DNA from: Clostridia bacterium
GTDB taxonomy: Bacteria > Bacillota > Clostridia > Oscillospirales > CAG-272
Length of the DNA: 61,120 nucleotides
Assembly (NCBI GenBank): GCA_017501545.1
Contig: JAFVWS010000032.1
Span: 1-61,120 of the forward strand
Direction: 5' to 3'
This document shows, piece by piece, positions 1-61,120 of this stretch (position 1 is its first letter; each line of letters opens with the position of its first letter). A model generated the notes under the pieces. It made no database searches and was not told the origin of the DNA. It saw nothing but the letters and a program-made list of their open reading frames with translations. A program made the position numbers and the translations under genes.

Positions 1-207
1 AAAAGAGCTCTTGCAATGCCGTGACGGATTGCGCCTGCTTGACCTGAGATACCACCGCCTACAACGTTAGCAACTACGTCGTACTTACCTACGTTTTCAG
101 TAGCCTCGAGTGGTTGGTTAACGATGAGCTTAAGTGTCTCAAGACCGAAGTATTCGTCAATGTTCTTACCGTTGATTGTAACAACGCCTGTACCAGGATA
201 AAGACGT
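1..207 (-). pseudogene. Partial second copy of rpsI (ribosomal protein S9)
   Basis: Bases 1-186 match 2030-2215 of the intact rpsI with only three substitutions, and all three are synonymous in the S9 frame (Leu and Arg codons). The match continues to about 207 after loss of two codons. The N-terminal 20 or so codons are missing and no start with a ribosome binding site is visible. The 3' side runs off the left edge of the window, so whether the C-terminus is intact cannot be seen. A degenerate copy left by integration or duplication at the 3' end of rpsI is the simplest reading. An assembly artefact is possible because it lies at the window edge. Confidence 0.8.
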
Positions 208-231
208 GCTATTGACAATATGTTAAATTAA

Positions 232-318
232 GATTTTCTCTCCCTCCGTCAGCTACGTTGACACCTCTACCAAGGCACGCCATAAAGGCGCCTCATCAGA
301 TGGAGGCTTTGATAATAT
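232..318. repeat. Palindromic CTCCGTC...GTTGACACCTC repeat
   Basis: The stretch contains CTCCGTCAGCTACGTTGACA followed by ACCTC and closes with a GGAGG-type inverted arm. The same core (CTCCGTCAACTTTGTTGACA) recurs at 14698-14717 inside a longer palindrome. It is a dispersed, MITE-like intergenic repeat with no coding capacity. Confidence 0.5.
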
Positions 319-325
319 GCTTAAA

Positions 326-354
326 TAAAAAAGACCCTAAGTGGGTCTTTTTAT
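326..354 (-). terminator. Terminator of the XRE/membrane gene
   Basis: A hairpin AAAAAGACCC-taag-TGGGTCTTTTT lies directly downstream of the stop at 373. The T-run on both sides makes it usable in either direction. Confidence 0.7.
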
Positions 355-372
355 TTTGTAATTATTGTAAAA

Positions 373-1398
373 TCATTTCAAACGTGGTTGATTACGTTTG
401 CGATTTTTACAGATTTTGAAAATACCAATTCCAAAAAACACGAAGCTGATTAGTAAGCAAGATATCAGCACGATGAGGTGAACATTTCCAGTTGTGCATT
501 GGTTCCAGTTAGTAAAATCTACCTGATAGGGACTATTTGAAGATGGACCAAACAAGGCTGTTACCACAAGATTTGCACAATAAAGCAAAATTCCACTGAC
601 TGCACTACATATTCCCGCCTTGAGAAAAGCATTAAGGCGGAAAAGACATACTGCTGTACAAATAATAGCTGGTAGAAAGCCGTATAGAGTCATCAAAATT
701 GCATTACCTAACGCAAACGACTGCCAGATGCGTATGTGTACAAGCATTAAAACTGTCAATACAAGTGTGGCTGAAAAGGAAATGACGAATTTATAGCGTG
801 AAATTCTTGTTTTTGATAATAAGATAGGCACAAACACCAACACATATCCCATCAAAATGGATATGCAGGCGTTTAAAAACCACGATAAATTGTGGGAATA
901 CACACCACAAACGAACAAAAGCTGACAAATAGACAGATATGTTGAGCCAGCAAAAACAAGCAGTTTTTTTGACATAAAGAAGCTACTAACTGTGGGTACA
1001 AACGTATATGAACAAATTAATGCAGCTAATACAATAAAGAACCAAGACAGCGTATGATTTACAGCAAGATTACAAATAAAGCAGGTTAATATTGCAATGG
1101 CATAGGATATTGTCGGCATCCAAAGCCACACTTTATGGATTGTACGGAATTTCTTTGCTTCGTGCTTTATTTTCCTTGTGCTTGTGTCGTTTGAGGCGGT
1201 AATAAATTCGTGCTCACTTATATCAAGAACACGGCAAATATCAGAAATTAGAGTAATGTCGGGGTAGGATACTCCGCGCTCCCATTTGCTCACCGCTCCC
1301 TCTGTAACATAAAGCATTTGTGCCAAATCCTTTTGTGAGTAGTTTTTCTCGATTCGTTTGAGCTTTATAAAAGAACCGAATGTTTTTTTATCAATCAT
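373..1398 (-). CDS. XRE-family regulator with C-terminal membrane domain
   Basis: The 341-residue product starts with a Cro/C1-type helix-turn-helix (about residues 7-65: LAQMLYVTEGAVSKWERG, then a second helix pair). The rest is a hydrophobic region from about residue 90 with roughly eight predicted membrane segments. The ATG at 1398 is preferred over the GTG at 1407 because GGAGGTG ends there and gives normal spacing. Such membrane-anchored XRE proteins are common in Clostridia, and their targets are generally unknown. It stands alone between rpsI-derived scars and a repeat, which suggests it arrived with an element inserted next to rpsI. No target operator is evident. Confidence 0.75.
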   Translation of the reverse strand: MIDKKTFGSFIKLKRIEKNYSQKDLAQMLYVTEGAVSKWERGVSYPDITLISDICRVLDISEHEFITASNDTSTRKIKHEAKKFRTIHKVWLWMPTISYAIAILTCFICNLAVNHTLSWFFIVLAALICSYTFVPTVSSFFMSKKLLVFAGSTYLSICQLLFVCGVYSHNLSWFLNACISILMGYVLVFVPILLSKTRISRYKFVISFSATLVLTVLMLVHIRIWQSFALGNAILMTLYGFLPAIICTAVCLFRLNAFLKAGICSAVSGILLYCANLVVTALFGPSSNSPYQVDFTNWNQCTTGNVHLIVLISCLLISFVFFGIGIFKICKNRKRNQPRLK

Positions 1399-1500
1399 AA
1401 GGCTCACCTCCGCATACTATTCTACAATAAGTATAAAAATTTGTCAATGGATTGTTAAGCCACCCCCTATTTTGATGATACGTGAGGGGGGGTGGCTGTA

Positions 1501-1535
1501 AAAAACAAAAGGCACACCAAAAATGATGTGTCCTT
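1501..1535 (-). repeat. Copy of the rpsI terminator hairpin
   Basis: AAAAACAAAAGGCACAC begins here exactly as it does in the true rpsI terminator at 1851, and a stem with GTGTGTCCTT-like arms follows. It is adjacent to another GATTATCT sequence at about 1551. No gene ends here, so it looks like a duplicated tail of the rpsI operon. Confidence 0.5.
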
Positions 1536-1607
1536 CGCATATGCAAAAGTGATTATCTACGACTCGCTTTGCTCCTTTCAAGACGGGAGGAGCAAGCCCC
1601 TCCCCTA

Positions 1608-1658
1608 CATATTCTCAAAGAGATAATAAAAAATGCTCTGCAAAAAGCAGAGCATTTT
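1608..1658 (+). repeat. Inverted copy of rpsI 3' end plus hairpin
   Basis: TTCTCAAAGAGATAA, the last codons of rpsI (Phe-Ser-Lys-Arg-stop), appears here on the plus strand, opposite to rpsI. It is followed at once by the hairpin AAATGCTCTGC-aaaa-GCAGAGCATTTTT. It is too short to be a gene and resembles an attachment-site scar. Confidence 0.5.
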
Positions 1659-1675
1659 TGTGCGACCAAAGGTTG

Positions 1676-1700
1676 TGATTATCTCTTGCTGAATTGTGGT
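1676..1700 (-). repeat. Third copy of the rpsI 3' end
   Basis: On the minus strand this reads CCACAATTCAGCAAGAGATAA, encoding Pro-Gln-Phe-Ser-Lys-Arg-stop like the true S9 C-terminus, with several synonymous changes. Upstream sequence is not S9-like. It lies 220 bases beyond the real rpsI stop. Confidence 0.55.
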
Positions 1701-1847
1701 AGCGAAGGCGAAAACAACTCTGTATTGTTTTCGCCGAGTGAAACCGTCCAAAGCAAGGAGAGTGCCGAGCTTGGCTCTTGGTCAAGCGAAGGCAATCGAC
1801 TATGCGACGATGGCGGAGCTCGACGAGCGCGAGAAAGCGCACCACCA
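1700..1847. other. Non-coding spacer between rpsI scars
   Basis: Overlapping open frames exist on both strands, but they share no recognisable domain, have no good ribosome binding site, and one merely ends in the duplicated S9 tail. I see no real gene in the spacer. Confidence 0.5.
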
Positions 1848-1885
1848 AATAAAAACAAAAGGCACACGCAAGGTGTACCTTTTGA
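1848..1885 (-). terminator. Terminator of the rplM-rpsI operon
   Basis: Read on the minus strand, AAAGGTACACC-ttgc-GTGTGCCTTT is followed by TGTTTTTATTT, about 15 bases after the rpsI stop. Confidence 0.8.
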
Positions 1886-1899
1886 ATATAGATAAATAG

Positions 1900-2301
1900 T
1901 TATCTCTTTGAGAATTGTGGTGCGCGACGAGCAGCCTTGAGTCCGTACTTCTTTCTTTCCTTCATACGTGGGTCACGTGTTAAGAAGCCAGCAGCCTTAA
2001 GTGCGCCTCTGTTTGCTTCATCAGCAACTAAAAGAGCCCTTGCAATGCCGTGACGGATTGCGCCTGCTTGACCTGAGATACCACCGCCTACAACGTTAGC
2101 AACTACGTCGTACTTACCTACGTTTTCAGTAGCCTCGAGTGGTTGGTTAACGATGAGCTTTAATGTCTCAAGACCGAAGTATTCGTCAATGTTCTTACCG
2201 TTGATTGTAACAACGCCTGTACCAGGATAAAGACGAACACGAGCGATTGATTTCTTTCTTCTACCAGTACCGTAGAAATATGGTTTAGCACTTGTATACA
2301 T
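1900..2301 (-). CDS. rpsI: 30S ribosomal protein S9
   Basis: The 133-residue product has the family hallmarks: [14 protein letters not shown] near the N-terminus, [19 protein letters not shown] in the middle and the basic C-terminal tail ending in SKR that reaches the ribosomal P site. The length is typical. It begins at ATG with AAAGGATAG upstream, 20 bases after rplM, in the conserved rplM-rpsI order. Its 3' end is duplicated several times just downstream and a longer partial copy lies at 1-207, so it may have been an integration target. Confidence 0.97.
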
Positions 2302-2321
2302 AATCTTCTATCCTTTCCAGC

Positions 2322-2750
2322 TTATTTTACTTCAACAACTGTTGGTTGTTGAGCTTGTTGATTGTGATTTGCACCAGCATATACCTTGAGTCTTGTGATT
2401 GACTTGTCGCCAATTGAGTTGTGTGGGAGCATACCCTTAACTGCAAGCTCCATAGCAAGCTCTGGCTTTGTAGCCATAAGAGTCTTGTATTGAACCTCTT
2501 TAAGACCACCAATGTAGCCTGAGTGACGTCTGTAATACTTTTGCTCAAGCTTTTTACCTGTTAAAACTGCCTTTGATGCGTTGATGATGATTACGAACTC
2601 ACCACAGTCTGCATGAGGTGTGAATTCTGGACGGTGCTTACCTCTTAAGATGTTAGCAGCAGCAACTGCTGTCTTACCGAGAGGCTTATTTGCAGCGTCA
2701 ATAACGTACCATTTACGCTCGATTTGGTTGTTAGCCATAAATGTTGACAT
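2322..2750 (-). CDS. rplM: 50S ribosomal protein L13
   Basis: The protein begins [19 protein letters not shown] and carries the L13 motifs [29 protein letters not shown] and MLPHNSIG. The start at 2750 is chosen because GGAGG sits eight bases upstream. A TTG further out (2765) lies upstream of that Shine-Dalgarno. At 142 residues it has the usual length apart from a short glutamine-rich tail. It binds 23S rRNA early in 50S assembly. It is the first gene of the operon, behind a consensus promoter and a short structured leader. Confidence 0.97.
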
Positions 2751-2812
2751 TTTAAATTCCTCCAAATAGATTTAATCTCTCTTTGATTGGGCGTGTGCCC
2801 TTTCTTTATTTG
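2751..2812 (-). promoter_or_regulatory. rplM leader, possible L13 autoregulatory element
   Basis: The roughly 60-base untranslated leader holds a small hairpin GGGCACACGCCC and a purine-rich stretch before the GGAGG. L13 leaders that bind L13 are known in low-GC Gram-positives. Only position and the hairpin support this assignment. Confidence 0.35.
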
Positions 2813-2819
2813 CTCAACC

Positions 2820-2848
2820 ATTATAACACCTTGTTTCTTGGTTGTCAA
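2820..2848 (-). promoter_or_regulatory. Sigma-A promoter of rplM-rpsI
   Basis: TTGACA (2843-2848) and TATAAT (2820-2825) are both perfect and separated by 17 bases on the minus strand. Confidence 0.9.
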
Positions 2849-3030
2849 TAGTTTTTTTAAAGATTTTTTGTCAATTTTAATTATTCAAACCGTGTTCTCT
2901 CTTATTCTCTTTTTTTCTCTCGTTTTCTCTCGTTTTCTCAAAAACTATTTTTAAAATTTTAATTGAGTTTTATGCCTTTTCCCTCTCTTTTTTTGCCATG
3001 CTGGTTGCTTCTTTGCCCTTAGATAGAGAA

Positions 3031-3063
3031 AAAAAGCAAAACGCGCGTGCGTTTTGCTTTTTT
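3031..3063 (-). terminator. Terminator of the TIR-LRR gene
   Basis: AAGCAAAACGC-acgc-GCGTTTTGCTT followed by TTTTTCTC on the minus strand, immediately after the stop at 3069. Confidence 0.85.
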
Positions 3064-3068
3064 ATTAA

Positions 3069-6000
3069 TTATTCGCCTGTGTAGCCCCAAACGACTGGGC
3101 GGTTTTCAGGATTCCAATTAGAATCCCAGCCACTTGGCATACTTTCTGCTTCACAGTATATTGTTACATATGAGCATGATTCAAACGCAGAGTTAGCAAT
3201 GGTTGAAACTTTAGCAGGAATGACTATTTTCGTAAGAGCTTTGCACCACATAAAAGCACTTATTCCTATACTTTCTATTTTATCTCCTAATGTTACGTTT
3301 TCTAACATTTCACAAAAAGCAAATGTACCTGGTTCCAAACTTGTTATGCCGTTGCCTATTGTTACGCTTGTTAAATTAAAGCAATTAGAAAATGCACCCG
3401 CCCCCAAGTTGGTTACACTATCTGGAATCACAATGCTTTCCAAGTTTTCACAGTTTGCAAAAGCGGATTCTCCAATATATGTTACCGTATTAGCAATAGA
3501 TATGCTTGAAAATGATGAATATTGAAATGCACCATCTTCTATTCTTGTTCCTGCATTTATTCTAACTGTTCCAATAGATATACGATTAGCGATCTGAGTA
3601 GCTATACTTGCTGGTGCCGTTAAACTTTCGATGCTACTATCATAAAATACCATATAGACGTCTTGAGTTTCGATCGTACTTGGTATTACTACTGTTTTTA
3701 AACTTGTACATTTAGAAAAAGCAGAGAAACCTATGCTCCTTAGGCCTTCTTTCAAAACAACATTAGTTAAAGCGTAACACCATTCAAAGGCTGAATTTTC
3801 AATGTTGACTAATGTATCAGGGAACTCAACAGTTTGCAAATTTTCGCAATTTGCAAAGGCATAGCTTTCAATGGTTGTAATTCCTTCGTCTAACACCACG
3901 GAGATTAAATTTTTACAACCTCTAAATGCCTCAGATGGTATACTAGTGCCACCATTGATTACAACTGTTTTCAGTGATGTTTTCGATACATATTCAATTG
4001 CCATAGTTGGCATAGTTACATTTTGAATATTTTGGCAATCACAAAACGCATTTACTCCTATTCGTACAGAGCCATTCAATATTTCGATGCTGGAAAGTGA
4101 CGAGCAATAAGCAAATGCATAATCAGCAATAGATACTACGCTCTCTGGTATTTGAACATTCGCTACATCCGCACAGCCCGCAAAAGCACTTTCGCATAAA
4201 TGTGTCACGCCATCTGGTATATTGATTTCCGCTAAATCAATACATCCACCAAATGCGCCTGCACATATTATTTTTGTGTTTTCGTTTATTTCACAAGAGG
4301 TAATCTCTGGTCCAGTGGAACGAACTAAGAAATGATATGGATTATCTCCAACTCCTAAATATGTTGCGTTATCGTAAGTGTTAAATTCAAGTAATTCACA
4401 CCCTAAAAAAGCATCGTATGATATATTTGTCACACTTTCAGAAAGAACTACTTCTTGAAGAGTAGTGCAGTACGAAAATGCAGACTCGGGTATGCTTGCA
4501 CCACTATTGATTACAACTGATTTTAGAGCACCTTTTTGAATATATTCAATTGCAGTTGTTGGTATATTTGCATATTCAATGCGACTGCAATCGAAAAACG
4601 CATACTCGTCTATATTTATCTTATCATTTGGTATTTCTATACTTGTCAAGTTTGTACTACAGTCATCAAAAGCATCACCATATATTAACATAGTATTTTC
4701 GTGCACTTTGCAAGATGTAACTCTAGCATGTTTCGCTTTAATCAAATACAAGTATGGATTTTCTTCATTTCCCAAATATAACGCATTATCATATTCGTTA
4801 TACTCAAGAGAGGAACAAGCATAAAACGCGCCAGAACCTATGCTTGTTATGCTATTTGGAATTTCTAAGCTTAACAATGAAAAACACTTTGAAAATGCTC
4901 CAGTGCCTATTCTTATCAAGTTATTAGGCATTACTGCGCTTTCCATGTTTACACAACCTTCAAACGCATAGGCACCTATATTGCTTACATTATTAGATAT
5001 CACTATGCTATTTAAACATTCGCATCCTTGAAACGCATAATCCGCTAATGTGGTACCACCATTTATTACAACAGTTTCCAAAGAGTCTTGTGGGATATGT
5101 GCAATAGCGCTTGCAGGCATAGTTGCATTTTTAATACTGATGCAACCATCAAATGCATTTTGGCCTATGCTCACAACACTACTTGGTATCACAATATTTG
5201 TTATTCCTGTACAGTCTTCAAATGCATATTCACCTATGCTTGCATTCTCTGGTATTTCAATGCTTTCCAGCGCTACGCAATTATTAAATGCTGAATTACC
5301 TATTGTCTGTACAGTACTTGGTATTTCAATATTTGTCAAGTGTGTGCAGTTAGCAAACGCTTCATTTCCAATGCTTTCAACATTATTTGGTATTTTTATA
5401 GTCGCCAAGCTTACGCAACCACTAAATGCAGATTCGCCAATTGATGTTACGCTATTTGGTATTTCGACAGTTGTTAAGCTAATGCAGTCCTTAAATGCTT
5501 CGTCCTCTATGCTTGTGCCAGCATTAATTACAACAGTTTTTAAGGTTTCTTTGGGGACATAAGAGATTGCGGTTGATGGCACTATTGCGCTTTCAACTTT
5601 ACTGCAACCATCAAATGCATTTTGACCTATTACAGTTGTTTCGCCCGGAATTACAATATTTGTCACATTTATACAACCTCTGAAGGCATAGTCACCTACA
5701 GATGTGACACTATCGGGTATCACGATAATTGTTAAGCTTGCGCAATCCTTGAAAGCAAAGTTGCCAATTTCGGTTACGCTACTTGGGATTTCAAGACTGG
5801 TCAGGTTAGTACAGCCTTCAAATGCTTCGTCGGCTATGCTTGTAACACCATTTGGGATTGTAACACTTTCAAGGCTTGTACAGCCACTGAAGGCTGAGGC
5901 ATCTATTGTTTTGACGCTACTTGGTATTACTACCTTTGTAATAGTAGTGTTATTGGCATATTCGCCATTTTTTATTGAAACGGTTCCCTCTGGGATTATT

Positions 6001-8003
6001 AAGGTTGTGGGGTCTTCATTACCTATGCCCTCTCCACCTACGCCAGTGTTATTATCGCCTGCTCCTTCATTTCCGGCATTGTCGCCCTCATTTCCAGTAT
6101 TAGAGTCGGAGCTGGTATCATTTTCGCCGACATTTTCACCGCCCTCATTTCCTGAGCTGTCGGTGTCTGTTGAGTCGGTTTCGGTTGAGCCTGTGTCGGT
6201 ATTTTCAGTATCTGTGTTTGTGTCGCCATTGTTATTTAAACGGCTTATTAGTATAGCTGACACACCTACAACTATGGCTATAATAACTGCTAAAGCAACC
6301 ACTATTAATACAGCAATTATCGCAAGTGGTTTCTTCTTTTTATTATTAGCAGTGAGGCTTGAAATTCTTTCTCTTAACGCTTGTCCCTCTTCTTCTGAGA
6401 TTATTTCATAAACCCAGTCAAGTCTTTTACAATTCTTAACAAGGTATGAGTCAGGCAAATCACATACACGTGTGACATTGTTTTCAGAAAGAACGCTTTC
6501 TAATTTTGCTTTTTTGATATTACCTTCAATTTTGCTTAAGGCATCGTCAAGACGTGCTTTGAAATCACCAGCTGCACTTTTGTATATCTTATTATCGTAG
6601 AATGCTACTGTGCCATTTTCAAGCTCTTCAAAGGAAGATGCTTTAACATCTATTAGAAAATAAAGCTCCTCTTCATTAACTGAGTCACTATCGTAGCTTT
6701 TTAGGTTTTCTATGTAAGTGCGTGCGTCATCAAAGCGCTTTGAGTGCATTGCCCCATCAAGTGCTGAAATATTATTTTGCTTGATTTTTTCTAATGCTTC
6801 GGAAAGCTTGGCATTTAATTCGTCCGATGCCGACTCACAAAGAAGCAAATATTCGTTTGAGGTATTAAAGAATGAGGTTTCAGCCTCAAGCTTTTCAAGT
6901 GAGCTTACTTTTTGCGCTGACAAGAAGGAGCCGACAAGGGCTTCTTCAAGAGTTGGCGCAAACTCAAGCACCTTTTGGTAGCTTATTTTTGCCTCTTCAA
7001 ATTTTCCGTTTTTAAGCTGTTGCTTTGCCTTTTTCAAAAATGGCGCAAAGATATCGGCTGTAGGTGTGGTGGCAGTATTCTCTACCTCCTTATTTACAGC
7101 TTGTTTTTTATTCGATAAAATCTTTCCTATGCCACGAATAAGGTCTTGGATTGCGCCGACCTTGCCCATATCCTGTGCTTGAAGCTTTCTAAACTCCTTT
7201 GGCATATCGTAGGCATCAATGTCCTTATAGCATGGAATAAGCGCTTTTTCTTTGTCGGTTTCGATTAGCTTTAAAAATCTTGACCATTCGTTTTTAACCC
7301 AAACTGCATTAAAATACTCGTAGTCTGTGCCAAAAACAAGCATAACCTTTGAGGAATGTAGTGCTGAAAATATGTATGGCTCATACTCCTTACCAAGCTT
7401 ATCCTCAAGCGTAATGCGCGCAAAGAAAACTCGGTAGCCCTTTGAAACAAGTGCATCGTATACATCTTGTGCGATAACGCTATCGATTGTACGGCTTCCA
7501 CCCTCATCTGTTTCCTTATAGCAAATGAAAATGTCATATGGCTCCTCGTGTGAGGAGATTTCAATAATGCCTTTTCTTATTTCTTCAATTGCCTTTGCTT
7601 CCTCTCGATATACTGCGCGTGCAATGGCATCTGCATATTCGATGGCTAATTCAAAGTTAGAATCATCAAATATACTCTCAAACGAGGAACGGTGACAGGT
7701 TGGCACCTTGGTAGCAGTTTTGGGATCATCAACATATTCTATACCATATTTACAAAGGACAAGCCCCCAATAAGCCTCTGCCTCCTCCGGGTAATCAATC
7801 AAAATTGATTCATAGATAGAATATGCTTTGTCAAACTCGCTACCTAAGCGAAGGCGATTTGCCCTTGTAAAAAGCGCAATTTTTTTCTCATTGTCAAGCG
7901 TGGGCACGGTTTGCTTTGTGCCACAGTATTCACAAATGCAAACGGTTGAGCCTTCGATTATTTCAAGGTCTCCGCCACACATTTTACATTTAAGCAGCGC
8001 CAT
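3069..8003 (-). CDS. Giant zinc-ribbon/TIR/membrane/BspA-LRR protein
   Basis: The 1644-residue product has a CxxC...CxxC zinc ribbon (C6, C9, C24, C27) and a TIR domain at about 155-295 (YDIFICYKETD, then EYEPYIFSALHSSKV with candidate catalytic Glu near 206-208). A helical repeat region to about 550 follows, then one membrane helix at about 559-587. After a Ser/Thr/Glu/Asn/Gly-rich linker to 660 come more than 25 BspA-type leucine-rich repeats (IPxSVTxIGxxAFxxC) to the C-terminus. Bacterial TIR domains usually cleave NAD+ or act in signalling, and BspA repeats are typically cell-surface ligand binders. The order predicts cytoplasmic TIR and outside LRRs, an inverted Toll-like receptor layout. 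There is no signal peptide, so the internal helix must set topology. GGAG precedes the ATG. The gene is monocistronic. Confidence 0.85.
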   Translation of the reverse strand: MALLKCKMCGGDLEIIEGSTVCICEYCGTKQTVPTLDNEKKIALFTRANRLRLGSEFDKAYSIYESILIDYPEEAEAYWGLVLCKYGIEYVDDPKTATKVPTCHRSSFESIFDDSNFELAIEYADAIARAVYREEAKAIEEIRKGIIEISSHEEPYDIFICYKETDEGGSRTIDSVIAQDVYDALVSKGYRVFFARITLEDKLGKEYEPYIFSALHSSKVMLVFGTDYEYFNAVWVKNEWSRFLKLIETDKEKALIPCYKDIDAYDMPKEFRKLQAQDMGKVGAIQDLIRGIGKILSNKKQAVNKEVENTATTPTADIFAPFLKKAKQQLKNGKFEEAKISYQKVLEFAPTLEEALVGSFLSAQKVSSLEKLEAETSFFNTSNEYLLLCESASDELNAKLSEALEKIKQNNISALDGAMHSKRFDDARTYIENLKSYDSDSVNEEELYFLIDVKASSFEELENGTVAFYDNKIYKSAAGDFKARLDDALSKIEGNIKKAKLESVLSENNVTRVCDLPDSYLVKNCKRLDWVYEIISEEEGQALRERISSLTANNKKKKPLAIIAVLIVVALAVIIAIVVGVSAILISRLNNNGDTNTDTENTDTGSTETDSTDTDSSGNEGGENVGENDTSSDSNTGNEGDNAGNEGAGDNNTGVGGEGIGNEDPTTLIIPEGTVSIKNGEYANNTTITKVVIPSSVKTIDASAFSGCTSLESVTIPNGVTSIADEAFEGCTNLTSLEIPSSVTEIGNFAFKDCASLTIIVIPDSVTSVGDYAFRGCINVTNIVIPGETTVIGQNAFDGCSKVESAIVPSTAISYVPKETLKTVVINAGTSIEDEAFKDCISLTTVEIPNSVTSIGESAFSGCVSLATIKIPNNVESIGNEAFANCTHLTNIEIPSTVQTIGNSAFNNCVALESIEIPENASIGEYAFEDCTGITNIVIPSSVVSIGQNAFDGCISIKNATMPASAIAHIPQDSLETVVINGGTTLADYAFQGCECLNSIVISNNVSNIGAYAFEGCVNMESAVMPNNLIRIGTGAFSKCFSLLSLEIPNSITSIGSGAFYACSSLEYNEYDNALYLGNEENPYLYLIKAKHARVTSCKVHENTMLIYGDAFDDCSTNLTSIEIPNDKINIDEYAFFDCSRIEYANIPTTAIEYIQKGALKSVVINSGASIPESAFSYCTTLQEVVLSESVTNISYDAFLGCELLEFNTYDNATYLGVGDNPYHFLVRSTGPEITSCEINENTKIICAGAFGGCIDLAEINIPDGVTHLCESAFAGCADVANVQIPESVVSIADYAFAYCSSLSSIEILNGSVRIGVNAFCDCQNIQNVTMPTMAIEYVSKTSLKTVVINGGTSIPSEAFRGCKNLISVVLDEGITTIESYAFANCENLQTVEFPDTLVNIENSAFEWCYALTNVVLKEGLRSIGFSAFSKCTSLKTVVIPSTIETQDVYMVFYDSSIESLTAPASIATQIANRISIGTVRINAGTRIEDGAFQYSSFSSISIANTVTYIGESAFANCENLESIVIPDSVTNLGAGAFSNCFNLTSVTIGNGITSLEPGTFAFCEMLENVTLGDKIESIGISAFMWCKALTKIVIPAKVSTIANSAFESCSYVTIYCEAESMPSGWDSNWNPENRPVVWGYTGE

Positions 8004-8031
8004 TTTTTACTCCTTAGTAGTTTTGTTTATA

Positions 8032-8064
8032 AAGTGGGAAAGCCACCGAGGTGGTGGCTTTAAA
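8032..8064 (-). terminator. Hairpin after the formyl-THF ligase gene
   Basis: AAAGCCACC-acctc-GGTGGCTTT follows the stop at 8067 but lacks a good T-run on the minus strand, so it is at best a weak terminator. Confidence 0.4.
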
Positions 8065-8066
8065 AA

Positions 8067-8660
8067 TTATTTCTCGATTTTAAGTGTCTTTATGCCCTTT
8101 TCGGTAACCATAATATCGCAATGCTTATCAAACTTGCCCTTTGGTAGGCTTGGCAAAATTTGATGTGTGTATGCAACGCCTATTGTTGAGCCTACAAATT
8201 TATTCATAAACTTGTCGTAATAGCCCTTACCATAGCCGAGGCGATAGCCATATACGTCAAAGGCGAGTCCTGGCACGAAGCAAATTGCACTGCCCACAGT
8301 TGACTCTGGGTCAAACACCTCTGCCTCCTCCTTTGGCTCTCTTATGCCGTATGCACAAGGCTCAAGCTCGTCAAGAGAATTAACAAAGTGGAATTTCATA
8401 GTTCTTTCCTCAGTGTTGCACTTGGGGAAAGCAACTCTTTTACCCTTTTCCTTAGCCAAGGTAAATATTGGCATTACATCTATTTCTGATTTGATTGGTG
8501 CGTATAAAAGAACGATATCTGCGTGTCTAAAGCTAACTAAATTTGACACTGTTTGGACGATTTTTGGGTCAAACTCCTCGTGCATTTCCTTAGGCATTGA
8601 ATCACGCCTATTTGCACATTCCTTTCTTATTGCATCCTTTTCTTTCTTTATCGGTGTCAT
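8067..8660 (-). CDS. 5-formyltetrahydrofolate cyclo-ligase
   Basis: The 197-residue protein matches the MTHFS/YgfA family. It has an N-terminal basic helix (KKEKDAIRKECANRRDSM), VLLYAPIKSEIDV, the substrate/ATP signature FVPGLAFDVYGYRLGYGKGYYDKF and the C-terminal HDxxxTEKG-like end. It converts 5-formyl-THF to 5,10-methenyl-THF with ATP, in the cytoplasm. The ATG at 8660 follows AGAGG and lies ten bases after the DJ-1 gene, making it the last gene of the ftsK-tmk-DJ-1 run. The family assignment is secure, though not its exact physiological load. Confidence 0.9.
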   Translation of the reverse strand: MTPIKKEKDAIRKECANRRDSMPKEMHEEFDPKIVQTVSNLVSFRHADIVLLYAPIKSEIDVMPIFTLAKEKGKRVAFPKCNTEERTMKFHFVNSLDELEPCAYGIREPKEEAEVFDPESTVGSAICFVPGLAFDVYGYRLGYGKGYYDKFMNKFVGSTIGVAYTHQILPSLPKGKFDKHCDIMVTEKGIKTLKIEK

Positions 8661-8670
8661 AATAACCTCT

Positions 8671-9210
8671 TTAATATAGCACTGAGGCAGAAAGCCTATC
8701 ACGCTCACTCTTTCCAACAAGTGCCTCTATAATTTCAAGTGCGAAGTCATGGGATTTGCCCATTGCGCGTGCAGTAATTATCTTTCCGTCACGCACACAG
8801 CCATCATTTACTACGGTTGCACCAGTTAACTGGTCCTCAAAGCCTGGGTAGCAACACGCGCGCTTGCCATTTAATATACCACGCTTACCAAGAATAAATG
8901 GTGCGGCGCAAATGGCCGAGATAAACTTATCCTCTGCCACGGCTCTATTTAAAAATTTCTCAACAAGTGGGCTTTGGTCAAGGTTGTTAGCACCTGGCAA
9001 GCCACCAGGTAAAATCACCATATCAAAGTCCTCGTCACCCGTTAAATTAATGTCCTCTTTGTCGCAAACAACTGGAATTTTGTGCGACCCTGTGACTATT
9101 TTTTCATCAATTCCGACGGTTTTAACCTCAACGCCTGCGCGCCTTAGGAAGTCAAGGACGCAAAGAGCCTCTATTTCCTCAAAGCCGTCTGCTAAAAACA
9201 AATAAACCAT
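8671..9210 (-). CDS. DJ-1/PfpI family protein
   Basis: The 179-residue protein shows the DJ-1 fold: N-terminal YLFLADGFEEIEA with the conserved Glu at residue 12, MVILPGGLPGANNL, and the nucleophile elbow ISAICAAP with Cys101. DJ-1/YajL members are linked to oxidative stress and have been proposed as deglycases or chaperones, and the in vivo role is debated. AGAGGTAG precedes the ATG, ten bases after the tmk stop, so it is co-transcribed with tmk and the formyl-THF ligase. Confidence 0.9.
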   Translation of the reverse strand: MVYLFLADGFEEIEALCVLDFLRRAGVEVKTVGIDEKIVTGSHKIPVVCDKEDINLTGDEDFDMVILPGGLPGANNLDQSPLVEKFLNRAVAEDKFISAICAAPFILGKRGILNGKRACCYPGFEDQLTGATVVNDGCVRDGKIITARAMGKSHDFALEIIEALVGKSERDRLSASVLY

Positions 9211-9220
9211 AATCTACCTC

Positions 9221-9883
9221 TTAAAGCTTTGCAAGCTTTGCTTTAATTTCACTGAAAATATCATCAATTGTACGGATTTTGTCACCCTCGTAGCATTTGA
9301 TTCTCTCCCAGCCTAAGGCATCACAGGAATAAAGCGCGGCATCATAGCAATGCGCCATATACTCTGTATCCTTTTCGTGAATGTCCATTTTTTGACCTGT
9401 TGTTTGGCTTCTGCTCTTTACAAGAGAGAGTGAAAGGGCGGGTGGAAGCTCAAGGTAAATAACCATATCTGGCTTAGGTAAGCCGAGCTTTGTAAATTCA
9501 AAGTCCCAAAGCCAAGTAAGAAATGATTCCCACTCTTCCTTTGGAAGCTTTGAAAGCTGATGAACTGCGTTTGCGCTTGTGTAACGATTTGCAACAACTA
9601 TTGTGTCCTTGTCTAAAATATCCTTTTTCCAGTCAGTTGCGTAGCTTATGTATCTGTCGCAAGCGAAAAACATCGATGCTGTATAGGCATTTGTGTCGCT
9701 TGGCTTGTCCCCAAGCTTGCCATCAAGATACATTTTTACAAACGCGCTACTCTCGTTTTCATACATAGGAAACGATAAAACACGTACCCTTTTGCCTTGC
9801 GCCCTTAAATACTCCACAAGCTTTTCGCTTTGTGTGCCCTTACCTGAGCCATCAAGGCCGTCTATTGCAATAAATTTGCCCAT
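9221..9883 (-). CDS. tmk: Thymidylate kinase
   Basis: The 220-residue protein starts MGKFIAIDGLDGSGKGTQSE (P-loop GLDGSGKGTQ) and has the dTMP-site CDRY (FACDRYISY), NRYTSAN and a LID-like stretch around KSRSQTTG. It phosphorylates dTMP to dTDP in the cytoplasm. ATG 9883 follows GGAG at good spacing. The upstream ATG-less extension has no ribosome binding site. It is slightly longer and more divergent than the B. subtilis enzyme. It lies between ftsK and the DJ-1 gene in one transcriptional direction. Confidence 0.88.
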   Translation of the reverse strand: MGKFIAIDGLDGSGKGTQSEKLVEYLRAQGKRVRVLSFPMYENESSAFVKMYLDGKLGDKPSDTNAYTASMFFACDRYISYATDWKKDILDKDTIVVANRYTSANAVHQLSKLPKEEWESFLTWLWDFEFTKLGLPKPDMVIYLELPPALSLSLVKSRSQTTGQKMDIHEKDTEYMAHCYDAALYSCDALGWERIKCYEGDKIRTIDDIFSEIKAKLAKL

Positions 9884-9900
9884 AATTACTCCATTTTTAG

Positions 9901-9935
9901 TGACCAAGTGTCCAAATTTAAGACACTTGGTCGCT
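9901..9935. other. Strong hairpin between ftsK and tmk
   Basis: GACCAAGTGTC-caaatttaa-GACACTTGGTC is a perfect 11-bp stem followed by GCTTTTTTT on the plus strand. On the coding (minus) strand no T-run follows, so it may be a processing or attenuation hairpin rather than a terminator. Confidence 0.6.
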
Positions 9936-9947
9936 TTTTTTACAAAA

Positions 9948-12900
9948 TTAATCGTCGCTTCTGCGCATCATAATTTCTTGATAGTCCTCTTTTGTTATTA
10001 ATACATCACGTGGCTTTGAGCCATTTGCCTCGCCAATATAACCGCACTCTTCCATTTGGTCGATAATACGTGCAGCACGCTGGAAGCCAAGACGGAGCTT
10101 TCTTTGTAGGAAGGATGAGGAAATCTTTCCCATTTCGGTTGCAAGCTCAAGCGCGTCGTAGAATGCCGAGTCAAGATCACCATCGTCATCAGGTGAGCCC
10201 TCTGCCCCGTCATCATAGTTTTTGTCGTTCTTTGCCATTTTCGCTGCGTTTGCATCAATTTGGTGCATAACGTCCTCATCGTAAATAGCAGGTGAGTTTT
10301 CCTTCCAGAAATTAATTACCTCTTCGATTTCATCAGCTGAAACGAATGAGCCTTGAACACGTGCAGGACGAAGCGCGCCTACTATCTTTACAAGCATATC
10401 ACCACGGCTAACAAGCTTTTCAGCGCCAACCTCGTCAAGAATTGTACGAGAGTCAACCTGTGATGGTACTCTGAAGGAAATACGTGATGGAATGTTACTC
10501 TTAATAAGACCTGTAATAACGTCAACAGATGGACGCTGTGTACCGATGATAATGTGAATACCGGCAGCACGTGCCTTTTGTGTAAGACGTGTGATGTGTC
10601 CCTCAATATCAGGAACGGTCATCTTTAGGTCAGCAAGCTCATCAATTACGATTACAATGCGTGCCATTTTGTCAGCATCATAGCCCTTATCAACCTTTTC
10701 GTTAAACTCGATAAGGTTACGAACGCCTGCTGCCTCAATTATTTCAAAGCGGTTTTCCATTTCTGTAACTGCCCATTGAAGCGCGCCAAGTGATTTCTTT
10801 GGCTCACAAACAACGGGAACGAGTAGATGTGGAACACCATTATAGTTAGAAAGCTCAACCTTTTTAGGGTCAATAAGAATAAGTCTTACGTCGTCAGGGG
10901 TTGTCCTATAAAGCAAGCTTACAAGAAGGGAGTTAATGCAAACGGACTTACCCATACCAGTAGCACCAGCAACCAAGAGGTGAGGTGTTTTTTCTATATC
11001 AACGTAGATATTTTCACCAGAAATGCTCTTACCAAGTGCGCAGGTAAGCTTACCCTTTGCGCCCTTGAATTGCTTGGAATCAATAAGCTCACGAAGGTAA
11101 ACCATGCTTGTTACCTTATTTGGGACCTCGATACCAACTGCGCTTTTTCCTGGAATTGGACATTCAATTCTTATGCCCTCAGCAGCGAGGTTAAGCGCGA
11201 TATCGTCAACAAGCCCTGCAATCGAGCGCACGCGCACGCCTGCCTCAGGAACAAGCTCATATCTTGTAACCGTTGGTCCTCTTGTAATATCAGATATTTT
11301 GGTGCCAATTTTGAAGTTATTAAGTGTGTCAACGATGATTCTTGCATTTTCCTGAAGCTCAGCCTTTGCCTCCTCAGAGTCGGCGTTATCAAGTGGCTCC
11401 TGCAAGAACTGAATTGGTGGGAATTTATAATTTCTCTTGACAGCCTTTTTCTTTGGTGGCGCTGGCTTTGGCGCTTCCTTACGCTTAACGTCGGTTGGAA
11501 TGTAGCTTGATGCATCGTCAAACTCAACACCCTGCTCGTCAAGATTTGTTTTTTCAGATTGTGGCTTTTTAGTTGATTTCTCGATTAGGTCGTCAAGATA
11601 GCTTAGCTCGCTTTCCTTCTTAGGTGACTCTGCTGGTGCATATGACTCCTCATATTTTGGCTCGTCATAGCTTAGCTCCTCGTAGTCTGGCTCGTCATAA
11701 GCAGGGTCATATACTGGCTCTTCTCTTTCTGGCTCATAACGAGGCTCTGAAACAGAATTGTGCCCGAATGAGGAAATAGAAACGGTATGCTCCTCGATTT
11801 CGAACTCATTTTCGCTTTCAACCTCTTGTTGTGTTTTATAAGCTCTTTCAGAGCGAATATCAGCGTTAAATTCAAAGGTAGGAGTAGGTCCTGTGCGCTT
11901 TCTTTTTTCCTCGGAAACTGCGGCGTCAAATTGCTCATCGCTATAAGGCACGCCCCTTTGATTTCTATCCTCCTCATATCTTTCGCGCATTGATGGTACA
12001 TATACCTCGTCATCCTCAGAGGACGCAGCATAATCGTCAATCGGGCGCATATTTGATGCTGGACGAAGCTGTGAATATGAGTCATCCTCATCATCGTCAT
12101 AGGTTTCAACACGTGAGGAAGTAACCTCTAAATTCCTTCTTTGAGGTGCGTTTGAATATCTATCGTCATATGGCTTGAGCTGGTCAGAGGACGAGCCACG
12201 AGAGCTTATAAGCTGCTCGTCAAGACTGTTATACTTTTGATTTTGGTCGTTTCTGATTGTATGCTCATCAGTGTTAATATACCTGCTAATATCAAGGTAG
12301 GCAGGCTTGTTTGATTTTGCAGCCTCCTCAAACTTCTCATCAAGTGTGTCACCTGTGTCGTCAAACACGGCAACCTTCTTGCCCTTTTTGATTTTTTCTG
12401 GTTTTTCCTTAGGCTCCTTTGCTTCCTTTTTCTTTTTGGACTTACCGAAAATAAGTCTAAAGAGTCCAACCACCATAGAAACTGGTGTGATATTAAACAT
12501 TTGCAAAAGCATAAAGAGCAAAATTACTAAAACTATGGCAGCAGCGCCAAAGATAGTAACGCCCTCAACTAAAAGATAGCTTAAAAATCCACCGATAAAG
12601 CCACCACCCACGCCTTGAAGTCCTAATTCAAAAAACTCAAAGCCGTTGGTTGTTGCGCAATCCTCATACTGAATAATGTGCTGAAGCATTGAAACGCAAA
12701 TAATCGCTATAACCGAGCAAATTACTCTACGTATGCAGATTTTGTGCTTAACGTCGTACTTCCAAACTATTGCGTGGTAAAGAAGCATCAGTGCCAAGAA
12801 AACTGAGCCAGCTATTGAAAGAAGGCCCTTAAACGGCCACGACACAATCTCGCCAAATTTACCAAGGAATGGCAACAAGGAGAAAAGCACCACAACGAAT

Positions 12901-13016
12901 AGAACTGAAAGAACGTAAGGCATAAAGAAGTTTATCACCTTCATCATCCGTTGAAAATCGCTTTTGGATTTTGCTTTTGGGTCTTTTTCATCGGGTTCTT
13001 CTTTGAACTTTTTCAT
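9948..13016 (-). CDS. ftsK: FtsK/SpoIIIE-type DNA translocase
   Basis: The 1022-residue protein has four N-terminal membrane segments (about residues 30-170) and a long acidic, Glu/Asp/Tyr/Ser-rich linker (200-510). The alpha/beta motor domain carries Walker A GATGMGKS near 684, Walker B IVIVIDELADL and RPSVDVITGLIK. The C-terminal gamma winged helix (KLRLGFQRAARIIDQMEE) binds polar DNA sequences. Such motors pump chromosomal DNA through the division or sporulation septum. In a Spo0A-bearing organism it could serve either role. GGAGG precedes the ATG. Downstream tmk, DJ-1 and the folate ligase gene read the same way. Confidence 0.95.
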   Translation of the reverse strand: MKKFKEEPDEKDPKAKSKSDFQRMMKVINFFMPYVLSVLFVVVLFSLLPFLGKFGEIVSWPFKGLLSIAGSVFLALMLLYHAIVWKYDVKHKICIRRVICSVIAIICVSMLQHIIQYEDCATTNGFEFFELGLQGVGGGFIGGFLSYLLVEGVTIFGAAAIVLVILLFMLLQMFNITPVSMVVGLFRLIFGKSKKKKEAKEPKEKPEKIKKGKKVAVFDDTGDTLDEKFEEAAKSNKPAYLDISRYINTDEHTIRNDQNQKYNSLDEQLISSRGSSSDQLKPYDDRYSNAPQRRNLEVTSSRVETYDDDEDDSYSQLRPASNMRPIDDYAASSEDDEVYVPSMRERYEEDRNQRGVPYSDEQFDAAVSEEKRKRTGPTPTFEFNADIRSERAYKTQQEVESENEFEIEEHTVSISSFGHNSVSEPRYEPEREEPVYDPAYDEPDYEELSYDEPKYEESYAPAESPKKESELSYLDDLIEKSTKKPQSEKTNLDEQGVEFDDASSYIPTDVKRKEAPKPAPPKKKAVKRNYKFPPIQFLQEPLDNADSEEAKAELQENARIIVDTLNNFKIGTKISDITRGPTVTRYELVPEAGVRVRSIAGLVDDIALNLAAEGIRIECPIPGKSAVGIEVPNKVTSMVYLRELIDSKQFKGAKGKLTCALGKSISGENIYVDIEKTPHLLVAGATGMGKSVCINSLLVSLLYRTTPDDVRLILIDPKKVELSNYNGVPHLLVPVVCEPKKSLGALQWAVTEMENRFEIIEAAGVRNLIEFNEKVDKGYDADKMARIVIVIDELADLKMTVPDIEGHITRLTQKARAAGIHIIIGTQRPSVDVITGLIKSNIPSRISFRVPSQVDSRTILDEVGAEKLVSRGDMLVKIVGALRPARVQGSFVSADEIEEVINFWKENSPAIYDEDVMHQIDANAAKMAKNDKNYDDGAEGSPDDDGDLDSAFYDALELATEMGKISSSFLQRKLRLGFQRAARIIDQMEECGYIGEANGSKPRDVLITKEDYQEIMMRRSDD

Positions 13017-13131
13017 TTTTTAATCCTCCTTGTTTAATATACTAATATTTTGTACATTACTAATATATATAATAACAGAAACAAAATAAAAAAACAATAG
13101 ATTTTTACAAAAGCAAAAAATATTTTTCGAG

Positions 13132-13533
13132 GTGTACAAAATTTTAGATAAGTTAAATTTCAAGGGTAAGAAGCGTTTACCTTACTTCTTTCTTTTTTGT
13201 ATTGCATCCTTCCTTGGTGGTGCGTTAAATGGTTTCGTTGGTACAGGTGGTGGAATTATTTTCGTATTTCTTCTAACGCTACTTACAGAAAACGAGAAAA
13301 AGGATAGCTACGCTACCACCTTAGCCGCAATTATTCCAATTTCACTTGTGGGGTCAATTTCGTATTTTAGCGGGGGGAGTGTCGATTTTGAGCTTCTCAG
13401 GGGCGCGTATTTGCCCGCAATTTTAGGTGGTGTGCTTGGTGCGCTTTTGGTGGACAAGCTAAGACTTAAATTTCTCAACCTTCTTTTTGGTTGCTTAGTG
13501 ATTTATTCGGGAATAACTATGCTTGTGAGGTGA
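13132..13533 (+). CDS. TSUP-family permease, first half
   Basis: The 133-residue protein with four hydrophobic segments carries the TSUP/TauE motif NGFVGTGGGIIFVFLL and ends in VIYSGITMLVR. TSUP proteins export sulfur-containing or organic anions, and the half-size type works as a pair. The GTG at 13132 is the only reasonable start, but the GAGG lies directly against it, so the true start is uncertain. The next gene, four bases on, encodes the other half. Divergent from ftsK. Confidence 0.8.
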   Translation: MYKILDKLNFKGKKRLPYFFLFCIASFLGGALNGFVGTGGGIIFVFLLTLLTENEKKDSYATTLAAIIPISLVGSISYFSGGSVDFELLRGAYLPAILGGVLGALLVDKLRLKFLNLLFGCLVIYSGITMLVR

Positions 13534-13537
13534 TTCT

Positions 13538-13897
13538 ATGGAGTTTTTAATTACGCTATTAATTTCAGCACTCATGGGAATGGGAATTGGCGGTGGTGGG
13601 CTATACGTAATTTACCTTACTCTTGCCTTAGGGGTTGAGCAGGCTGTGGCGCAAGGCACTAACCTTCTCTTCTTTGTGGTTTCTGGAATAAGCGCACTAT
13701 GCTTGCACCTAAGAAAGCGTAAAATTTACCCTGTGCAGCTACTTATTCTTGTTTTGTTTGGGTCCCTTGGTAGTATCATTTTTTCGCGTCTTGGAGTAGT
13801 AATCGACCCAGAAATTCCTAAAAAGGTGTTAGGGGCTGTCCTGCTTTTCGGTGGGGGAGTGTCTGTTTTTGCCACATTAAAGCAAATAAAAAAATAA
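13538..13897 (+). CDS. TSUP-family permease, second half
   Basis: The 119-residue protein has four hydrophobic segments and the TSUP signature MGMGIGGGGLYVIYLTL, with SLGSIIFSRLG near the middle. It starts at ATG with GAGGTG just before the upstream stop, so translation is coupled. The two half-size proteins probably assemble into one eight-helix-like transporter. The substrate is not predictable from sequence. Confidence 0.8.
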   Translation: MEFLITLLISALMGMGIGGGGLYVIYLTLALGVEQAVAQGTNLLFFVVSGISALCLHLRKRKIYPVQLLILVLFGSLGSIIFSRLGVVIDPEIPKKVLGAVLLFGGGVSVFATLKQIKK

Positions 13898-13912
13898 ATT
13901 TTCAAAAAAGCC

Positions 13913-13941
13913 TTTACAAAATAATTTTCGTGTGTTATAAT
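13913..13941 (+). promoter_or_regulatory. Promoter of rpsO
   Basis: TTTACA (13913-13918), a 17-base spacer and TATAAT (13936-13941), about 118 bases ahead of the rpsO start. Confidence 0.88.
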
Positions 13942-13949
13942 AATGCGCG

Positions 13950-14058
13950 TAGCACCCGATACCGAGTTTTCGGACTAAGAGCTTTGCCAAAAGGCGTTGC
14001 GTTTCACCCACCGATTGCACAGTATATGGGGCTAAATAAAATTATGAGGTGAAAAAAG
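13950..14058 (+). promoter_or_regulatory. rpsO 5' leader, candidate S15-binding RNA
   Basis: About 110 bases of untranslated leader contain paired segments (for example CCGA-gtttt-CGG and GCCAAAAGGC) and end in GAGGTG before the ATG. S15 represses its own mRNA through leader folds in several bacterial groups. The structure here was not matched to a known class. Confidence 0.45.
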
Positions 14059-14313
14059 ATGAACAAGAACGAAATCATCAAGGCTTACGCTACACACGAG
14101 GGCGATACAGGCTCACCAGAGGTACAAATTGCACTTCTTACAAGCCGTATCAACAACCTTAACGAGCACTTAAAGAAGAATGCTAACGACCACCACAGCC
14201 GTCGCGGACTTCTTAAGATGGTTGGTCACAGACGTAACCTTCTTAACTACCTTGCTAAGAACGACATTGAGCGTTATCGTGCAATCGTAGAAAAGCTTGG
14301 CTTAAGAAAGTAA
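14059..14313 (+). CDS. rpsO: 30S ribosomal protein S15
   Basis: The 84-residue protein has the canonical S15 sequence: [43 protein letters not shown] and the DIERY end. It is slightly shorter than the usual 88-89 residues because the N-terminus is trimmed. It binds the 16S rRNA three-way junction during 30S assembly. GAGGTG lies eight bases before the ATG. The usual rpsO-pnp neighbourhood is kept but is interrupted by 680 bases of repeats. Confidence 0.97.
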
Positions 14314-14316
14314 TAG

Positions 14317-14601
14317 GTTAGCCTCACAGGAATCAAACCCAATTGCCTCGGAACGGCAAATCGACGAGGTTTCTCCCGACCTTTGCCTTGAAAGGTGTTT
14401 ACCTTACTGCTCCAAAGCTCGAAAAAATCCTCTGCCGATTTGTTCGCTCAGAGGTGACATTCAGTTTCAATGGAGCAAATAGGCTTGAAGGCGCGGCAAA
14501 AAGCGCAGGCAATTAAAAAATTGTCAAGCATTTTTAACAAAGCATTCGAACCCATTTGCCCTTTAAAACCAAATGGGTTCGATTTCTGTGAGGCTAAACC
14601 T
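14317..14601. mobile_element. MITE-like element with 25-bp inverted ends
   Basis: GTTAGCCTCACAGGAATCAA at 14319 is mirrored by the complement of GGGTTCGATTTCTGTGAGGC ending at 14598, about 22 of 25 positions pairing. The interior has further stems (GAACCCATTTG/CAAATGGGTTC at 14548-14582; CTCTGCCG...CTCAGAGG) and no reading frame. It lies between rpsO and its terminator, so it is transcribed with rpsO. A non-autonomous transposable element is likely. A structured RNA cannot be excluded. Confidence 0.5.
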
Positions 14602-14636
14602 TGGCTATGGCGACATAGCCAAGGTTTTGTTACCTA
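14598..14636 (+). terminator. Terminator of rpsO
   Basis: AACCTTGGCTATG-gcga-CATAGCCAAGGTT is a perfect 13-bp stem followed by TTGTT. Confidence 0.8.
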
Positions 14637-14658
14637 TTAACATAGTTTGCGTAAAAAT

Positions 14659-14780
14659 GCGTGAAGAGATAGCAGTTAACTAAGGGTCAAAAACTCCTCC
14701 GTCAACTTTGTTGACACCTCCCTTTACAAAGGAGGCGCAAGATTGACTTTTAGTTAAATGCTATGTCCCTCACGCAAGAA
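14659..14780. repeat. Large imperfect palindrome with CTCCGTC core
   Basis: GCGTG...GATAGCAGTTAACTAAGGGTCAA pairs with TTGACTTTTAGTTAAATGCTATGTCCCTCACGC over about 30 bases. The loop holds the CTCCGTCAACTTTGTTGACA core also present at 232-318. It is non-coding and looks like a second, dispersed mobile repeat upstream of pnp. The rest of the gap to 14998 shows no gene. Confidence 0.55.
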
Positions 14781-14998
14781 ATGTGAGGAGGTACACACTC
14801 TTACCTTCAGAAGAAAAAATCGGGCGATGACAGCAGCTAAGAGTTGTGATCTTGGCTAACAAACAGCGATAAAAGGCAAGGCGGAGCGAGGGCGCATACT
14901 CTTTAGGGTCTGTAACCGAGCGAGAACGCAGTATTTTGAAGCTGTTTTTTGTCAAAATCCAATCTCGTGTTGTGTCAGAGCCAAAAAGGAGAATTAAA

Positions 14999-17110
14999 AT
15001 GACAAAAATGTTTACAGAAAAGACTTTTGATAACTACAAGACATATGAGTATGAGCTTGCCGGACGTAAGCTTGTTATCGAAAGCGGAAAAATGGCAGGA
15101 CTTGCTAATGGTAGCGTACTTGTACGCTATGGCGAAACAGTAATTTTAGCTTGTGCTACAGCTTCTGCAGCACCAAGAGATGGTATTGATTTCTTACCTC
15201 TTTCAGTTGACTACGAGGAAAGAATGTACTCAGTTGGTAAAATCCCTGGTGGCTACCTAAAGCGTGAGGGCAAGCCTTCTGAAAAGGCTGTTCTTACATC
15301 AAGAGTTATTGACCGTCCTATCCGTCCTTTATTCCCTAAGGATTTAAGAAATGACGTTAACCTTTCACTAACTGTTCTTTCAGTTGACCCAGACTGCTCA
15401 CCTGAAATTGCAGCTATGCTTGGTGCTTCAATTGCTCTATCCATCTCAGACATTCCATGGAATGGTCCTATCGGTGGACTTTTCATCGGTATGGTTGATG
15501 GTAAGGTTGTTATCAACCCAACACTTGAACAAAGAAAGGTAAGCACACTTGAGCTTACAGTTGCAGCCTCTGAGAAGAAGGTTGTTATGATTGAGGCTGG
15601 CGCTAAGGAAATTTCCGACGACGATATGTTCAATGCTATTATGCTTGCACACGAGGAAATTAAGAAGCTTATTAAGTTTATCAACCAAATCGTTGATGAG
15701 ATTGGTAAGCCAAAGTTTGAATACCCATCATGCGAGCTTGACCACGATATGTTCGACGAAATCTTCGCTTACTGCGAGGAGCGCGTAATGGAGGCTCTTG
15801 ACACTGATGACAAGACAGTTCGCGATGCTAAGATGCAACCTATTATGGACGATATCGTTGCTACATTTGAAGAAAAATATGAGGACATAAAGACAATTCT
15901 TCCTGAGCTTATTTATAAGATTCAAAAGAAGATTGTACGTAGATGGCTACTTAACGACAAGAAGCGTGTTGACGGACGTGGCATGAACGAAATCCGTCCA
16001 CTTACAGCTGAGGTTGGTTTGTTTAAGAGAGTTCACGGTAGTGGTATGTTCACACGTGGACAAACACAGGTTATGACTCTTGCTACTCTCGGTCCTATCT
16101 CTGATAGCCAATTGCTTGACGGCATTGACGAGGAAACAGAAAAGAGATATATGCACCACTACAACATGCCTGGTTATTCAACAGGTGAAGCTAAGGCTTC
16201 AAGAACACCTGGCAGACGTGAAATCGGTCACGGCGCACTTGCTGAGCGCTCACTCGTTCCTGTTCTTCCATCAGTTGAGGAGTTCCCATACGCTATCCGT
16301 CTTGTTTCTGAGGTTATTTCCTCTAACGGTTCAACCTCACAGGCTTCAGTTTGTGGCTCAACACTTGCACTTATGGACGCTGGTGTTCCAATTAAGGCGC
16401 CTGTTGCTGGTATCTCCTGTGGTCTTATCACAGCTGAGGACGGCTCTTGGGATACAATGATTGATATTCAAGGCCTTGAGGACTTCTATGGCGACATGGA
16501 CTTTAAGGTTGCTGGTACTCACAAGGGTATTACATCTATTCAAATGGACTTAAAGATTGACGGTCTTACACCTGAAATTATTAAGCGCGCATTTGAGCAA
16601 ACACACGCTGGTCGTGACCAAATCATCGACGAGGTTATCTTAAAGGCTATTCCAGAGGCCCGCAAGGAAGTTTCTGAATTTGCTCCTAAGATGATTTCAA
16701 TGAAGATTAAGCCTGAAAAGATTCGTGAGGTTATCGGTACAGGTGGTAAGGTAATTCAAAAGATTGTTGCTGATACTGGCGCTAAGGTTGACATTGAAGA
16801 GGATGGAAGCGTATTCATCTCTGCTGTTGACAAGAAAGCAATTGAGGCAGCACGTGAAATTATCGCTGGCATCGTATTTGAGCCAGAGGTTGGTGCAATC
16901 TATAACGCAAAGGTAACAAGAATTATTCCTATCGGCGCATTCGTTGAGTATGCCCCTGGCAGAGAAGGTCTTGTTCACATCTCCAAGCTTGCAAAGGAAA
17001 GAACTGAAAAGGTTGAGGACGTTTGCAAGGAAGGCGATGAGTTCCCAGTTAAGTTCCTTGGAATTGACGAAAAGGGACGTGCAAACCTTTCAAGAAAAGA
17101 CGCACTTTAA
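14999..17110 (+). CDS. pnp: Polyribonucleotide nucleotidyltransferase (PNPase)
   Basis: The 703-residue protein has two RNase PH domains (first from about residue 10, second from about 310 with FTRGQTQVMTLATLG), the helical linker between them, a KH domain (KPEKIREVIGTGGKVIQKI near 560) and a C-terminal S1 domain (GAIYNAKVTRIIPIGAFVEY near 620). It degrades RNA 3' to 5' with phosphate, or adds tails, as part of the degradosome. AAGGAG lies eight bases before the ATG at 14999. Upstream in-frame sequence lacks conservation. It follows rpsO as in most bacteria. Confidence 0.97.
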   Translation: MTKMFTEKTFDNYKTYEYELAGRKLVIESGKMAGLANGSVLVRYGETVILACATASAAPRDGIDFLPLSVDYEERMYSVGKIPGGYLKREGKPSEKAVLTSRVIDRPIRPLFPKDLRNDVNLSLTVLSVDPDCSPEIAAMLGASIALSISDIPWNGPIGGLFIGMVDGKVVINPTLEQRKVSTLELTVAASEKKVVMIEAGAKEISDDDMFNAIMLAHEEIKKLIKFINQIVDEIGKPKFEYPSCELDHDMFDEIFAYCEERVMEALDTDDKTVRDAKMQPIMDDIVATFEEKYEDIKTILPELIYKIQKKIVRRWLLNDKKRVDGRGMNEIRPLTAEVGLFKRVHGSGMFTRGQTQVMTLATLGPISDSQLLDGIDEETEKRYMHHYNMPGYSTGEAKASRTPGRREIGHGALAERSLVPVLPSVEEFPYAIRLVSEVISSNGSTSQASVCGSTLALMDAGVPIKAPVAGISCGLITAEDGSWDTMIDIQGLEDFYGDMDFKVAGTHKGITSIQMDLKIDGLTPEIIKRAFEQTHAGRDQIIDEVILKAIPEARKEVSEFAPKMISMKIKPEKIREVIGTGGKVIQKIVADTGAKVDIEEDGSVFISAVDKKAIEAAREIIAGIVFEPEVGAIYNAKVTRIIPIGAFVEYAPGREGLVHISKLAKERTEKVEDVCKEGDEFPVKFLGIDEKGRANLSRKDAL

Positions 17111-17118
17111 TTAATAAT

Positions 17119-17148
17119 TAAAAGCACACCGTTTTGGTGTGCTTTTTA
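17119..17148 (+). terminator. Terminator of pnp
   Basis: AAAAGCACACC-gttt-TGGTGTGCTTTTT, ten bases after the pnp stop. Confidence 0.85.
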
Positions 17149-17176
17149 AAATATACCGACCTGTGTCGCGATTTTA

Positions 17177-17205
17177 ACAAAAAGGGCCTCATTATGAGGT
17201 CCTTT
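17177..17205 (-). terminator. Terminator of the AEC transporter gene
   Basis: On the minus strand AAAAGGACCTCA-taa-TGAGGCCCTTTTTG follows the stop at 17206. Confidence 0.8.
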
Positions 17206-18141
17206 TTATTTCATAACTGTTTCAAATACTGTTAGAATAAGTGGAATTGTCAGTGCTGAAGAAAGGTGTGACACTATTGCCATGCCTGAGGCATCACTTG
17301 TGTCGCTTCCGTGCGCTTCTGGAATTACAACGCTGTTTAAGCCAAGTGGCATTGCAAGCACGGATATTGCGCAAAGTGCAACACTATAATCTAATTTATA
17401 TATAGATAGGAAGCCAAGGAAAATAAGTGGAATTAAAATTAGGCGTATTACGCTTAAAATGTAAATGCTTTTTATTTTTAGCACGCGCTTTAGGTCTATC
17501 TTGGCAACGCACATACCTGTAAGAAGCATTGTTGCAGGTGACATGCACTTGCCAAGAGAGTCAACTGCGGTATCAACAAATGACGGAATTGGCAAGCCTG
17601 TAAGTCCTATTATAATTCCTATAAGCATTGCAATAAACATTGGGTTTAGTAGATTTTTAATGCTTACTCTGCTCTTTTTCTCGCACGGCATAAGAAGTGA
17701 TGGCACAGCCCAAGAATAATTAAATATCCAAATTGGTGTGCATAGAATTAGATAAGACATAAATAATTCCGGCATAAGGGTTGAGACAACGGCTGTACCC
17801 ATAAAGCCGAAGTTTGAAAATGCAAGACAATATACGTGTATTTTTCTAAGATACGAATTTCGTGCCGTAAAGTAGGAAACAAAATATGCAAAGGCGATTG
17901 AAATAATCACCATAATTAGTCCTGTTAGGGCAAATTGCCAAGAGCTTTTCAGCCTTGAAACTGTAAAGTTGTCCATAAAGTTGGAAAGAATCAGTGCAGG
18001 CATCAAAAGCGTGCTTACGAGCTTTGAAACGATATTTGTCGCTTTTTTAGGAAGCTTGCATACCTTCATAACCACATATCCAGCACCAATTAGCAAAAAC
18101 AGATATGAAATTTGTGAAAGGGTTGTTATAAACGTACCCAC
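17206..18141 (-). CDS. Auxin-efflux-carrier (AEC) family permease
   Basis: The 311-residue protein has about ten membrane helices in two halves. The family features include LLIGAGYVVMKVCKLPKKAT early, FGFMGTAVVSTLMPE, SLGKCMSPATMLLTGMCVAKIDL and the LNSVVIPEAHGSD region near the end. Bacterial AEC members transport malate, malonate or other small acids across the cytoplasmic membrane. The substrate here is open. The GTG start at 18141 is backed by GGAGG at good spacing. It is a single gene between pnp and spo0A. Confidence 0.85.
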   Translation of the reverse strand: MGTFITTLSQISYLFLLIGAGYVVMKVCKLPKKATNIVSKLVSTLLMPALILSNFMDNFTVSRLKSSWQFALTGLIMVIISIAFAYFVSYFTARNSYLRKIHVYCLAFSNFGFMGTAVVSTLMPELFMSYLILCTPIWIFNYSWAVPSLLMPCEKKSRVSIKNLLNPMFIAMLIGIIIGLTGLPIPSFVDTAVDSLGKCMSPATMLLTGMCVAKIDLKRVLKIKSIYILSVIRLILIPLIFLGFLSIYKLDYSVALCAISVLAMPLGLNSVVIPEAHGSDTSDASGMAIVSHLSSALTIPLILTVFETVMK

Positions 18142-18400
18142 TTCTCTTTCCTCCTTTTTTCTTTGTTATTTTCCTAAGATTTTAAAATTATAGCATATAC
18201 TGAGTAATTTTTCAATATTATTATAAAAAGCTTTTTAAATTCAATTTAATTTCCATATTTTTACATTTTTGTATAATTTTTACAATTAAGAAGGCAAAAT
18301 TTCGTTTAATTTGACGAGTAAATTTATGTTGAATAAATTGGAAATATATGGTAAAATTAAATTATCAAATTTACAATTATTGGAAATAAAGAGGTATATT

Positions 18401-19174
18401 ATGGAATTCAACGCAAAAATTCTCATTGCTGACGAAAACGTTGGCACACGACACACTACGAAGGAAGCATTACTACGCCGTGGTTACCGTCACGTTGACG
18501 AGGCGCAAAATGGTGAGGAGGCGCTAATTAAGATTAGCAGAAATCACCCAGACATTGTTATCTCTGACATTTGGCTTTCTAAGCTTGACGGTATAGGTCT
18601 TATTAGAAACTCAAAGGGAATTAACTTTGGGCAGGACAAGGAGCCTATATTTATTATGGCTTCTATGGTTTCAAGCCAAAACGTCTTTGTTGATGCTACA
18701 CGCGCAGGCGCATCTATTTGTCTTATGAAGCCGTTTGACTTTAATAGCTTATTTGAGCATATTGACACCCTTTACCGTCAAAGAGTTGAAAGCACCACCT
18801 CGACAAGGACAGCCAGTGAGGATATTGAAACGCAGGTTACCAAGGTTATTCACCAAATTGGTGTGCCAGCGCATATTAAGGGATATCAGTATCTTCGCAC
18901 AGCAATACTTATGACAATTTCAGACAACGAAATTATAAACTCGGTTACCAAAATACTTTATCCATCAGTTGCTAAAAAGTATTCTACAACAACCTCGCGT
19001 GTGGAGCGTGCTATTCGCCACGCCATTGAGGTAGCATGGGACAGAGGTGACGTTGATACATTAAACTCATATTTTGGCTACACAATTCAAAACAATAGAG
19101 GCAAGCCAACAAACAGCGAGTTTATTGCCATGATTGCAGATAATATGCGACTAAAATATAAGATTTATAAATAA
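18401..19174 (+). CDS. spo0A: Sporulation master regulator Spo0A
   Basis: The 257-residue protein has a receiver domain (acidic pair D11-E12, phosphoacceptor D56 in [14 protein letters not shown], conserved Lys in CLMKPFD) and the Spo0A-specific C-terminal DNA-binding domain from about 150: [59 protein letters not shown]. Phosphorylated Spo0A binds 0A boxes and launches endospore formation. The ATG at 18401 follows GAGG. An upstream open frame in the AT-rich leader is not conserved. A TTGACG...TAAATT pair at 18311-18339 may be its promoter. Confidence 0.96.
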
Positions 19175-19229
19175 TTTTAATGCAAATTATATATCACGTA
19201 TGTGCATATGTTGATATATTCATATATAA

Positions 19230-19267
19230 AGTTAGAAAAAAGAGCGCCGTTTGGCGCTCTTTTTTTA
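19230..19267 (+). terminator. Terminator of spo0A
   Basis: AGAGCGCC-gttt-GGCGCTCTTTTTTT, a textbook intrinsic terminator. Confidence 0.85.
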
Positions 19268-19316
19268 TTCTACTATTTGTAGAGTCGCGTGGGGTGGTGT
19301 TAGTATCATCGCGCAA

Positions 19317-19347
19317 TAATAAAAGCAGAGGAAATCTCTGCTTTTAT
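19317..19347 (-). terminator. Terminator of the small XRE gene
   Basis: AAAAGCAGAG-atttc-CTCTGCTTTTATT on the minus strand at the end of the gene. Confidence 0.75.
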
Positions 19348-19589
19348 CAAAGTATATCAAAATTATTCAAAGAAAACAGCTCATCATCTAAAAACTCAGA
19401 CAGGGACATATCAAAGCCCTTTGCAAGCATTATTATTGTAGTTAGAGTTACTGTTTTATTTCTACCGTTCATTATGCACTGCATGCTGCCATGTATAATG
19501 CCAGATTTTTGTTCAAGTTTATATTGCGTCATATTCTTTTGTACAAGCAAATTAGAAATACGTTTTGCAACTGCATCATTGACTGTCAT
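19347..19589 (-). CDS. Small XRE-family DNA-binding protein
   Basis: The 80-residue protein is essentially one helix-turn-helix (ISNLLVQKNMTQYKLEQKSGI, then MQCIMNGRNKTVTLTTIIMLAKGFDMSLSEFLDDE). Single-domain Cro-like proteins of this size are widespread in Clostridia as standalone regulators. AGGAGG-type sequence (GGAGGTATTGC) precedes the ATG. It is divergent from the SLOG-like gene at 19722 and could regulate it or itself. Confidence 0.85.
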   Translation of the reverse strand: MTVNDAVAKRISNLLVQKNMTQYKLEQKSGIIHGSMQCIMNGRNKTVTLTTIIMLAKGFDMSLSEFLDDELFSLNNFDIL

Positions 19590-19652
19590 GCAATACCTCC
19601 TTCTATCCAGTAGTTATTTATATATTAACAGTATTTTTTATCAATTTTAAGA

Positions 19653-19662
19653 AGGTATACCT
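19653..19662. promoter_or_regulatory. Possible XRE operator palindrome
   Basis: AGGTATACCT is a perfect 10-base palindrome between the divergent XRE and SLOG-like genes. A half-match (AGGTACACC) lies at 19694. No binding data can be inferred beyond position and symmetry. Confidence 0.3.
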
Positions 19663-19681
19663 ACATATAGACCATTTTTTG

Positions 19682-19690
19682 TGTTATAAT
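19682..19690 (+). promoter_or_regulatory. Extended -10 promoter of the SLOG-like gene
   Basis: TGTTATAAT gives an extended -10 (TGn plus TATAAT at 19685-19690), with no convincing -35. Confidence 0.55.
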
Positions 19691-19721
19691 GAGTAGGTAC
19701 ACCATCGCAAAGGAGATATTT

Positions 19722-20150
19722 ATGATAATAACATTTTGTGGTCACTCTGACTTTTGTCTTGCTGCTAAATACGAGTCGCTTCTTATGTCATATTTAAAAA
19801 GCAATTATAGGGATAATAAAATAGAGTTTTATTTAGGTGGTTATGGAGCATTTGACAGCTTTGCTTACTCGTGCGCTAAAAGTTTCAAGACGTTTTCACC
19901 AAATACAATTTTAACCTTAGTTGTGCCTTATCTAAAATACAATTTTCCTACGAAAAATTATGACTATATAGTTTATCCGGAGCTTGAAAATATCCCTCCA
20001 AAATATGCAATTTCTTATAGAAACAGGTTTATGGTGGATAAATCAGACTTGATTATTGCATATGTGCATAGAAACTATGGTGGTGCGTACAGCATGCTAA
20101 AATACGCTAAATCAAAAGGTAAAAGAATTTTAAACCTTGCTGATTTATAA
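19722..20150 (+). CDS. SLOG/YspA-like nucleotide-binding protein
   Basis: The 142-residue protein has a Rossmann-like layout: MIITFCGHSDF at the start, FYLGGYGAFDSFAYSCA in the middle, then DLIIAYVHRNYGGAYSMLKYAKSKGKRI. These positions match the SLOG superfamily (DprA/YspA/DUF1273-like) that binds nucleotides or nucleotide-derived ligands. Similar small genes are frequent in Clostridia and are annotated only as hypothetical. The ATG at 19722 follows AGGAG. The single gene is flanked by its own promoter and terminator. Confidence 0.6.
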   Translation: MIITFCGHSDFCLAAKYESLLMSYLKSNYRDNKIEFYLGGYGAFDSFAYSCAKSFKTFSPNTILTLVVPYLKYNFPTKNYDYIVYPELENIPPKYAISYRNRFMVDKSDLIIAYVHRNYGGAYSMLKYAKSKGKRILNLADL

Positions 20151-20180
20151 AAGCGAGTGCGTTTGCATTCGCTTTTTTGA
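20149..20180 (+). terminator. Terminator of the SLOG-like gene
   Basis: AAGCGAGTGCG-ttt-GCATTCGCTTTTTTG directly after the stop. Confidence 0.8.
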
Positions 20181-20192
20181 CATTTCAGCGTC

Positions 20193-20221
20193 TTGACATC
20201 TTTTTTATTCAATGATATAAT
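20193..20221 (+). promoter_or_regulatory. Consensus promoter of the 20243 gene
   Basis: TTGACA (20193-20198) and TATAAT (20216-20221) with a 17-base spacer; both hexamers are perfect. Confidence 0.9.
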
Positions 20222-20242
20222 CATATTAGAGGTGGTACTATA

Positions 20243-20698
20243 ATGTTTTTCTTTCATAAAAAATACTCTTTTAAATCAAACCTCACAGCCAAGGATTTGT
20301 CAATTAAGTTAAACAACTTCTTCAAGCGTGATGATTTTTTGGGCGAAATAAATGGCAATTCTTTCAAGGTGAACAGACGCCCCGCATTTCAAAGGAACGC
20401 CTTTAGGCCTTACTTTTTTGGTGAAATAAACGATACCGAAACAGGCTCGGAGGTTAAAATCACTGCTAGGTCATCGTATGTTGTTTCTGTTATATGCACA
20501 ATTTGGTCTTTTATTATGATATTTTCGCCTGTTATATTAGAGGCTGTTATGTTTTTTAGTGGCGAGGAGGTTTTAATAGAATTTTTACTTGTTCCTGTTT
20601 TTGCTATAATTATAATTTCTGCCATTGTGGTTTTTGGTTTTGTATTACCACTTCGTTCAGTATCCAAGGAGCTACAAGATGCAATAGAAAAAGATTAA
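20243..20698 (+). CDS. Two-helix membrane protein of unknown function
   Basis: I do not recognise the family. The 151-residue product has a soluble N-terminal half (about residues 1-75, rich in Asn, Phe, Lys). Two hydrophobic helices follow at about 80-103 and 110-133, then a short charged tail. GAGGTGG lies before the ATG and a perfect sigma-A promoter lies 22 bases upstream, so it is probably well expressed. It is monocistronic and ends in a shared bidirectional terminator. Confidence 0.7.
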   Translation: MFFFHKKYSFKSNLTAKDLSIKLNNFFKRDDFLGEINGNSFKVNRRPAFQRNAFRPYFFGEINDTETGSEVKITARSSYVVSVICTIWSFIMIFSPVILEAVMFFSGEEVLIEFLLVPVFAIIIISAIVVFGFVLPLRSVSKELQDAIEKD

Positions 20699-20728
20699 AA
20701 GCGAGTGTTTTGCACTCGCTTTTTCCTT
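20696..20728. terminator. Bidirectional terminator
   Basis: AAAAGCGAGTG-tttt-GCACTCGCTTTTTC separates two convergent genes. The same GCGAGTGC stem reappears in terminators at 20150, 47420 and 49796. Confidence 0.8.
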
Positions 20729-21665
20729 AATCAAAGATTGTTTCTACTATTCTTTCACAGCAATTTGGTGAGTATTTCCAGTAGGATATATGCTTTGTTT
20801 TTTCAGTATCTATTTTATAGTATCTTTTTGTGTCGAGCTCGGCGCTATTATCATAGGTGTCTATTATAACAAGCTTTATTTTCATTTTCTCTGGGATTAT
20901 GCTTTTTATGTAGGTTGCGCAGCTTTGTCCAACCTTAACGCCCTCCTTAAGCTCAGCAAGGCCGGCTAAATTGGGGGCTAACTCAACAAAAATTCCATAG
21001 TTTTCTATGCTTCTGACTATCCCAAAAACTGTTTGACCTACTGAAAACTCGCTTGCATTTTCCTCCCACGTGCCAAAAAGCTCCTTGGTGGAAACGTATA
21101 TTCTTCCAGTTTCGTAATCTATGCTTTTAACAATTACGTTTAATTCCTCCCTTTCATAAAATCTATCCTTGGGAGTTAATATTCTCGAAACTGACACTGA
21201 GTCAACGGACATTAGAGATGATATTCCACAGCCGATGTCAAGAAACGCGCCAAACGGCTCAAAGTGAGTTATTTTGGCAGGAATTATATCTCCCCTTGCA
21301 AGGTCCATTAAATAGCTTTCCATACACTCTCGCTGTGCCTCCTTGCGTGAAAGTATTGCGCGAGTCTTGCCATTTTTATCCTTTATTATTTGCATCACCT
21401 TAAAGGCAACCGCCTTGCCAACGCGTGTTATAATTGCAATATCCTTTATTTCATTTTCTAAAAGACATTCTTCTCTTTCTATTGTTCCGTCTATTCCGTA
21501 TAAGTCGAGGTGTAAGCAAAGCGTTTGGCTATCACATTTAGTCACTATTGCCTCAAGAATTTTACCCTCTGCACGTGCCCTTTCAAGCCCCTGAAGCGAG
21601 GAAATGTATTCCTTATTTTCTGGAGTTAAAACCAAAGAGCCCTCAGGCAAATATTTATTTGACAT
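20727..21665 (-). CDS. S1 RNA-binding domain protein (S1-like)
   Basis: The 312-residue protein contains at least two S1 domains: about residues 115-190 (GDIIPAKITHFEPFGAFLDIGCG) and 200-265 (GQTVFGIVRSIENYGIFVELAPN). A more diverged N-terminal one is also likely. It resembles the short S1 homologues of low-GC Gram-positives (YpfD type) that bind mRNA or 30S subunits. ATG 21665 follows AAAGGAAAAGGA. The outer TTG frame start is not needed. The start overlaps the end of the P-ATPase gene by 11 bases, implying translational coupling. Confidence 0.82.
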   Translation of the reverse strand: MSNKYLPEGSLVLTPENKEYISSLQGLERARAEGKILEAIVTKCDSQTLCLHLDLYGIDGTIEREECLLENEIKDIAIITRVGKAVAFKVMQIIKDKNGKTRAILSRKEAQRECMESYLMDLARGDIIPAKITHFEPFGAFLDIGCGISSLMSVDSVSVSRILTPKDRFYEREELNVIVKSIDYETGRIYVSTKELFGTWEENASEFSVGQTVFGIVRSIENYGIFVELAPNLAGLAELKEGVKVGQSCATYIKSIIPEKMKIKLVIIDTYDNSAELDTKRYYKIDTEKTKHISYWKYSPNCCERIVETIFD

Positions 21666-24390
21666 TTGTCCTTTTCCTTTCAATATTATATTTTTTCTTT
21701 GTTTTATGCGTAAGAATTTTTAAAAGCTTTTTTATTAGCTTTCGCATAGTGTCAAAAGCGATTACGCTAAATGACAATAAAATTACTGTTATTAAATCCT
21801 TTATTGTAAGTGGAACTGTGCGAAGCGCCTCGCCTCCAAAATATATAAATGCGACCTGCACAAGCATAATTCCAAGCATTATAAGTATGAAAAATTTATT
21901 TTTTGTAAGCGAGCTAAACAGGTTTACACGATTTGTGCGCGCAGTAAAGCAAACAAATACGCCTGTGAAAATAAACAAGCCAAAAAATGCACTAAGCAGG
22001 TATTTTTCGCTTCCGTTTGAAAGAAGCATTGATGATTTTTCGCTCTTTAAAAACCATACGGAAAGTGCCAAAATATACGACGCCATAATTACAATCTGCT
22101 TAATCATATCAAAGGAAAGTATTTTTTCCTCGCTTTTTCTTGGTCCCCTTTGCATATAGCTTTTTAGTGGTGGCTCACAGGCAAATGCAAGTGCGCCGAG
22201 CGTATCCATAATAATATTTACCCAAAGCATTTGAGTAATTGTGACTGGTGTATCTATGCCGATAAATGGTCCAATCAAAGAAATACCCACGGCTGAAAGA
22301 TTCATTATAAGCTGAAAAACAACAAATTTTCTTATCGACTCAAAAATAGTTCTGCCGTATAAAATAGCTTTAATTATTGAGGCAAGATTGTTATCCTTAA
22401 TTACAATGTCTGAGGCTTCCTTTGCAACCTCAGTTCCTGTTCCCATTGAAAAGCCAACGTCAGCGCTTTTTAAGGAGGCTGCATCGTTTACTCCGTCGCC
22501 CGTCATACCTACAACGTATTTTGACTCCTGTGCGACCCTTACAAGTCGACTTTTATCAGTTGGAAGCGCACGAGAAACAACGGCTAAGGACGGCAAGATG
22601 GCTTTTAGCTCCTCATCACTCATTTCGTGAAGCGTGCTTGCGTTTAAAACGACACTACGGCGAGTTTCGGGCGAGATAATTCCACATTCCTTGGCAATTG
22701 ACTCAGCAGTGTCTTGGTTATCTCCAGTTATCATAACAACACCGACGCCTGCACGTGTTGCCTCGAGTATTGCATATGGTGCCTCACGCCTTATTTTGTC
22801 CTTTAAAATAACAAGGCATAAAAACGAAATTTCGTCAAGGGACGTGTCTAATTTTCCGTGCTTTATTCCTATAGCAAGCACACGAAAGCTCTTTTTGGAA
22901 AGTTCCTCTTGCTTCGATAATATTTGGCGCATTTTATCCTGCGTCATTTTGAGAACGCCTCCAAACTCATCTATATAAGAGGTGGAGGCTGATAAAAGCT
23001 TCTCGGGTGCGCCCTTGAATATTGCTAATTGACCCAATTTCGCTTTTAGTGATACGGCACTATATTTTTTAGTGCTATCAAATTGAATTTTTTTAATAAT
23101 CTCTGCCTTGGGCTTATAAAACGACGCATACTCTAAAAGCGCCCTTTCAGTAGCGTCAGAGCCAACCACCTTGCCACCCTCATTTGACAAGTTGGTGCAA
23201 AAATATGCACACTGGGTAAGGTATTCTTTAAATTGTGGCCTTGATTTTATGTCGCTTATAGTAAGGCTTCTTCCACTCGAATCAATTATCTCCTTGACCC
23301 TTAGCTTTCCCTCGGTTATTGTGCCGGTTTTGTCGGTAAACAGTAGATTAATATTGCCAGAGGTTTCAATTCCAACAAGCTTTCTCACTAAAACGTTGTC
23401 CCTTGCCATTTTCTTCATATTAGAGGAAAGCACCACGGTTATCATCATAGGAAGTCCCTCTGGCACGGCAACAACGGTAATTGAAACAGCAAGCGTTAAG
23501 GCACTGATTAAGTGCGTTATCAAATACGTAGCATCGCACATTTTCTCAAGCATTATGCTTGGTTCAAAGTGAGAATCTATAAAAAAGGCATTAAAAAGGT
23601 ATGCAAGCGCAATAGCTCCAGCAGCTATGTAGCCTAAGCGACTAATGAATTTTGCAAGCTGATTAAGGCGATTTTTAAGTGGACTTGGTCTTGTGTCGCG
23701 CTGTAATTCCTTTGCCTCCTTGCCGATAAACGTATCATCGCCGACTGCTATGACAAGGGCTTTTGCATAGCCACCTACAACTGTGCTTCCTGAATAAGCC
23801 AAGCTTCTTCTGTTTGATTTTAATTCTATCCTTTTTTTCTCCTTGATTGATGAATTGAGCCTTGAGGTCAAAAGCCTTACCTCATCTTTATCAAGTGAAG
23901 CCTTATGGCACTCGGCGCTTTCTCCAGTTAATGAGGATTCATCAACTGATATTTCCCCCTCTATCAAGTATGAGTCGGCAGGAATTTTGCACCCTGTGTC
24001 CAAAATTAAGACATCACCCACCACAATTTCAGAGGTTAAAATTTCAAGTCTTTTGCCGTTTCTTATAACCTGTGACGTTAAATTTTTATCGCTTGATTTC
24101 AGCTTTTCAAATGCATTTTCACTGCTATATTCACTAATTGTTGAAACCAAGGTGGCAATCAAAATTGAAATGCCTATTCCTACACATTCAAGGTAGTTAA
24201 TATTCGGTATCATCACTACAATATTAATAATCAAAGCGACAATTAAAACCTTGATTATAGGGTCGTTTAGGTTTCCAAGAAAGTATTTAAAAAAGCTTTT
24301 TTTCTTCTTTTCCTTAAGCTCGTTTTTTCCGTAAAGCGTGCGTGAGGCGTTTACCTCCTCGTCGCTTAGGCTATAAAGTTCCTCTTGCAT
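21655..24390 (-). CDS. P2-type Ca2+-transporting ATPase
   Basis: The 911-residue protein has all P-type motifs: TGES near 155, PEGLPM in helix 4 near 312, phosphorylation loop DKTGT near 353, KGAPE in the nucleotide domain and TGDGVND near 630, with about ten membrane helices. The PEGL sequence and overall arrangement fit the SERCA/PMCA-like calcium pumps. It exports Ca2+ (possibly Mn2+) at ATP cost. AAAGGAAAGGA precedes the ATG. The S1-domain gene overlaps its 3' end. Confidence 0.9.
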   Translation of the reverse strand: MQEELYSLSDEEVNASRTLYGKNELKEKKKKSFFKYFLGNLNDPIIKVLIVALIINIVVMIPNINYLECVGIGISILIATLVSTISEYSSENAFEKLKSSDKNLTSQVIRNGKRLEILTSEIVVGDVLILDTGCKIPADSYLIEGEISVDESSLTGESAECHKASLDKDEVRLLTSRLNSSIKEKKRIELKSNRRSLAYSGSTVVGGYAKALVIAVGDDTFIGKEAKELQRDTRPSPLKNRLNQLAKFISRLGYIAAGAIALAYLFNAFFIDSHFEPSIMLEKMCDATYLITHLISALTLAVSITVVAVPEGLPMMITVVLSSNMKKMARDNVLVRKLVGIETSGNINLLFTDKTGTITEGKLRVKEIIDSSGRSLTISDIKSRPQFKEYLTQCAYFCTNLSNEGGKVVGSDATERALLEYASFYKPKAEIIKKIQFDSTKKYSAVSLKAKLGQLAIFKGAPEKLLSASTSYIDEFGGVLKMTQDKMRQILSKQEELSKKSFRVLAIGIKHGKLDTSLDEISFLCLVILKDKIRREAPYAILEATRAGVGVVMITGDNQDTAESIAKECGIISPETRRSVVLNASTLHEMSDEELKAILPSLAVVSRALPTDKSRLVRVAQESKYVVGMTGDGVNDAASLKSADVGFSMGTGTEVAKEASDIVIKDNNLASIIKAILYGRTIFESIRKFVVFQLIMNLSAVGISLIGPFIGIDTPVTITQMLWVNIIMDTLGALAFACEPPLKSYMQRGPRKSEEKILSFDMIKQIVIMASYILALSVWFLKSEKSSMLLSNGSEKYLLSAFFGLFIFTGVFVCFTARTNRVNLFSSLTKNKFFILIMLGIMLVQVAFIYFGGEALRTVPLTIKDLITVILLSFSVIAFDTMRKLIKKLLKILTHKTKKKYNIERKRTNVK

Positions 24391-24455
24391 TTTAATTCCT
24401 TTCCTTTGTTTTTAATAAATACTATTCTTAATAAGAGAAATTTATGCAACGAAAA

Positions 24456-24494
24456 AAACAAAAAAACACGCACCCCTGTGCGCGTTTTGTGCAA
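24456..24494. other. Hairpin between the P-ATPase gene and valS
   Basis: AAACACGCAC-ccct-GTGCGCGTTTT gives a stable stem just beyond the valS terminator in the 100-base gap. Confidence 0.5.
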
Positions 24495-24495
24495 A

Positions 24496-24530
24496 TTAAA
24501 AAGCACCTCATTTCGAGGTGCTTTTATTTT
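24496..24530 (-). terminator. Terminator of valS
   Basis: AAAAGCACCTC-gaaat-GAGGTGCTTTTTAA on the minus strand, at the stop codon of valS. Confidence 0.85.
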
Positions 24531-27154
24531 TATAGTGCGTTTAGTGCATCAAGCACGCCTTGCTTTGTGCTTTCGTACTTAGCAAGCTTTTCCTTTTCGC
24601 CGTTTACAACCTTTTCAGGTGCCTTTGAAATAAACTCTTGGTTAGAAAGCTTTTTAACAAGACGGTCAATCTCGCCTTGAACCTTTAAAAGCTCAGCGTT
24701 TAGTCTTGCCTTTTCCTTTTCGGTATCAATCATTTCAGCCATTGGAATATAAATCGTTGCTGCGTGGGTGATAATTTGCACTGCACCCTCGCTTTCATAT
24801 TCCTCAACGAACTCAACCTCTGATGCGCTTGCAAGCTTTTCAAAGAAGCTTGCTGTTGCGGTATTAAAGGACTCCTTATACTTAGTTGAAATGAAAATTT
24901 TCGCCTTGCGCGATGGTGGCACGTTCATTTCATTTCTGCGTGCGCGAATTTCACGAATTGCCTCAATTACGCGCTCCATATTTTCTTCATCGAGAGAGAA
25001 ATCATACTTATTTTCAGCCACTGGGTAGCTTGAAATCATAATGCTCTCATTATTTTCAAAATGTGGAAGTGACTGATAAATCTCCTCGGTGATAAATGGC
25101 ATAAATGGATGTAAAAGCTTCAAAATGCTTTCAAGCACATAAACGATAACGTTTTGTGAAACCTTGTTTTGGCTGTTTTCTTTGTTTGAAAGAGTTGTCT
25201 TTGAAAGCTCAATATACCAGTCGCAGAATACGTCCCAAATAAAGTCGTAAATCTCGCCGAGGGCAATACCAAGCTCATATGAATCAAGTGATGCTCTTAC
25301 ACGTGTAATAAGCTTGTTTAGGCGTGAAAGCACCCATTTGTCTTGAAGCGCAAGCTCACTCTCGCTTGGCATTTCAACCTTTTCAATATCAAGGTTCATC
25401 ATAACGAAGCGTGCCGCGTTCCAAAGCTTGTTTGCAAAGTTACGTGCGCTTTCAATCTTTTCATCGCTAAAGCGCATATCGTTTCCAGGTGAGTTACCTG
25501 TTGCTAAAGCAAAGCGAAGCGCATCAGCACCATACTTTTCAATAATAAGAAGTGGGTCAATTCCGTTGCCGAGTGATTTTGACATTTTTCTACCAAGCGC
25601 GTCACGTACCAAGCCGTGAATAAGCACTGTATCAAATGGCTTTTCTCCCATATACTCAAGTCCACTGAAAATCATACGAGATACCCAGAAGGTAATGATA
25701 TCGTAGCCAGTTACAAGTGTGTTTGTTGGGTAGAAATATTTTAAATCCTCTGTATTTTTTGGCCAACCCAGTGTTGAAAATGGCCACAAGGCAGATGAGA
25801 ACCATGTATCAAGTGTGTCTGGGTCTTGGCGCATTTGTTTGCCACATTTTGGGCAAACTGCCTTTTCGTCCTTAGTTACTACTATTTCATCACAGTCGTC
25901 GCAGTAAAAGGCAGGAATTCTATGTCCCCACCAAAGCTGACGTGAGATACACCAGTCACGGATATTCTCCATCCAGTAAAAATAGTTCTTTTCAAAGCGC
26001 TCAGGAACAAATTTGATTTCCTTTTCCTTTACTGCCTTAATTGCAGGCTTAGCAAGCTCCTCCATTTTTACAAACCATTGAAGTGAAACACGTGGCTCAA
26101 CGGTTGTGCCACAGCGATAGCATGTGCCAACGTTGTGTGAGTAGTCCTCAACCTTAATTAGATATCCCTCTTCCTTTAGGTCATCAACAATAGCCTTTCG
26201 AGCCTCATAGCGATCCATTCCTGCGTATTTGGGATAATCCTCGGTAATCTTAGCATCAGGAGTCATAACGTTGATAATTGGGAGGTTATGGCGCTTACCA
26301 ACCTCAAAGTCATTAGGGTCGTGCGCTGGGGTGATTTTTACAACACCAGTACCGAAGTCCATTTCAACGTACTCGTCAGCAATAACAGGGATTTCGCGTC
26401 CTACAAGTGGAATTACAAGTGTCTTGCCGATTAAGTCCTTATAGCGCTCATCATTTGGGTTAACTGCAACTGCAGTATCACCAAGCATTGTTTCTGGACG
26501 AGTGGTAGCAAACTCAAGGTAGCCAGAGCCGTCCTTGAATGGATATTTAATGTGCCAGAAGTGACCTGCCTGATCCTCATATTCAACCTCTGCATCAGAA
26601 ATTGAGGTTAAGCAGTGTGGGCACCAGTTAATTATTCTCTCGCCACGATAGATAAGTCCCTTATTATAGAGGCGAACAAATACCTCTTTTACAGCCTCTG
26701 AGCATCCCTCATCAAGCGTAAAGCGCTCACGACTCCAGTCGCATGATGAGCCGAGCTTTTTAAGCTGAGAAATAATACGTCCACCGTATTGCTCCTTCCA
26801 AGCCCATGCGCGCTCAAGGAAGCCATCACGTCCGATATCGTCCTTTGAGATACCCTCCTTGCGCATTGCCTCAACGATTTTTGCCTCAGTAGCGATTGAA
26901 GCGTGGTCGGTGCCTGGTAACCAAAGCGTGCAGTAGCCATTCATCCTCTTATAACGGATTAAAATGTCCTGCAAGGTGTTATCAAGGGCGTGTCCCATAT
27001 GGAGCTGTCCTGTGATATTTGGTGGTGGAATTACTATTGTATAGCTTGGCTTTGTTTTGTCAATTATTGGTGTGAAATACTTGTTATCGCACCAGCTTTT
27101 GTAGATACGCTCCTCAAATTCCTGTGGGGCGTAGGTTTTTGCAAGTTCTTTCAT
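24530..27154 (-). CDS. valS: Valyl-tRNA synthetase
   Basis: The 874-residue class I synthetase has the HIGH motif as HMGH near residue 50 ([20 protein letters not shown]), an editing domain around 200-350, zinc-type CxxC (YCDDCDE, CPKCGK), KMSKS near 521, an anticodon-binding helical domain and a C-terminal coiled coil ([20 protein letters not shown]). ATG 27154 follows GGAGGG. The in-frame extension upstream lies inside the T-box and is not protein. Expression is controlled by the upstream T-box. Confidence 0.97.
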
Positions 27155-27189
27155 ATAACCCTCCGAGAGTCTTAATAAACATTTATTAA

Positions 27190-27425
27190 AATAAAAAAAT
27201 CCTGACGAAAAATCGTCAGGACGCAAATTGCGCGGTACCACCTGAATTTACACCAAAGGTGTACACTCAACTCCCTTAACGCGGGTAAACGTTGACGGCT
27301 ACACAGCTACCCTTCACCATCACCACTCGAAAGCTACCTTCATAGCGCCCCACACCGCTTCGCACCACCCAACGGCTCTCTTAAGACAAGGCAACCACTA
27401 CTCCTCTTTGTCATAGTGTTTTATT
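27190..27425 (-). promoter_or_regulatory. T-box riboswitch of valS
   Basis: The minus strand carries the T-box GGTGGTACCGCG (27230-27241). It is followed by the terminator TCCTGACGA-tttt-TCGTCAGGA and a T-run at 27191-27215, after a roughly 180-base structured leader. Uncharged tRNA-Val would favour antitermination and valS expression. I did not fix the specifier codon with certainty. Confidence 0.93.
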
Positions 27426-27434
27426 TACGCGTAT

Positions 27435-27463
27435 ATTTTAACATATTATTTTTTGCTTGTCAA
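27435..27463 (-). promoter_or_regulatory. Promoter of the valS T-box transcript
   Basis: TTGACA (27458-27463), 17 bases, TAAAAT (27435-27440) on the minus strand. Confidence 0.85.
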
Positions 27464-27490
27464 CAATTATTTCTCATTCTCTTTTTTGTA

Positions 27491-27519
27491 TTGACTTATC
27501 ATTTTTTAAATGATAAAAT
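27491..27519 (+). promoter_or_regulatory. Promoter of the ADP-ribosylglycohydrolase gene
   Basis: TTGACT (27491-27496), 17 bases, TAAAAT (27514-27519), 31 bases ahead of the ATG. Confidence 0.8.
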
Positions 27520-27549
27520 AAGCTTGATATCTTTGATTGGAGAAAAGTT

Positions 27550-28929
27550 ATGCCAGGCTACGCAAATTTTAAAACACTTTATAAAGAAGAATACGATTGT
27601 CTTCGTGACGAGGGATACGACGTTGAAAGCTTTGTTCAACCAAGCCCAGATGCCGAGGGCTTTTTGCCATTTCCAAACGAATGTGACTCATACAGTGAGG
27701 GCGAGGACAAGGAATTTTGGAAGCGCGCTTATTACAATTTAATTAAGGTGAGGGGGTCGCAAATTCGCGCAGATTACCCTTACGACGAGCCGAATGATTA
27801 TGATGAAATTATGGCTAAAGCGCCAAAGGCTCCCACTTTAGAGCCACTTTCCGACGAGGAATATACAAGCAGGCTTAATGGTGCTTTTTATGGCAGGTGC
27901 GCGGCTGTTATTCTTGGAAAGCCACTTGAAATGGGAATGAACCGTCTTGAGATTAAGGAATATCTTGAAAGCGTTGGAGAGTATCCACTAAACGACTACG
28001 TGTCGGCTTATTCAAGGAAGCTTGATAAAAGGCTACGCGAGGACTGCATCTATTCAACTAAGGGCAACGTTAAGTTTGCGCAGTCCGATGACGACATTAA
28101 CTACACACTTCTTGCATTACTTCTCGCCGAGAAGCATCCTAACGGATTTTCAAGTGCAGATGTGGGCTGGAACTGGCTTGACAATATTTCATATCACTGG
28201 TGCTGGTGTGCCTCAAGACAGGCTTATTTTAATATGGTTTCACTTGACGACACTAAGGACATTGATGCGCAAATTAAGGAAATTCCATATAAGCTAAACC
28301 CATGGCGCGAGTGCATTGACGGACAGATTCGCACTGACTTTTGGGGATACATTCACCCGGCTGATATTAAAGCTGCTGCTAAAGACGCGCATCGTGACTG
28401 TGCATTCAGTCTAACCAAAAACGGAATTTATGGTGGAATGTTCGTTGCCGGCGCTATTGCAGGTGCTATGTCTAAAAATCCAAGCGTTGATTTGATTATT
28501 AAGTCGGGACTTAGTGCAATTCCCCAAAACTGCCGTCTTAGCGAGGCAGTTAAGCTTGTTTGTGGCTGGTGGAATGAATACAAGGACTGGGTAAAGGTTG
28601 CCGACAAGGTTTACGAAAAATATGGTCACTTGCCATTTGCAGCCACGCTAAATAATATGGCGATGGTTACTCTTGGCATTGTAGCTGGTGAGCTTGACTA
28701 CACAAAAAGCATTACAATTGCGACAATGGCAGGCATTGATACTGACTGTAACTCAGGCACAGTTGGCTCAATTGTTGGTGCTGCACTTGGCATTGATAAT
28801 ATTCCTGCGCGTTGGTATGAGCCACTTAATGACACAATCAAAAGCACAGTTGCCTCAGTTGGCGAGTGCAGAATTTCCGATATTGTAAATCGCATCTATC
28901 ACCAAAAAAAGATTGGCTACCACTGCTAA
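27550..28929 (+). CDS. ADP-ribosylglycohydrolase-family protein
   Basis: The 459-residue protein has an unusual N-terminal extension of about 110 residues. The ARH fold follows: GAFYGRCAAVILGKPLE, the metal-binding SDDDINYT near 179, GGMFVAGAIAGAM, and the second metal site GIDTDCNSGTVGSIVGA near 394. The family removes ADP-ribose from proteins or other acceptors, or cleaves related glycosidic bonds. The SDDDIN and DTDCN positions keep the Mg2+-binding acidic residues, so it should be active. GGAG lies before the ATG. It is monocistronic. A link to the ADP-ribosyltransferases at 40 and 47 kb is only conjecture. Confidence 0.85.
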   Translation: MPGYANFKTLYKEEYDCLRDEGYDVESFVQPSPDAEGFLPFPNECDSYSEGEDKEFWKRAYYNLIKVRGSQIRADYPYDEPNDYDEIMAKAPKAPTLEPLSDEEYTSRLNGAFYGRCAAVILGKPLEMGMNRLEIKEYLESVGEYPLNDYVSAYSRKLDKRLREDCIYSTKGNVKFAQSDDDINYTLLALLLAEKHPNGFSSADVGWNWLDNISYHWCWCASRQAYFNMVSLDDTKDIDAQIKEIPYKLNPWRECIDGQIRTDFWGYIHPADIKAAAKDAHRDCAFSLTKNGIYGGMFVAGAIAGAMSKNPSVDLIIKSGLSAIPQNCRLSEAVKLVCGWWNEYKDWVKVADKVYEKYGHLPFAATLNNMAMVTLGIVAGELDYTKSITIATMAGIDTDCNSGTVGSIVGAALGIDNIPARWYEPLNDTIKSTVASVGECRISDIVNRIYHQKKIGYHC

Positions 28930-28960
28930 ACAAAGGGCGCACACGCGCCCTTTTCTTATG
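28929..28960 (+). terminator. Terminator of the ADP-ribosylglycohydrolase gene
   Basis: AAGGGCGC-acac-GCGCCCTTTTC just after the stop. Confidence 0.8.
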
Positions 28961-28996
28961 CCAAAATAAAATAACGAAAAAATTTTAGAAAAACTA

Positions 28997-29025
28997 TTGC
29001 AAATTAAAAAAACTTATGCTATAAT
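28997..29025 (+). promoter_or_regulatory. Promoter of tRNA-Glu
   Basis: TTGCAA (28997-29002), 17 bases, TATAAT (29020-29025) with extended TGC, 20 bases before the tRNA. Confidence 0.85.
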
Positions 29026-29044
29026 ACATAAGCATTTGACAAAT

Positions 29045-29119
29045 GGCCCGTTGGTCAAGCGGCTAAGACACGGCCCTCTCAAGGCTGAAACATGGGTTCG
29101 ATTCCCGTACGGGTCACCA
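29045..29119 (+). tRNA. tRNA-Glu (anticodon CUC)
   Basis: A full cloverleaf is seen: acceptor GGCCCGT/ACGGGTC, D arm, anticodon stem CGGCC/GGCTG with loop CTCTCAA (anticodon CTC), T arm ATGGG-TTCGATT-CCCGT, discriminator A and encoded CCA (29117-29119). It reads GAG. Confidence 0.95.
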
Positions 29120-29124
29120 GCAAA

Positions 29125-29154
29125 GTAAAAGGACACTCGATTGAGTGTCCTTTT
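29125..29154 (+). terminator. Terminator of tRNA-Glu
   Basis: AAAGGACACTC-gatt-GAGTGTCCTTTTT, six bases after CCA. Confidence 0.85.
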
Positions 29155-29159
29155 TGCTT

Positions 29160-29460
29160 TGCTGACAACCCTTATGGGTTGCGTACACATCTCCAAAACA
29201 TTTTTGTTTTGGATTGGGGACGCATTGTATGCCCTGTCGTTCCGTGTCGGAACCTTGAAAGACAGGGCATCTTCCCGTACAAATTTTCGTTAGCTCCTTG
29301 CTTAACGAAAATTTGCTTGTTCGCACTCGCTTAATTGAGGGATTGGGTTCGCATTTTCGACCAAGACCGATGTCGGCTTGCCAGCGTGAGGTCGGGCGAA
29401 AATAGCTCCCTTTGGGAGCCTTCCCGTTTATTGAATTTAGTTCGACACTTTTATACTACA
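29160..29460 (+). repeat. Cluster of palindromes flanked by T-arm-like sequence
   Basis: Two units share the outer boundaries GGATTGGGnnCGCATT (29211 and 29339) and CTTCCCGT (about 29270 and 29412). These resemble the two sides of the neighbouring tRNA T arm (GGGTTCGATTCCCGT). Their interiors differ and are strongly self-complementary (ATGCCCTGTC/GACAGGGCAT; CGCATTTTCGACC/GGTCGGGCGAAAAT). A third stem, CAAATTTTCGTTA/TAACGAAAATTTG, lies between them. There is no credible gene. Confidence 0.5.
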
Positions 29461-29558
29461 GTTCACCAAGAAAAACGCAACCGAACTATTTCGTTACGAA
29501 AGAGTGGTTTGGCTGCGTTTTTTCTTTATCTTGAGCTCACCACAAAAACACAAAAGAG
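29461..29558. repeat. Dispersed hairpin repeat, copy 1
   Basis: TTCACCAAGAAAAACGCAAC, then CGAACTATTTCGTTACGAAA, GAGTGGTTTGGCTGCGTTTT and TTCTTTATCTT recur almost base for base at 41087-41182. The unit forms a long hairpin (AAAACGCAACC.../...GGCTGCGTTTT) with a nested TTTCG/CGAAA stem, and it begins TTCACCA like a tRNA 3' end. Confidence 0.75.
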
Positions 29559-29606
29559 CAAGGAATTTTCCTTGCTCTTTTGTTGTTAACTATATAATAA
29601 TATTTC

Positions 29607-30815
29607 TTACTCTGCTGCTTTGAAATTATAAATCGGCTTTATTCTGCAGACTATCTCTGCGGTTGGCTCAATATTTTTAACGATTTCATCCATGCTTTTG
29701 TATGCCATTGGAGACTCATCAAGAGTATCAGGAACTACACAAGTTGAATAAATGCCTGCCATTTCTTTCTCGTACTCTGCCATCGTGAGCTACTCAAATG
29801 CTTTAGTACGGGACATCAAACGTCCTGCGCCGTGAGGAGCAGAAAAGTTCCAATCCTCGTTGCCCTTGCCTATACAGATAAGAGAGCCGTCCCTCATGTT
29901 GATAGGAATTAAAAGCTTTTCTCCTTGTTTAGCCGACACAGAGCCTTTGCGCAAAATCATCTCTTTTACATCGATGTAGTTATGTATTGTTTGGAATGTC
30001 TCAATAGCCGTCCAACCACATCTTTCAAGGATGATTTCAGCCATTTTTGCTCGATTTCTCTCAGCAAATTTTTGACATATATCTACATCATGAATGTAGT
30101 CATCCATAAAAGAGCCGTATAAGAAACAAAGGTCGCGAGGCAATGTTGGCTCTTTTGCCTTAAAAGTCTTTTCTAATGCTTTGATTGTGGCTTGAATCTC
30201 TGTTCTTCTGCCTTGCTCCTTATATGTGCGAATTATTTCATCACGCTCTTTAAAGTATTCCTCCTTACCTACATTCAAATCAACTGCTAACTGCTGATAA
30301 ATCTCAGCCACCTGGGTGCCAAGATTACGCGAGCCGGAATGTATAACGAGGTACTTATCTCCATTCTCATCAACATCCACCTCAACAAAGTGATTGCCAC
30401 CTCCAAGAGTACCTAAGCTTCTCTCAAGACGCTTTGTATCCTTTAAATGTCTATAACAACGAAGCGCTGTTAAATCAAATCTCTCGTTCCTGCCATCCCA
30501 TACATTTCTGCCACAAGGAATATAGTGAGCTGCCTCATCCATCTTCTCAAAATCAATATCAATGTTGCCAAGATATACAGTGTACATTCCACATCCAATA
30601 TCAACGCCTACCATTGATGGCACTATTTTATCTGTTATCGTCATAGTTGTACCAATTGTACAACCCTTGCCTGCATGAACGTCAGGCATAATTCTAATTT
30701 TTGAGGCAAAAAATGCCTCTGTATCACATACAGCTTTTATCTGCTCCGCTGCCATATCCTCAAGCTGAGAGGTAAAGCACTTAGCAGTATTAAACTGTCC
30801 TACTATCTCTATCAT
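29607..30815 (-). pseudogene. rtcB: RNA 3'-phosphate ligase RtcB with in-frame TAG
   Basis: Residues 1-341 form an RtcB with IMPDVHAGKG, VGVDIGCGM (metal Asp/Cys near 73-78), LGGGNHFVEVD, HSGSRNLG and SAPHGAGRLMSRTKAFE, whose His near 328 is the guanylylation site. A TAG at 29790-29792 follows. In the same frame 60 further codons (LTMAEYEKEMAGIYSTCV..., PMAYKSMDEIV, RIKPIYNFKA) complete a normal roughly 400-residue RtcB ending at TAA 29607. The TAG replaces what is usually an acidic residue. Either the gene is a recent nonsense mutant, or the amber is read through. RtcB joins RNA 2',3'-cyclic-phosphate and 5'-OH ends. It is the last gene after Ro60 and the 145-residue gene. Confidence 0.88.
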
Positions 30816-30837
30816 AATATTTTTCCTTTCTTAAATT

Positions 30838-31275
30838 TCATAATTGATCATTTAATAAATTATAGTTATCAAAATCTATCCACAAATCGTCGGTGCTCCA
30901 ATGAGACAATCCGACATCAACCCATTTTTCGTCGTAAGCTAAAACGATAATTGGCCGGTTACCTATTTGAAAGCGTAGCATTTGAGATCCGCCATTCTCT
31001 GGTTCCTTTCTTACAAAACATAGGGGCTCGTCGGCTGTTGATATGATTTTTCTGCAATCATATTCCTGCAAAAATTCATAATATACAAAATCAAAATTAT
31101 CCTCACCCACTGTCTTGCTCGTAACAAGGATTTTACGGTTTGCAAGGGCAACAATAATCCCTGCGCAATCAAGCAGATTGCTATCCGTTATCCAATTCAA
31201 CTCATAAATTCCTATATACTCCATATTCTCTTGGCAAGCCAAAAAGAAATCTCGTTCCGATATTTCCTTAATCAT
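30838..31275 (-). CDS. Unknown 145-residue protein between Ro60 and RtcB
   Basis: I do not recognise this family. ATG 31275 follows AAGGAG, and an upstream in-frame extension overlaps the Ro60 stop without a ribosome binding site. The product is soluble and acidic and starts MIKEISERDFFLACQENMEY. It has alternating hydrophobic strands (GIIVALANRKILVTS, RPIIVLAYDEKWVDVGLSHW) and no catalytic signature I can name. Its place between Ro60 and RtcB, 23 bases from rtcB, suggests a role in the same RNA-repair pathway. Confidence 0.75.
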   Translation of the reverse strand: MIKEISERDFFLACQENMEYIGIYELNWITDSNLLDCAGIIVALANRKILVTSKTVGEDNFDFVYYEFLQEYDCRKIISTADEPLCFVRKEPENGGSQMLRFQIGNRPIIVLAYDEKWVDVGLSHWSTDDLWIDFDNYNLLNDQL

Positions 31276-31324
31276 ATCGTTTCTCCTTAAAAACATAGGG
31301 AGCGCATAGCGCCCCCTAATTATT

Positions 31325-32812
31325 TTATGCAACTATTTTTGCATATCTTTCGTTCTCGATTACCTCAAGCATAAATGCATAAGGATTCATATTGCCGCTC
31401 TCAACCATTGAAAATAGGCGTGGTGTGCAACCTGATACGAGAACTACTCCCTGCTCGTTTTTAGTTACTGGCTGTTGTTTATTGCGACTCGCAACGTTCC
31501 AGAAAACGATTTCAGGTAGTTTATATCCGTTTGCTTCAAATTTTGCTTTTGCATTATTAAAGTTTGACACCTTTGCATTTTCAACACAACAATCAAATTC
31601 CATATCGGAAATAATGATTAGCTTTGCAGGAAGTTCGCTTGTAGGAACATTATTTTCCACTGCGCTCTTCAAAATAAGGTCAAACACTGCTTCGATATTA
31701 GTATTTGCCACCTCATTAAATGACGCAACATAGCGAAGTCTATCAACAAAGGTTTCTCCTTTGATTTCTATAAGCTGAACGTTTCTTGAAAACTCTATAA
31801 AATGATTTTTATAGATTCCAGTATTATTCTCAGCAAAATATAAGCCAAGAGATAACGCAACGGAAGCTGGAAGTGGCTTTGCATCCCAGTACATAGAGCC
31901 TGATGTATCAATTACAGCAATTACGTTCTCTTTTGTTTCAAACTTTGGTAACGATGCCCATGTTGCATTCAAAGAGTCCTTCTCTTGCTCTGTAATTTTA
32001 CGCATAAATGTACTGTCTGATGAACCGTGATAAGAAAGATATGGCTCGACAATCTCATAGGGGGCGAGTGTGTCTGCGTGGAGCTTTTCTTCTCCGGTAG
32101 ATACCTTTTTTAGAAAATCTCCATATCTTTTCGAGTCGTTTCGCATAAATGCCTGACGGTATTTATACATTGCCTTAGAGGGCTGTTTTGAATAATCGAA
32201 GGTATAATCCTTTAAACGAAGGTTATTTTCAATAATTCTAATTTGTGCACGAAGGGCAACAAGTGCCTTTCGATAACTTGCATCACTAAGTCCAAAGTGC
32301 TTTGCAATCTTTTTTGCGTTGCGCACGGTTTGAGCATTTGATGCGTTTACAGATGGCAACCACTTAGCAAGTAGAGATACTTCTCCACCATTTTCAAGTG
32401 ATAATCTATCCTTTTCAAATTGTTCCTTTAGAACGCTTAGCATTTCCTTTTCGCACTGCGTTCCCATCAGGCAAAGAAGGTCGTCATAGCGTCCATATTC
32501 GGCAATGTATGTAAGATTTTTGCGTACTGACTGTGGCTCGTTTTTAGCAAGCCAATTAAGAATAACCTTGAAAACTCTGCGTTCACCAAGGCCGCCTCTT
32601 ATATCTCGTGCAAAAAAGAGGAGCTTCATAGCTATATCTCTATTTTCTGTATATGCACGAATAAAGCGCGCTTCTATCTCTTGATCGCTTTCACGGCGCA
32701 ATGCACCGATTGTTGCGAACAGGTCAAGACAATCTGATTCAGTTGTAATGTGTGTTACTGCTCCGTTTTCGGTAACAGTCTTGTTTGCTTCCTGTTTTAG
32801 ATAATTTAACAT
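31325..32812 (-). CDS. Ro60/TROVE-domain RNA-binding protein
   Basis: The 495-residue protein has a TROVE HEAT-repeat ring (about residues 1-290; EARFIRAYTENRDIAMKLLFFARDIRGGLGER, then FSKQPSKAMYKYRQAF-like) and a C-terminal von Willebrand A domain. The vWA has the MIDAS motif DTSGS near 299 and IIISDMEFD near 410. Ro60 proteins bind misfolded RNA ends in the central hole and Y RNAs on the outside, and bacterial ones (Rsr) partner PNPase and RtcB. ATG 32812 follows AAGGAG. The GTG three codons upstream is too close to that site. It lies directly downstream of the Y-like/tRNA-like array, on the same strand. Confidence 0.93.
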   Translation of the reverse strand: MLNYLKQEANKTVTENGAVTHITTESDCLDLFATIGALRRESDQEIEARFIRAYTENRDIAMKLLFFARDIRGGLGERRVFKVILNWLAKNEPQSVRKNLTYIAEYGRYDDLLCLMGTQCEKEMLSVLKEQFEKDRLSLENGGEVSLLAKWLPSVNASNAQTVRNAKKIAKHFGLSDASYRKALVALRAQIRIIENNLRLKDYTFDYSKQPSKAMYKYRQAFMRNDSKRYGDFLKKVSTGEEKLHADTLAPYEIVEPYLSYHGSSDSTFMRKITEQEKDSLNATWASLPKFETKENVIAVIDTSGSMYWDAKPLPASVALSLGLYFAENNTGIYKNHFIEFSRNVQLIEIKGETFVDRLRYVASFNEVANTNIEAVFDLILKSAVENNVPTSELPAKLIIISDMEFDCCVENAKVSNFNNAKAKFEANGYKLPEIVFWNVASRNKQQPVTKNEQGVVLVSGCTPRLFSMVESGNMNPYAFMLEVIENERYAKIVA

Positions 32813-32847
32813 GAAACTCACTCCTTTTCGTTTACAAATTTTAAGTT

Positions 32848-32944
32848 ACAAGGCACCATTTTGATACGAGATTCGAACTCGTGACGAGTGTTTTCCACAC
32901 CCTGCTTTAACCACTTAGCTAATCATCGTTGCTGTTCGTGCCTT
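32848..32944 (-). ncRNA. Y-like RNA unit 10 with tRNA-Ser(GGA)-like insert
   Basis: Terminal stem AAGGCAC (32938-32944) pairs with GTGCCTT (32850-32856), and CGAACAGCAA follows the 5' strand. The insert (32862-32925) has D arm AGCTAAGTGGTTAAAGC, stem GGGTG/CACTC around TGGAAAA (anticodon GGA by position) and a perfect T arm ACGAG-TTCGAAT-CTCGT. Its acceptor stem is short (TGAT/ATCA), so aminoacylation is unlikely. Confidence 0.8.
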
Positions 32945-32967
32945 CATTCATAGCGGTATCTCACTTT

Positions 32968-33134
32968 GCAAGGTGCCGCCACTATGATTTTATATTAACA
33001 GTGGGCAGGAGTCGAACCTGCATCACGGGAATTTTAAGTTTCCACTCAACCGCTGAGCTACCACTGCATATACGAATCGCATCAAAGCACGAATCTCCTA
33101 ACGAGGAAATCTTTTTTTGCTGTGCGCACCTTTT
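32968..33134 (-). ncRNA. Y-like RNA unit 9 with tRNA-Leu(UAA)-like insert
   Basis: AAGGTGC (33126-33132) pairs with GCACCTT (32970-32976), followed by GCACAGCAA. The insert at 32999-33066 has acceptor CAGTGG/CCACTG, D arm GCTC-AGCGGTT-GAGT, a weak stem GGAA/TTCC around ACTTAAAA (anticodon TAA) and T arm GCAGG-TTCGACT-CCTGC. Between the handle and the insert lies a hairpin GATTTCCTCG/CGTTAGGAGATTCG. Confidence 0.8.
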
Positions 33135-33137
33135 GGA

Positions 33138-33207
33138 ATGGTGGATGGGAGTTGAACCCATGCACAAGAATCATCAAATCCTCACTCTACCGCTGAGCTA
33201 CCACCAT
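33138..33207 (-). ncRNA. Free tRNA-like unit B, Ile(GAU)-like
   Basis: Seven-base-pair acceptor ATGGTGG/CCACCAT, D arm GCTCAGCGGTAGAGT, stem AGGAT/ATTCT around a 6-base loop TTGATG (anticodon GAT by position), T arm ATGGG-TTCAACT-CCCAT. The short anticodon loop and the non-standard discriminator region (TTCC) argue against a working tRNA. It lies between Y-like units 8 and 9 and could direct RNase P/Z processing. Confidence 0.8.
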
Positions 33208-33211
33208 ATAT

Positions 33212-33297
33212 ACAAGGCAAGTTGTCGCAACGCCATGCGACATCGTTTTATTATATGAGACGGGACTCGGAGGCTAAACTTGCTGTACTTGCCTTTA
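33212..33297 (-). ncRNA. Y-like RNA unit 8
   Basis: Nine-base-pair terminal stem AAGGCAAGT (33287-33295) with ACTTGCCTT (33214-33222), then ACAGCAA overlapping the stem end. The interior has a 7-bp hairpin TGTCGCA/TTGCGACA and a CATATAA loop. A tRNA-like fold is not convincing here. Confidence 0.75.
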
Positions 33298-33302
33298 AAT
33301 CG

Positions 33303-33366
33303 TGGAGGACGACAGGATTTGAACCCGTCCAAAGGGTTAACCTTGCTCTTCCAAGAGATGCCCTCC
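33303..33366 (-). ncRNA. Free tRNA-like unit A, Asn(GUU)-like
   Basis: Acceptor GGAGGGC/GTCCTCC (one G-U), a shrunken D arm CTC-ttggaa-GAG, stem AAGG/CCTT around a 5-base TTAAC loop that aligns with GTTAACC of tRNA-Asn, T arm ACGGG-TTCAAAT-CCTGT. At about 63 bases it is too short for a normal tRNA. It sits between Y-like units 7 and 8. Confidence 0.75.
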
Positions 33367-33371
33367 GTATA

Positions 33372-33457
33372 ACAAGGCGCTTTTACATTGATAAGCTTTG
33401 GTAATCATCGCCCCGCAGCTATTCAGACTTCTGTTTTTATCGCTGTTTGCGCCTTTA
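33372..33457 (-). ncRNA. Y-like RNA unit 7
   Basis: Terminal stem AAGGCGC (33449-33455) with GCGCCTT (33374-33380), followed by AAACAGCGA. The interior contains CTGAATA, which could be a Phe(GAA)-type loop with a weak AGT/GCT stem. The remaining fold is unclear. Confidence 0.72.
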
Positions 33458-33571
33458 ACAAGATGCCATTTCTCATATACGGAGAATTGCACTCCGCCAC
33501 CTCTTGTCCCTAAAACAAGCGTTCATTACATTGAACTAATATAGAAATTAGAATCGCTGTTGACATCTTTA
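33458..33571 (-). ncRNA. Y-like RNA unit 6 with tRNA-Leu(UAG)-like insert
   Basis: AAGATGTC (33562-33569) pairs with GGCATCTT (33460-33467, one mismatch/wobble), then AACAGCGA. The insert (33468-33548) is a good cloverleaf: acceptor ATTTCT/AGAAAT, D arm GTTC-AATGTAAT-GAAC, anticodon stem CTTGT/ACAAG with 7-base loop TTTAGGG (anticodon TAG) at 33503-33519, T arm CGGAG-TGCAATT-CTCCG. Confidence 0.82.
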
Positions 33572-33575
33572 TTTT

Positions 33576-33683
33576 TCAAGATGCATATTCATCATACGAA
33601 GCCTTTCACTCCGTTCTCTGCTGCTTACAAGGACAGCTGCTACTATGTAGCAAATGATGTCTTTTTTGCTGGATGCATCTTTC
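33576..33683 (-). ncRNA. Y-like RNA unit 5 with tRNA-Thr(UGU)-like insert
   Basis: Nine-base-pair stem AAGATGCAT (33673-33681) with ATGCATCTT (33578-33586), then CCAGCAA. The insert has acceptor CATCAT/ATGATG, D arm GCTAC-ata-GTAGC, stem GCTGT/GCAGC around CCTTGTAA (anticodon TGT; 33620-33637) and T arm CGGAG-TGAAAGG-CTTCG. Confidence 0.8.
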
Positions 33684-33769
33684 TAATTACAACTCAACAA
33701 AATCATTATGCAAGGCAATGCTTAAGTACAGTACGAAAGCGTTATCAACATAATAAAATATTGAGAAAA
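33684..33769 (-). other. Spacer between units 5 and 4, possibly a decayed tRNA-like fold
   Basis: CTCAATATTTTATTATG and CATAATGATTTTGTTGAG partly pair around a roughly 45-base interior with GTACTGTAC. It is acceptor-like in size but has no clear T arm. Confidence 0.35.
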
Positions 33770-33849
33770 ACAAGATGTGTAAGGCTCAGGCCCTTAGAGG
33801 TCGGAATTGCCTGACAGAAAAAACTTTTCCTTTGCTGCCCACATCTTTT
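33770..33849 (-). ncRNA. Y-like RNA unit 4
   Basis: AAGATGTG (33840-33847) pairs with CACATCTT (33772-33779), followed by GGCAGCAA. The interior folds as TCAGGC/GCCTGA with an inner CC/GG and loop gacctctaa. That loop contains CUA, but its stem is too weak to call an anticodon. Confidence 0.75.
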
Positions 33850-33917
33850 TATTCTTATCAGCAAGTTAATTGTCATCTGTATGAGTGGATGATAATTATT
33901 AACTGTAAAAACCAAAA

Positions 33918-34006
33918 ACAAGGCACATGTCCCTGCTTAGCAGGTATGGTTCAATTTTTTCAAGAAATTATCCATGACATATAGGTTTTTGCTGCGTGTG
34001 CCTTTT
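33918..34006 (-). ncRNA. Y-like RNA unit 3 with Ser(UGA)-like anticodon arm
   Basis: AAGGCACA (33997-34004) pairs with TGTGCCTT (33920-33927), then CGCAGCAA. The interior has a perfect anticodon arm AATTT-CTTGAAA-AAATT (33953-33969; anticodon TGA) and a hairpin CCTGC-taa-GCAGG. No full acceptor stem is visible. Confidence 0.77.
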
Positions 34007-34069
34007 CGCCAGTGAATCCCTGTCTGAAATCGAATATTGGCCAGCGACAGTCTTTGTAGCGGTAAAATT

Positions 34070-34277
34070 ACAAGATACGTTAAATTGACCGTTTGCACAG
34101 TCGTCAACTGTGTTGATGTAAGGATTTGATCAAATCAGAATCAACTTATCAGAGGGTCACAATGCCCAAAGGGTTTGCCATTCTCTCATTACATCAAAAT
34201 CTCACATATCAACACGTGCCAAACATTAAAAAATATCAGCCTGTGTTGTCTTTTTTTGTTTGCTGTACGTATCTTTC
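34070..34277 (-). ncRNA. Y-like RNA unit 2 with His(GUG)-like insert
   Basis: Nine-base-pair stem AAGATACGT (34267-34275) with ACGTATCTT (34072-34080), followed by ACAGCAA. This longest unit encloses an 83-base tRNA-like fold (34114-34196) with acceptor TGATGTAA/TTACATCA, stem GGG/CCC around cattgtga (GTG by comparison with tRNA-His; 34154-34167) and a T-arm-like GATTT/AAATC hairpin. Confidence 0.75.
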
Positions 34278-34330
34278 TATCCCTTGCTTCCTTAATAGGC
34301 TCCAATTGCCGTTAGGGCAAGGTGATTTAT

Positions 34331-34415
34331 TCAAGGCACAATTCCACGGGGTATAAGCCCGGTAGCTTTTCTGGTTAAAAGTCAGATGCTTAGGCATTTG
34401 CTGTTTGTGCCTTTC
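34331..34415 (-). ncRNA. Y-like RNA unit 1 with Lys(UUU)-derived core
   Basis: AAGGCACA (34406-34413) pairs with TGTGCCTT (34333-34340), followed by ACAGCAA. The core contains CTGACTTTTAACCAG (34371-34385), nearly the anticodon arm of bacterial tRNA-Lys(UUU). A T-arm-like CGGG-cttatac-CCCG and a mini D hairpin ATGC-ctaa-GCAT flank it. It begins where the predicted promoter at 34424-34452 would start transcription. Confidence 0.82.
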
Positions 34416-34423
34416 GTGAGCTT

Positions 34424-34452
34424 AGTTTACCACTATTTTCCTGCGTTTTCAC
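34424..34452 (-). promoter_or_regulatory. Putative promoter of the RNA array
   Basis: GTGAAA (34447-34452), 17 bases, TAAACT (34424-34429) with an extended TGG. The expected start falls at about 34416, at the first base of Y-like unit 1. No comparable promoter was found ahead of units 2-10, so one long precursor is likely. Confidence 0.5.
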
Positions 34453-34490
34453 GGAAAAAAAGCTGCGAACTCTTAAAAAAGTTCGCAGTT
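34453..34490 (-). terminator. Terminator after the WYL pair
   Basis: CTGCGAAC-ttttttaaga-GTTCGCAG followed by CTTTTTTT on the minus strand. The stop codon of the WYL gene lies in the loop. Confidence 0.85.
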
Positions 34491-35384
34491 TTTCTGTTTT
34501 TTTAGCTTATTTATGACTAATTCCTTAAAATTTTCAGAACCAATCACCTCAACTAATGGTCCAAAGGAAAGAACTCTTATCACCATTTCAGGCTCATCAT
34601 CTGTTAAATAGTTAATTTTGAGTAGGTAATGCTTCTTGTCAAGCTTCTCTACTTGCTTTTCAAAATGTGCAAAATGAAGCATTACTCTCTCTAAAGCATT
34701 TCTTTCATCCAACACCTTTAGGATTATTGTATCTTGTCTTGCTTCTCTTTCCACATTATCCAAAGCTTTTTCTCCGGTGTAATGAGCACAGGAACATATT
34801 TTGGCAAGATTGACGGTGGATACAGAACGCCAGCCTGACGTTATCATACGGAACTTGTCATCCTTCTCCGAGTATTCGAGCCTCGATGGATAGCATCTTG
34901 CAAAAACAGTTTTCCCCTGTCTGTTAATCAACTCAAACTTAATTTGCGTTCTTTTCTTTATAGCTTCTAAAATAACCCTAAACCTTTGAATATAACCTTC
35001 GTCTTCAAATGGATCGCCATCACTATACTTGTCATAAATATAATAGTCATCAGGTGTAAAAAGAGGTTCTACATCATCAAGACCTTCAAATTTAACATCA
35101 AACAATTTGATACGCGGATCAAGAGATATAGCCTTTAGCCATTGCTTTTGCAATTTTGTCATAGGCATCGTTGGTTTGTGCTCAAGGTTGGTGATCATGT
35201 TCGGAGTAACAACCTGCCATTTTCCATTTTTTAACGATGGCATAATTGTTAATACACTCTCACTAAAAGCATATTTTGAAACAACCTTCTGTAATTCCTT
35301 TTCTGAATTCTCTCCATCAATAATTTTTGAAATAATGGCGGCAACCGTGTTATAGTAGGCAGAATAAAGCTCGCTAAATATCAT
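34473..35384 (-). CDS. WYL-domain regulator (second of pair)
   Basis: The 303-residue protein has the WYL core from about residue 140: RFRVILEAIKKRTQIKFELINRQGK, the strand with YPSRLEYSEKDDKFRMIT, and a C-terminal WCX-like part (IKINYLTDDEPEMVIRVLSFGPLVEVIG). WYL domains sense nucleic-acid or nucleotide ligands and control defence or repair genes. No clear N-terminal DNA-binding helix-turn-helix is evident, so it may pair with the upstream protein. Its ATG overlaps the upstream TGA (ATGA). It is transcribed toward the RNA array and separated from it by a terminator. Confidence 0.8.
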   Translation of the reverse strand: MIFSELYSAYYNTVAAIISKIIDGENSEKELQKVVSKYAFSESVLTIMPSLKNGKWQVVTPNMITNLEHKPTMPMTKLQKQWLKAISLDPRIKLFDVKFEGLDDVEPLFTPDDYYIYDKYSDGDPFEDEGYIQRFRVILEAIKKRTQIKFELINRQGKTVFARCYPSRLEYSEKDDKFRMITSGWRSVSTVNLAKICSCAHYTGEKALDNVEREARQDTIILKVLDERNALERVMLHFAHFEKQVEKLDKKHYLLKINYLTDDEPEMVIRVLSFGPLVEVIGSENFKELVINKLKKQKNCELF

Positions 35385-36640
35385 ATATCTTCCCCCCTAT
35401 CAACACCATACATTTTATACATTGCATCAAGGTCTTCTTTGAATTTTCTTTCGAGTTCTCTATTTGAGAATTTGATTTCTTTAATCCGACATATAAATGT
35501 TCTTATCCACGGCACCATTTCTCCAACATCATAAACATCTGCAGAAAATTTATAATTGTGCTCGTCTATTTTTTCAACTATTCCAACTCTTTTTTCTCTA
35601 TTAAGACGATTGATAATATAGTATTCGTCGTCAGCTATCCCAACCACAAACTCAACATGTTCTGTTTTTTCATCATTCCATTTGCTACGATTAGCACTAA
35701 CGCCCCACATTTTTGTTTGCATTCTATCAAGCTGAGAACGAAGCTCATCAAAACGAGGCGTTGTCTCTTCAAGTCTTACATTAGATAAATAGTCGATTCG
35801 ATAAGAGATAAAGCAATTAAATTCAGAATGATATGCAAATAAGTGCTGTCTACCGTTTTGCACACTGATAAATACGCGCAAAGGAATTATTCTATTCTTT
35901 CTTGGAACGTCTTTTCTACGGCTTAAATTATCTACTGTTATTATACGTTTCTCTCTCATCGCAGTGAAAAGTGAGGCTAAAACACCACTGTCAATTGCGC
36001 TGGTTATGTAATGATGCTTGAAGGTAAATACATTTGAATCTGTTTCAAGCTTATCAAGTATAAATGAACCAACAACACCACAAGGAGCGACCTCGGAAAA
36101 GTAATGTGAAACATCTGTAAGATTTGAAATATCAACCGTCTCTGCTCGATGATAATATGCCTTGCGTCCAATCTTCTCTATTTCAACAATGCCAATTTCA
36201 CAGTATTCTTTTAGTTTTTTACGTACAGTTGACTCATCAAACATCATAGGTGCACTAAATCCGGATAGATATTTTTCATCTATCAACTGCATAATTTCAG
36301 ATATGGTATATTTTACAGAAGGAATATAAAGAATATCAAGAAGAATAAAATGAAGAGTTATATCGCCATCAGTAAAGCTTTTTGCTTTCCATGCGTTGTA
36401 AAAAGGATTATGATAAATTCTTCGGCTATCAATGGAAATAAACACATTTTTGCCTTCCAGAGTTCTTATAAAGCTCATGTGATTCCCAAGCCAGCTTTCT
36501 ATTCTTCTACGCTCGTCATCATAGGAACGAGCACTTTTGGTGCTATATTCGTCACGACTCTTAAAGCCGTAAACATAAAATTCTCGCATATATGCACGAA
36601 TTTTTTCAAAGTTTTTGATAAGCTCACTGTATGATGACAT
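35381..36640 (-). CDS. WYL-domain regulator with winged helix (first of pair)
   Basis: The 419-residue protein has an N-terminal RRxESWLG helix and a predicted winged-helix at about 95-170 (LHFILLDILYIPSVKYTISEIMQLI, STVRKKLKEYCEIGIVEI). The WYL domain follows (about 215-300: LFTAMREKRIITVDNLSRR, RIIPLRVFISVQNGRQHLFAYHSEFNCFISYRID) and then a WCX-like tail. ATG 36640 follows GGAGG. It is the first gene behind a good promoter and is four-base coupled to the second WYL gene. In this position it probably controls the array and the Ro60-RtcB genes, which is inference. Confidence 0.82.
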   Translation of the reverse strand: MSSYSELIKNFEKIRAYMREFYVYGFKSRDEYSTKSARSYDDERRRIESWLGNHMSFIRTLEGKNVFISIDSRRIYHNPFYNAWKAKSFTDGDITLHFILLDILYIPSVKYTISEIMQLIDEKYLSGFSAPMMFDESTVRKKLKEYCEIGIVEIEKIGRKAYYHRAETVDISNLTDVSHYFSEVAPCGVVGSFILDKLETDSNVFTFKHHYITSAIDSGVLASLFTAMREKRIITVDNLSRRKDVPRKNRIIPLRVFISVQNGRQHLFAYHSEFNCFISYRIDYLSNVRLEETTPRFDELRSQLDRMQTKMWGVSANRSKWNDEKTEHVEFVVGIADDEYYIINRLNREKRVGIVEKIDEHNYKFSADVYDVGEMVPWIRTFICRIKEIKFSNRELERKFKEDLDAMYKMYGVDRGEDI

Positions 36641-36674
36641 AATTTTCCTCCATTCGTGTGGCAACTACATATTG

Positions 36675-36703
36675 ATTATAACATATGTTTTTTTAGTTGT
36701 AAA
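36675..36703 (-). promoter_or_regulatory. Promoter of the WYL pair
   Basis: TTTACA (36698-36703), 17 bases, TATAAT (36675-36680) on the minus strand. Confidence 0.85.
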
Positions 36704-36743
36704 GTTTATAGTGTCCTAAAATTACGACATCTTGCTTTTTACA

Positions 36744-36777
36744 GAGAAAAAGGGCTAAAATTAGCCCTTTTCTGAAT
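36744..36777 (-). terminator. Terminator of the helicase gene
   Basis: AAAAGGGCTAA-tt-TTAGCCCTTTTTCTC on the minus strand. The stop codon is part of the stem. Confidence 0.8.
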
Positions 36778-39544
36778 TATTTGCATTATAGACCAATTTG
36801 CCAATAAGCTGCTTGTCCTTAAGTGTCATCCAATATGATTTGTCGCAAACAATTACAAGACGTTTTTTTGCACGAGATATGGCAGTATTAATTATTTTTA
36901 AGCCCTTAGATTGCTTATGTGTCGAATCGGTAAAAAACTTCCTCTCAGTATCAACAACACTTAATATTACAGTGTCCCATTCTCTGCCCTGTGCTGCATG
37001 AATTGTACACACCTCTTGCTTGTAATACAGCTCTTTTTGTATTAAGTCTCTTTGCTTTTTGTATGGAGTTAATATAATCAAGCTTTCTTCTTTGCTGCCC
37101 TTTAAATATTCTTTTATCGCAGTTGCTTCAGAATGGTTTTCTCGAAGCTCAATTTCACTTGCCATTCTCGGTGCATCTATAACAATCACTTCCGTATCGC
37201 TTTCAACACCATGAAATCCAGTTTTATAAACAAACGTGTCTAAAACCTTCGCCAAATTTTCGCCAAAGCGATATGTATTCGTAAGCACTGCTCTTTCGAC
37301 AACCTCAAACCTTGGATCATCTCCATCATAGTACATATTTCTTAATTCGGAAACATCTATGTCTTCAATAAATATATCAGGAAAATACAATGAAGATTGT
37401 GACCACAAAAAGCTTAGGTCTGTTGAACGATCTACAATGGTTTTATTCTCCATTTCGCATATTGGAGGAAGCTGCATATGATCGCCGAAAAGACCAACTG
37501 GCACACCTAATGAAAACACAGGAGCAACCTTTATCATGGAGCAATATGCAGCTTCATCAAGAAAAGCAAATTTTAATTTGTCCTTAATTAAATCTACAAA
37601 CTCAGCATAATGCAGAATCAAATAATCAATAGTGCACGCAAATATTCGCTTCTTTTTATAGGTGGAGTCTACTATTCCCTTTAAAGAATTATACTGTTCT
37701 CCTTTTTCTTCTATTCTCCTCTTTAGTGAATTATATGTATCTTCACTAACATCTAGAGCCAGCAATCTAAGCACTAGCTTTTCGCCCATATCATTGCCCA
37801 AATCAAAGTCTTCCTTTACTTTGGAAGTAAGTAAGGCTACTATCTCTTTGCTAATTCTTTCTTTGCTTTCTTGCAACTTGCCGTTTTCTATATTGGCTTT
37901 CTTCAAATCATTATCGTTTTCTGCAAGTGCTTGTCTACATTCTCCAACTGTTGCTTCTGCTTCTTTTAATTGCTTTTTAAGGTTATCTATATCGCAATCA
38001 CTGTTTTGATATTGCTCAACGCACTCAATTAAATAATCATAGAATCCTTCCACTTTCAAGTGGGCAAATCCATTATTATTCATAAGTTCTTTTACTTTAT
38101 TGATTTCAACATTTAAATGATTATTTATATCTTCTAGTTGTGCGCTGATTCGTTGGTATTCATTCTTTTTCGCTTCGCTTTGGACATAAAATTCTGCAAG
38201 CTTTTTCTCTTCAACCTTTACCAATGGCTCTAAGGTGTTAATTTCAGCTATCGCTTCCTCACGTTGTTTGCCACCAAAGAAAGACAACACCTTATAACCC
38301 AAAGAATTAGTTTTCTTTCTTAATGATGCGATCTTTCGTTGGATGTTCCATAGATTTTCTCTATGCTCTTTAATTTCATTTTCTAATATAGTTAATTTAG
38401 AATTGCATATATCTTTTTCTTGATTTAATATTTTTATCCTTTCTTTAAGCTCATTTATCGTTTCTTGCAATTTGGTTAATGGCTCATATATATTTACCAT
38501 TCTTTGATAAATATCATACTCATTTACGCTTTTGGTTAACTTGGCTATACTTGCTTCAAGATCTGAAATTTTGTCATTCAAGATTTTTTCCTCTTTCACA
38601 CAAAACGCAAGCTTTTCTTCAATTTCAAAAATTTCCTTCTCATTATTTGATTTTGCATCGTATAAAGATAAGATTTTATCTTTTATATTTGCAAGACGGC
38701 GAGAAAATTCATATTCTAAAAATCTTTTCTCTATTATTTTGATTTCACTGTCTAATTCTGCAAGTTCCTTCATAATGGAACCCTTTTCGCACAAATCAGG
38801 ATATTTCAAAGAAAACTCTCTTGAAGCCTTACCCATTCTCAAAACCATGTTAATGTCTACATCGGCATTTTCAAGCGTTTTAATTATTCCACTCAAGGAT
38901 TGTTCAACTGCATTATTTGTAGGTCCTACAACCAACACGGCGTTTTCATAATCAACAATAGAAGCGATGCATGATGACAACACAACCTGTGTTTTTCCTG
39001 TTCCTGGGGCTCCCCATACATACGAAACCGCCGAACTTAAAACCGTTCTTATCGCTTTTATTTGCTCATCAGAAATACTTTTTGGAGTTGCTAATCCAAT
39101 ATTGCCGCAAGAATTCTTTATTGGAAAACATATTCTTTTATGATTATATCTATACCAATCTCTTGTAGCTTTTATTAAAAACGAGAGGTCGGATACAAGC
39201 TGCATTTCATTAGCTTTCAATTGCCTAAACACGTCATAAAAATCATCTTCGACGCTTACTATAATGCTTGGCTCACTTTCGTCATACTCTAGTATGCGAA
39301 TTAGTTTATCACTAACAGTTTCTTCGTCTGCTCTTTCGATTTTTATCAATGGAGAATTAAAGGTGAAATACGTAGAATCTATTTGATATAGCTTTTTTGA
39401 TATTCTTAAGTGAAATAAACGATTTTCTATTTCTTTGATCGCGATAATATTTATGGTTTCTCTGCTTTTCCCATTTTTCCTAACGTATTCAAAATACGCA
39501 TCTGCACTTTTGTAAGCGGTCCTTGAAAAATCAATTAAGTCCAT
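36761..39544 (-). CDS. Upf1-like SF1 helicase with internal coiled coil
   Basis: The 927-residue protein has an N-terminal domain of about 150 residues and Walker A GAPGTGKT near 178. A long coiled-coil insertion follows (about 225-560, rich in Glu/Lys/Leu). Then come DEAAYCSM (motif II) near 660, FGDHMQLPPI (motif III), LTNTYRF (motif IV/Q-like) and TIHAAQGREWDTVILSV with NTAISRAKKRLVIV (motifs V-VI). This is the AAA_11/AAA_12 arrangement of Upf1/SMUBP-type DNA or RNA helicases. GGAGGG precedes the ATG. It is separated from the WYL pair by terminator and promoter. A defence role is plausible but not shown. Confidence 0.85.
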   Translation of the reverse strand: MDLIDFSRTAYKSADAYFEYVRKNGKSRETINIIAIKEIENRLFHLRISKKLYQIDSTYFTFNSPLIKIERADEETVSDKLIRILEYDESEPSIIVSVEDDFYDVFRQLKANEMQLVSDLSFLIKATRDWYRYNHKRICFPIKNSCGNIGLATPKSISDEQIKAIRTVLSSAVSYVWGAPGTGKTQVVLSSCIASIVDYENAVLVVGPTNNAVEQSLSGIIKTLENADVDINMVLRMGKASREFSLKYPDLCEKGSIMKELAELDSEIKIIEKRFLEYEFSRRLANIKDKILSLYDAKSNNEKEIFEIEEKLAFCVKEEKILNDKISDLEASIAKLTKSVNEYDIYQRMVNIYEPLTKLQETINELKERIKILNQEKDICNSKLTILENEIKEHRENLWNIQRKIASLRKKTNSLGYKVLSFFGGKQREEAIAEINTLEPLVKVEEKKLAEFYVQSEAKKNEYQRISAQLEDINNHLNVEINKVKELMNNNGFAHLKVEGFYDYLIECVEQYQNSDCDIDNLKKQLKEAEATVGECRQALAENDNDLKKANIENGKLQESKERISKEIVALLTSKVKEDFDLGNDMGEKLVLRLLALDVSEDTYNSLKRRIEEKGEQYNSLKGIVDSTYKKKRIFACTIDYLILHYAEFVDLIKDKLKFAFLDEAAYCSMIKVAPVFSLGVPVGLFGDHMQLPPICEMENKTIVDRSTDLSFLWSQSSLYFPDIFIEDIDVSELRNMYYDGDDPRFEVVERAVLTNTYRFGENLAKVLDTFVYKTGFHGVESDTEVIVIDAPRMASEIELRENHSEATAIKEYLKGSKEESLIILTPYKKQRDLIQKELYYKQEVCTIHAAQGREWDTVILSVVDTERKFFTDSTHKQSKGLKIINTAISRAKKRLVIVCDKSYWMTLKDKQLIGKLVYNANNSEKG

Positions 39545-39620
39545 TCATGCCCTCCATAGCGGTAATTTTGTCTATTTAAATTTATATCATTGAGTTTATT
39601 CTTTGCTTACTGTGTACCAA

Positions 39621-40244
39621 TTATTGGTCCTCTACCTCAAGCAAATCTTCTATGGTGCATCCTAACACTCTAGATAGCTTTAAGAGCTTATTTGCTGGAG
39701 CTGTGTTAATGTTTAATTGTCTTTGCTCATATAGCTGAATAGATCTTAATGAGACTTGACTGTATCTTGACAATTCAATTTGAGATAATCCTGCATTTTT
39801 TCTGTATCTTGCCAAGTTAGTTTCCTTTTGGAACACGATTCTATTTGCAACCTCAACGAACTTTTGCAAATCCGCCTCGTGCAATGGATAATACATTCTC
39901 ATTATTTGAGATGGTGGCAATTTTCTTCCTATTTGCTCAAAGCTTAATCCTGTATACCATTGATAATATGCCAGAACAAAGCCACACCAATATTGTGGAC
40001 TTCTTCCCATACCTATTGGACGAATTAGTGGCATTCTTGTTCCAACAATCTCATAAAACAATGCTTGAGATGGCATATTAATATAACGAGGATTTCCCCT
40101 TCCAAATTGGTGTGCTATGCCACTCATTACAAAGTCTCGAAATAACATGTCTGCTTGTCTTTCATCTTGCACATAGCTAAACACCTCTGCAAGGGTGCAC
40201 ATCGCATCATTTACGTATAATTCGCTGTATGCGTGGATCATCAT
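39621..40244 (-). CDS. XRE-type antitoxin of the DUF3990 pair
   Basis: The 207-residue protein has an N-terminal helical domain (ADMLFRDFVMSGIAHQFGRGNPRY, then MGRSPQYWCGFVLAYYQWYTG) and a C-terminal helix-turn-helix at about 140-205 (LARYRKNAGLSQIELSRYSQVSLRSIQLYEQ). This DUF3791/XRE-like architecture usually accompanies DUF3990 toxins. The start ATGATG follows AGAGGTG and overlaps the toxin gene by 38 bases. It is expected to neutralise the toxin and repress the shared promoter. Confidence 0.8.
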   Translation of the reverse strand: MMIHAYSELYVNDAMCTLAEVFSYVQDERQADMLFRDFVMSGIAHQFGRGNPRYINMPSQALFYEIVGTRMPLIRPIGMGRSPQYWCGFVLAYYQWYTGLSFEQIGRKLPPSQIMRMYYPLHEADLQKFVEVANRIVFQKETNLARYRKNAGLSQIELSRYSQVSLRSIQLYEQRQLNINTAPANKLLKLSRVLGCTIEDLLEVEDQ

Positions 40245-40905
40245 TCTTCACCTCTTGTCTGATAATATCCATTATAAATAAATCATCTTGTGTAACACTT
40301 GAATGTCTAGTTGTTTCTAAATATTCTTTCCTAGCTTGCAAATCACGAGCATGTCGCCTTGTATAATAGGTTTCATTATCTGCGACTGTGCTTTCGATAT
40401 ATTTTAGTTGTTCAAAGGCATTTTCTGAATGTAATACAATTTGAACGCCAAGCTTGCCAAGCTCCATTGCTTTTGAGAGCTGTGCTACCGTAATTGTATT
40501 TCTCAAGAAATCGCGAGCGAATGAAAAGTACGAATCATCTGCTCTATATCCAATTATCACATCAACCTTTGTTAAGTCTACTGAGAAATTTTTAAGTATA
40601 TATTCTCTTGCTAGATCATCGTTAGGAGAAACTCCTTGCGGAATTCTAAACTGTAGAAGTAAAGCCATCCAATTAAGTATGTTATACTCAGGCTTTGTTA
40701 AGTCCAATATATTAAGGCCAGTCATATCAAGCTCATATTTATTTGCATATCCATCATTATTATCTGGGCATGCCCATTCGTTTGCCAAGTCTATGCTTTC
40801 TGTACAGTAAAATCCGTATCCATAATCGTTAGTTTCTTTTCCGCCCTTTAATGTCGGTTTTTCAATAATTTCCTTAGAACCGTGATAAAGTATCTTTGTA
40901 TTCAT
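40207..40905 (-). CDS. DUF3990 toxin (ADP-ribosyltransferase fold)
   Basis: The 232-residue protein opens with KILYHGSKEIIEKPTLKGG, then DYGYGFYCTESIDLANEWAC, the hallmark of DUF3990, a family placed among ADP-ribosyltransferase-like toxins. The later YTRRHARDLQARKEYLE part is helical. It is the promoter-proximal gene, with GGAGG ahead of ATG, and is followed by an overlapping XRE antitoxin. Target and chemistry are not deducible from the sequence. Confidence 0.8.
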   Translation of the reverse strand: MNTKILYHGSKEIIEKPTLKGGKETNDYGYGFYCTESIDLANEWACPDNNDGYANKYELDMTGLNILDLTKPEYNILNWMALLLQFRIPQGVSPNDDLAREYILKNFSVDLTKVDVIIGYRADDSYFSFARDFLRNTITVAQLSKAMELGKLGVQIVLHSENAFEQLKYIESTVADNETYYTRRHARDLQARKEYLETTRHSSVTQDDLFIMDIIRQEVKNDDPRIQRIIRK

Positions 40906-40928
40906 AGCACTACCTCCATTTCACTATT

Positions 40929-40958
40929 ATTATATCACTATACTGATAGTTTTGTCAA
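40929..40958 (-). promoter_or_regulatory. Promoter with direct-repeat operator for the toxin-antitoxin pair
   Basis: TTGACA (40953-40958), 18 bases, TATAAT (40929-40934). ATAGTGA occurs twice around the -10 and again at about 40994, a likely antitoxin operator. Confidence 0.75.
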
Positions 40959-41086
40959 TGTTTTATATAAAAATTCAAAATAATATCTATATAGTGATAT
41001 TTTCCTCTCGTATTCACATTCACATTTTAAAATCAAACAACTTAAATTTAACGCTTTTAACGCCTATAAATTCGGCCACAAAAATT

Positions 41087-41182
41087 TCACCAAGAAAAAC
41101 GCAACCGAACTATTTCGTTACGAAAGAGTGGTTTGGCTGCGTTTTTTCTTTATCTTAAGCATACCACAAAAACACAAAATTA
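41087..41182. repeat. Dispersed hairpin repeat, copy 2
   Basis: Nearly identical to 29462-29558 over about 90 bases (TTCACCAAGAAAAACGCAAC... through ACCACAAAAACACAAAA), with two or three substitutions near its end. Its surroundings are non-coding. The next 60 bases hold AAAATCGGAGG/CCCCCGATTTTT. Confidence 0.75.
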
Positions 41183-41235
41183 CCTAATTATCTTTTTTGG
41201 GGTGAACTGGAACTCTAAACCATATCCAACCAAAA

Positions 41236-41275
41236 ATCAAAATCGGAGGTTCTCTCAAACCCCCGATTTTTCTTT
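41236..41275 (+). terminator. Terminator-like hairpin in the 41-kb gap
   Basis: AAAATCGGAGG-ttctctcaaa-CCCCCGATTTTTC reads as an intrinsic terminator on the plus strand, with no plus-strand gene upstream. The rest of 40960-41383 shows no gene. Confidence 0.45.
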
Positions 41276-41383
41276 TATTCATCGGCACTTTCAGTCTTTT
41301 CGCAATTCCATAAGTTCTCATATCAAGTGATAAGAATATCCCCCTCGCACATATATGCCTACTGATGGTTTAAGTGGCAAATT

Positions 41384-41803
41384 TCATATAATTGGTCTTT
41401 TATTATGCAATATTTTTGATTTTATTTCGAATAGAATTTTTCGTAATTCTTCAGCTTCTCTCATATCAGAAATCAACCTATTTATATCCTCTTGCTTTTT
41501 TGGGTCACCATTGGTTTTGAATGTCATATCAACATAACAATTATGACACCAAAAATTTCTTCTTTCCATAGCAATTTCTATTTGCTCATATATTTTTTGA
41601 GGAATTATACTTAGGTTTTCTTCTTTTTCAATCTTCTTTATTTCATGCTCAATTCTACCAATATTACTTTTTTCAACATCTTCCAGCCCTGAAATAAAAT
41701 CTTTTTTGCATATCACTGCATATATACCTTCTAAATTATGTTCTATAAATTGATAGTGCTCTATCAACTCGCTATGAATTAATCTGAATTTTTCTAAAGT
41801 CAT
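41384..41803 (-). CDS. Helical protein with HEPN-like RNFWCH motif
   Basis: I do not recognise the family by name. The 139-residue protein is mostly alpha-helical and charged. It carries R82-NFWC-H87, which fits the Rx4H signature of HEPN ribonucleases with a polar residue right after Arg. It starts MTLEKFRLIHSELIEHYQFI at ATG 41803 after GGGAG. HEPN toxins usually pair with a nucleotidyltransferase antitoxin. None is adjacent, although a minimal nucleotidyltransferase lies 4 kb away. Confidence 0.5.
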   Translation of the reverse strand: MTLEKFRLIHSELIEHYQFIEHNLEGIYAVICKKDFISGLEDVEKSNIGRIEHEIKKIEKEENLSIIPQKIYEQIEIAMERRNFWCHNCYVDMTFKTNGDPKKQEDINRLISDMREAEELRKILFEIKSKILHNKRPII

Positions 41804-41843
41804 ATTTTCTCCCAAATATTTTTATTTACAACCATCAAATTTG

Positions 41844-42149
41844 TTATTTCTTTTTCTTTGATTCTGGTAGTTCCTCGTACATTGATTCAAGCAGAGTTTT
41901 CAAAAGCTCTCTATTCTCTATATCTTCCACAAGGAGCATTTCTTTTGTGCCTTCGTATGGTAGTTCTTTAGGTGCGTTTTGCAATATTTTTGCAGAAGAA
42001 GGCGTAACTTTTACAAGTAATCGGTTATCATAAATGCCACCAACCACCTTGTCACCATAATAAAGCACATATTCACCCATCATAGCACGGGCTGAAAAAC
42101 CACTACATTGTTCTAGAACAAAATCTAAGTACTCTTTACTACTTGGCAT
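41844..42149 (-). CDS. TfoX N-terminal domain protein
   Basis: The 101-residue protein matches TfoX_N: FSARAMMGEYVLYYGDKVVGGIYDNRLLVKVTPS and the lysine-rich end. Family members are short standalone proteins in Firmicutes. In Proteobacteria the domain is part of a competence regulator. No C-terminal TfoX domain is present. GAGGG lies before the ATG. Single gene. Confidence 0.85.
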   Translation of the reverse strand: MPSSKEYLDFVLEQCSGFSARAMMGEYVLYYGDKVVGGIYDNRLLVKVTPSSAKILQNAPKELPYEGTKEMLLVEDIENRELLKTLLESMYEELPESKKKK

Positions 42150-42327
42150 AACTAACCCTCGTAATCATATTACTTTAAGTCTATTGTATCATAATATCTG
42201 CACTCTTTCAACATAATAAGACAAAAACGCCTGTTCTACTGCCTATTGGTAGTTTAACTTATTTTTATTCGATAACAATGTCTTGTTGAATATTTGCAAA
42301 AAGATTCTTGTATTTAATATTAATCCA

Positions 42328-42356
42328 TTGAAAATGCTCGAATAATGTGGTAAAAT
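42328..42356 (+). promoter_or_regulatory. Promoter of the NACHT gene
   Basis: TTGAAA (42328-42333), 17 bases, TAAAAT (42351-42356). Confidence 0.75.
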
Positions 42357-42385
42357 GAAGAAAAACAAGTATGGAGCGTGTATAT

Positions 42386-44962
42386 ATGACAACCATTGTT
42401 GCAAGTGTAGGGTTAGGATTGTTAACCAATTTAATATATGATATTGCCAAAAATACTCTTTCTAAATTCTCCGACAAATTTAATTCTTCAAAACTAAAAG
42501 CTGAGATCGAAACAAAATTAAATAAACCTTCATCTGATGATATTAGACCAATGTTAGAGTCATCTACATTTGTGAAATTCTTCTCTTCTGCTCAATTTCT
42601 TGATGTTATAAACGCTTATGTTGAGCATAAAATCATTTGTGATTATACTTGCAAAAACTCCAAAATTAAAAAATTCATACAAAAGTCTAGTATAATTTCT
42701 GCTCAAGATGTAATAAAATATATTAGTAACAAGATCAATGGTCTCTATCATGAAAACAAGGAAATTTCTTCACCTAGTTTGAGTTGTATTGAAAACGCTG
42801 TTGCTCATATCATTTATGTTACTGAACAAACCGTTTCCGAATCTCTTTCTCCTGAAACATCTAGACTTTTATATTTCATTAATTCTAGAATAGATTTTTG
42901 TTATGAAGAAATAACAAAAAAACTCTCAGCCATTCAAAAGACAATTGAAGGGATACAAAGCAAGCATCTATCCCCTAAAAATAATTGTTATGATGAAATA
43001 AGAACTAAATATCACAACATATTAAAAGACAAGAATTCTGATGCGCATATCTATCTATTGGACAAGTTCCCCTTTGAAAAATTTTATGTGCCTCCAATTT
43101 TACAAAGAGTTTCTAACGAAAGAGACCAAATTAGCATTCTTGATATGTATGATCATATACCTCATCAAGCGCCAACAATTGAATGGAACGACATTTTTAG
43201 AAGAGAAAATATCGTTTATCTAACAGGCGGTGCAGGATATGGCAAATCTTTATTCACTAAGAATATCATAAATAATTATGTTAATTTAAATACTTTTTAT
43301 AGTCAAGAGTATTTAGTTATATGTGGAGAATTGAAAGCATTTTTCCCTAACGGCTCAGACTCTGCTATTTCCGTAATTGATTTTTTAAAAAACAGCATAA
43401 AAAGTAGCACTTTACTTGATGTTTCGTCTGAGTTTATAGAGCATTACCTAGACTCAGGCAGATGTATAATTTTATTAGACGCGTTAGATGAGGTTGACAA
43501 ATCAAAAAGAGCTTCACTACACGAAACAATTGTTGCCTTTTTTAAAAATCAAAATCCAAACAATAAGATTTGCATTACTTCAAGAGACCGTGGATTTATA
43601 CCCGAAAAGAATATAGAGGTGTACAAAATTTGTCCATTAAATGAAGAACAAATCGAGAAATATGTCGATAAAATTATTGCTTTAGGCAAGTTTGAAGAAG
43701 GCGATAAAGAAGCCTTTATGCAACAAACTAAAATATTGATTGAAAAAGGATTTTTGAACAGCTTCCTAGTTCTATCTCTTCTCATTAATATTTATAAAGC
43801 AGAACGAGAATTACCAGAAAATAAACTTGAATTATATCAAAAGTGTTTTGAATATATTGCTAACAAAAGAGAAAAGGAGAAAACTCAAAAAGATTTTGAC
43901 TGGCGTGTAATTTCTCCAATAATGAAAGATAATACCTTCATTGAATTATCAAGGATGGGTATGCCTAACAACTCCAACATTGATAAAAAAGACATTAAAG
44001 ATCTTTTGTTGCAAGTTTATAAAACAAAATATGTTAGTGAAGCCGAAACCGAAAATGCAATTGATGAATTTTTAAAATTCTGCTCTGATCGTACCGAACT
44101 ATTTGTTCCCACTTCGGAAGATAAATTTAAATTTTTCCATCGTTCTTTTTTTGAATATTTCTATTCTCTTTATATTTTTTTGAGATGTAATGATGTGAAA
44201 GAAATGTTGGAAGAATTATACAAATTTGATGTTGACTCTGAAGTTTTTGAATTAACTGTTGCCATGTTAAAGCAACAATCAGAGAAAAAATATCAAGATC
44301 TACTCGACTTAATGTTTATTAAAACTAAACAAGAATTTCAAAACGGATCATGTGATTTTTCAACATTCAATATTCTCATTTTATCAATGCAGGTTGTTGA
44401 TGATGCATTGTATAGGAAAGATTTTTTAGAAATCCTTCTTTTACAAAAAGATGTCATTTTAAAGAATCAATCTAAAATACACAATTTAAGACTGGTGTCA
44501 GATATTTTTGAAAATGACTTTGATTCAAATTGTAAAATTTGTGAAGCCTATAACGATGAATGTATGTTAACGATTCTAAATTCACTTGAAAACATTCTTG
44601 AATTCTTTGATAAATACAAGAAGGAACATGGCAAGGATTTCATAAAAGATTTAAGCTCAAATGATAATGAAGCCTACAAAATGTCTCGTATATTTTACAG
44701 ACATCATGGTTATTATTATTTTGATTCAAATAGCAGATTTTATGTTGATATATACTCTAAAATATACAATTGCCAAGAAAAAATACTCGCGTTTACAGAC
44801 GAAGAAATATTAAGAGTTTATAAAAAGTACTCGCATTATAATTATAAAAAACGTTCTGCTAAAATGAGAATATTAATTACAAAATTTTCTAAATTCAAAA
44901 AAGAAGTGCAAGTTCATATTACAAACTTGATTATTTCAGCTGGATTAGGTATGGCATTTTAA
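42386..44962 (+). CDS. NACHT-domain NTPase
   Basis: The 858-residue protein has an N-terminal hydrophobic stretch and a helical domain to about 240. A NACHT module follows: Walker A GGAGYGKS near 280, Walker B CIILLDALDEVD near 359, ITSRDRGF as sensor and a winged-helix-like region to about 600. The C-terminus is helical and has no recognisable repeats. Bacterial NACHT proteins (bNACHT) are STAND-type antiphage sensors. Here no fused effector is recognisable, so the N-terminal domain may be the effector. ATG 42386 is chosen over 42371 because GGAG lies ten bases upstream of it. Codon use is more AT-rich than in the housekeeping genes, which suggests transfer. Confidence 0.85.
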   Translation: MTTIVASVGLGLLTNLIYDIAKNTLSKFSDKFNSSKLKAEIETKLNKPSSDDIRPMLESSTFVKFFSSAQFLDVINAYVEHKIICDYTCKNSKIKKFIQKSSIISAQDVIKYISNKINGLYHENKEISSPSLSCIENAVAHIIYVTEQTVSESLSPETSRLLYFINSRIDFCYEEITKKLSAIQKTIEGIQSKHLSPKNNCYDEIRTKYHNILKDKNSDAHIYLLDKFPFEKFYVPPILQRVSNERDQISILDMYDHIPHQAPTIEWNDIFRRENIVYLTGGAGYGKSLFTKNIINNYVNLNTFYSQEYLVICGELKAFFPNGSDSAISVIDFLKNSIKSSTLLDVSSEFIEHYLDSGRCIILLDALDEVDKSKRASLHETIVAFFKNQNPNNKICITSRDRGFIPEKNIEVYKICPLNEEQIEKYVDKIIALGKFEEGDKEAFMQQTKILIEKGFLNSFLVLSLLINIYKAERELPENKLELYQKCFEYIANKREKEKTQKDFDWRVISPIMKDNTFIELSRMGMPNNSNIDKKDIKDLLLQVYKTKYVSEAETENAIDEFLKFCSDRTELFVPTSEDKFKFFHRSFFEYFYSLYIFLRCNDVKEMLEELYKFDVDSEVFELTVAMLKQQSEKKYQDLLDLMFIKTKQEFQNGSCDFSTFNILILSMQVVDDALYRKDFLEILLLQKDVILKNQSKIHNLRLVSDIFENDFDSNCKICEAYNDECMLTILNSLENILEFFDKYKKEHGKDFIKDLSSNDNEAYKMSRIFYRHHGYYYFDSNSRFYVDIYSKIYNCQEKILAFTDEEILRVYKKYSHYNYKKRSAKMRILITKFSKFKKEVQVHITNLIISAGLGMAF

Positions 44963-45015
44963 TTAATTTATCGTTCTAATGCTTAATTAAAGATTTAATC
45001 TAAAATCACATTTAA

Positions 45016-45051
45016 TTAGAAGGACGACTGTTAGTCGTTCTTCTTTTTTAT
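45016..45051 (+). terminator. Terminator of the NACHT gene
   Basis: AGAAGGACGAC-tgtta-GTCGTTCTTCTTTTTTA. Confidence 0.85.
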
Positions 45052-45122
45052 GTTTAGATTTACTAATTTTTTTAATTTTACTCTATTGCTTTTTCTTGTG
45101 ATAAAATTGCGACAGTATAAAC

Positions 45123-45151
45123 TTGATTTAGTTCAAAACTTTTGATATAAT
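45123..45151 (+). promoter_or_regulatory. Promoter of the AAA ATPase gene
   Basis: TTGATT (45123-45128), 17 bases, TATAAT (45146-45151). Confidence 0.75.
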
Positions 45152-45182
45152 CAAAATATAAACACAAAAGGTGGATGCTATT

Positions 45183-45905
45183 ATGAAAAACAATGAATTT
45201 ATAAGCTTCATTTCTTTAAAAGATACCATACCTGAAAGTAGTTATTTACACGACCTCGCTGCTGTTAAGCATTTAATGAGCAATGAGAGGTTATATTTTT
45301 CAAATGATATTACATTTTTTGTTGGTGAAAATGGCTCTGGGAAATCAACATTGATTGAAGCGATCGCTGTTGCTTATGGATACAACGCAGAGGGTGGCAG
45401 TAGAAACTTTAATTTTTCAACAAGAAATTCTCACTCGGATTTATGCGAAAAAATTACTATTGCTCGCAAAAATCATCCAAAAGACGGTTTCTTTTTGAGA
45501 GCCGAAAGCTTTTACAATGTAGCATCCAATATTGATGAAATACAGGCTACGCATAATTATGGTGGTATTTCATTACACAATCAATCTCATGGAGAAAGCT
45601 TTTTAACTCTTGTTCAAGAGAGATTTTGGGGTAATGGATTATACATTCTTGACGAGCCCGAAGCTGCTCTTTCTCCTATGAAGCTATTAACACTAATGGC
45701 TGAAATCGACAGACTTGTGAAAGATAATTCTCAATTTATTATAGCAACACACTCCCCTATTCTTATGGCTTTTCCAAATGCCTTGATTTATGAAATAACA
45801 GAAGACGGAATTAAGAAAACAAATTACAAGGACACAGAACACTATCAAATAACAAGAAGATTTTTAGAAAATCCCGAAAGAATGCTAAAATACTTATTTC
45901 AATAA
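45183..45905 (+). CDS. ABC/AAA_21-type ATPase
   Basis: The 240-residue protein is a single ATPase domain: FFVGENGSGKSTLIEAIAVAYGYNAEGGSRNF (Walker A), a degenerate signature near SHGESFLTLVQERF, Walker B GLYILDEPEAALSP and FIIATHSPILMAFP (H-loop). Short members of this family occur alone or with partner nucleases in defence loci. ATG 45183 follows AAAGGTGG. The outer GTG lies upstream of normal spacing. It has its own promoter and no partner in an operon. Confidence 0.85.
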   Translation: MKNNEFISFISLKDTIPESSYLHDLAAVKHLMSNERLYFSNDITFFVGENGSGKSTLIEAIAVAYGYNAEGGSRNFNFSTRNSHSDLCEKITIARKNHPKDGFFLRAESFYNVASNIDEIQATHNYGGISLHNQSHGESFLTLVQERFWGNGLYILDEPEAALSPMKLLTLMAEIDRLVKDNSQFIIATHSPILMAFPNALIYEITEDGIKKTNYKDTEHYQITRRFLENPERMLKYLFQ

Positions 45906-45923
45906 AAATTTTCAAAAACCACT

Positions 45924-45952
45924 TGACACGACAAACTCTTTCATGTATAATA
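45924..45952 (+). promoter_or_regulatory. Promoter of the nucleotidyltransferase gene
   Basis: TTGACA (45924-45929), 17 bases, TATAAT (45947-45952); both hexamers perfect. Confidence 0.88.
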
Positions 45953-45993
45953 CAACGATTTAAACTTATAACTCAAAGAAAGGAGAATGTTCA

Positions 45994-46644
45994 ATGTACC
46001 ATTTCATTGAAGACAAGGATTTTTTAAAAAAGTTAAGATCTACTTGTTCTAACATTGTTAATCAATTAGTTCAACGAATTAATAATGATTCTGTTATGAC
46101 AGTAGAGGCACACTTAGTAGGAAGTGGAGCTAGAAAGTTGGAAACTCAAAATTCTAATGAACCTGTTGACCTTGATTACAATCTTAATATTCTCAAAACA
46201 CATGAGATTGATATCAATGATTGTCGTAAAATTAAAGAATATGTCAGAAAACAATTTAACATTATTCTTAATAACAACGGATGGGAAGATTGCCAAGATT
46301 CCACTTCTGTTTTATCCACTGAATATCGTCATTTCAAGCATGGGAATCAAACTTCATTTAAAATTGATCTTGCGATTGTCGGAGAATCACAGAAAGGTTG
46401 GTCTAGATTAATTCATGATAAAACAGGATTTGTTGCTTTAGATAGGTATTTTTGGAATGAAGCACCACATTCTAAAGGGTTAGCATCCAAGGTTGACAAA
46501 ATTAAATCTTGTGGATTGTGGGAAAGCGTAAGAGAAACCTATCTCGACAAGAAAAATATGTACCTAAAAAGACAAGATAAGTTTCATCCGTCATTTAACT
46601 GCTATATAGAAGCTGTTAATCAAGTTTTTTCACAAAATTTTTAA
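45994..46644 (+). CDS. Minimal nucleotidyltransferase-fold protein
   Basis: The 216-residue protein has the polymerase-beta-like signature: GS at residues 43-44 (LVGSGARKLET), DLD at 59-61 (PVDLDYNLNI) and a third carboxylate D125 (FKIDLAIVG), so the catalytic triad looks intact. A helical C-terminus follows. It could be a CD-NTase-like signal synthase or an MNT-type modifying enzyme. No CBASS effector or HEPN partner is adjacent. AAAGGAG precedes the ATG. Single gene with a strong promoter and terminator. Confidence 0.72.
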   Translation: MYHFIEDKDFLKKLRSTCSNIVNQLVQRINNDSVMTVEAHLVGSGARKLETQNSNEPVDLDYNLNILKTHEIDINDCRKIKEYVRKQFNIILNNNGWEDCQDSTSVLSTEYRHFKHGNQTSFKIDLAIVGESQKGWSRLIHDKTGFVALDRYFWNEAPHSKGLASKVDKIKSCGLWESVRETYLDKKNMYLKRQDKFHPSFNCYIEAVNQVFSQNF

Positions 46645-46681
46645 AGCAAAAAGCTTCGAGATATCTCGAAGCTTTTTCTTT
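46645..46681 (+). terminator. Terminator of the nucleotidyltransferase gene
   Basis: AAAAAGCTTCGAGATATCTC then GAAGCTTTTTC: a near-perfect palindromic stem with T-run. Confidence 0.85.
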
Positions 46682-46716
46682 GTTTTGCGTATTAATTTTT
46701 GATATTCGAATTGCAA

Positions 46717-47070
46717 TTAATCAGATTTTTTATTCTTCTCTTCGAGATATTTTTTGAATTCTTCTTGTCCTTTTTCACTTTGATAGAACTCAATTAGGTC
46801 AGGAATAAGGCTTTGAGCAATCTCTCTTATTACATGCTCAGGAACATTAAATTCTCCGTGATTATCTCTTAAAATATGCTTGATTTTTAAAACTAATTTT
46901 TCATACCAGCCTGCGTTTTTATACTCGTCGCTTTCCAAAAGCTCATCCCAACTTTGCTGAGGTTTTGGTTTAGGTCTTTCTATTTTTTCATCAGAATAGT
47001 AATACGCAGTTGTGTGATCATCCTGCAAAATCTCTTTAATTTTACGACCATATTTTCTTAATTTCTTCAT
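46717..47070 (-). CDS. Hypothetical charged protein, 117 residues
   Basis: I do not recognise it. The protein is very basic/acidic mixed (MKKLRKYGRKIKEILQDDHT; tail EEFKKYLEEKNKKSD), with proline-rich RPKPKPQQSW in the middle. It has no membrane helix or signal peptide. ATG 47070 follows AAAGGAAAG. It stands alone at the border of the GGCGCC repeat region. Confidence 0.6.
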   Translation of the reverse strand: MKKLRKYGRKIKEILQDDHTTAYYYSDEKIERPKPKPQQSWDELLESDEYKNAGWYEKLVLKIKHILRDNHGEFNVPEHVIREIAQSLIPDLIEFYQSEKGQEEFKKYLEEKNKKSD

Positions 47071-47124
47071 TGACTTTCCTTTCACTGTGCATTTTTAATA
47101 ATTCTATACTGGTTATTTTGATTT

Positions 47125-47312
47125 TCACTAATGGCGCCTATAAAAATCCTTTTAACAGCTATGTTTATATCTCTTATCGGCGCCTATATTTTTTCCAAAA
47201 TGCCAATTTCGGCGCCTAATTTTTCAAATTTTCTACCCTGTTAAAAGCCTTTATTTATCGGTCAGCTCTGCTGTCCGATGTGAAATGGTCGGTGCAAATC
47301 GGCGCCGACCTT
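47125..47312. repeat. Four GGCGCC-centred direct repeats
   Basis: GGCGCCTATAAAAAT (47132), CGGCGCCTATATTTT (47179), CGGCGCCTAATTTTT (47212) and CGGCGCCGACC (47301) lie in a gap of about 380 bases with no gene. The first three share the core C/TGGCGCCTAwwwTTT at spacings of 33-47 bases. Purpose unknown. A protein-binding array or a degenerate mobile repeat would fit. Confidence 0.5.
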
Positions 47313-47412
47313 TCTCCTGCTTGATTTTCTACCTTCGTAAAATCCCATTTTTACGCCTTTATTTTATCAAATTTTTACCCATTGTCAACGAACACATGTC
47401 GCAATTTCAAGA

Positions 47413-47449
47413 CAGTAAAAACGAGTGCATTTAAGCACTCGATTTTTCT
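47413..47449 (-). terminator. Terminator of the GNAT-ADP-ribosyltransferase operon
   Basis: AAATCGAGTGC-ttaaat-GCACTCGTTTTTACTG on the minus strand. Confidence 0.8.
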
Positions 47450-48006
47450 TAAATAATTATTGCATATTTGTTGCAAGATATTCTTTTTAGCTTTTGTCCA
47501 GGAGATATTAAAATTTCGAACTCCTTTGCATTACAATTCACTTCCGGAAGATAGACTCCATGCGTACATTTTGGAATATAAATTTGTATGCTTAGTCTAC
47601 CCCATTTTATATCATCCATTCCGAAGTGCTTTTTTAACATTGTTGTGCTTAGAAAGCCTTTGTATTCATATGTTTTTCCCTGCACAGTACCTTTTAACAA
47701 AGCCCACCATTCTTTTAAATCAACAAATCTCGTTACAACTATATCCTGTGGAACAACATAACCTTCTATAAGCTTAGTTAATTCCTCAACAATTTCATCA
47801 CTTTTATCTCTCCATAACAATGTATTGATTCTTTTATAACCCGATCCTTTGTATAAATTAAGTGCCATTTTGTTAGGATCATATGGCAAAACTCGAACTT
47901 TTTCTAATTCTTCATCTTTATAATTTTCTTTCACCCAAGTTTCTACTTCTAATGGAGTGGCGAACTTCTTATATGCTTTGTATTGCTTTTTCATCATTTT
48001 AAACAC
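47449..48006 (-). CDS. ADP-ribosyltransferase (ARTT/exoenzyme type)
   Basis: The 185-residue protein keeps the R-S-E clade landmarks: R93 (IVVTRFVDL), the S-T-T at 120-122 (YKGFLSTTM) and the ExE turn E162-F-E164 (KEFEILISPGQKLK), with YKGSGYKRIN before them. Such enzymes transfer ADP-ribose from NAD+ to protein or nucleic acid. There is no signal peptide, so it would act inside this cell or be delivered by other means. The start at 48006 overlaps the GNAT gene stop. A second ATG at 47997 is possible. Confidence 0.8.
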   Translation of the reverse strand: MFKMMKKQYKAYKKFATPLEVETWVKENYKDEELEKVRVLPYDPNKMALNLYKGSGYKRINTLLWRDKSDEIVEELTKLIEGYVVPQDIVVTRFVDLKEWWALLKGTVQGKTYEYKGFLSTTMLKKHFGMDDIKWGRLSIQIYIPKCTHGVYLPEVNCNAKEFEILISPGQKLKRISCNKYAIII

Positions 48007-48466
48007 TCATTTTTTCGTATTTATAATACCAAGCATCTCCGTCAGGATGAGCACCTGTATATACAAATCCTGCCTTTGGGAAGGCTTTTTGGCTTGCTAT
48101 ATTATCAGGATATATTACCGCTTCGGCAATATAAATATCTTGTCCTATTATATCGTTTGAACACATTAAAATTTCTTTTAAAATTGCGGAACCATAGCCT
48201 TTTCCTCTATGGTTAGGAGAAACTATGAATTCTTGTATTGTGAACACATTATCTGAAGCTTTCGCTAACGCTATAACAGCAATTGGCTCGTTTTCAATTA
48301 GAATGACCTTGCACCAAAAGTTGCTTTCACCAAGCTCATTATACCAATATGTATAAAAATCGTTAAAGCCATCTTCACAGCTTGTATATTTAATAGCCTC
48401 TTTGTCAAGAAAGACTTCTATCTTTTCTACATATTCAGAAGAATAATCATTCCATGCAAAATTCAT
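47999..48466 (-). CDS. GNAT-family N-acetyltransferase
   Basis: The 155-residue protein has the GNAT acetyl-CoA site IVSPNHRGKGYGSAILKEIL and the C-terminal DNIASQKAFPKAGFVYTG. It starts MNFAWNDYSSEYVEKIEVFL with AAAGGAG upstream. The stop overlaps the start of the ADP-ribosyltransferase, so the two are coupled. The acetyltransferase may modify or protect against the transferase, or the pairing may be accidental. Confidence 0.85.
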   Translation of the reverse strand: MNFAWNDYSSEYVEKIEVFLDKEAIKYTSCEDGFNDFYTYWYNELGESNFWCKVILIENEPIAVIALAKASDNVFTIQEFIVSPNHRGKGYGSAILKEILMCSNDIIGQDIYIAEAVIYPDNIASQKAFPKAGFVYTGAHPDGDAWYYKYEKMSV

Positions 48467-48605
48467 TTAGCGTTCTCCTTTCAATTGATAATCTATGCTT
48501 AAATTATACCACTTGAAAGAAATCAATTCAATAGAATTATCGAAATCAACGGAGCGTGGATTTGTATTCTTCGTTTGTTTTGTAGATTTTGTGTTTTTTG
48601 TATGC

Positions 48606-48611
48606 TATACT
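48606..48611 (+). promoter_or_regulatory. Extended -10 of the XRE-TPR gene
   Basis: TGCTATACT gives an extended -10 (TATACT at 48606-48611). The -35 is weak. Confidence 0.5.
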
Positions 48612-48641
48612 TAAGTTACAAAGCACAAAGGAGATATAATT

Positions 48642-49790
48642 ATGGCTATGACTTTCGGACAAAGGCTTAAGACTTTTCGTAAAAATGAAAATTGGACTCA
48701 ACAGGATTTAGCTGAAATGATAGGTGTCAGCACACAAGCAATTTCCAAGTGGGAAACTGATGCAGGTATGCCTGATATTTCACAAATCGTTCCACTATCA
48801 CGAGCATTAAATATTTCAACCGATATTTTGCTTGGTGTCGTTGATGATAATGACACGAAGGAATTTGAAAAGATATACAAAAAGTGTATGGAAATAGAAA
48901 CACTTAGTCCTTGCAAGTGGCCTCCAGAGCCAAAAGAAGCTGAAAAAGGCTTTCGCTTAATGTACGACTATTTCTGCACACACCCTACAAATCCTAAAGC
49001 TGCAAAATATCTACTTGATATGGCAGAGCTTTACTTTGGCAAATTTGATATTTTTGACGAAGCCACTACTGTCAAGGAATGTGAGCGCTTCGCTAACTGC
49101 ATTTTTAGATTTAGTGATGATGCCGATTTACACGCAGAGGCAAGATTTTTGATTGCTTCCGTGTATATGCGTATAGGACAAACAGAAAAGGCAAATAATG
49201 CCCTTTTAAAAATGCCATTTAAGTATGGTGATAAAGCTTATTTTTCTGCCGAGGTTGCAAAGCTTGGCGGAGATTATGCAAGTGCTGAAAAATTCTGTAA
49301 GGAAAGCTTTACCTATCGTGCAAGATTTTTAATTAAGAGCATTTCTCTTGTGGTATCTTTGCCTAACAAAACCATTCAAGAACAAATCGAGCTTGAAGAA
49401 TATATGCTACGAATTATAAATGCGTTTTTATCGGGCGGGGATTATCTTCCTTTTAACCAAGTTTATCAAAAATTAAGATTGCTTTGCGGGCTTATTAGTA
49501 AGCATTTGAAGCTCGGAAATGAAGCTCGTGCAGTTGAATGCTTTGATGAACTAATCGAGGCTTCAAAAACTTATTTGGAGTTTGCAAGTAATGGTTCAAA
49601 ATACTCTTGTTTAATGCTCAATGATGACGGATTAGGGAAATATACAAAGGCTGACCGTTTAAAATATCAAAGGGAAATGATAAGAGATTGCCTTGTGATT
49701 GCAGTTAAAGGATGTAAAGAGCTTAAGAGCGAACAAATTCAATTCCACACTAATAAAGCCTTAAATTTGTTGCAAAAATATGGTTTATAA
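48642..49790 (+). CDS. XRE regulator with TPR-like C-terminus
   Basis: The 382-residue protein has an N-terminal helix-turn-helix (FGQRLKTFRKNENWTQQDLAEMIGVSTQAISKWE, residues 5-60). About 300 residues of helical repeats follow (ARFLIASVYMRIGQTEKANNALLKMP, AEKFCKESFTYRARFLIKSI) that resemble TPRs of peptide-sensing regulators. AAAGGAG precedes the ATG. Such proteins are common in Clostridia next to accessory genes. Its target is unknown. Confidence 0.8.
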   Translation: MAMTFGQRLKTFRKNENWTQQDLAEMIGVSTQAISKWETDAGMPDISQIVPLSRALNISTDILLGVVDDNDTKEFEKIYKKCMEIETLSPCKWPPEPKEAEKGFRLMYDYFCTHPTNPKAAKYLLDMAELYFGKFDIFDEATTVKECERFANCIFRFSDDADLHAEARFLIASVYMRIGQTEKANNALLKMPFKYGDKAYFSAEVAKLGGDYASAEKFCKESFTYRARFLIKSISLVVSLPNKTIQEQIELEEYMLRIINAFLSGGDYLPFNQVYQKLRLLCGLISKHLKLGNEARAVECFDELIEASKTYLEFASNGSKYSCLMLNDDGLGKYTKADRLKYQREMIRDCLVIAVKGCKELKSEQIQFHTNKALNLLQKYGL

Positions 49791-49791
49791 G

Positions 49792-49824
49792 TTAAAAAGC
49801 GAGTGCATTTTTGCACTCGCTGTT
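49792..49824. terminator. Shared terminator hairpin
   Basis: AAAAAGCGAGTGC-attttt-GCACTCGCTG lies between the two convergent stops at 49790 and 49828. Confidence 0.7.
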
Positions 49825-49827
49825 GAT

Positions 49828-51264
49828 TTAATTCAATGTTGCAAATTTATCAGATTTTATAAATGTCGATAAAACTGGTGCCGCATTATATACTCCAGAA
49901 TATCTATAATCTTTGAATTCGGTATCCTTTATATTATCTAATTTTCTCTTGAATTCTTCTAAACTTGAATATCCGAATACAGATATCGTCTCAGTTGCAA
50001 ATTCTCTTGACACCATTTTTCTTGCAAACATAGAGAACATACCACTATTGCAATTATCATATATATATGAAATTGGAAACCATGCCCAATCAAAATTTGT
50101 TTTGCTAAACAAACAGTAGTTATAGCACAAAACATCGGCAAATACAAATTCTTCTTTATTACAAACCTTTATATTTATTGTGTTAATCCAACAGTGTGCT
50201 GTTGCAGAATAGTAGTTTTTACCTGTTATTGCCTTATACTTTTCCTCAAACTCACTACGATAGCTGTCACTATAAAACATAGTAAAATGCTCTGGTTCTT
50301 CGAAAGATCTGTATTTTGATGCCGGAAAGTAAGTTTTCCCTAATAAATAATTCACTTTATCATACTGCTTATGCTTAGAATAATAAGCGATTATATATAC
50401 TAAAATTTCATGAATCAGTATTCTTTTCAAATTTTGCAAAACTATAACATTTTTCTCATTTTCATTATATAAGTCTTCCATAAAAGAAGCTATAATTTTT
50501 TCGCTATTTTCAATGTATATAGATAAAGAAAGTAAATATAGAAACTTATCTCTTATCAACTGCAATTCATAATAAAAATTAATGTATTCTTCATCTGTTT
50601 CCTCAAAAGACTTAATATTGTTTTTATACTCAATTATTTCACTTTTTATATCATTTAACAAATCTGAAAATTTTATTTGTTTTATATTTTGTGGTTCAAT
50701 TTTCTTTAATTCATCAAACATAGCAATAGATTTTGCAGTAATACTTATCGTAGAGTCTACCCATTTTGGTTTCTGTCCTAAATTAGGCTTGTTATAAATT
50801 TCCACTCCATATAATCTTTTCACTAAACGTTGATATTCTTCGTTATATTTTTCATATTCTGAAAGGTCAAAATGTAGTAAATTTTTCAAGTAAACTGGTT
50901 TGCAAATTTCACCAGCTTCGCTCTTTTCAAACACAACGGGAAGGAACTTATCTTGGTTTACCTTACCATAAACCTCGGCGGAAATAATTTGAGTTTCCGT
51001 TCCCACTCCGCCACTTCTTTCATTAGCTTTTTTTGCATAAATTGGATCAAGTAGTATTAGCACATTGGTAATGCTTTCATCAGTAACACATTTTTCCATA
51101 AAAGCATACGTATCGTTTCCCTCTTCCAAATTCCACTTGTCCAACACTACATCAATGCCATCCCCAACCAATGATGTTGCAAACGCCATTACTTTTTGTT
51201 GGTAATTTTCTGTTCCCCAAGCATATGATATAAACACTTTAGGATTTTCTATTTCTTTCTTCAT
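49828..51264 (-). CDS. SEFIR (TIR-like) domain protein
   Basis: The 478-residue protein starts with a SEFIR domain (about residues 8-165): PKVFISYAWGTENYQQKVMA, DGIDVVLDKWNLEEGNDTYA, FMEKCV, VLILLDPIYAKKANERSGGVGTE. A region of about 300 residues follows, with no recognised domain, rich in aromatic residues near the end. SEFIR and TIR domains act as signalling adaptors or NADases in bacterial immunity. ATG 51264 follows GAGGAAGGG. It lies 36 bases downstream of a trypsin-like protease gene on the same strand, and the two probably form one operon. Confidence 0.82.
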   Translation of the reverse strand: MKKEIENPKVFISYAWGTENYQQKVMAFATSLVGDGIDVVLDKWNLEEGNDTYAFMEKCVTDESITNVLILLDPIYAKKANERSGGVGTETQIISAEVYGKVNQDKFLPVVFEKSEAGEICKPVYLKNLLHFDLSEYEKYNEEYQRLVKRLYGVEIYNKPNLGQKPKWVDSTISITAKSIAMFDELKKIEPQNIKQIKFSDLLNDIKSEIIEYKNNIKSFEETDEEYINFYYELQLIRDKFLYLLSLSIYIENSEKIIASFMEDLYNENEKNVIVLQNLKRILIHEILVYIIAYYSKHKQYDKVNYLLGKTYFPASKYRSFEEPEHFTMFYSDSYRSEFEEKYKAITGKNYYSATAHCWINTINIKVCNKEEFVFADVLCYNYCLFSKTNFDWAWFPISYIYDNCNSGMFSMFARKMVSREFATETISVFGYSSLEEFKRKLDNIKDTEFKDYRYSGVYNAAPVLSTFIKSDKFATLN

Positions 51265-51299
51265 GCCCTTCCTCAATTCTGCAACTATAACAAACTATA

Positions 51300-52109
51300 T
51301 TAAAACATTTTTTCAAATTCTAAGATCTCACTAGCCTTGATAGCGATACCAAGATTAGTAGGTATTTGCGTAACAGGACAAGGCAAATTTGGCAAGTTTG
51401 AAAATTGCAATACTCCCGTTGCGGTATATTGATGTCCTGCAAATAGAACACCTATCAAATATATTCTATTTCCAATCTGCAACCCGTTAGGTGTGGAATA
51501 TGTCCCTTCATTTAAAATAAAAATTGGTGAACCACTAGATCCTGGAAAACACGCAATATCTACAAGAAAATGCTTTTTTCCTTGGTAATCATTTTTAATA
51601 TGAGTTGCTGTTACTCCCTTTCTCATTATCGGTTTGTGATTATATGTGTCAGACAAACCAATAGGATACCCGATCATTACAACATCTTCCATAGCGGCTA
51701 AATCTTCTATATACAGTTGATGTGGTATTAATTCCGTTTCTATGGGAATGTAAAATGCGTTTTGTCCATTACTGTGTATATTATTCAAAACAGGTGCTAA
51801 TGGCAAACAACACAAATCCACATTTGAAGAAGGATGCATAATCCAAGCACTACTAGAACAAACCGAAAGAACTGCTTCTTGATCATTCGGAGTTCCATCA
51901 TAATTTGCTCTGCAAAACTCAAATTCTGTCAAGTCGCTATTGGCAATAACGTGTTTGTTAGTTATTATAACAGGAACACAAGTGTTCTTATTATCTCTGC
52001 ACAAATTTATAATAAAACCCGTACCACTTCCCGCTGTCCCATCAAAATATGTACACTTAATCAATACTGTAGAATACGTTAACATTTCTGTTAAACTCAT
52101 TTTTTTCAT
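51300..52109 (-). CDS. Trypsin-like serine protease
   Basis: The 269-residue protein has a chymotrypsin-fold triad: H53 in VIITNKHVIAN, D98 in SSNVDLCCLPL, S192 in CFPGSSGSPIFI. There is no signal peptide, so it is cytoplasmic, unlike HtrA. Such intracellular trypsin domains are recurrent in NTPase- or TIR-linked conflict systems. The gene is upstream of and collinear with the SEFIR gene. GGAG precedes the ATG. A scheme in which the protease is activated during infection and acts on or with the SEFIR protein is inference. Confidence 0.85.
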   Translation of the reverse strand: MKKMSLTEMLTYSTVLIKCTYFDGTAGSGTGFIINLCRDNKNTCVPVIITNKHVIANSDLTEFEFCRANYDGTPNDQEAVLSVCSSSAWIMHPSSNVDLCCLPLAPVLNNIHSNGQNAFYIPIETELIPHQLYIEDLAAMEDVVMIGYPIGLSDTYNHKPIMRKGVTATHIKNDYQGKKHFLVDIACFPGSSGSPIFILNEGTYSTPNGLQIGNRIYLIGVLFAGHQYTATGVLQFSNLPNLPCPVTQIPTNLGIAIKASEILEFEKMF

Positions 52110-52238
52110 AATGTGCTCCTTTAATCTTCTTATTTTTTCAATACAATTATATCTTTTACAATTATTATATCATAAATCTTTTTTCTTTGTAATATATTGT
52201 CGAAAAATATTTTCTTTGTTTACTGCATATCAAATTTT

Positions 52239-52264
52239 GAAAGGCACGGGATTCCGTGCCTTCT
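52239..52264. other. Hairpin between DUF6809 and the protease gene
   Basis: AAAGGCACGG-gatt-CCGTGCCTT is a strong 9-bp stem just past the DUF6809 stop. The T-rich side faces the plus strand, so its terminator use is uncertain. Confidence 0.55.
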
Positions 52265-52268
52265 CCTT

Positions 52269-52535
52269 TTAATCTATTAGTGTTTCGAGCATTAGCCTTG
52301 CTCCGAGCTTGAAGGCGTATGAAAATATCGCTTTTTGTGCCTTGCTTGCGTATTCGCTCCAACAGTCGTCGAACTTCTCAAAAATCGCCTTCTGCTCGTC
52401 CGTTAGTGTTGCTATTAACTCCTCTTGGTGCCGAGCTATGTATTTCATCAGTTCTTTCATTTCTTCTGTGTTGTTTCTAGTATCCTCCATTGGAGATACA
52501 TTTCCATACCGCAGTTCATCAATCATTGATTTCAT
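52269..52535 (-). CDS. DUF6809-like protein
   Basis: The 88-residue protein reads MKSMIDELRYGNVSPMEDTR, then MKELMKYIARHQEELIATLTDEQKAIFEKFDDCWSEY-type helices (here split over residues 20-65), and ends FKLGARLMLETLID. This matches DUF6809, a small helical family frequent in clostridial mobile regions and without known function. ATG 52535 follows GGAGGG. It overlaps the upstream small gene by 17 bases. Confidence 0.75.
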   Translation of the reverse strand: MKSMIDELRYGNVSPMEDTRNNTEEMKELMKYIARHQEELIATLTDEQKAIFEKFDDCWSEYASKAQKAIFSYAFKLGARLMLETLID

Positions 52536-52773
52536 CACTGCCCTCCACATAAACAAAGGACGACCCATCACCAACTTGACTCGGCTTTGAATCGTCCTCT
52601 ATTATTCTTAATGCTTCTTCGATGGTATGTGCTGTCACGAGTTTTCCTATCCAATCCGTGAGTTCCTCAGTGCTCATGTTCTTTCTACGGCACTTTTCAA
52701 GATCCTTTATGACCGCTCGGAGTACCTTCTCGCTCGCTTTTGGATACATGTTTTTCAATGCTTGCAGTATCAT
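52519..52773 (-). CDS. Small helical protein upstream of DUF6809
   Basis: I do not recognise it. The 84-residue protein starts MILQALKNMYPKASEKVLRA and has a short helical domain with KCRRKNMSTEELTDWIGKLV, ending in an acidic tail. A perfect AGGAGGT lies before the ATG. The overlap with the DUF6809 gene shows the two are one translational unit. Confidence 0.7.
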   Translation of the reverse strand: MILQALKNMYPKASEKVLRAVIKDLEKCRRKNMSTEELTDWIGKLVTAHTIEEALRIIEDDSKPSQVGDGSSFVYVEGSDEIND

Positions 52774-52899
52774 TTTGTTACCTCCTGTTCTTTGGTAACA
52801 CCAACAATATCACAAGTTCGAGGGAAAGTCCAGCATTATCTTTTTATTTCTTGAAAAAAGTTTTTCGTTCTGATATCAAAAACTCTCTAAATTAGTGGA

Positions 52900-55296
52900 T
52901 TATGACAACGTATTCACAAAATCATTAATTAACAACTTTTCATATTCATCAAACGGAGTGCGATCATAATCTCCTGATTGCAACTGTGCAACAGAAATCT
53001 TTGCATCGTGTAGTTTCATAACAAGATCGTTTGAAATTCCATAATCAATAAGTTTTGAGTAGTCATCGTATACGCTTCCATCTTCAAACAACAATGTTAT
53101 TTTTTTAGCATCTAACGAAAAAAGATCATATTGTGTTTCTGCACAGTTTTTCTTTAGAAATAGTTTTAAAACCGACACGAAGAAAGAAGTATAAAATGGT
53201 ATCTTGTATTGAATGATATTCGAAATAAATTTAAAAGTTTCTGAATAGAATGCGTCATGATTGGGAGTCAGATCCGACTTATAGTACTTAAGAATCCATC
53301 CTTGACCTTGTTCGTTAAAGTATCTTTGTACACTTGGTTTAGTTGTCGCTTTCTCCAATCTATGCTCCTGTATAAAATCATCGAATTTACCAGTGATGTA
53401 CTCCTTATTACTTGCTATAACATTGGATATTTTTCCTGAGCAATAAATGCGATACAATCTTCCCCAGATGAAATCGCCTTTATTATCGAAGGCTTTTATA
53501 TCATACGGCTCACAGGCAAACCCTTCTATTTCCGCCTGAACGAAGGCATCTTTAAGAACACTAAAGATATAAGTTAAAGCTGCGATTCTTGCATGCGGTT
53601 GCACCTGCAAAAGATCAATTGATTTCTTGTAACATTCATCAAGAATATCAGAATGATGCTGAAAATATTTGTATAAAGCAAGTTTCCATTTTGTTGATAC
53701 GTTTAAGGACATACGCAGATCAGACGATGTTAATCCAAGAGCCAAAATCTCTTCGTTAGTTCTTTTTTTCTCCTCACTTTCTTCCACAGACAAATACTCA
53801 TCTTCAATCATATCAAGCTCATAATCAATTCTTTTATGTCCCTGTATACAATAATTATAATTTTCCAACTTAACTTGAGCATCGTTTTGCAACTGAGATA
53901 CCTTGTCATAAACGTCTTTATAAATACAGTATATTTTTCCAACACTCTTATGTGCGAAACGCCCTGCTCTCCCTGCTACATTAAGAATATCAACGTCTGA
54001 AAGACGATTTGTAGTAGGGCCGTTGATCAAACTTGTAAAAATCAAATTGCTTGCATTAGTATTAACGCCCTCGGTAAAGGATGTGGTAACAATTAATGTT
54101 CCAATGACATTTTCCTCATACAAACGTATAATTTCACGTTTTATATAACGCGGAAGCGGCGAAATATAAATACCGATACCTTTTTTTAGAGCACTAATAA
54201 TCTTCCACTCATATGTATCATCAATAGAATATGTTTTCTCAAGATGTGATATAAACTTACGATATCGATCTGTAACCTTGGTTTGACGGGTCCAGTCCAA
54301 TTTTGTAACAATATCATAAGCCTTGGCATATTGAGATACATATACAATATTTTTATCTTCTTGAAGGACCCTCAAAAGCAGATTAACCTTGCCAGCAACA
54401 CTCGTAGCTTTAGTATATCCTACAACTTTAATTTTAAAATGGTCTCTAAATTCAGCTGTGTTTTCAATGCAATAAATTTCCTTGTTAACATACTCAATTT
54501 TTCTATCAATCTTTTTAATTGTGTGTTTCGTTAGAAAGGATTTCATAGATTCCGTCAAATAATAAGTAAATGGAGATAACAGAATCAAGCGTTTTGATGT
54601 TTTAGCAATAATGTCCGCAACTTTTCGAAAACGAAGAGATCTAGATTCTATAAAATCGCTTATACGCTCATTTTTTGAATCAACAATCTTATATGTTTCA
54701 TCCATCACAACGATATCAAACGAAGAAACATCACAAGTTTCGTACAAAAGCAAAAACCTTTCTGGCGTAATAATAAGAAAATTACGCATACCAGACTTGA
54801 AATATGGTTGAGTAGTCACCTGATATCCCATTGAAAATCGTTTGTTAATATCAATGAGTTTTACATAGAGTTCTTCAAGAAGTGAATTCGTAGGTACAAT
54901 AATTAAAACATTGCTTAAGTTATGATAGTTGTTAATCACAAACTCTAACAATAAACTTGTTTTACCAAACGAGGTGGGGGCAGAAAAATACACCTTTGAA
55001 TTCTTTTCCAAATCCAATAATAACGACAATTGTCCACTATTGTAAAAAGGTATAGCGTTTCCAATATATGAGTCACTACGAACTGTATCCCACGCTAAAA
55101 AAGAAGTCCGCTCTTCCTCATTCAAATAGGAAAGAAAGCCGTACATCTCAGTTAAAGAGATTGCGTTAAAAACTAGATTCAAATGCATTTTATATTCACC
55201 TGAATCAAAAAGATAATTTAGAGTTTCTAATATTTTTTCTCTATTCCCACTAAAGGAATATTCATTTAATGACGTTAAAAATTCCGAACTATTCAT
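52900..55296 (-). CDS. hamB: Hachiman helicase HamB
   Basis: The 798-residue superfamily 2 helicase has Walker A APTSFGKTS near 107, VLIIVPTNSLLEEL (Ia), motif II as VVMDETYK near 199 and VGRAGRF-type motif VI (NVAGRAGRF) near 442. The C-terminal half is specific. With the DUF1837 gene directly upstream this is the Hachiman pair, in which HamB is an ATP-driven DNA sensor that holds the HamA nuclease inactive. The ATG overlaps the hamA stop by 8 bases, with GGAG seven bases upstream. Confidence 0.85.
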   Translation of the reverse strand: MNSSEFLTSLNEYSFSGNREKILETLNYLFDSGEYKMHLNLVFNAISLTEMYGFLSYLNEEERTSFLAWDTVRSDSYIGNAIPFYNSGQLSLLLDLEKNSKVYFSAPTSFGKTSLLLEFVINNYHNLSNVLIIVPTNSLLEELYVKLIDINKRFSMGYQVTTQPYFKSGMRNFLIITPERFLLLYETCDVSSFDIVVMDETYKIVDSKNERISDFIESRSLRFRKVADIIAKTSKRLILLSPFTYYLTESMKSFLTKHTIKKIDRKIEYVNKEIYCIENTAEFRDHFKIKVVGYTKATSVAGKVNLLLRVLQEDKNIVYVSQYAKAYDIVTKLDWTRQTKVTDRYRKFISHLEKTYSIDDTYEWKIISALKKGIGIYISPLPRYIKREIIRLYEENVIGTLIVTTSFTEGVNTNASNLIFTSLINGPTTNRLSDVDILNVAGRAGRFAHKSVGKIYCIYKDVYDKVSQLQNDAQVKLENYNYCIQGHKRIDYELDMIEDEYLSVEESEEKKRTNEEILALGLTSSDLRMSLNVSTKWKLALYKYFQHHSDILDECYKKSIDLLQVQPHARIAALTYIFSVLKDAFVQAEIEGFACEPYDIKAFDNKGDFIWGRLYRIYCSGKISNVIASNKEYITGKFDDFIQEHRLEKATTKPSVQRYFNEQGQGWILKYYKSDLTPNHDAFYSETFKFISNIIQYKIPFYTSFFVSVLKLFLKKNCAETQYDLFSLDAKKITLLFEDGSVYDDYSKLIDYGISNDLVMKLHDAKISVAQLQSGDYDRTPFDEYEKLLINDFVNTLS

Positions 55297-56227
55297 ACGA
55301 CTTCTCCATAGCTCTTTTTATATCCATAGTCGAATTCTCTGTAGGAATGAAAACGATTTCTATTTTATAATTACTGATCCCCATAGCCGTTACACCTTGT
55401 TTACACTTATCATAAATTTCATCATAATTAGCTTTAAATTTATCAGGAGAACGTTGTTTGCTATCAAACGCTGCAAAGAAAATGAAGTTGACACAAACAT
55501 TGTGCTTAATCAATATAGAAACAAAATCGTTACCAGCATCAAGTTGGCTATTCAAATCTATGAAAAATGTTTTAAAACGTGTTTTATCCGGCTCCTGGAT
55601 ATTATATCCTTTTTCTACAACAAATTGAAAGTAATCGTTAAGATAAGAGACACTAATATGCGCAGGCTTTCCGTCTTTCTTTCCTGGAGTAGCTGGCCGT
55701 CCAATAATATCTTCTACAAGAGCATTTTTTGCATTTGCGGCACCACCTACAAATTTTGCCTCACACAAACAAATGTTAATATTGCCACTTTGATCAACAT
55801 AATAAACAATATTATCTGGTCCAGTAGATTCAACATTGGAATCAAACGAGCGTTTGTTTGCATATGTAATTATCGAGTTTCTTGCATTAACAATTCGCAA
55901 ATAAAAATCAAGAAACAATTCTCCATAAATACCATCCGACTCAATTTTACGTTGCGGAATAACACGGCTATTCTTGCGCATGCTTTTTGACCGGCTTGTT
56001 AACTGTGTATCCAAATCTTCCAACTCATCTAGAGTTTCAAAATAATCAGAATTCCTAACATAAAAAGGAAGGTATTTTAAAAATGTATCCGAAAAATTCT
56101 CCAATTCAGATATATAATCATGTAGATACAATATATATGCATTTTGCATTTTATCTGACAGCTTGGTCAAAAAAACTTTCTTGGTATAATTGTCATTATA
56201 ATGAGCAATCAATTTGTTAATATCCAT
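55289..56227 (-). CDS. hamA: Hachiman nuclease HamA (DUF1837)
   Basis: The 312-residue protein fits DUF1837: GIYGELFLDFYLRIV (Glu near 102), STGPDNIVYYVD (Asp near 135) and ICLCEAKFVGG (ExK near 157). Together these make a PD-(D/E)xK-like nuclease site, with GKPAHISVSYLNDYF after it. In Hachiman, HamA degrades DNA once released by HamB. AAGGTG precedes the ATG. It ends in TAG, the only complete gene of the window I found that does so. The gene order hamA-hamB is standard. Confidence 0.85.
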   Translation of the reverse strand: MDINKLIAHYNDNYTKKVFLTKLSDKMQNAYILYLHDYISELENFSDTFLKYLPFYVRNSDYFETLDELEDLDTQLTSRSKSMRKNSRVIPQRKIESDGIYGELFLDFYLRIVNARNSIITYANKRSFDSNVESTGPDNIVYYVDQSGNINICLCEAKFVGGAANAKNALVEDIIGRPATPGKKDGKPAHISVSYLNDYFQFVVEKGYNIQEPDKTRFKTFFIDLNSQLDAGNDFVSILIKHNVCVNFIFFAAFDSKQRSPDKFKANYDEIYDKCKQGVTAMGISNYKIEIVFIPTENSTMDIKRAMEKSYE

Positions 56228-56254
56228 TAAAACACCTTCACGTATTAATAAAAA

Positions 56255-56667
56255 TCAAATTAGAATACCGTCACAATGGTCAACTTCATGCTGAATGATC
56301 TGCGCCGTCCAGCCGGTGAAGTTTTTTGTGCGTATTTGCATGTCCAAGGTCTGATACTGCACTTTTATACTTTATATCGCCTACATTTGCGCGGGTCGCC
56401 GAGAAGCGACAGACAGCCTTCCTCGGTGTCGTATGCGCCGTCCTTTTTGATGATTTCAGGGTTGTACATGATCATGTACTCGCCATTATTATCAAAAGCG
56501 ATAATTCGCTTTTTAACGCCTATCATATTGGCTGCCATTCCAACGCAGCTATCTTTGTGAGCGACAAGAGTGTCAAGCAAGTCAATTGCAACTTGCTTGT
56601 CATCTATCGTTGTATTTTCTAATTTTTGAGCCAAAAATATTGGATCGTGTATTAGTTCTTTAATCAT
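56255..56667 (-). pseudogene. def: Peptide deformylase with a one-base frameshift
   Basis: The first frame (56365-56667) gives the PDF motifs VGMAANMIGV and EEGCLSLLGD, then stops after RKCRRYKV. One base less or more in the AAA(A)GTATAAAAG stretch near 56366 restores a frame reading IKVQYQTLDMQIRTKNFTGW, then QIIQHEVDHCDGI, the metal-binding HExxH motif, ending at TGA 56255. The full length of about 137 residues is normal. It removes formyl groups from nascent proteins when intact. It is the last gene after the HNH gene. Mutation or sequencing error are both possible. Confidence 0.85.
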
Positions 56668-56668
56668 T

Positions 56669-57457
56669 TTACTCGTAATATTTCTTTAATTCTTCGTATG
56701 TTATGTTTATTCCTATTTTTTCTAACAAGATTTTACGCATGTTGTACAAAGGTTTTAAAATGTCATCTATGTCTGCTCCATAATGTAAATGATTATGGCA
56801 ATTGCTACAAAGCGATACAACATTTTGTTCCCTGTCTAAATCAATTTCTGAAAATCTGTTTGAAGCACAGAGTGGCACCAAATGGTGAGGTTCTGTATAA
56901 TTTATATTACTATTTTTTCTTTTAAATAATGGATGGCTAGAACATACTTCGCAAACAAATCCTGCTTTGCTCAAAGCGTTTTTCGCTACTTTTTTACTTC
57001 TAACATATGTATTCGAAGCAATCACGGTCTTCTTTTTTGAAGGTTTTGGCGTGTTATCGTACTCATACGAGTTTGATTCGGATGAGTATAATATTTCTCT
57101 ATTCACACCGTCCTTGAAATCTTCTTCGTCGTCTTCAAATATTTCCTTATGACTTGTTTCTTTGTCATAAATTTCCTTCGCTAGTCTTTTTGAAGCAAGA
57201 TCAACATTAGTGCTTTCCATTATGATTTGTAAAGCCTCTAATTCCTTTCCTTTTTCAAAAATATGTCTAGCTCTAGGAATTCTGAAATTTTGATTAGATG
57301 ACTTTGCTCTAGGTTTGTTCAATAAGATTTTTTGTGCCAATTCTTCGGTAAATATTGTAGTATCTTTAAACTCATAGTAAAACTGTACAAAAGTTGCTTT
57401 TCCGATTGCACTTAATGTTTTTTCTATGCTCTCATATTTGCTGTCGTGCTTTTCCAC
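56669..57457 (-). CDS. HNH endonuclease (McrA-like zinc type)
   Basis: The 262-residue protein has a variable N-terminal half (helical, with an acidic stretch near 110-120). The C-terminal HNH motif spans CEVCSSHPLF, TEPHHLVPLC, NVVSLCSNCHNHLHYG, with four cysteines for zinc and His-His/Asn/His for the metal. Such proteins cut DNA in restriction systems, often reading modified or unmodified sites through the other domain. The GTG start at 57457 has AGGAGG 11 bases upstream. It is fourth in the operon that begins with the methyltransferase. Confidence 0.82.
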   Translation of the reverse strand: MEKHDSKYESIEKTLSAIGKATFVQFYYEFKDTTIFTEELAQKILLNKPRAKSSNQNFRIPRARHIFEKGKELEALQIIMESTNVDLASKRLAKEIYDKETSHKEIFEDDEEDFKDGVNREILYSSESNSYEYDNTPKPSKKKTVIASNTYVRSKKVAKNALSKAGFVCEVCSSHPLFKRKNSNINYTEPHHLVPLCASNRFSEIDLDREQNVVSLCSNCHNHLHYGADIDDILKPLYNMRKILLEKIGINITYEELKKYYE

Positions 57458-57477
57458 AGTTCTCTATTCCTCCTTGG

Positions 57478-58245
57478 TTATTTCATCAGTTCCTCAAACG
57501 CTATATTACACATTTCTTCGGTTACAACACTCCTCCTCTGCTCTTTTTTCAATACAAAGCAGCGAGCATAGTATTTTTTCGCCCAAGTTCCCTTGGTCTT
57601 TATTTTAGCTGATTTCGGATGCTCTTGCTCGAAAATCTTAAACTGCTCACGCCATTTTACACTCATCAACATAATTGAATCGTATATAGCAAACAGTTCT
57701 TCGTCATCAAACACGCTCGTATCCTTATCTTTTAAATAGAGGTGCAATGCTTTTTCGAACTCGCGCCAATCATCCTCACGAATCTTGCAGGGGTAGTTCT
57801 TTATCCATTCAAAAATTCGTGGATCTTCCCTGTTTCCGACTCGGTCAAGAATATCCTGCCACTGTCTCCACGTAAGCTTTTCAACTATAGCAATATCAAA
57901 TTGAGAAAGCGTATAACACTGATGGTAAAAGCTTCGAGTTACCGCATTTGCTCCCTCGTCTCTCTTACGGTCTTCCTTGGTTGCAAAAACCTTAATTTCA
58001 TCCCAAAAGCGTCTCCGTTCAAAAACTGAGATATCATACTTTTCAAGCAATTCACCCAAAAAGTGACCCAGATGATATTTATACAGCACACTTTTTCCAT
58101 ACACGCTTTCCAAGTCCGCTTCTATTTGCGGAATTTCTTCTTTTAAGGCCTTTAATATTTCATCAATTGTCGCTTTTTCTTGCGAAGAAAGCAACCCGTC
58201 ATATATCAAACGACCTTCTGCATCCAATGCAACTATATGACCCAT
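57478..58245 (-). CDS. Unknown protein of the GHKL restriction-like operon
   Basis: I do not recognise the family. The 255-residue protein is soluble and alpha-helical, rich in Trp, Arg and Glu (RRRFWDEIKVF, LTWRQWQDILDRVGNREDPRIFEWIK), with a conserved-looking IPQIEADLESVYGKSVLYKYHLGHF-type N-terminus (residues 38-65). GAGGTGA precedes the ATG, ten bases after the GHKL stop. Its place between the MORC-like ATPase and the HNH nuclease suggests a structural or specificity subunit. Confidence 0.7.
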   Translation of the reverse strand: MGHIVALDAEGRLIYDGLLSSQEKATIDEILKALKEEIPQIEADLESVYGKSVLYKYHLGHFLGELLEKYDISVFERRRFWDEIKVFATKEDRKRDEGANAVTRSFYHQCYTLSQFDIAIVEKLTWRQWQDILDRVGNREDPRIFEWIKNYPCKIREDDWREFEKALHLYLKDKDTSVFDDEELFAIYDSIMLMSVKWREQFKIFEQEHPKSAKIKTKGTWAKKYYARCFVLKKEQRRSVVTEEMCNIAFEELMK

Positions 58246-58255
58246 TCATATCACC

Positions 58256-60559
58256 TCACCTTAAACTCTGAGAATATACTCTTTCGATTTTCTCAATAAC
58301 CTGATCTGCTGCTTCTTGAGGATCAAGCTCAGCAAAATCTTTTCCCTGTTCTCCGAACATATCATATTTTCCTTCAGCAAGATACAAAAGCACATACTGC
58401 TTCAACATTTGCTCTCTGAGGTACTCGTGCTGAATTTCGGGATACTCCTGAACGTTAAGATAAGCAGTATGTCCTACATTCAAGAATATAGTACGTCCGT
58501 TACCAGGCGTAAACCAAGCACGTCTGAAATTGTCAGGGTCTTCTACGCTCTTGACATCGAATGCATCATTTTTGCCGTTCTTTTCATCCATGTTGAGGAA
58601 GATTTTAAACTTGTACGCTGTAATCTTATCGCCTTTTTCAAACTCATCGTCGTCCTCGTTTGCAATCAAACGTGCTCTCAGTTCCAAAACACCGGCAGAC
58701 AAATATCTTTCATATACAGCCTTCTCGAATACAATCTCATTCAAATGATCGGTAATCTCATCTTCAAACGGTTTAATAACTCCCGTTACAGAGGTGACAT
58801 CCACAATCTTGGGGCAGGTAGGATCGGTAGCATTATGAATACTTACATTTAATCTGTAATGCAAATCATGGTTTCTCTTGTTCTCTATGCGATAGCAAAC
58901 TTCTCTGATAGCTTCATCAAAGTTAACCCTTCTGCTTCCCTGAATAGGAAACAAGCATTCATGAAGAGTCAGATTAACACAGTTTCTCGTGTTATCCGGT
59001 CTGTCAATATCATAAAAGAACACCAGATCTTTTGTCTTTTCCTTGCCGCTGCCGACAACCTTCACTGAAAGCACAATGCGATTCTCTGCATATTGTTCCG
59101 AATTATTACGATCGATAACATGTGTAAAATCGAGTTTTTCAACCGTATTTGACTTTACGGTGATCCTATCGTTTGCGATTTGCGAAATTACAGCTCCAGT
59201 TTTCGGGTTAGATACATACAATCTATATTCAAAACGTTTATCCGTAGAATAGGAACTCTTGATTCTCACAGAAAAACGAATACTGTCGCCGGTAGTTACT
59301 CTTTCCGAATTTTCCACCGGGTAAACGATATCTTGCCAACGAATATCAAAATCTGCCTTTTGAGGTCCCTTGCCAAGATCTTCAAAGCCGAGTTTATCAA
59401 ACAAATCCTGGATATCTTCAGCGATCTGTTGCAATTCATCCCTAAGCTTTTTGTCTTCATTTTCCTTGTCTTTTATATATCCCCATTCAATGAGATTTGC
59501 TTTAAATTTCTCGTTGCAGTAATTCTTCAAATACTGATAGGTGGACCTTATCTTTTTTCTCTTACTAACACCGAAATGGACCTTATCTTCAATCTCAGCC
59601 AGCTCGTTTTCCCATGCTTCATCAACTTCAATGTAACCCCAAAATTTTCCGTCAATCTTGGAAGGAACATCCTTAAGGTCAACATCACCGATTTTCATGC
59701 CTTTTCGATAGTAGGAAATACCACTCCAAATATTATCACCATTTCCAAACACATAAAGTCCGAAATGTTTGACCTTGTAACTGGTGGCATATGTTTCAGG
59801 AGACTGTAACTCAAAGACGTGCGTTCCTTCCTTGATTCCTTCGGGAACACATACGGGAATACCATTAACAGATACACAAGAGTCATCACCCATTTTGGTT
59901 ATGGTTAACCACCATGATTCCTGAATGAAAGGAATAATTTCACCCGATGTGATAGAATCCACAAGCTCTTCCTTGGGCGACACAATAATAACACGCGTTC
60001 CAACCGTGGTTTTCGGAGGCAAGCCAGTCGATTTAAGGATATATTCTTTTGCCTCATCTCCCTCATAAGCTTTCGACATAACTTGTCCGCACTTATTGAT
60101 GTTGGCAACGTATATATTATCCTCTCTCAAAGAGTCGAAATAATATGTATACTCTGATGAAGCCACAGCATAAACACTTTTACCAGCACCATAAAGACCT
60201 CCGCCGGTGTTATTACCGCCAGAGTTAAACATAGAAGTAAAACGAGAAAGGCGCTCCGAACTTGGGAGTGTTTCGTTTCGCGCCATCATGGCGTTGATTT
60301 CTTCCGCAGGCGTGTTCTTACCTGTCAAACCTACAGTTCCGGTATCTTCTATGATAACGAAAGTACCAAATTCATTAGACACCAAAGAGATATCGCATCT
60401 CCAGTCTTTGAACTTGTTCGTTTTTCTTGCGCCAACAGCATTTTGAATAGCATCCTTCTGAAATCCATTAGGAAAACTTACGCCCGCATCTGCGTACGCA
60501 CCCAAAATCCAATCAACCGTATTTTTGTAATTCTGAGGAATCGGCATCAAAGTATTCAT
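58256..60559 (-). CDS. MORC/MutL-like GHKL ATPase
   Basis: The 767-residue protein has an N-terminal GHKL ATPase: N-box region QKDAIQNAVGARK (about 35-47), G1 box IIEDTGTVGLTG (about 70) and G2 box GGLYGAGKSVYAVAS (about 120), then an S5-like domain. A coiled-coil stretch near 370-400 and beta-rich C-terminal domains follow. MutL/MORC-like ATPases linked to restriction-modification operons with C5 methyltransferases have been described and are the likely ancestors of eukaryotic MORC. AAGGAGGAG precedes the ATG. Genes on both sides are within 12 bases. Confidence 0.82.
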   Translation of the reverse strand: MNTLMPIPQNYKNTVDWILGAYADAGVSFPNGFQKDAIQNAVGARKTNKFKDWRCDISLVSNEFGTFVIIEDTGTVGLTGKNTPAEEINAMMARNETLPSSERLSRFTSMFNSGGNNTGGGLYGAGKSVYAVASSEYTYYFDSLREDNIYVANINKCGQVMSKAYEGDEAKEYILKSTGLPPKTTVGTRVIIVSPKEELVDSITSGEIIPFIQESWWLTITKMGDDSCVSVNGIPVCVPEGIKEGTHVFELQSPETYATSYKVKHFGLYVFGNGDNIWSGISYYRKGMKIGDVDLKDVPSKIDGKFWGYIEVDEAWENELAEIEDKVHFGVSKRKKIRSTYQYLKNYCNEKFKANLIEWGYIKDKENEDKKLRDELQQIAEDIQDLFDKLGFEDLGKGPQKADFDIRWQDIVYPVENSERVTTGDSIRFSVRIKSSYSTDKRFEYRLYVSNPKTGAVISQIANDRITVKSNTVEKLDFTHVIDRNNSEQYAENRIVLSVKVVGSGKEKTKDLVFFYDIDRPDNTRNCVNLTLHECLFPIQGSRRVNFDEAIREVCYRIENKRNHDLHYRLNVSIHNATDPTCPKIVDVTSVTGVIKPFEDEITDHLNEIVFEKAVYERYLSAGVLELRARLIANEDDDEFEKGDKITAYKFKIFLNMDEKNGKNDAFDVKSVEDPDNFRRAWFTPGNGRTIFLNVGHTAYLNVQEYPEIQHEYLREQMLKQYVLLYLAEGKYDMFGEQGKDFAELDPQEAADQVIEKIERVYSQSLR

Positions 60560-60571
60560 ATGTACTCCTCC

Positions 60572-60808
60572 TTAATCCAATGAAAAGCGAGTGCCCTTTT
60601 TGCTGTCTACCTTGCTAAACTTCTTCTTTGCTTCGCGAAGCTCGTTTTCAATTGCCGTAAATATCTTATCTACATCCTGTTGCGTATAATCGTATACGCC
60701 CGAATTTGAGCAGTTACCAAGCAATTGAATCATATCAATGATCTTGTTAGTACGTGCTTCCGCCAATCTTACGAATTTATCGCGTTTTGTTTCCTGTATT
60801 TTTGCCAT
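60572..60808 (-). CDS. Small helical protein after the methyltransferase
   Basis: The 78-residue protein starts MAKIQETKRDKFVRLAEART at ATG 60808 after GGAGGTG. It is highly charged and helical (KIIDMIQLLGNCSNSGVYDY; NELREAKKKFSKVDSKKG). The KFVRLAEARTNKIIDMIQLLGN type is a recurrent small partner of GHKL and methyltransferase genes in Clostridia. No enzymatic motif is present. It has its own promoter, so expression may be separable from the methyltransferase. Confidence 0.75.
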   Translation of the reverse strand: MAKIQETKRDKFVRLAEARTNKIIDMIQLLGNCSNSGVYDYTQQDVDKIFTAIENELREAKKKFSKVDSKKGTRFSLD

Positions 60809-60840
60809 GAGAGACACCTCCGTTTTTATTCTGTAATTAA

Positions 60841-60869
60841 ATTGTATCGGATAATTCTACATTTGTCAA
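60841..60869 (-). promoter_or_regulatory. Promoter of the GHKL operon
   Basis: TTGACA (60864-60869), 17 bases, TACAAT (60841-60846) on the minus strand. Confidence 0.82.
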
Positions 60870-60973
60870 CACTATTTTCGAAATATTTTCAACATTTTTC
60901 AAATATTTGCATTTTACGGCTTTTAAATCACCTTTATTTTTTCAAATATTTGCAATAAAATCCAATTTCAAAC

Positions 60974-61021
60974 AAGAAAAAATACAGTCTATTGCATTTT
61001 TGCAGCAGACTGTATTTTCCA
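60974..61021 (-). terminator. Terminator of the cytosine methyltransferase gene
   Basis: AAATACAGTCTGCTGC-aaaaat-GCAATAGACTGTATTTTTTC on the minus strand. Confidence 0.85.
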
Positions 61022-61024
61022 TAT

Positions 61025-61120
61025 TTATTTAATATTTTGCAAAACTTTCTCAGCTATTGCCTTTGCGAGCAATGGAGGAACGGCGTTTCCTACTTGTTGA
61101 TACTGCGAATCCTTTGTTCC
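61025..61120 (-). CDS. DNA (cytosine-5) methyltransferase, C-terminus only
   Basis: The 31 residues visible, GTKDSQYQQVGNAVPPLLAK then AIAEKVLQNIK, contain motif X (QVGNAVPP) of C5 DNA methyltransferases. The catalytic PCQ and target-recognition parts lie beyond the window. It transfers methyl from S-adenosylmethionine to cytosine C5 and would be the modification partner of the downstream GHKL-unknown-HNH genes. Confidence 0.9.
   Translation of the reverse strand, partial: GTKDSQYQQVGNAVPPLLAKAIAEKVLQNIK

Follow-up and report, generated by a model that had tools for sequence, protein, structure and literature searches.

Ten Y-RNA-like units beside a DUF2828 gene and rtcB in a Clostridia bacterium, and their possible role as anticodon decoys

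Why should a bacterium place ten small non-coding units in front of a gene for a protein of predicted Ro60 fold, in a gene run that also encodes the RNA ligase RtcB? The question arises from the window analysed here, the whole 61,120-nucleotide stretch of Clostridia DNA, for which an initial annotation had proposed a Y-RNA-like array upstream of Ro60 and RtcB. The observation of the array is confirmed, and the interpretation first placed on it is partly supported. We give a probability of roughly one half to the reading that the ten units are Y-RNA-like RNAs on a DUF2828 ring, with tRNA-like inserts acting as decoys for tRNA-cutting nucleases, in an RNA-repair operon.

A stem-closed array and its relatives

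The units lie on the minus strand and each is closed by 7–9 contiguous terminal pairs, as first described; the ten sets of coordinates are given below, and folding z-scores range from -1.46 to -3.27. A strict 16-base 5′ pattern matches six of the ten and no further site in this genome, and the reversed pattern, used as a control, has zero matches in this genome. The Rfam scan of the array gave nothing but tRNA above cut-off; matches below cut-off at the terminator hairpin, to STnc240, RAGATH-19 and others, were taken as chance.

The array is not unique: relatives of the units are present at 79 of 80 related loci, with one to nine at each, and the window's ten marks the upper end. Across these 80 loci there are 270 sense units, compared with five in reversed sequences and nine antisense. 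In a non-circular pairing test the unit ends form a terminal stem in 184 of 279 cases against a permutation maximum of 98, and the proposed covarying stem of a Y-RNA-like family is thus upheld among the relatives. For the window alone the anchored test gives a modest result (positions 4–8 paired in 50–80%, versus 36–59% in swaps), because in some units the first CTTG is the wrong one. Under a looser definition, CAGCAA plus a stem, 242 of 510 cores qualify at the genome loci, against 15–20% for six other hexamers, and 251 of 702 (36%) at the viral loci, against 16–26% for other hexamers, so that chance accounts for much of this looser viral set; the antisense counts are 53 and 43, respectively. 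Nothing beyond the draft status of the genome favours chance repeats or an assembly artefact, and this explanation, to which we assign practically no weight, is refuted by the motif at 79/80 other records, by the genome-wide pattern search, and by the pairing test, in which own-strand pairing exceeds every permutation.

Relative to the DUF2828 gene, 246 of 266 bacterial units lie upstream, 19 overlap its stop-to-stop frame and one is downstream, and a family 1 unit stands directly before the gene in many family 1 loci. Such placement would suit a leader by which the DUF2828 protein controls its own operon, negatively or positively. We consider cis-regulation of this kind very unlikely, however: autoregulation would not call for as many as ten units, phage units may flank the gene on either side or be interspersed with tRNA genes, and in one genome, G114 (L263), three units identified by the detector are placed before RtcB rather than DUF2828. 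G114 is one of ten genomes with the DUF2828 protein, the window's own included, of which seven carry a cluster of the motif at the locus; G055 has one motif match there, and in G139, with two distant copies of the protein, a convincing unit is absent within 1.5 kb.

The proposed DUF2828 partner and its gene run

The neighbouring protein, of 498 amino acids (31325..32821, minus strand), is a DUF2828/DUF7788 protein (PF11443, E 1e-35; PF25043, E 3e-41) assigned to PHROG 850 (phrog_850, E 3e-134 over residues 1–494). It had been called Ro60, and what stands of this name is the fold, a predicted helical-repeat ring plus vWA, not the sequence family. No match of Pfam TROVE (PF05731) to the protein is listed up to E 5, in a listing that is incomplete above E 0.1, where HMMER filters drop most matches; PF05731 found nothing over this whole genome, and a profile of 33 relatives had no match at E 0.1 among PDB sequences. 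Nor was an association with TROVE itself borne out in a small sample: six of 299 genomes of the phylum have TROVE, and there is no array at the six TROVE loci, where the strict detector gave three matches, all without the CAGCAA core, and the loose one gave, in some of the six, scattered single ACAGCAA matches (for example in L234, L235, L237 and L238) at about the chance level.

The tie between the RNA array, a Ro60-like protein and RtcB does recur elsewhere, across the 80 related loci. RtcB is encoded at 29790..30815 (minus strand), where an in-frame TAG (29790–29792) interrupts the open frame, and rtcB belongs to the same gene run in the window and at 63 of the 80 loci. The run is also linked to a 303-aa WYL-type regulator (34473..35384, minus strand; PADLOC WYL, E 5e-7, with no Pfam match over cut-off) and a 427-aa WYL-domain regulator (35381..36664, minus strand; Pfam WYL and PADLOC WYL), with homologues at 66 and 65 of the 80 loci, respectively. 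Among the nine neighbouring proteins scanned there is no RtcR-like regulator (sigma-54 type, CARF), the WYL pair being there, and RtcA is absent; the genes scanned next to the array included no identifiable anticodon nuclease.

A conserved upstream element, TCGCAGCTTTTTTTCCGTG (34450..34468, minus strand), overlaps a terminator-like hairpin behind the 303-aa gene and is predicted to be a binding site of the WYL pair. Of 65 loci, 60 have this TCGCANNT7CC element downstream of their 303-aa gene; there are 74 sense and 0 antisense copies of the element in the 80 loci, and its core is single copy in this genome. A predicted -10 box, TAAACT (34424..34429, minus strand), follows the element by 20 nt, and the spacing is fixed, with the first TANNNT exactly 20 nt after the element at 57 of 60 loci.

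tRNA-like inserts and the anticodons they display

The initial annotation held that most units enclose tRNA-like arms, which holds in part. Rfam tRNA matches above cut-off identify unit 9 (32970..33132; z -1.78), with a tRNA-Leu(UAA)-like cloverleaf inside (32997–33067; 46.4 bits), and unit 10 (32850..32944; z -2.32), which is tRNA-like at 32862–32925 and a member of family 1 (41 units at 39 loci, window included); unit 10 lies directly 5′ of the DUF2828 gene. ARAGORN adds unit 6 (33460..33569; z -2.00), which has the family 2 scaffold and a Leu-UAG-type loop (TTTAGGG). Unit 5 (33578..33681; z -3.11) is cloverleaf-like, with D-, anticodon- and T-like hairpins in its family (family 3, eight units including the window's), and unit 3 (33920..34004; z -2.33) has a CTTGAAA (Ser-UGA) loop on a 5-bp stem. 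Unit 1 (34333..34413; z -3.27) has two relatives with two clear anticodon-like hairpins, the first variable and the second initiator-Met-like, and by our own reading its sequence appears to form a Lys-type loop closed by an A–C mismatch. Unit 2 (34072..34275, 204 nt; z -2.77) has anticodon-type hairpins by a loose pattern only, and in units 4 (33772..33847; z -1.46), 7 (33374..33455; z -1.48) and 8 (33214..33295; z -3.10; homologues in loci L032 and L042) a clear tRNA arm was not seen on inspection.

Two further minus-strand elements lie between units, a weak tRNA-like one in the gap between units 7 and 8 (33304..33366; Rfam tRNA-Sec, 20.7 bits, below cut-off) and a free-standing tRNA-Ile(GAU)-like one with a CCA end between units 8 and 9 (33134..33207; Rfam tRNA above cut-off, 56.7 bits at 33137–33207; also ARAGORN). 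The latter might suggest that the units are tRNA genes, functional or formerly so, serving as extra tRNAs or decaying as copies from mobile elements, as might the tRNA genes within 3 kb, which number 83 upstream versus 12 downstream at the genome loci and 120 upstream and 152 downstream at the viral loci. At least 45 of the 83, however, come from three loci (L066, L069 and L070), and the units are all closed by the conserved Ro-type stem, none being a full cloverleaf with a free acceptor end; the sole free CCA end among the array's tRNA-like elements is that in the gap between units 8 and 9. Some phage units, moreover, have an anticodon hairpin but no cloverleaf, and stems and scaffolds covary, so that the units are not decaying. 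We regard this explanation as very unlikely.

The inserts are rich in anticodon-type hairpins and T-arms, above expectation, and one 17-unit family displays ten different anticodon triplets among 16 scorable rows. The consensus of family 2 contains D-, anticodon- and T-type arms, and its scaffold covaries, as do the stems; the triplet is its least conserved part (mean identity 0.37), and since the D and T regions reach only about 0.5 the scaffold is constant only in a relative sense. U33 and a purine at 37 are kept while the triplet varies, with U36 accompanied by A37 in 8/8 cases and G36 by G37 in 8/8. Because this genome's own tRNAs have U36–A37 in 12/12 cases and G36–G37 in only 5/10, and the rows are related, the 36/37 pattern may be called compatible with tRNA-like display but is not proof of it; in the pooled set the link is not significant (p 0.055) and is not claimed. 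In family 1 the T-arm loops and D arms are conserved and the anticodon arm varies in length; with an alignment-anchored choice of hairpin, as used in scoring the families, the best-stem loop is 7 nt in 20 of 41 units, 15 of those with U33, and the remainder have loops of 3–6 nt or none, as drift would give. At least 188 of the 266 bacterial units lack a strict 5-bp anticodon-type hairpin, and the 78 that have one include some T-arm loops. Circularly permuted tRNAs were also considered; ARAGORN on doubled inserts gave junction-spanning predictions in 11 of 253 bacterial and 2 of 133 phage inserts, with an overhang of a few bases, and permutation is not shown.

Homologues of DUF2828 are found in many Clostridia and in 682 of 50,697 phage records; of the phage homologues listed, most bear the name 'hypothetical', 'RNA-binding' or 'Ro-like' protein. 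A cultured carrier of such a locus, L083, is Anaerotignum lactatifermentans DSM 14214. As loosely defined phage units include chance matches, the phage tests used a tighter set of 137 units. Phage inserts are often short (median 49 nt), and in a share of the units the anticodon hairpin is not part of a cloverleaf. In 30 of the 137, where 0.3 are expected, a 5-bp stem bears an exact tRNA anticodon loop; Lys-UUU is the commonest, and near-identical phage units differ in anticodon, as do a Lys-UUU unit of the type at L158 10006–10073 and its Asn-GUU homologue of the type at L152 3567–3634. The fetched flanks of phage loci contain an RtcB homologue in 0 of 80 cases; in Listeria phage AG20 a 'tRNA splicing ligase' lies 1.2 kb downstream. 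In phage Alf5, which grows on E. coli K-12, 18 annotated tRNA genes adjoin the DUF2828 gene.

With many bacterial units lacking a canonical loop, the main rival to the bait reading is a tether role. The RNAs would act in the manner of YrlA as tethers or gates, the D/T elbow recruiting or positioning an effector such as PNPase or RtcB on the ring or admitting tRNA enzymes, and the anticodon arm drifting without a role. Family 1 fits this, and a review of YrlA likens its tRNA-like domain to D, T and acceptor arms, places the basal stem on Rsr and notes that PNPase is bound (PMC8394870). Drift alone is insufficient, however, to account for the retention of U33 and purine 37 in family 2 despite the change of triplet, and the shortness of many phage inserts, together with the 30 exact hairpins, also argues against a tether, which we hold to be possible but doubtful.

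Proposed role and comparison with known systems

If the decoy reading is correct, the WYL pair would turn the operon on upon tRNA damage, and the units would be excised from a single transcript and carried on the DUF2828 ring, with the terminal stem and the ACAGCAA-type strand being the parts likely to bind the neighbouring DUF2828 protein. The displayed anticodon loops could then lure anticodon nucleases away, and RtcB would reseal cut tRNAs and perhaps the decoys too; the phage versions, whose most frequent exact loop is Lys-UUU, may counter host tRNA-cutting defences. A guide, scaffold or decoy function had been suggested at the outset, and it is the decoy part that is strengthened, because of the displayed anticodon loops; no result obtained here lends weight to a guide role. 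More tentatively, and at somewhat less than even odds, we propose that the loci are an inherited set of anticodon baits. A Ro60-like ring would carry swappable RNAs, each presenting the anticodon loop of a different tRNA on a constant stem; bacteria and phages would change anticodons and gain units to keep up with anticodon nucleases, and RtcB would reseal the cuts. The new point would be what the units appear to display, anticodon loops, and the different anticodons within one insert family.

We found no prior description in the open-access literature searched. Chen et al. in 2014 reportedly noted that Y RNAs occur close to Ro60 in many bacteria and phages, and some of the phage members may be listed there. 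A conserved RNA partner would provide the DUF2828 family with a function that can be tested. Anticodon baits, if that is what the inserts are, would constitute an RNA-based counter-measure against toxins and defences that cut tRNAs, and would be relevant to the question of why Ro60-like proteins, Y-like RNAs, RtcB and phage tRNA clusters are found together.

The array resembles YrlA (RF02553) with Rsr, a TROVE Ro60, in its 5′/3′ terminal stem, its tRNA-like insert and the gene for a Ro60-fold partner; the tRNA-like domain looked for in at least one RNA is found in units 9 and 10 (Rfam tRNA) and in the family 2 consensus. The Rfam YrlA model itself (RF02553) has no match in the window at gathering, none in the array at E 5 and 0 in the whole genome. 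The partner here, moreover, is DUF2828 and not TROVE, the arrays are long, and different anticodons occur within one insert family. In some bacteria YrlA and Rsr are in an operon with rtcB (PMC8394870, PMC7790460). The Salmonella rsr-yrlBA-rtcBA operon likewise unites a Ro60-like protein, Y RNAs and RtcB; its regulation by tRNA damage is shown, and the authors of that work raise the possibility that an anticodon nuclease is inhibited by the tRNA-like domain of YrlA (PMC7790460). In the present system the WYL pair and TCGCANNT7CC replace RtcR, RtcA is not among the nine neighbours, and there are up to ten units. Phage tRNAs that resist host anticodon nucleases involve the same proposed conflict and the same gene clusters, tRNA-Lys(UUU) being a known anticodon-nuclease target (PMC10264068, PMC11455837). 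Those, however, are true tRNAs, often with altered loops, whereas the units here are not tRNAs, and 30 of 137 in phages carry unaltered loops, as might be expected of bait.

An array of units with a common terminal stem

As the initial annotation proposed, ten units lie on the minus strand of the window (running from 34413 to 32850). All ten share a 5′ motif and a complementary 3′ end: each starts with AAG[AG][CT], has CAGC[AG]A from its 11th base, and closes with the complement plus CTTG. The strict 16-base pattern AAGRYRCNNRCAGCRA matches six of the ten and no other site in this genome. Upstream is a WYL-type regulator gene pair (427 and 303 aa); on the other flank is a gene run encoding the 498-aa DUF2828 protein (31325..32821, minus strand), a 164-aa protein and RtcB. 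The array also has an ADP-ribosylglycohydrolase gene (27550-28929, plus strand) to one side and, to the other, a gene for a DUF3990 protein, presumably ADP-ribosyltransferase-like; this protein and its HTH partner match the PADLOC candidate defence pair PDC-M42A/B, and the gene next to them encodes a helicase with partial likeness to MkoA (together 39621-40905 and 36761-39544, minus strand). The 80 array loci contain no homologues of these.

The conserved ends form a real terminal stem, and the covariation expected of it is borne out. To keep the test from being circular, the 5′ motif was anchored and the first downstream CTTG taken without consulting pairing (80 loci and the window). Of 279 units, 184 then had all of positions 4-8 paired, whereas 1000 permutations that exchanged 3′ strands inside each locus gave a mean of 77 and a maximum of 98; all four Watson-Crick pairs are represented at stem position 8. 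The consensus fold of family 2, the insert family of window unit 6 (14 of 17 units aligned, some rows a few bases short at the end), comprises the terminal stem together with arms of D, anticodon and T type; 14 of its 23 pairs vary on both sides, and 93.7% of cells are paired, which none of 500 shuffles matched.

Distribution and gene partners

We sampled 80 named genome loci (the best 80 of at least 535 confirmed) and the best 80 of 471 viral loci, using a detector that requires the 5′ motif and at least seven terminal pairs. Genome loci contain 270 sense units at 79 of the 80 (0 to 9 per locus), compared with five in reversed sequence and nine antisense; viral loci contain 78 at 47 of 80, compared with two and one, respectively. 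Many phage loci without AAG retain the other features, with stems that differ in sequence and ACAGCAA after the 5′ strand, as in TGGGACGCTTACAGCAA ... AAGCGTCCTG. A stem of at least 8 accompanies 251 of 702 viral CAGCAA cores (36%, against 16-26% for six control hexamers) and 242 of 510 genome cores (47%, against 15-20%), and the control rates mean that this loose set includes chance members. Seven of nine phage records read closely have such units adjoining the gene, phi-ST2 is ambiguous, and a faecal contig has none. Approached from the RNA side, all seven clusters (at least two motif matches within 2 kb) in 146 family genomes are at DUF2828 loci, the protein being present in ten of these genomes. 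At three loci from Mogibacterium and uncultured Clostridiales (L066, L069, L070) the units and the DUF2828 gene are preceded by an extended series of CCA-ended tRNA genes.

The association with the Ro60-like gene and rtcB holds elsewhere, with an RtcB homologue at 63 of the 80 genome loci (downstream in 57 of the 63); gene co-occurrence was counted within fetched flanks, and contig ends shorten some loci. Homologues of the 427-aa WYL protein and the 303-aa protein are at 65 and 66 loci, respectively; no other window gene tested is recurrent at the 80 genome loci, and the 164-aa protein has no homologues there. None of RtcB, the 427-aa WYL protein and the 303-aa protein has a homologue within the fetched flanks of the 80 viral loci. 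The window rtcB has an in-frame TAG (29790-29792, minus strand) where relative L010 has Arg, with about 60 codons remaining open past it (29607-29789); the gene may be truncated in truth, or the draft genome may be in error here.

Downstream of the 303-aa gene, an element TCGCANNT(6-8)CC[AG][TC]G is found in 60 of 65 loci, in all but two at most 90 nt from the stop; the first TANNNT is exactly 20 nt past it in 57 of the 60, and the first unit is often about 36 nt past the element. The window copies are at 34468-34450 (element) and 34429-34424 (TAAACT), both on the minus strand. Copies in the 80 loci number 74 sense and none antisense; this genome has a single copy of the core, which is present in 27 of the 146 family genomes, in nine of these at DUF2828 loci. 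The WYL pair probably acts at this element. It also precedes runs having rtcB without DUF2828, and a second, lone rtcB on another contig of genome G088 (L262; element at 2996, RtcB at 3051-4277); because it sits directly before that gene, it points to a WYL-controlled rtcB regulon. In four stretches (L258, L260, L261 and L251) this element (TCGCANNT7CC) is followed by a leader RNA of another kind, which has one or two T-arm-like hairpins; in the first three the WYL pair precedes the leader, and rtcB and a gene that we take from its start to be slipin-like follow, with no DUF2828; the short contig L251 has a single regulator. This leader may be a further tRNA-like RNA belonging to that regulon.

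Display of tRNA parts

Of the 266 bacterial units, 78 carry a [CT]TNNN[AG][ACT] loop on a 5-bp stem (shuffled mean 5.7, maximum 16) and 48 a TTC[AG]ANY T-arm loop (0.1 shuffled); 53 anticodon-pattern hairpins are left once T-arm loops are removed. Control loops gave 172 units for any 7-nt loop (84 shuffled), 12 for A in place of U33 (5.9), and 27 for a pyrimidine at 37 (4.3); T-arm loops too can fall into this last class. U33 occurs in 73 of 168 non-redundant 5-bp hairpins (43%, against 23% shuffled), and in 19 of 35 in viral units (against 28%). Exact anticodon loops, defined as those of this genome's own tRNAs and 16 others, stand on at least four of five pairs in 32 bacterial units (3.0 shuffled, 3.3 with letter-permuted loops) and on five pairs in 19 (0.4 and 0.9). 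A pooled test over units for a link between positions 36 and 37 was not significant.

Insert families are shared between species: counting the window, family 1 (unit 10) has 41 units in 39 loci, family 2 has 17 in 14, and family 3 (unit 5) has eight in eight; 161 of 276 units are singletons. The 16 gap-free rows of family 2 display ten triplets; U33 occurs in 14 of them and a purine at 37 in all 16. Mean pairwise identity is 0.37 for the triplet, 0.69 at position 33 and 0.75 in the stem, but no more than 0.52 in the T region and 0.48 in the D region. We read the first hairpin of the unit 1 family and a similar one as Lys-, Cys- or Asn-type, and the second as resembling the initiator Met loop. 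Counting against anticodon display are the pooled test above and family 1, in which, by best stem, only 20 of the 41 units have a 7-nt anticodon-arm loop, 15 of these with U33.

Anticodon display is clearer in the phages. Among 137 units with distinct inserts from 55 loci, some of them near relatives, 30 have a five-pair hairpin whose loop is exactly a tRNA anticodon loop (0.28 expected from shuffled inserts, maximum 2; 0.48 from permuted loops, maximum 3); the 31 hairpins include 14 Lys-UUU and five Asn-GUU, and the looser pattern gives 41 hairpins with U33 and a purine at 37, against 6.5 expected. Homologous units switch anticodons: L112_5719 and L111_3473 have Ser-GCU and Asn-GUU with 95% identity outside the loop, and L165_9039 or L158_10006 and L152_3567 have Lys-UUU and Asn-GUU with 92% identity. 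Of pairs above 72% identity, 18 differ in the loop (several of these pairs being weak) and 26 share it. Within 3 kb of DUF2828, the 80 viral loci have 120 tRNA genes upstream and 152 downstream; in L154 (4828-5522) units lie a few bases from them, in the orders tRNA-Glu, unit, tRNA-Thr and tRNA-Trp, unit, tRNA-Pro, an arrangement that would suit processing from a single tRNA transcript. Two inserts (L188 5336, L154 9319) run anticodon arm, T arm, acceptor 3′ strand, short loop, acceptor 5′ strand, D arm, which we read as a circularly permuted tRNA order; ARAGORN on doubled inserts did not detect them as permuted.

We suggest that the stem and ACAGCAA would dock the RNA on the Ro60-like ring, and that the insert would present part of a tRNA, in many cases its anticodon loop, to the enzymes that cleave tRNAs at that place. 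PrrC targets tRNA-Lys(UUU) (PMC10264068) and PARIS targets tRNA-Lys (PMC11455837); for the related YrlA, Hughes et al. propose that an anticodon nuclease may be competitively inhibited (PMC7790460). The units might instead be plain tethers that position partners on the ring, the anticodon arm having no role, a reading kept alive by the high proportion of units lacking a canonical loop; we think it the less likely of the two. The switching-anticodon repertoire better fits a nuclease-facing, decoy role.

Relation to known Y RNAs

In the open literature, a coverage that does not extend to key Y RNA papers, bacterial DUF2828 and its RNAs do not come up as the subject of any paper we found; papers there on DUF2828 by name are, judged by title, all on plants. 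The description of the array as Y-RNA-like and beside Ro60 stands as to the build of the RNAs and the presence of RtcB in the gene run, but not as to membership of the known families: sequence models place neither the units in YrlA nor the protein in TROVE, and we therefore file them under neither. The units nevertheless look built to work like Y RNAs.
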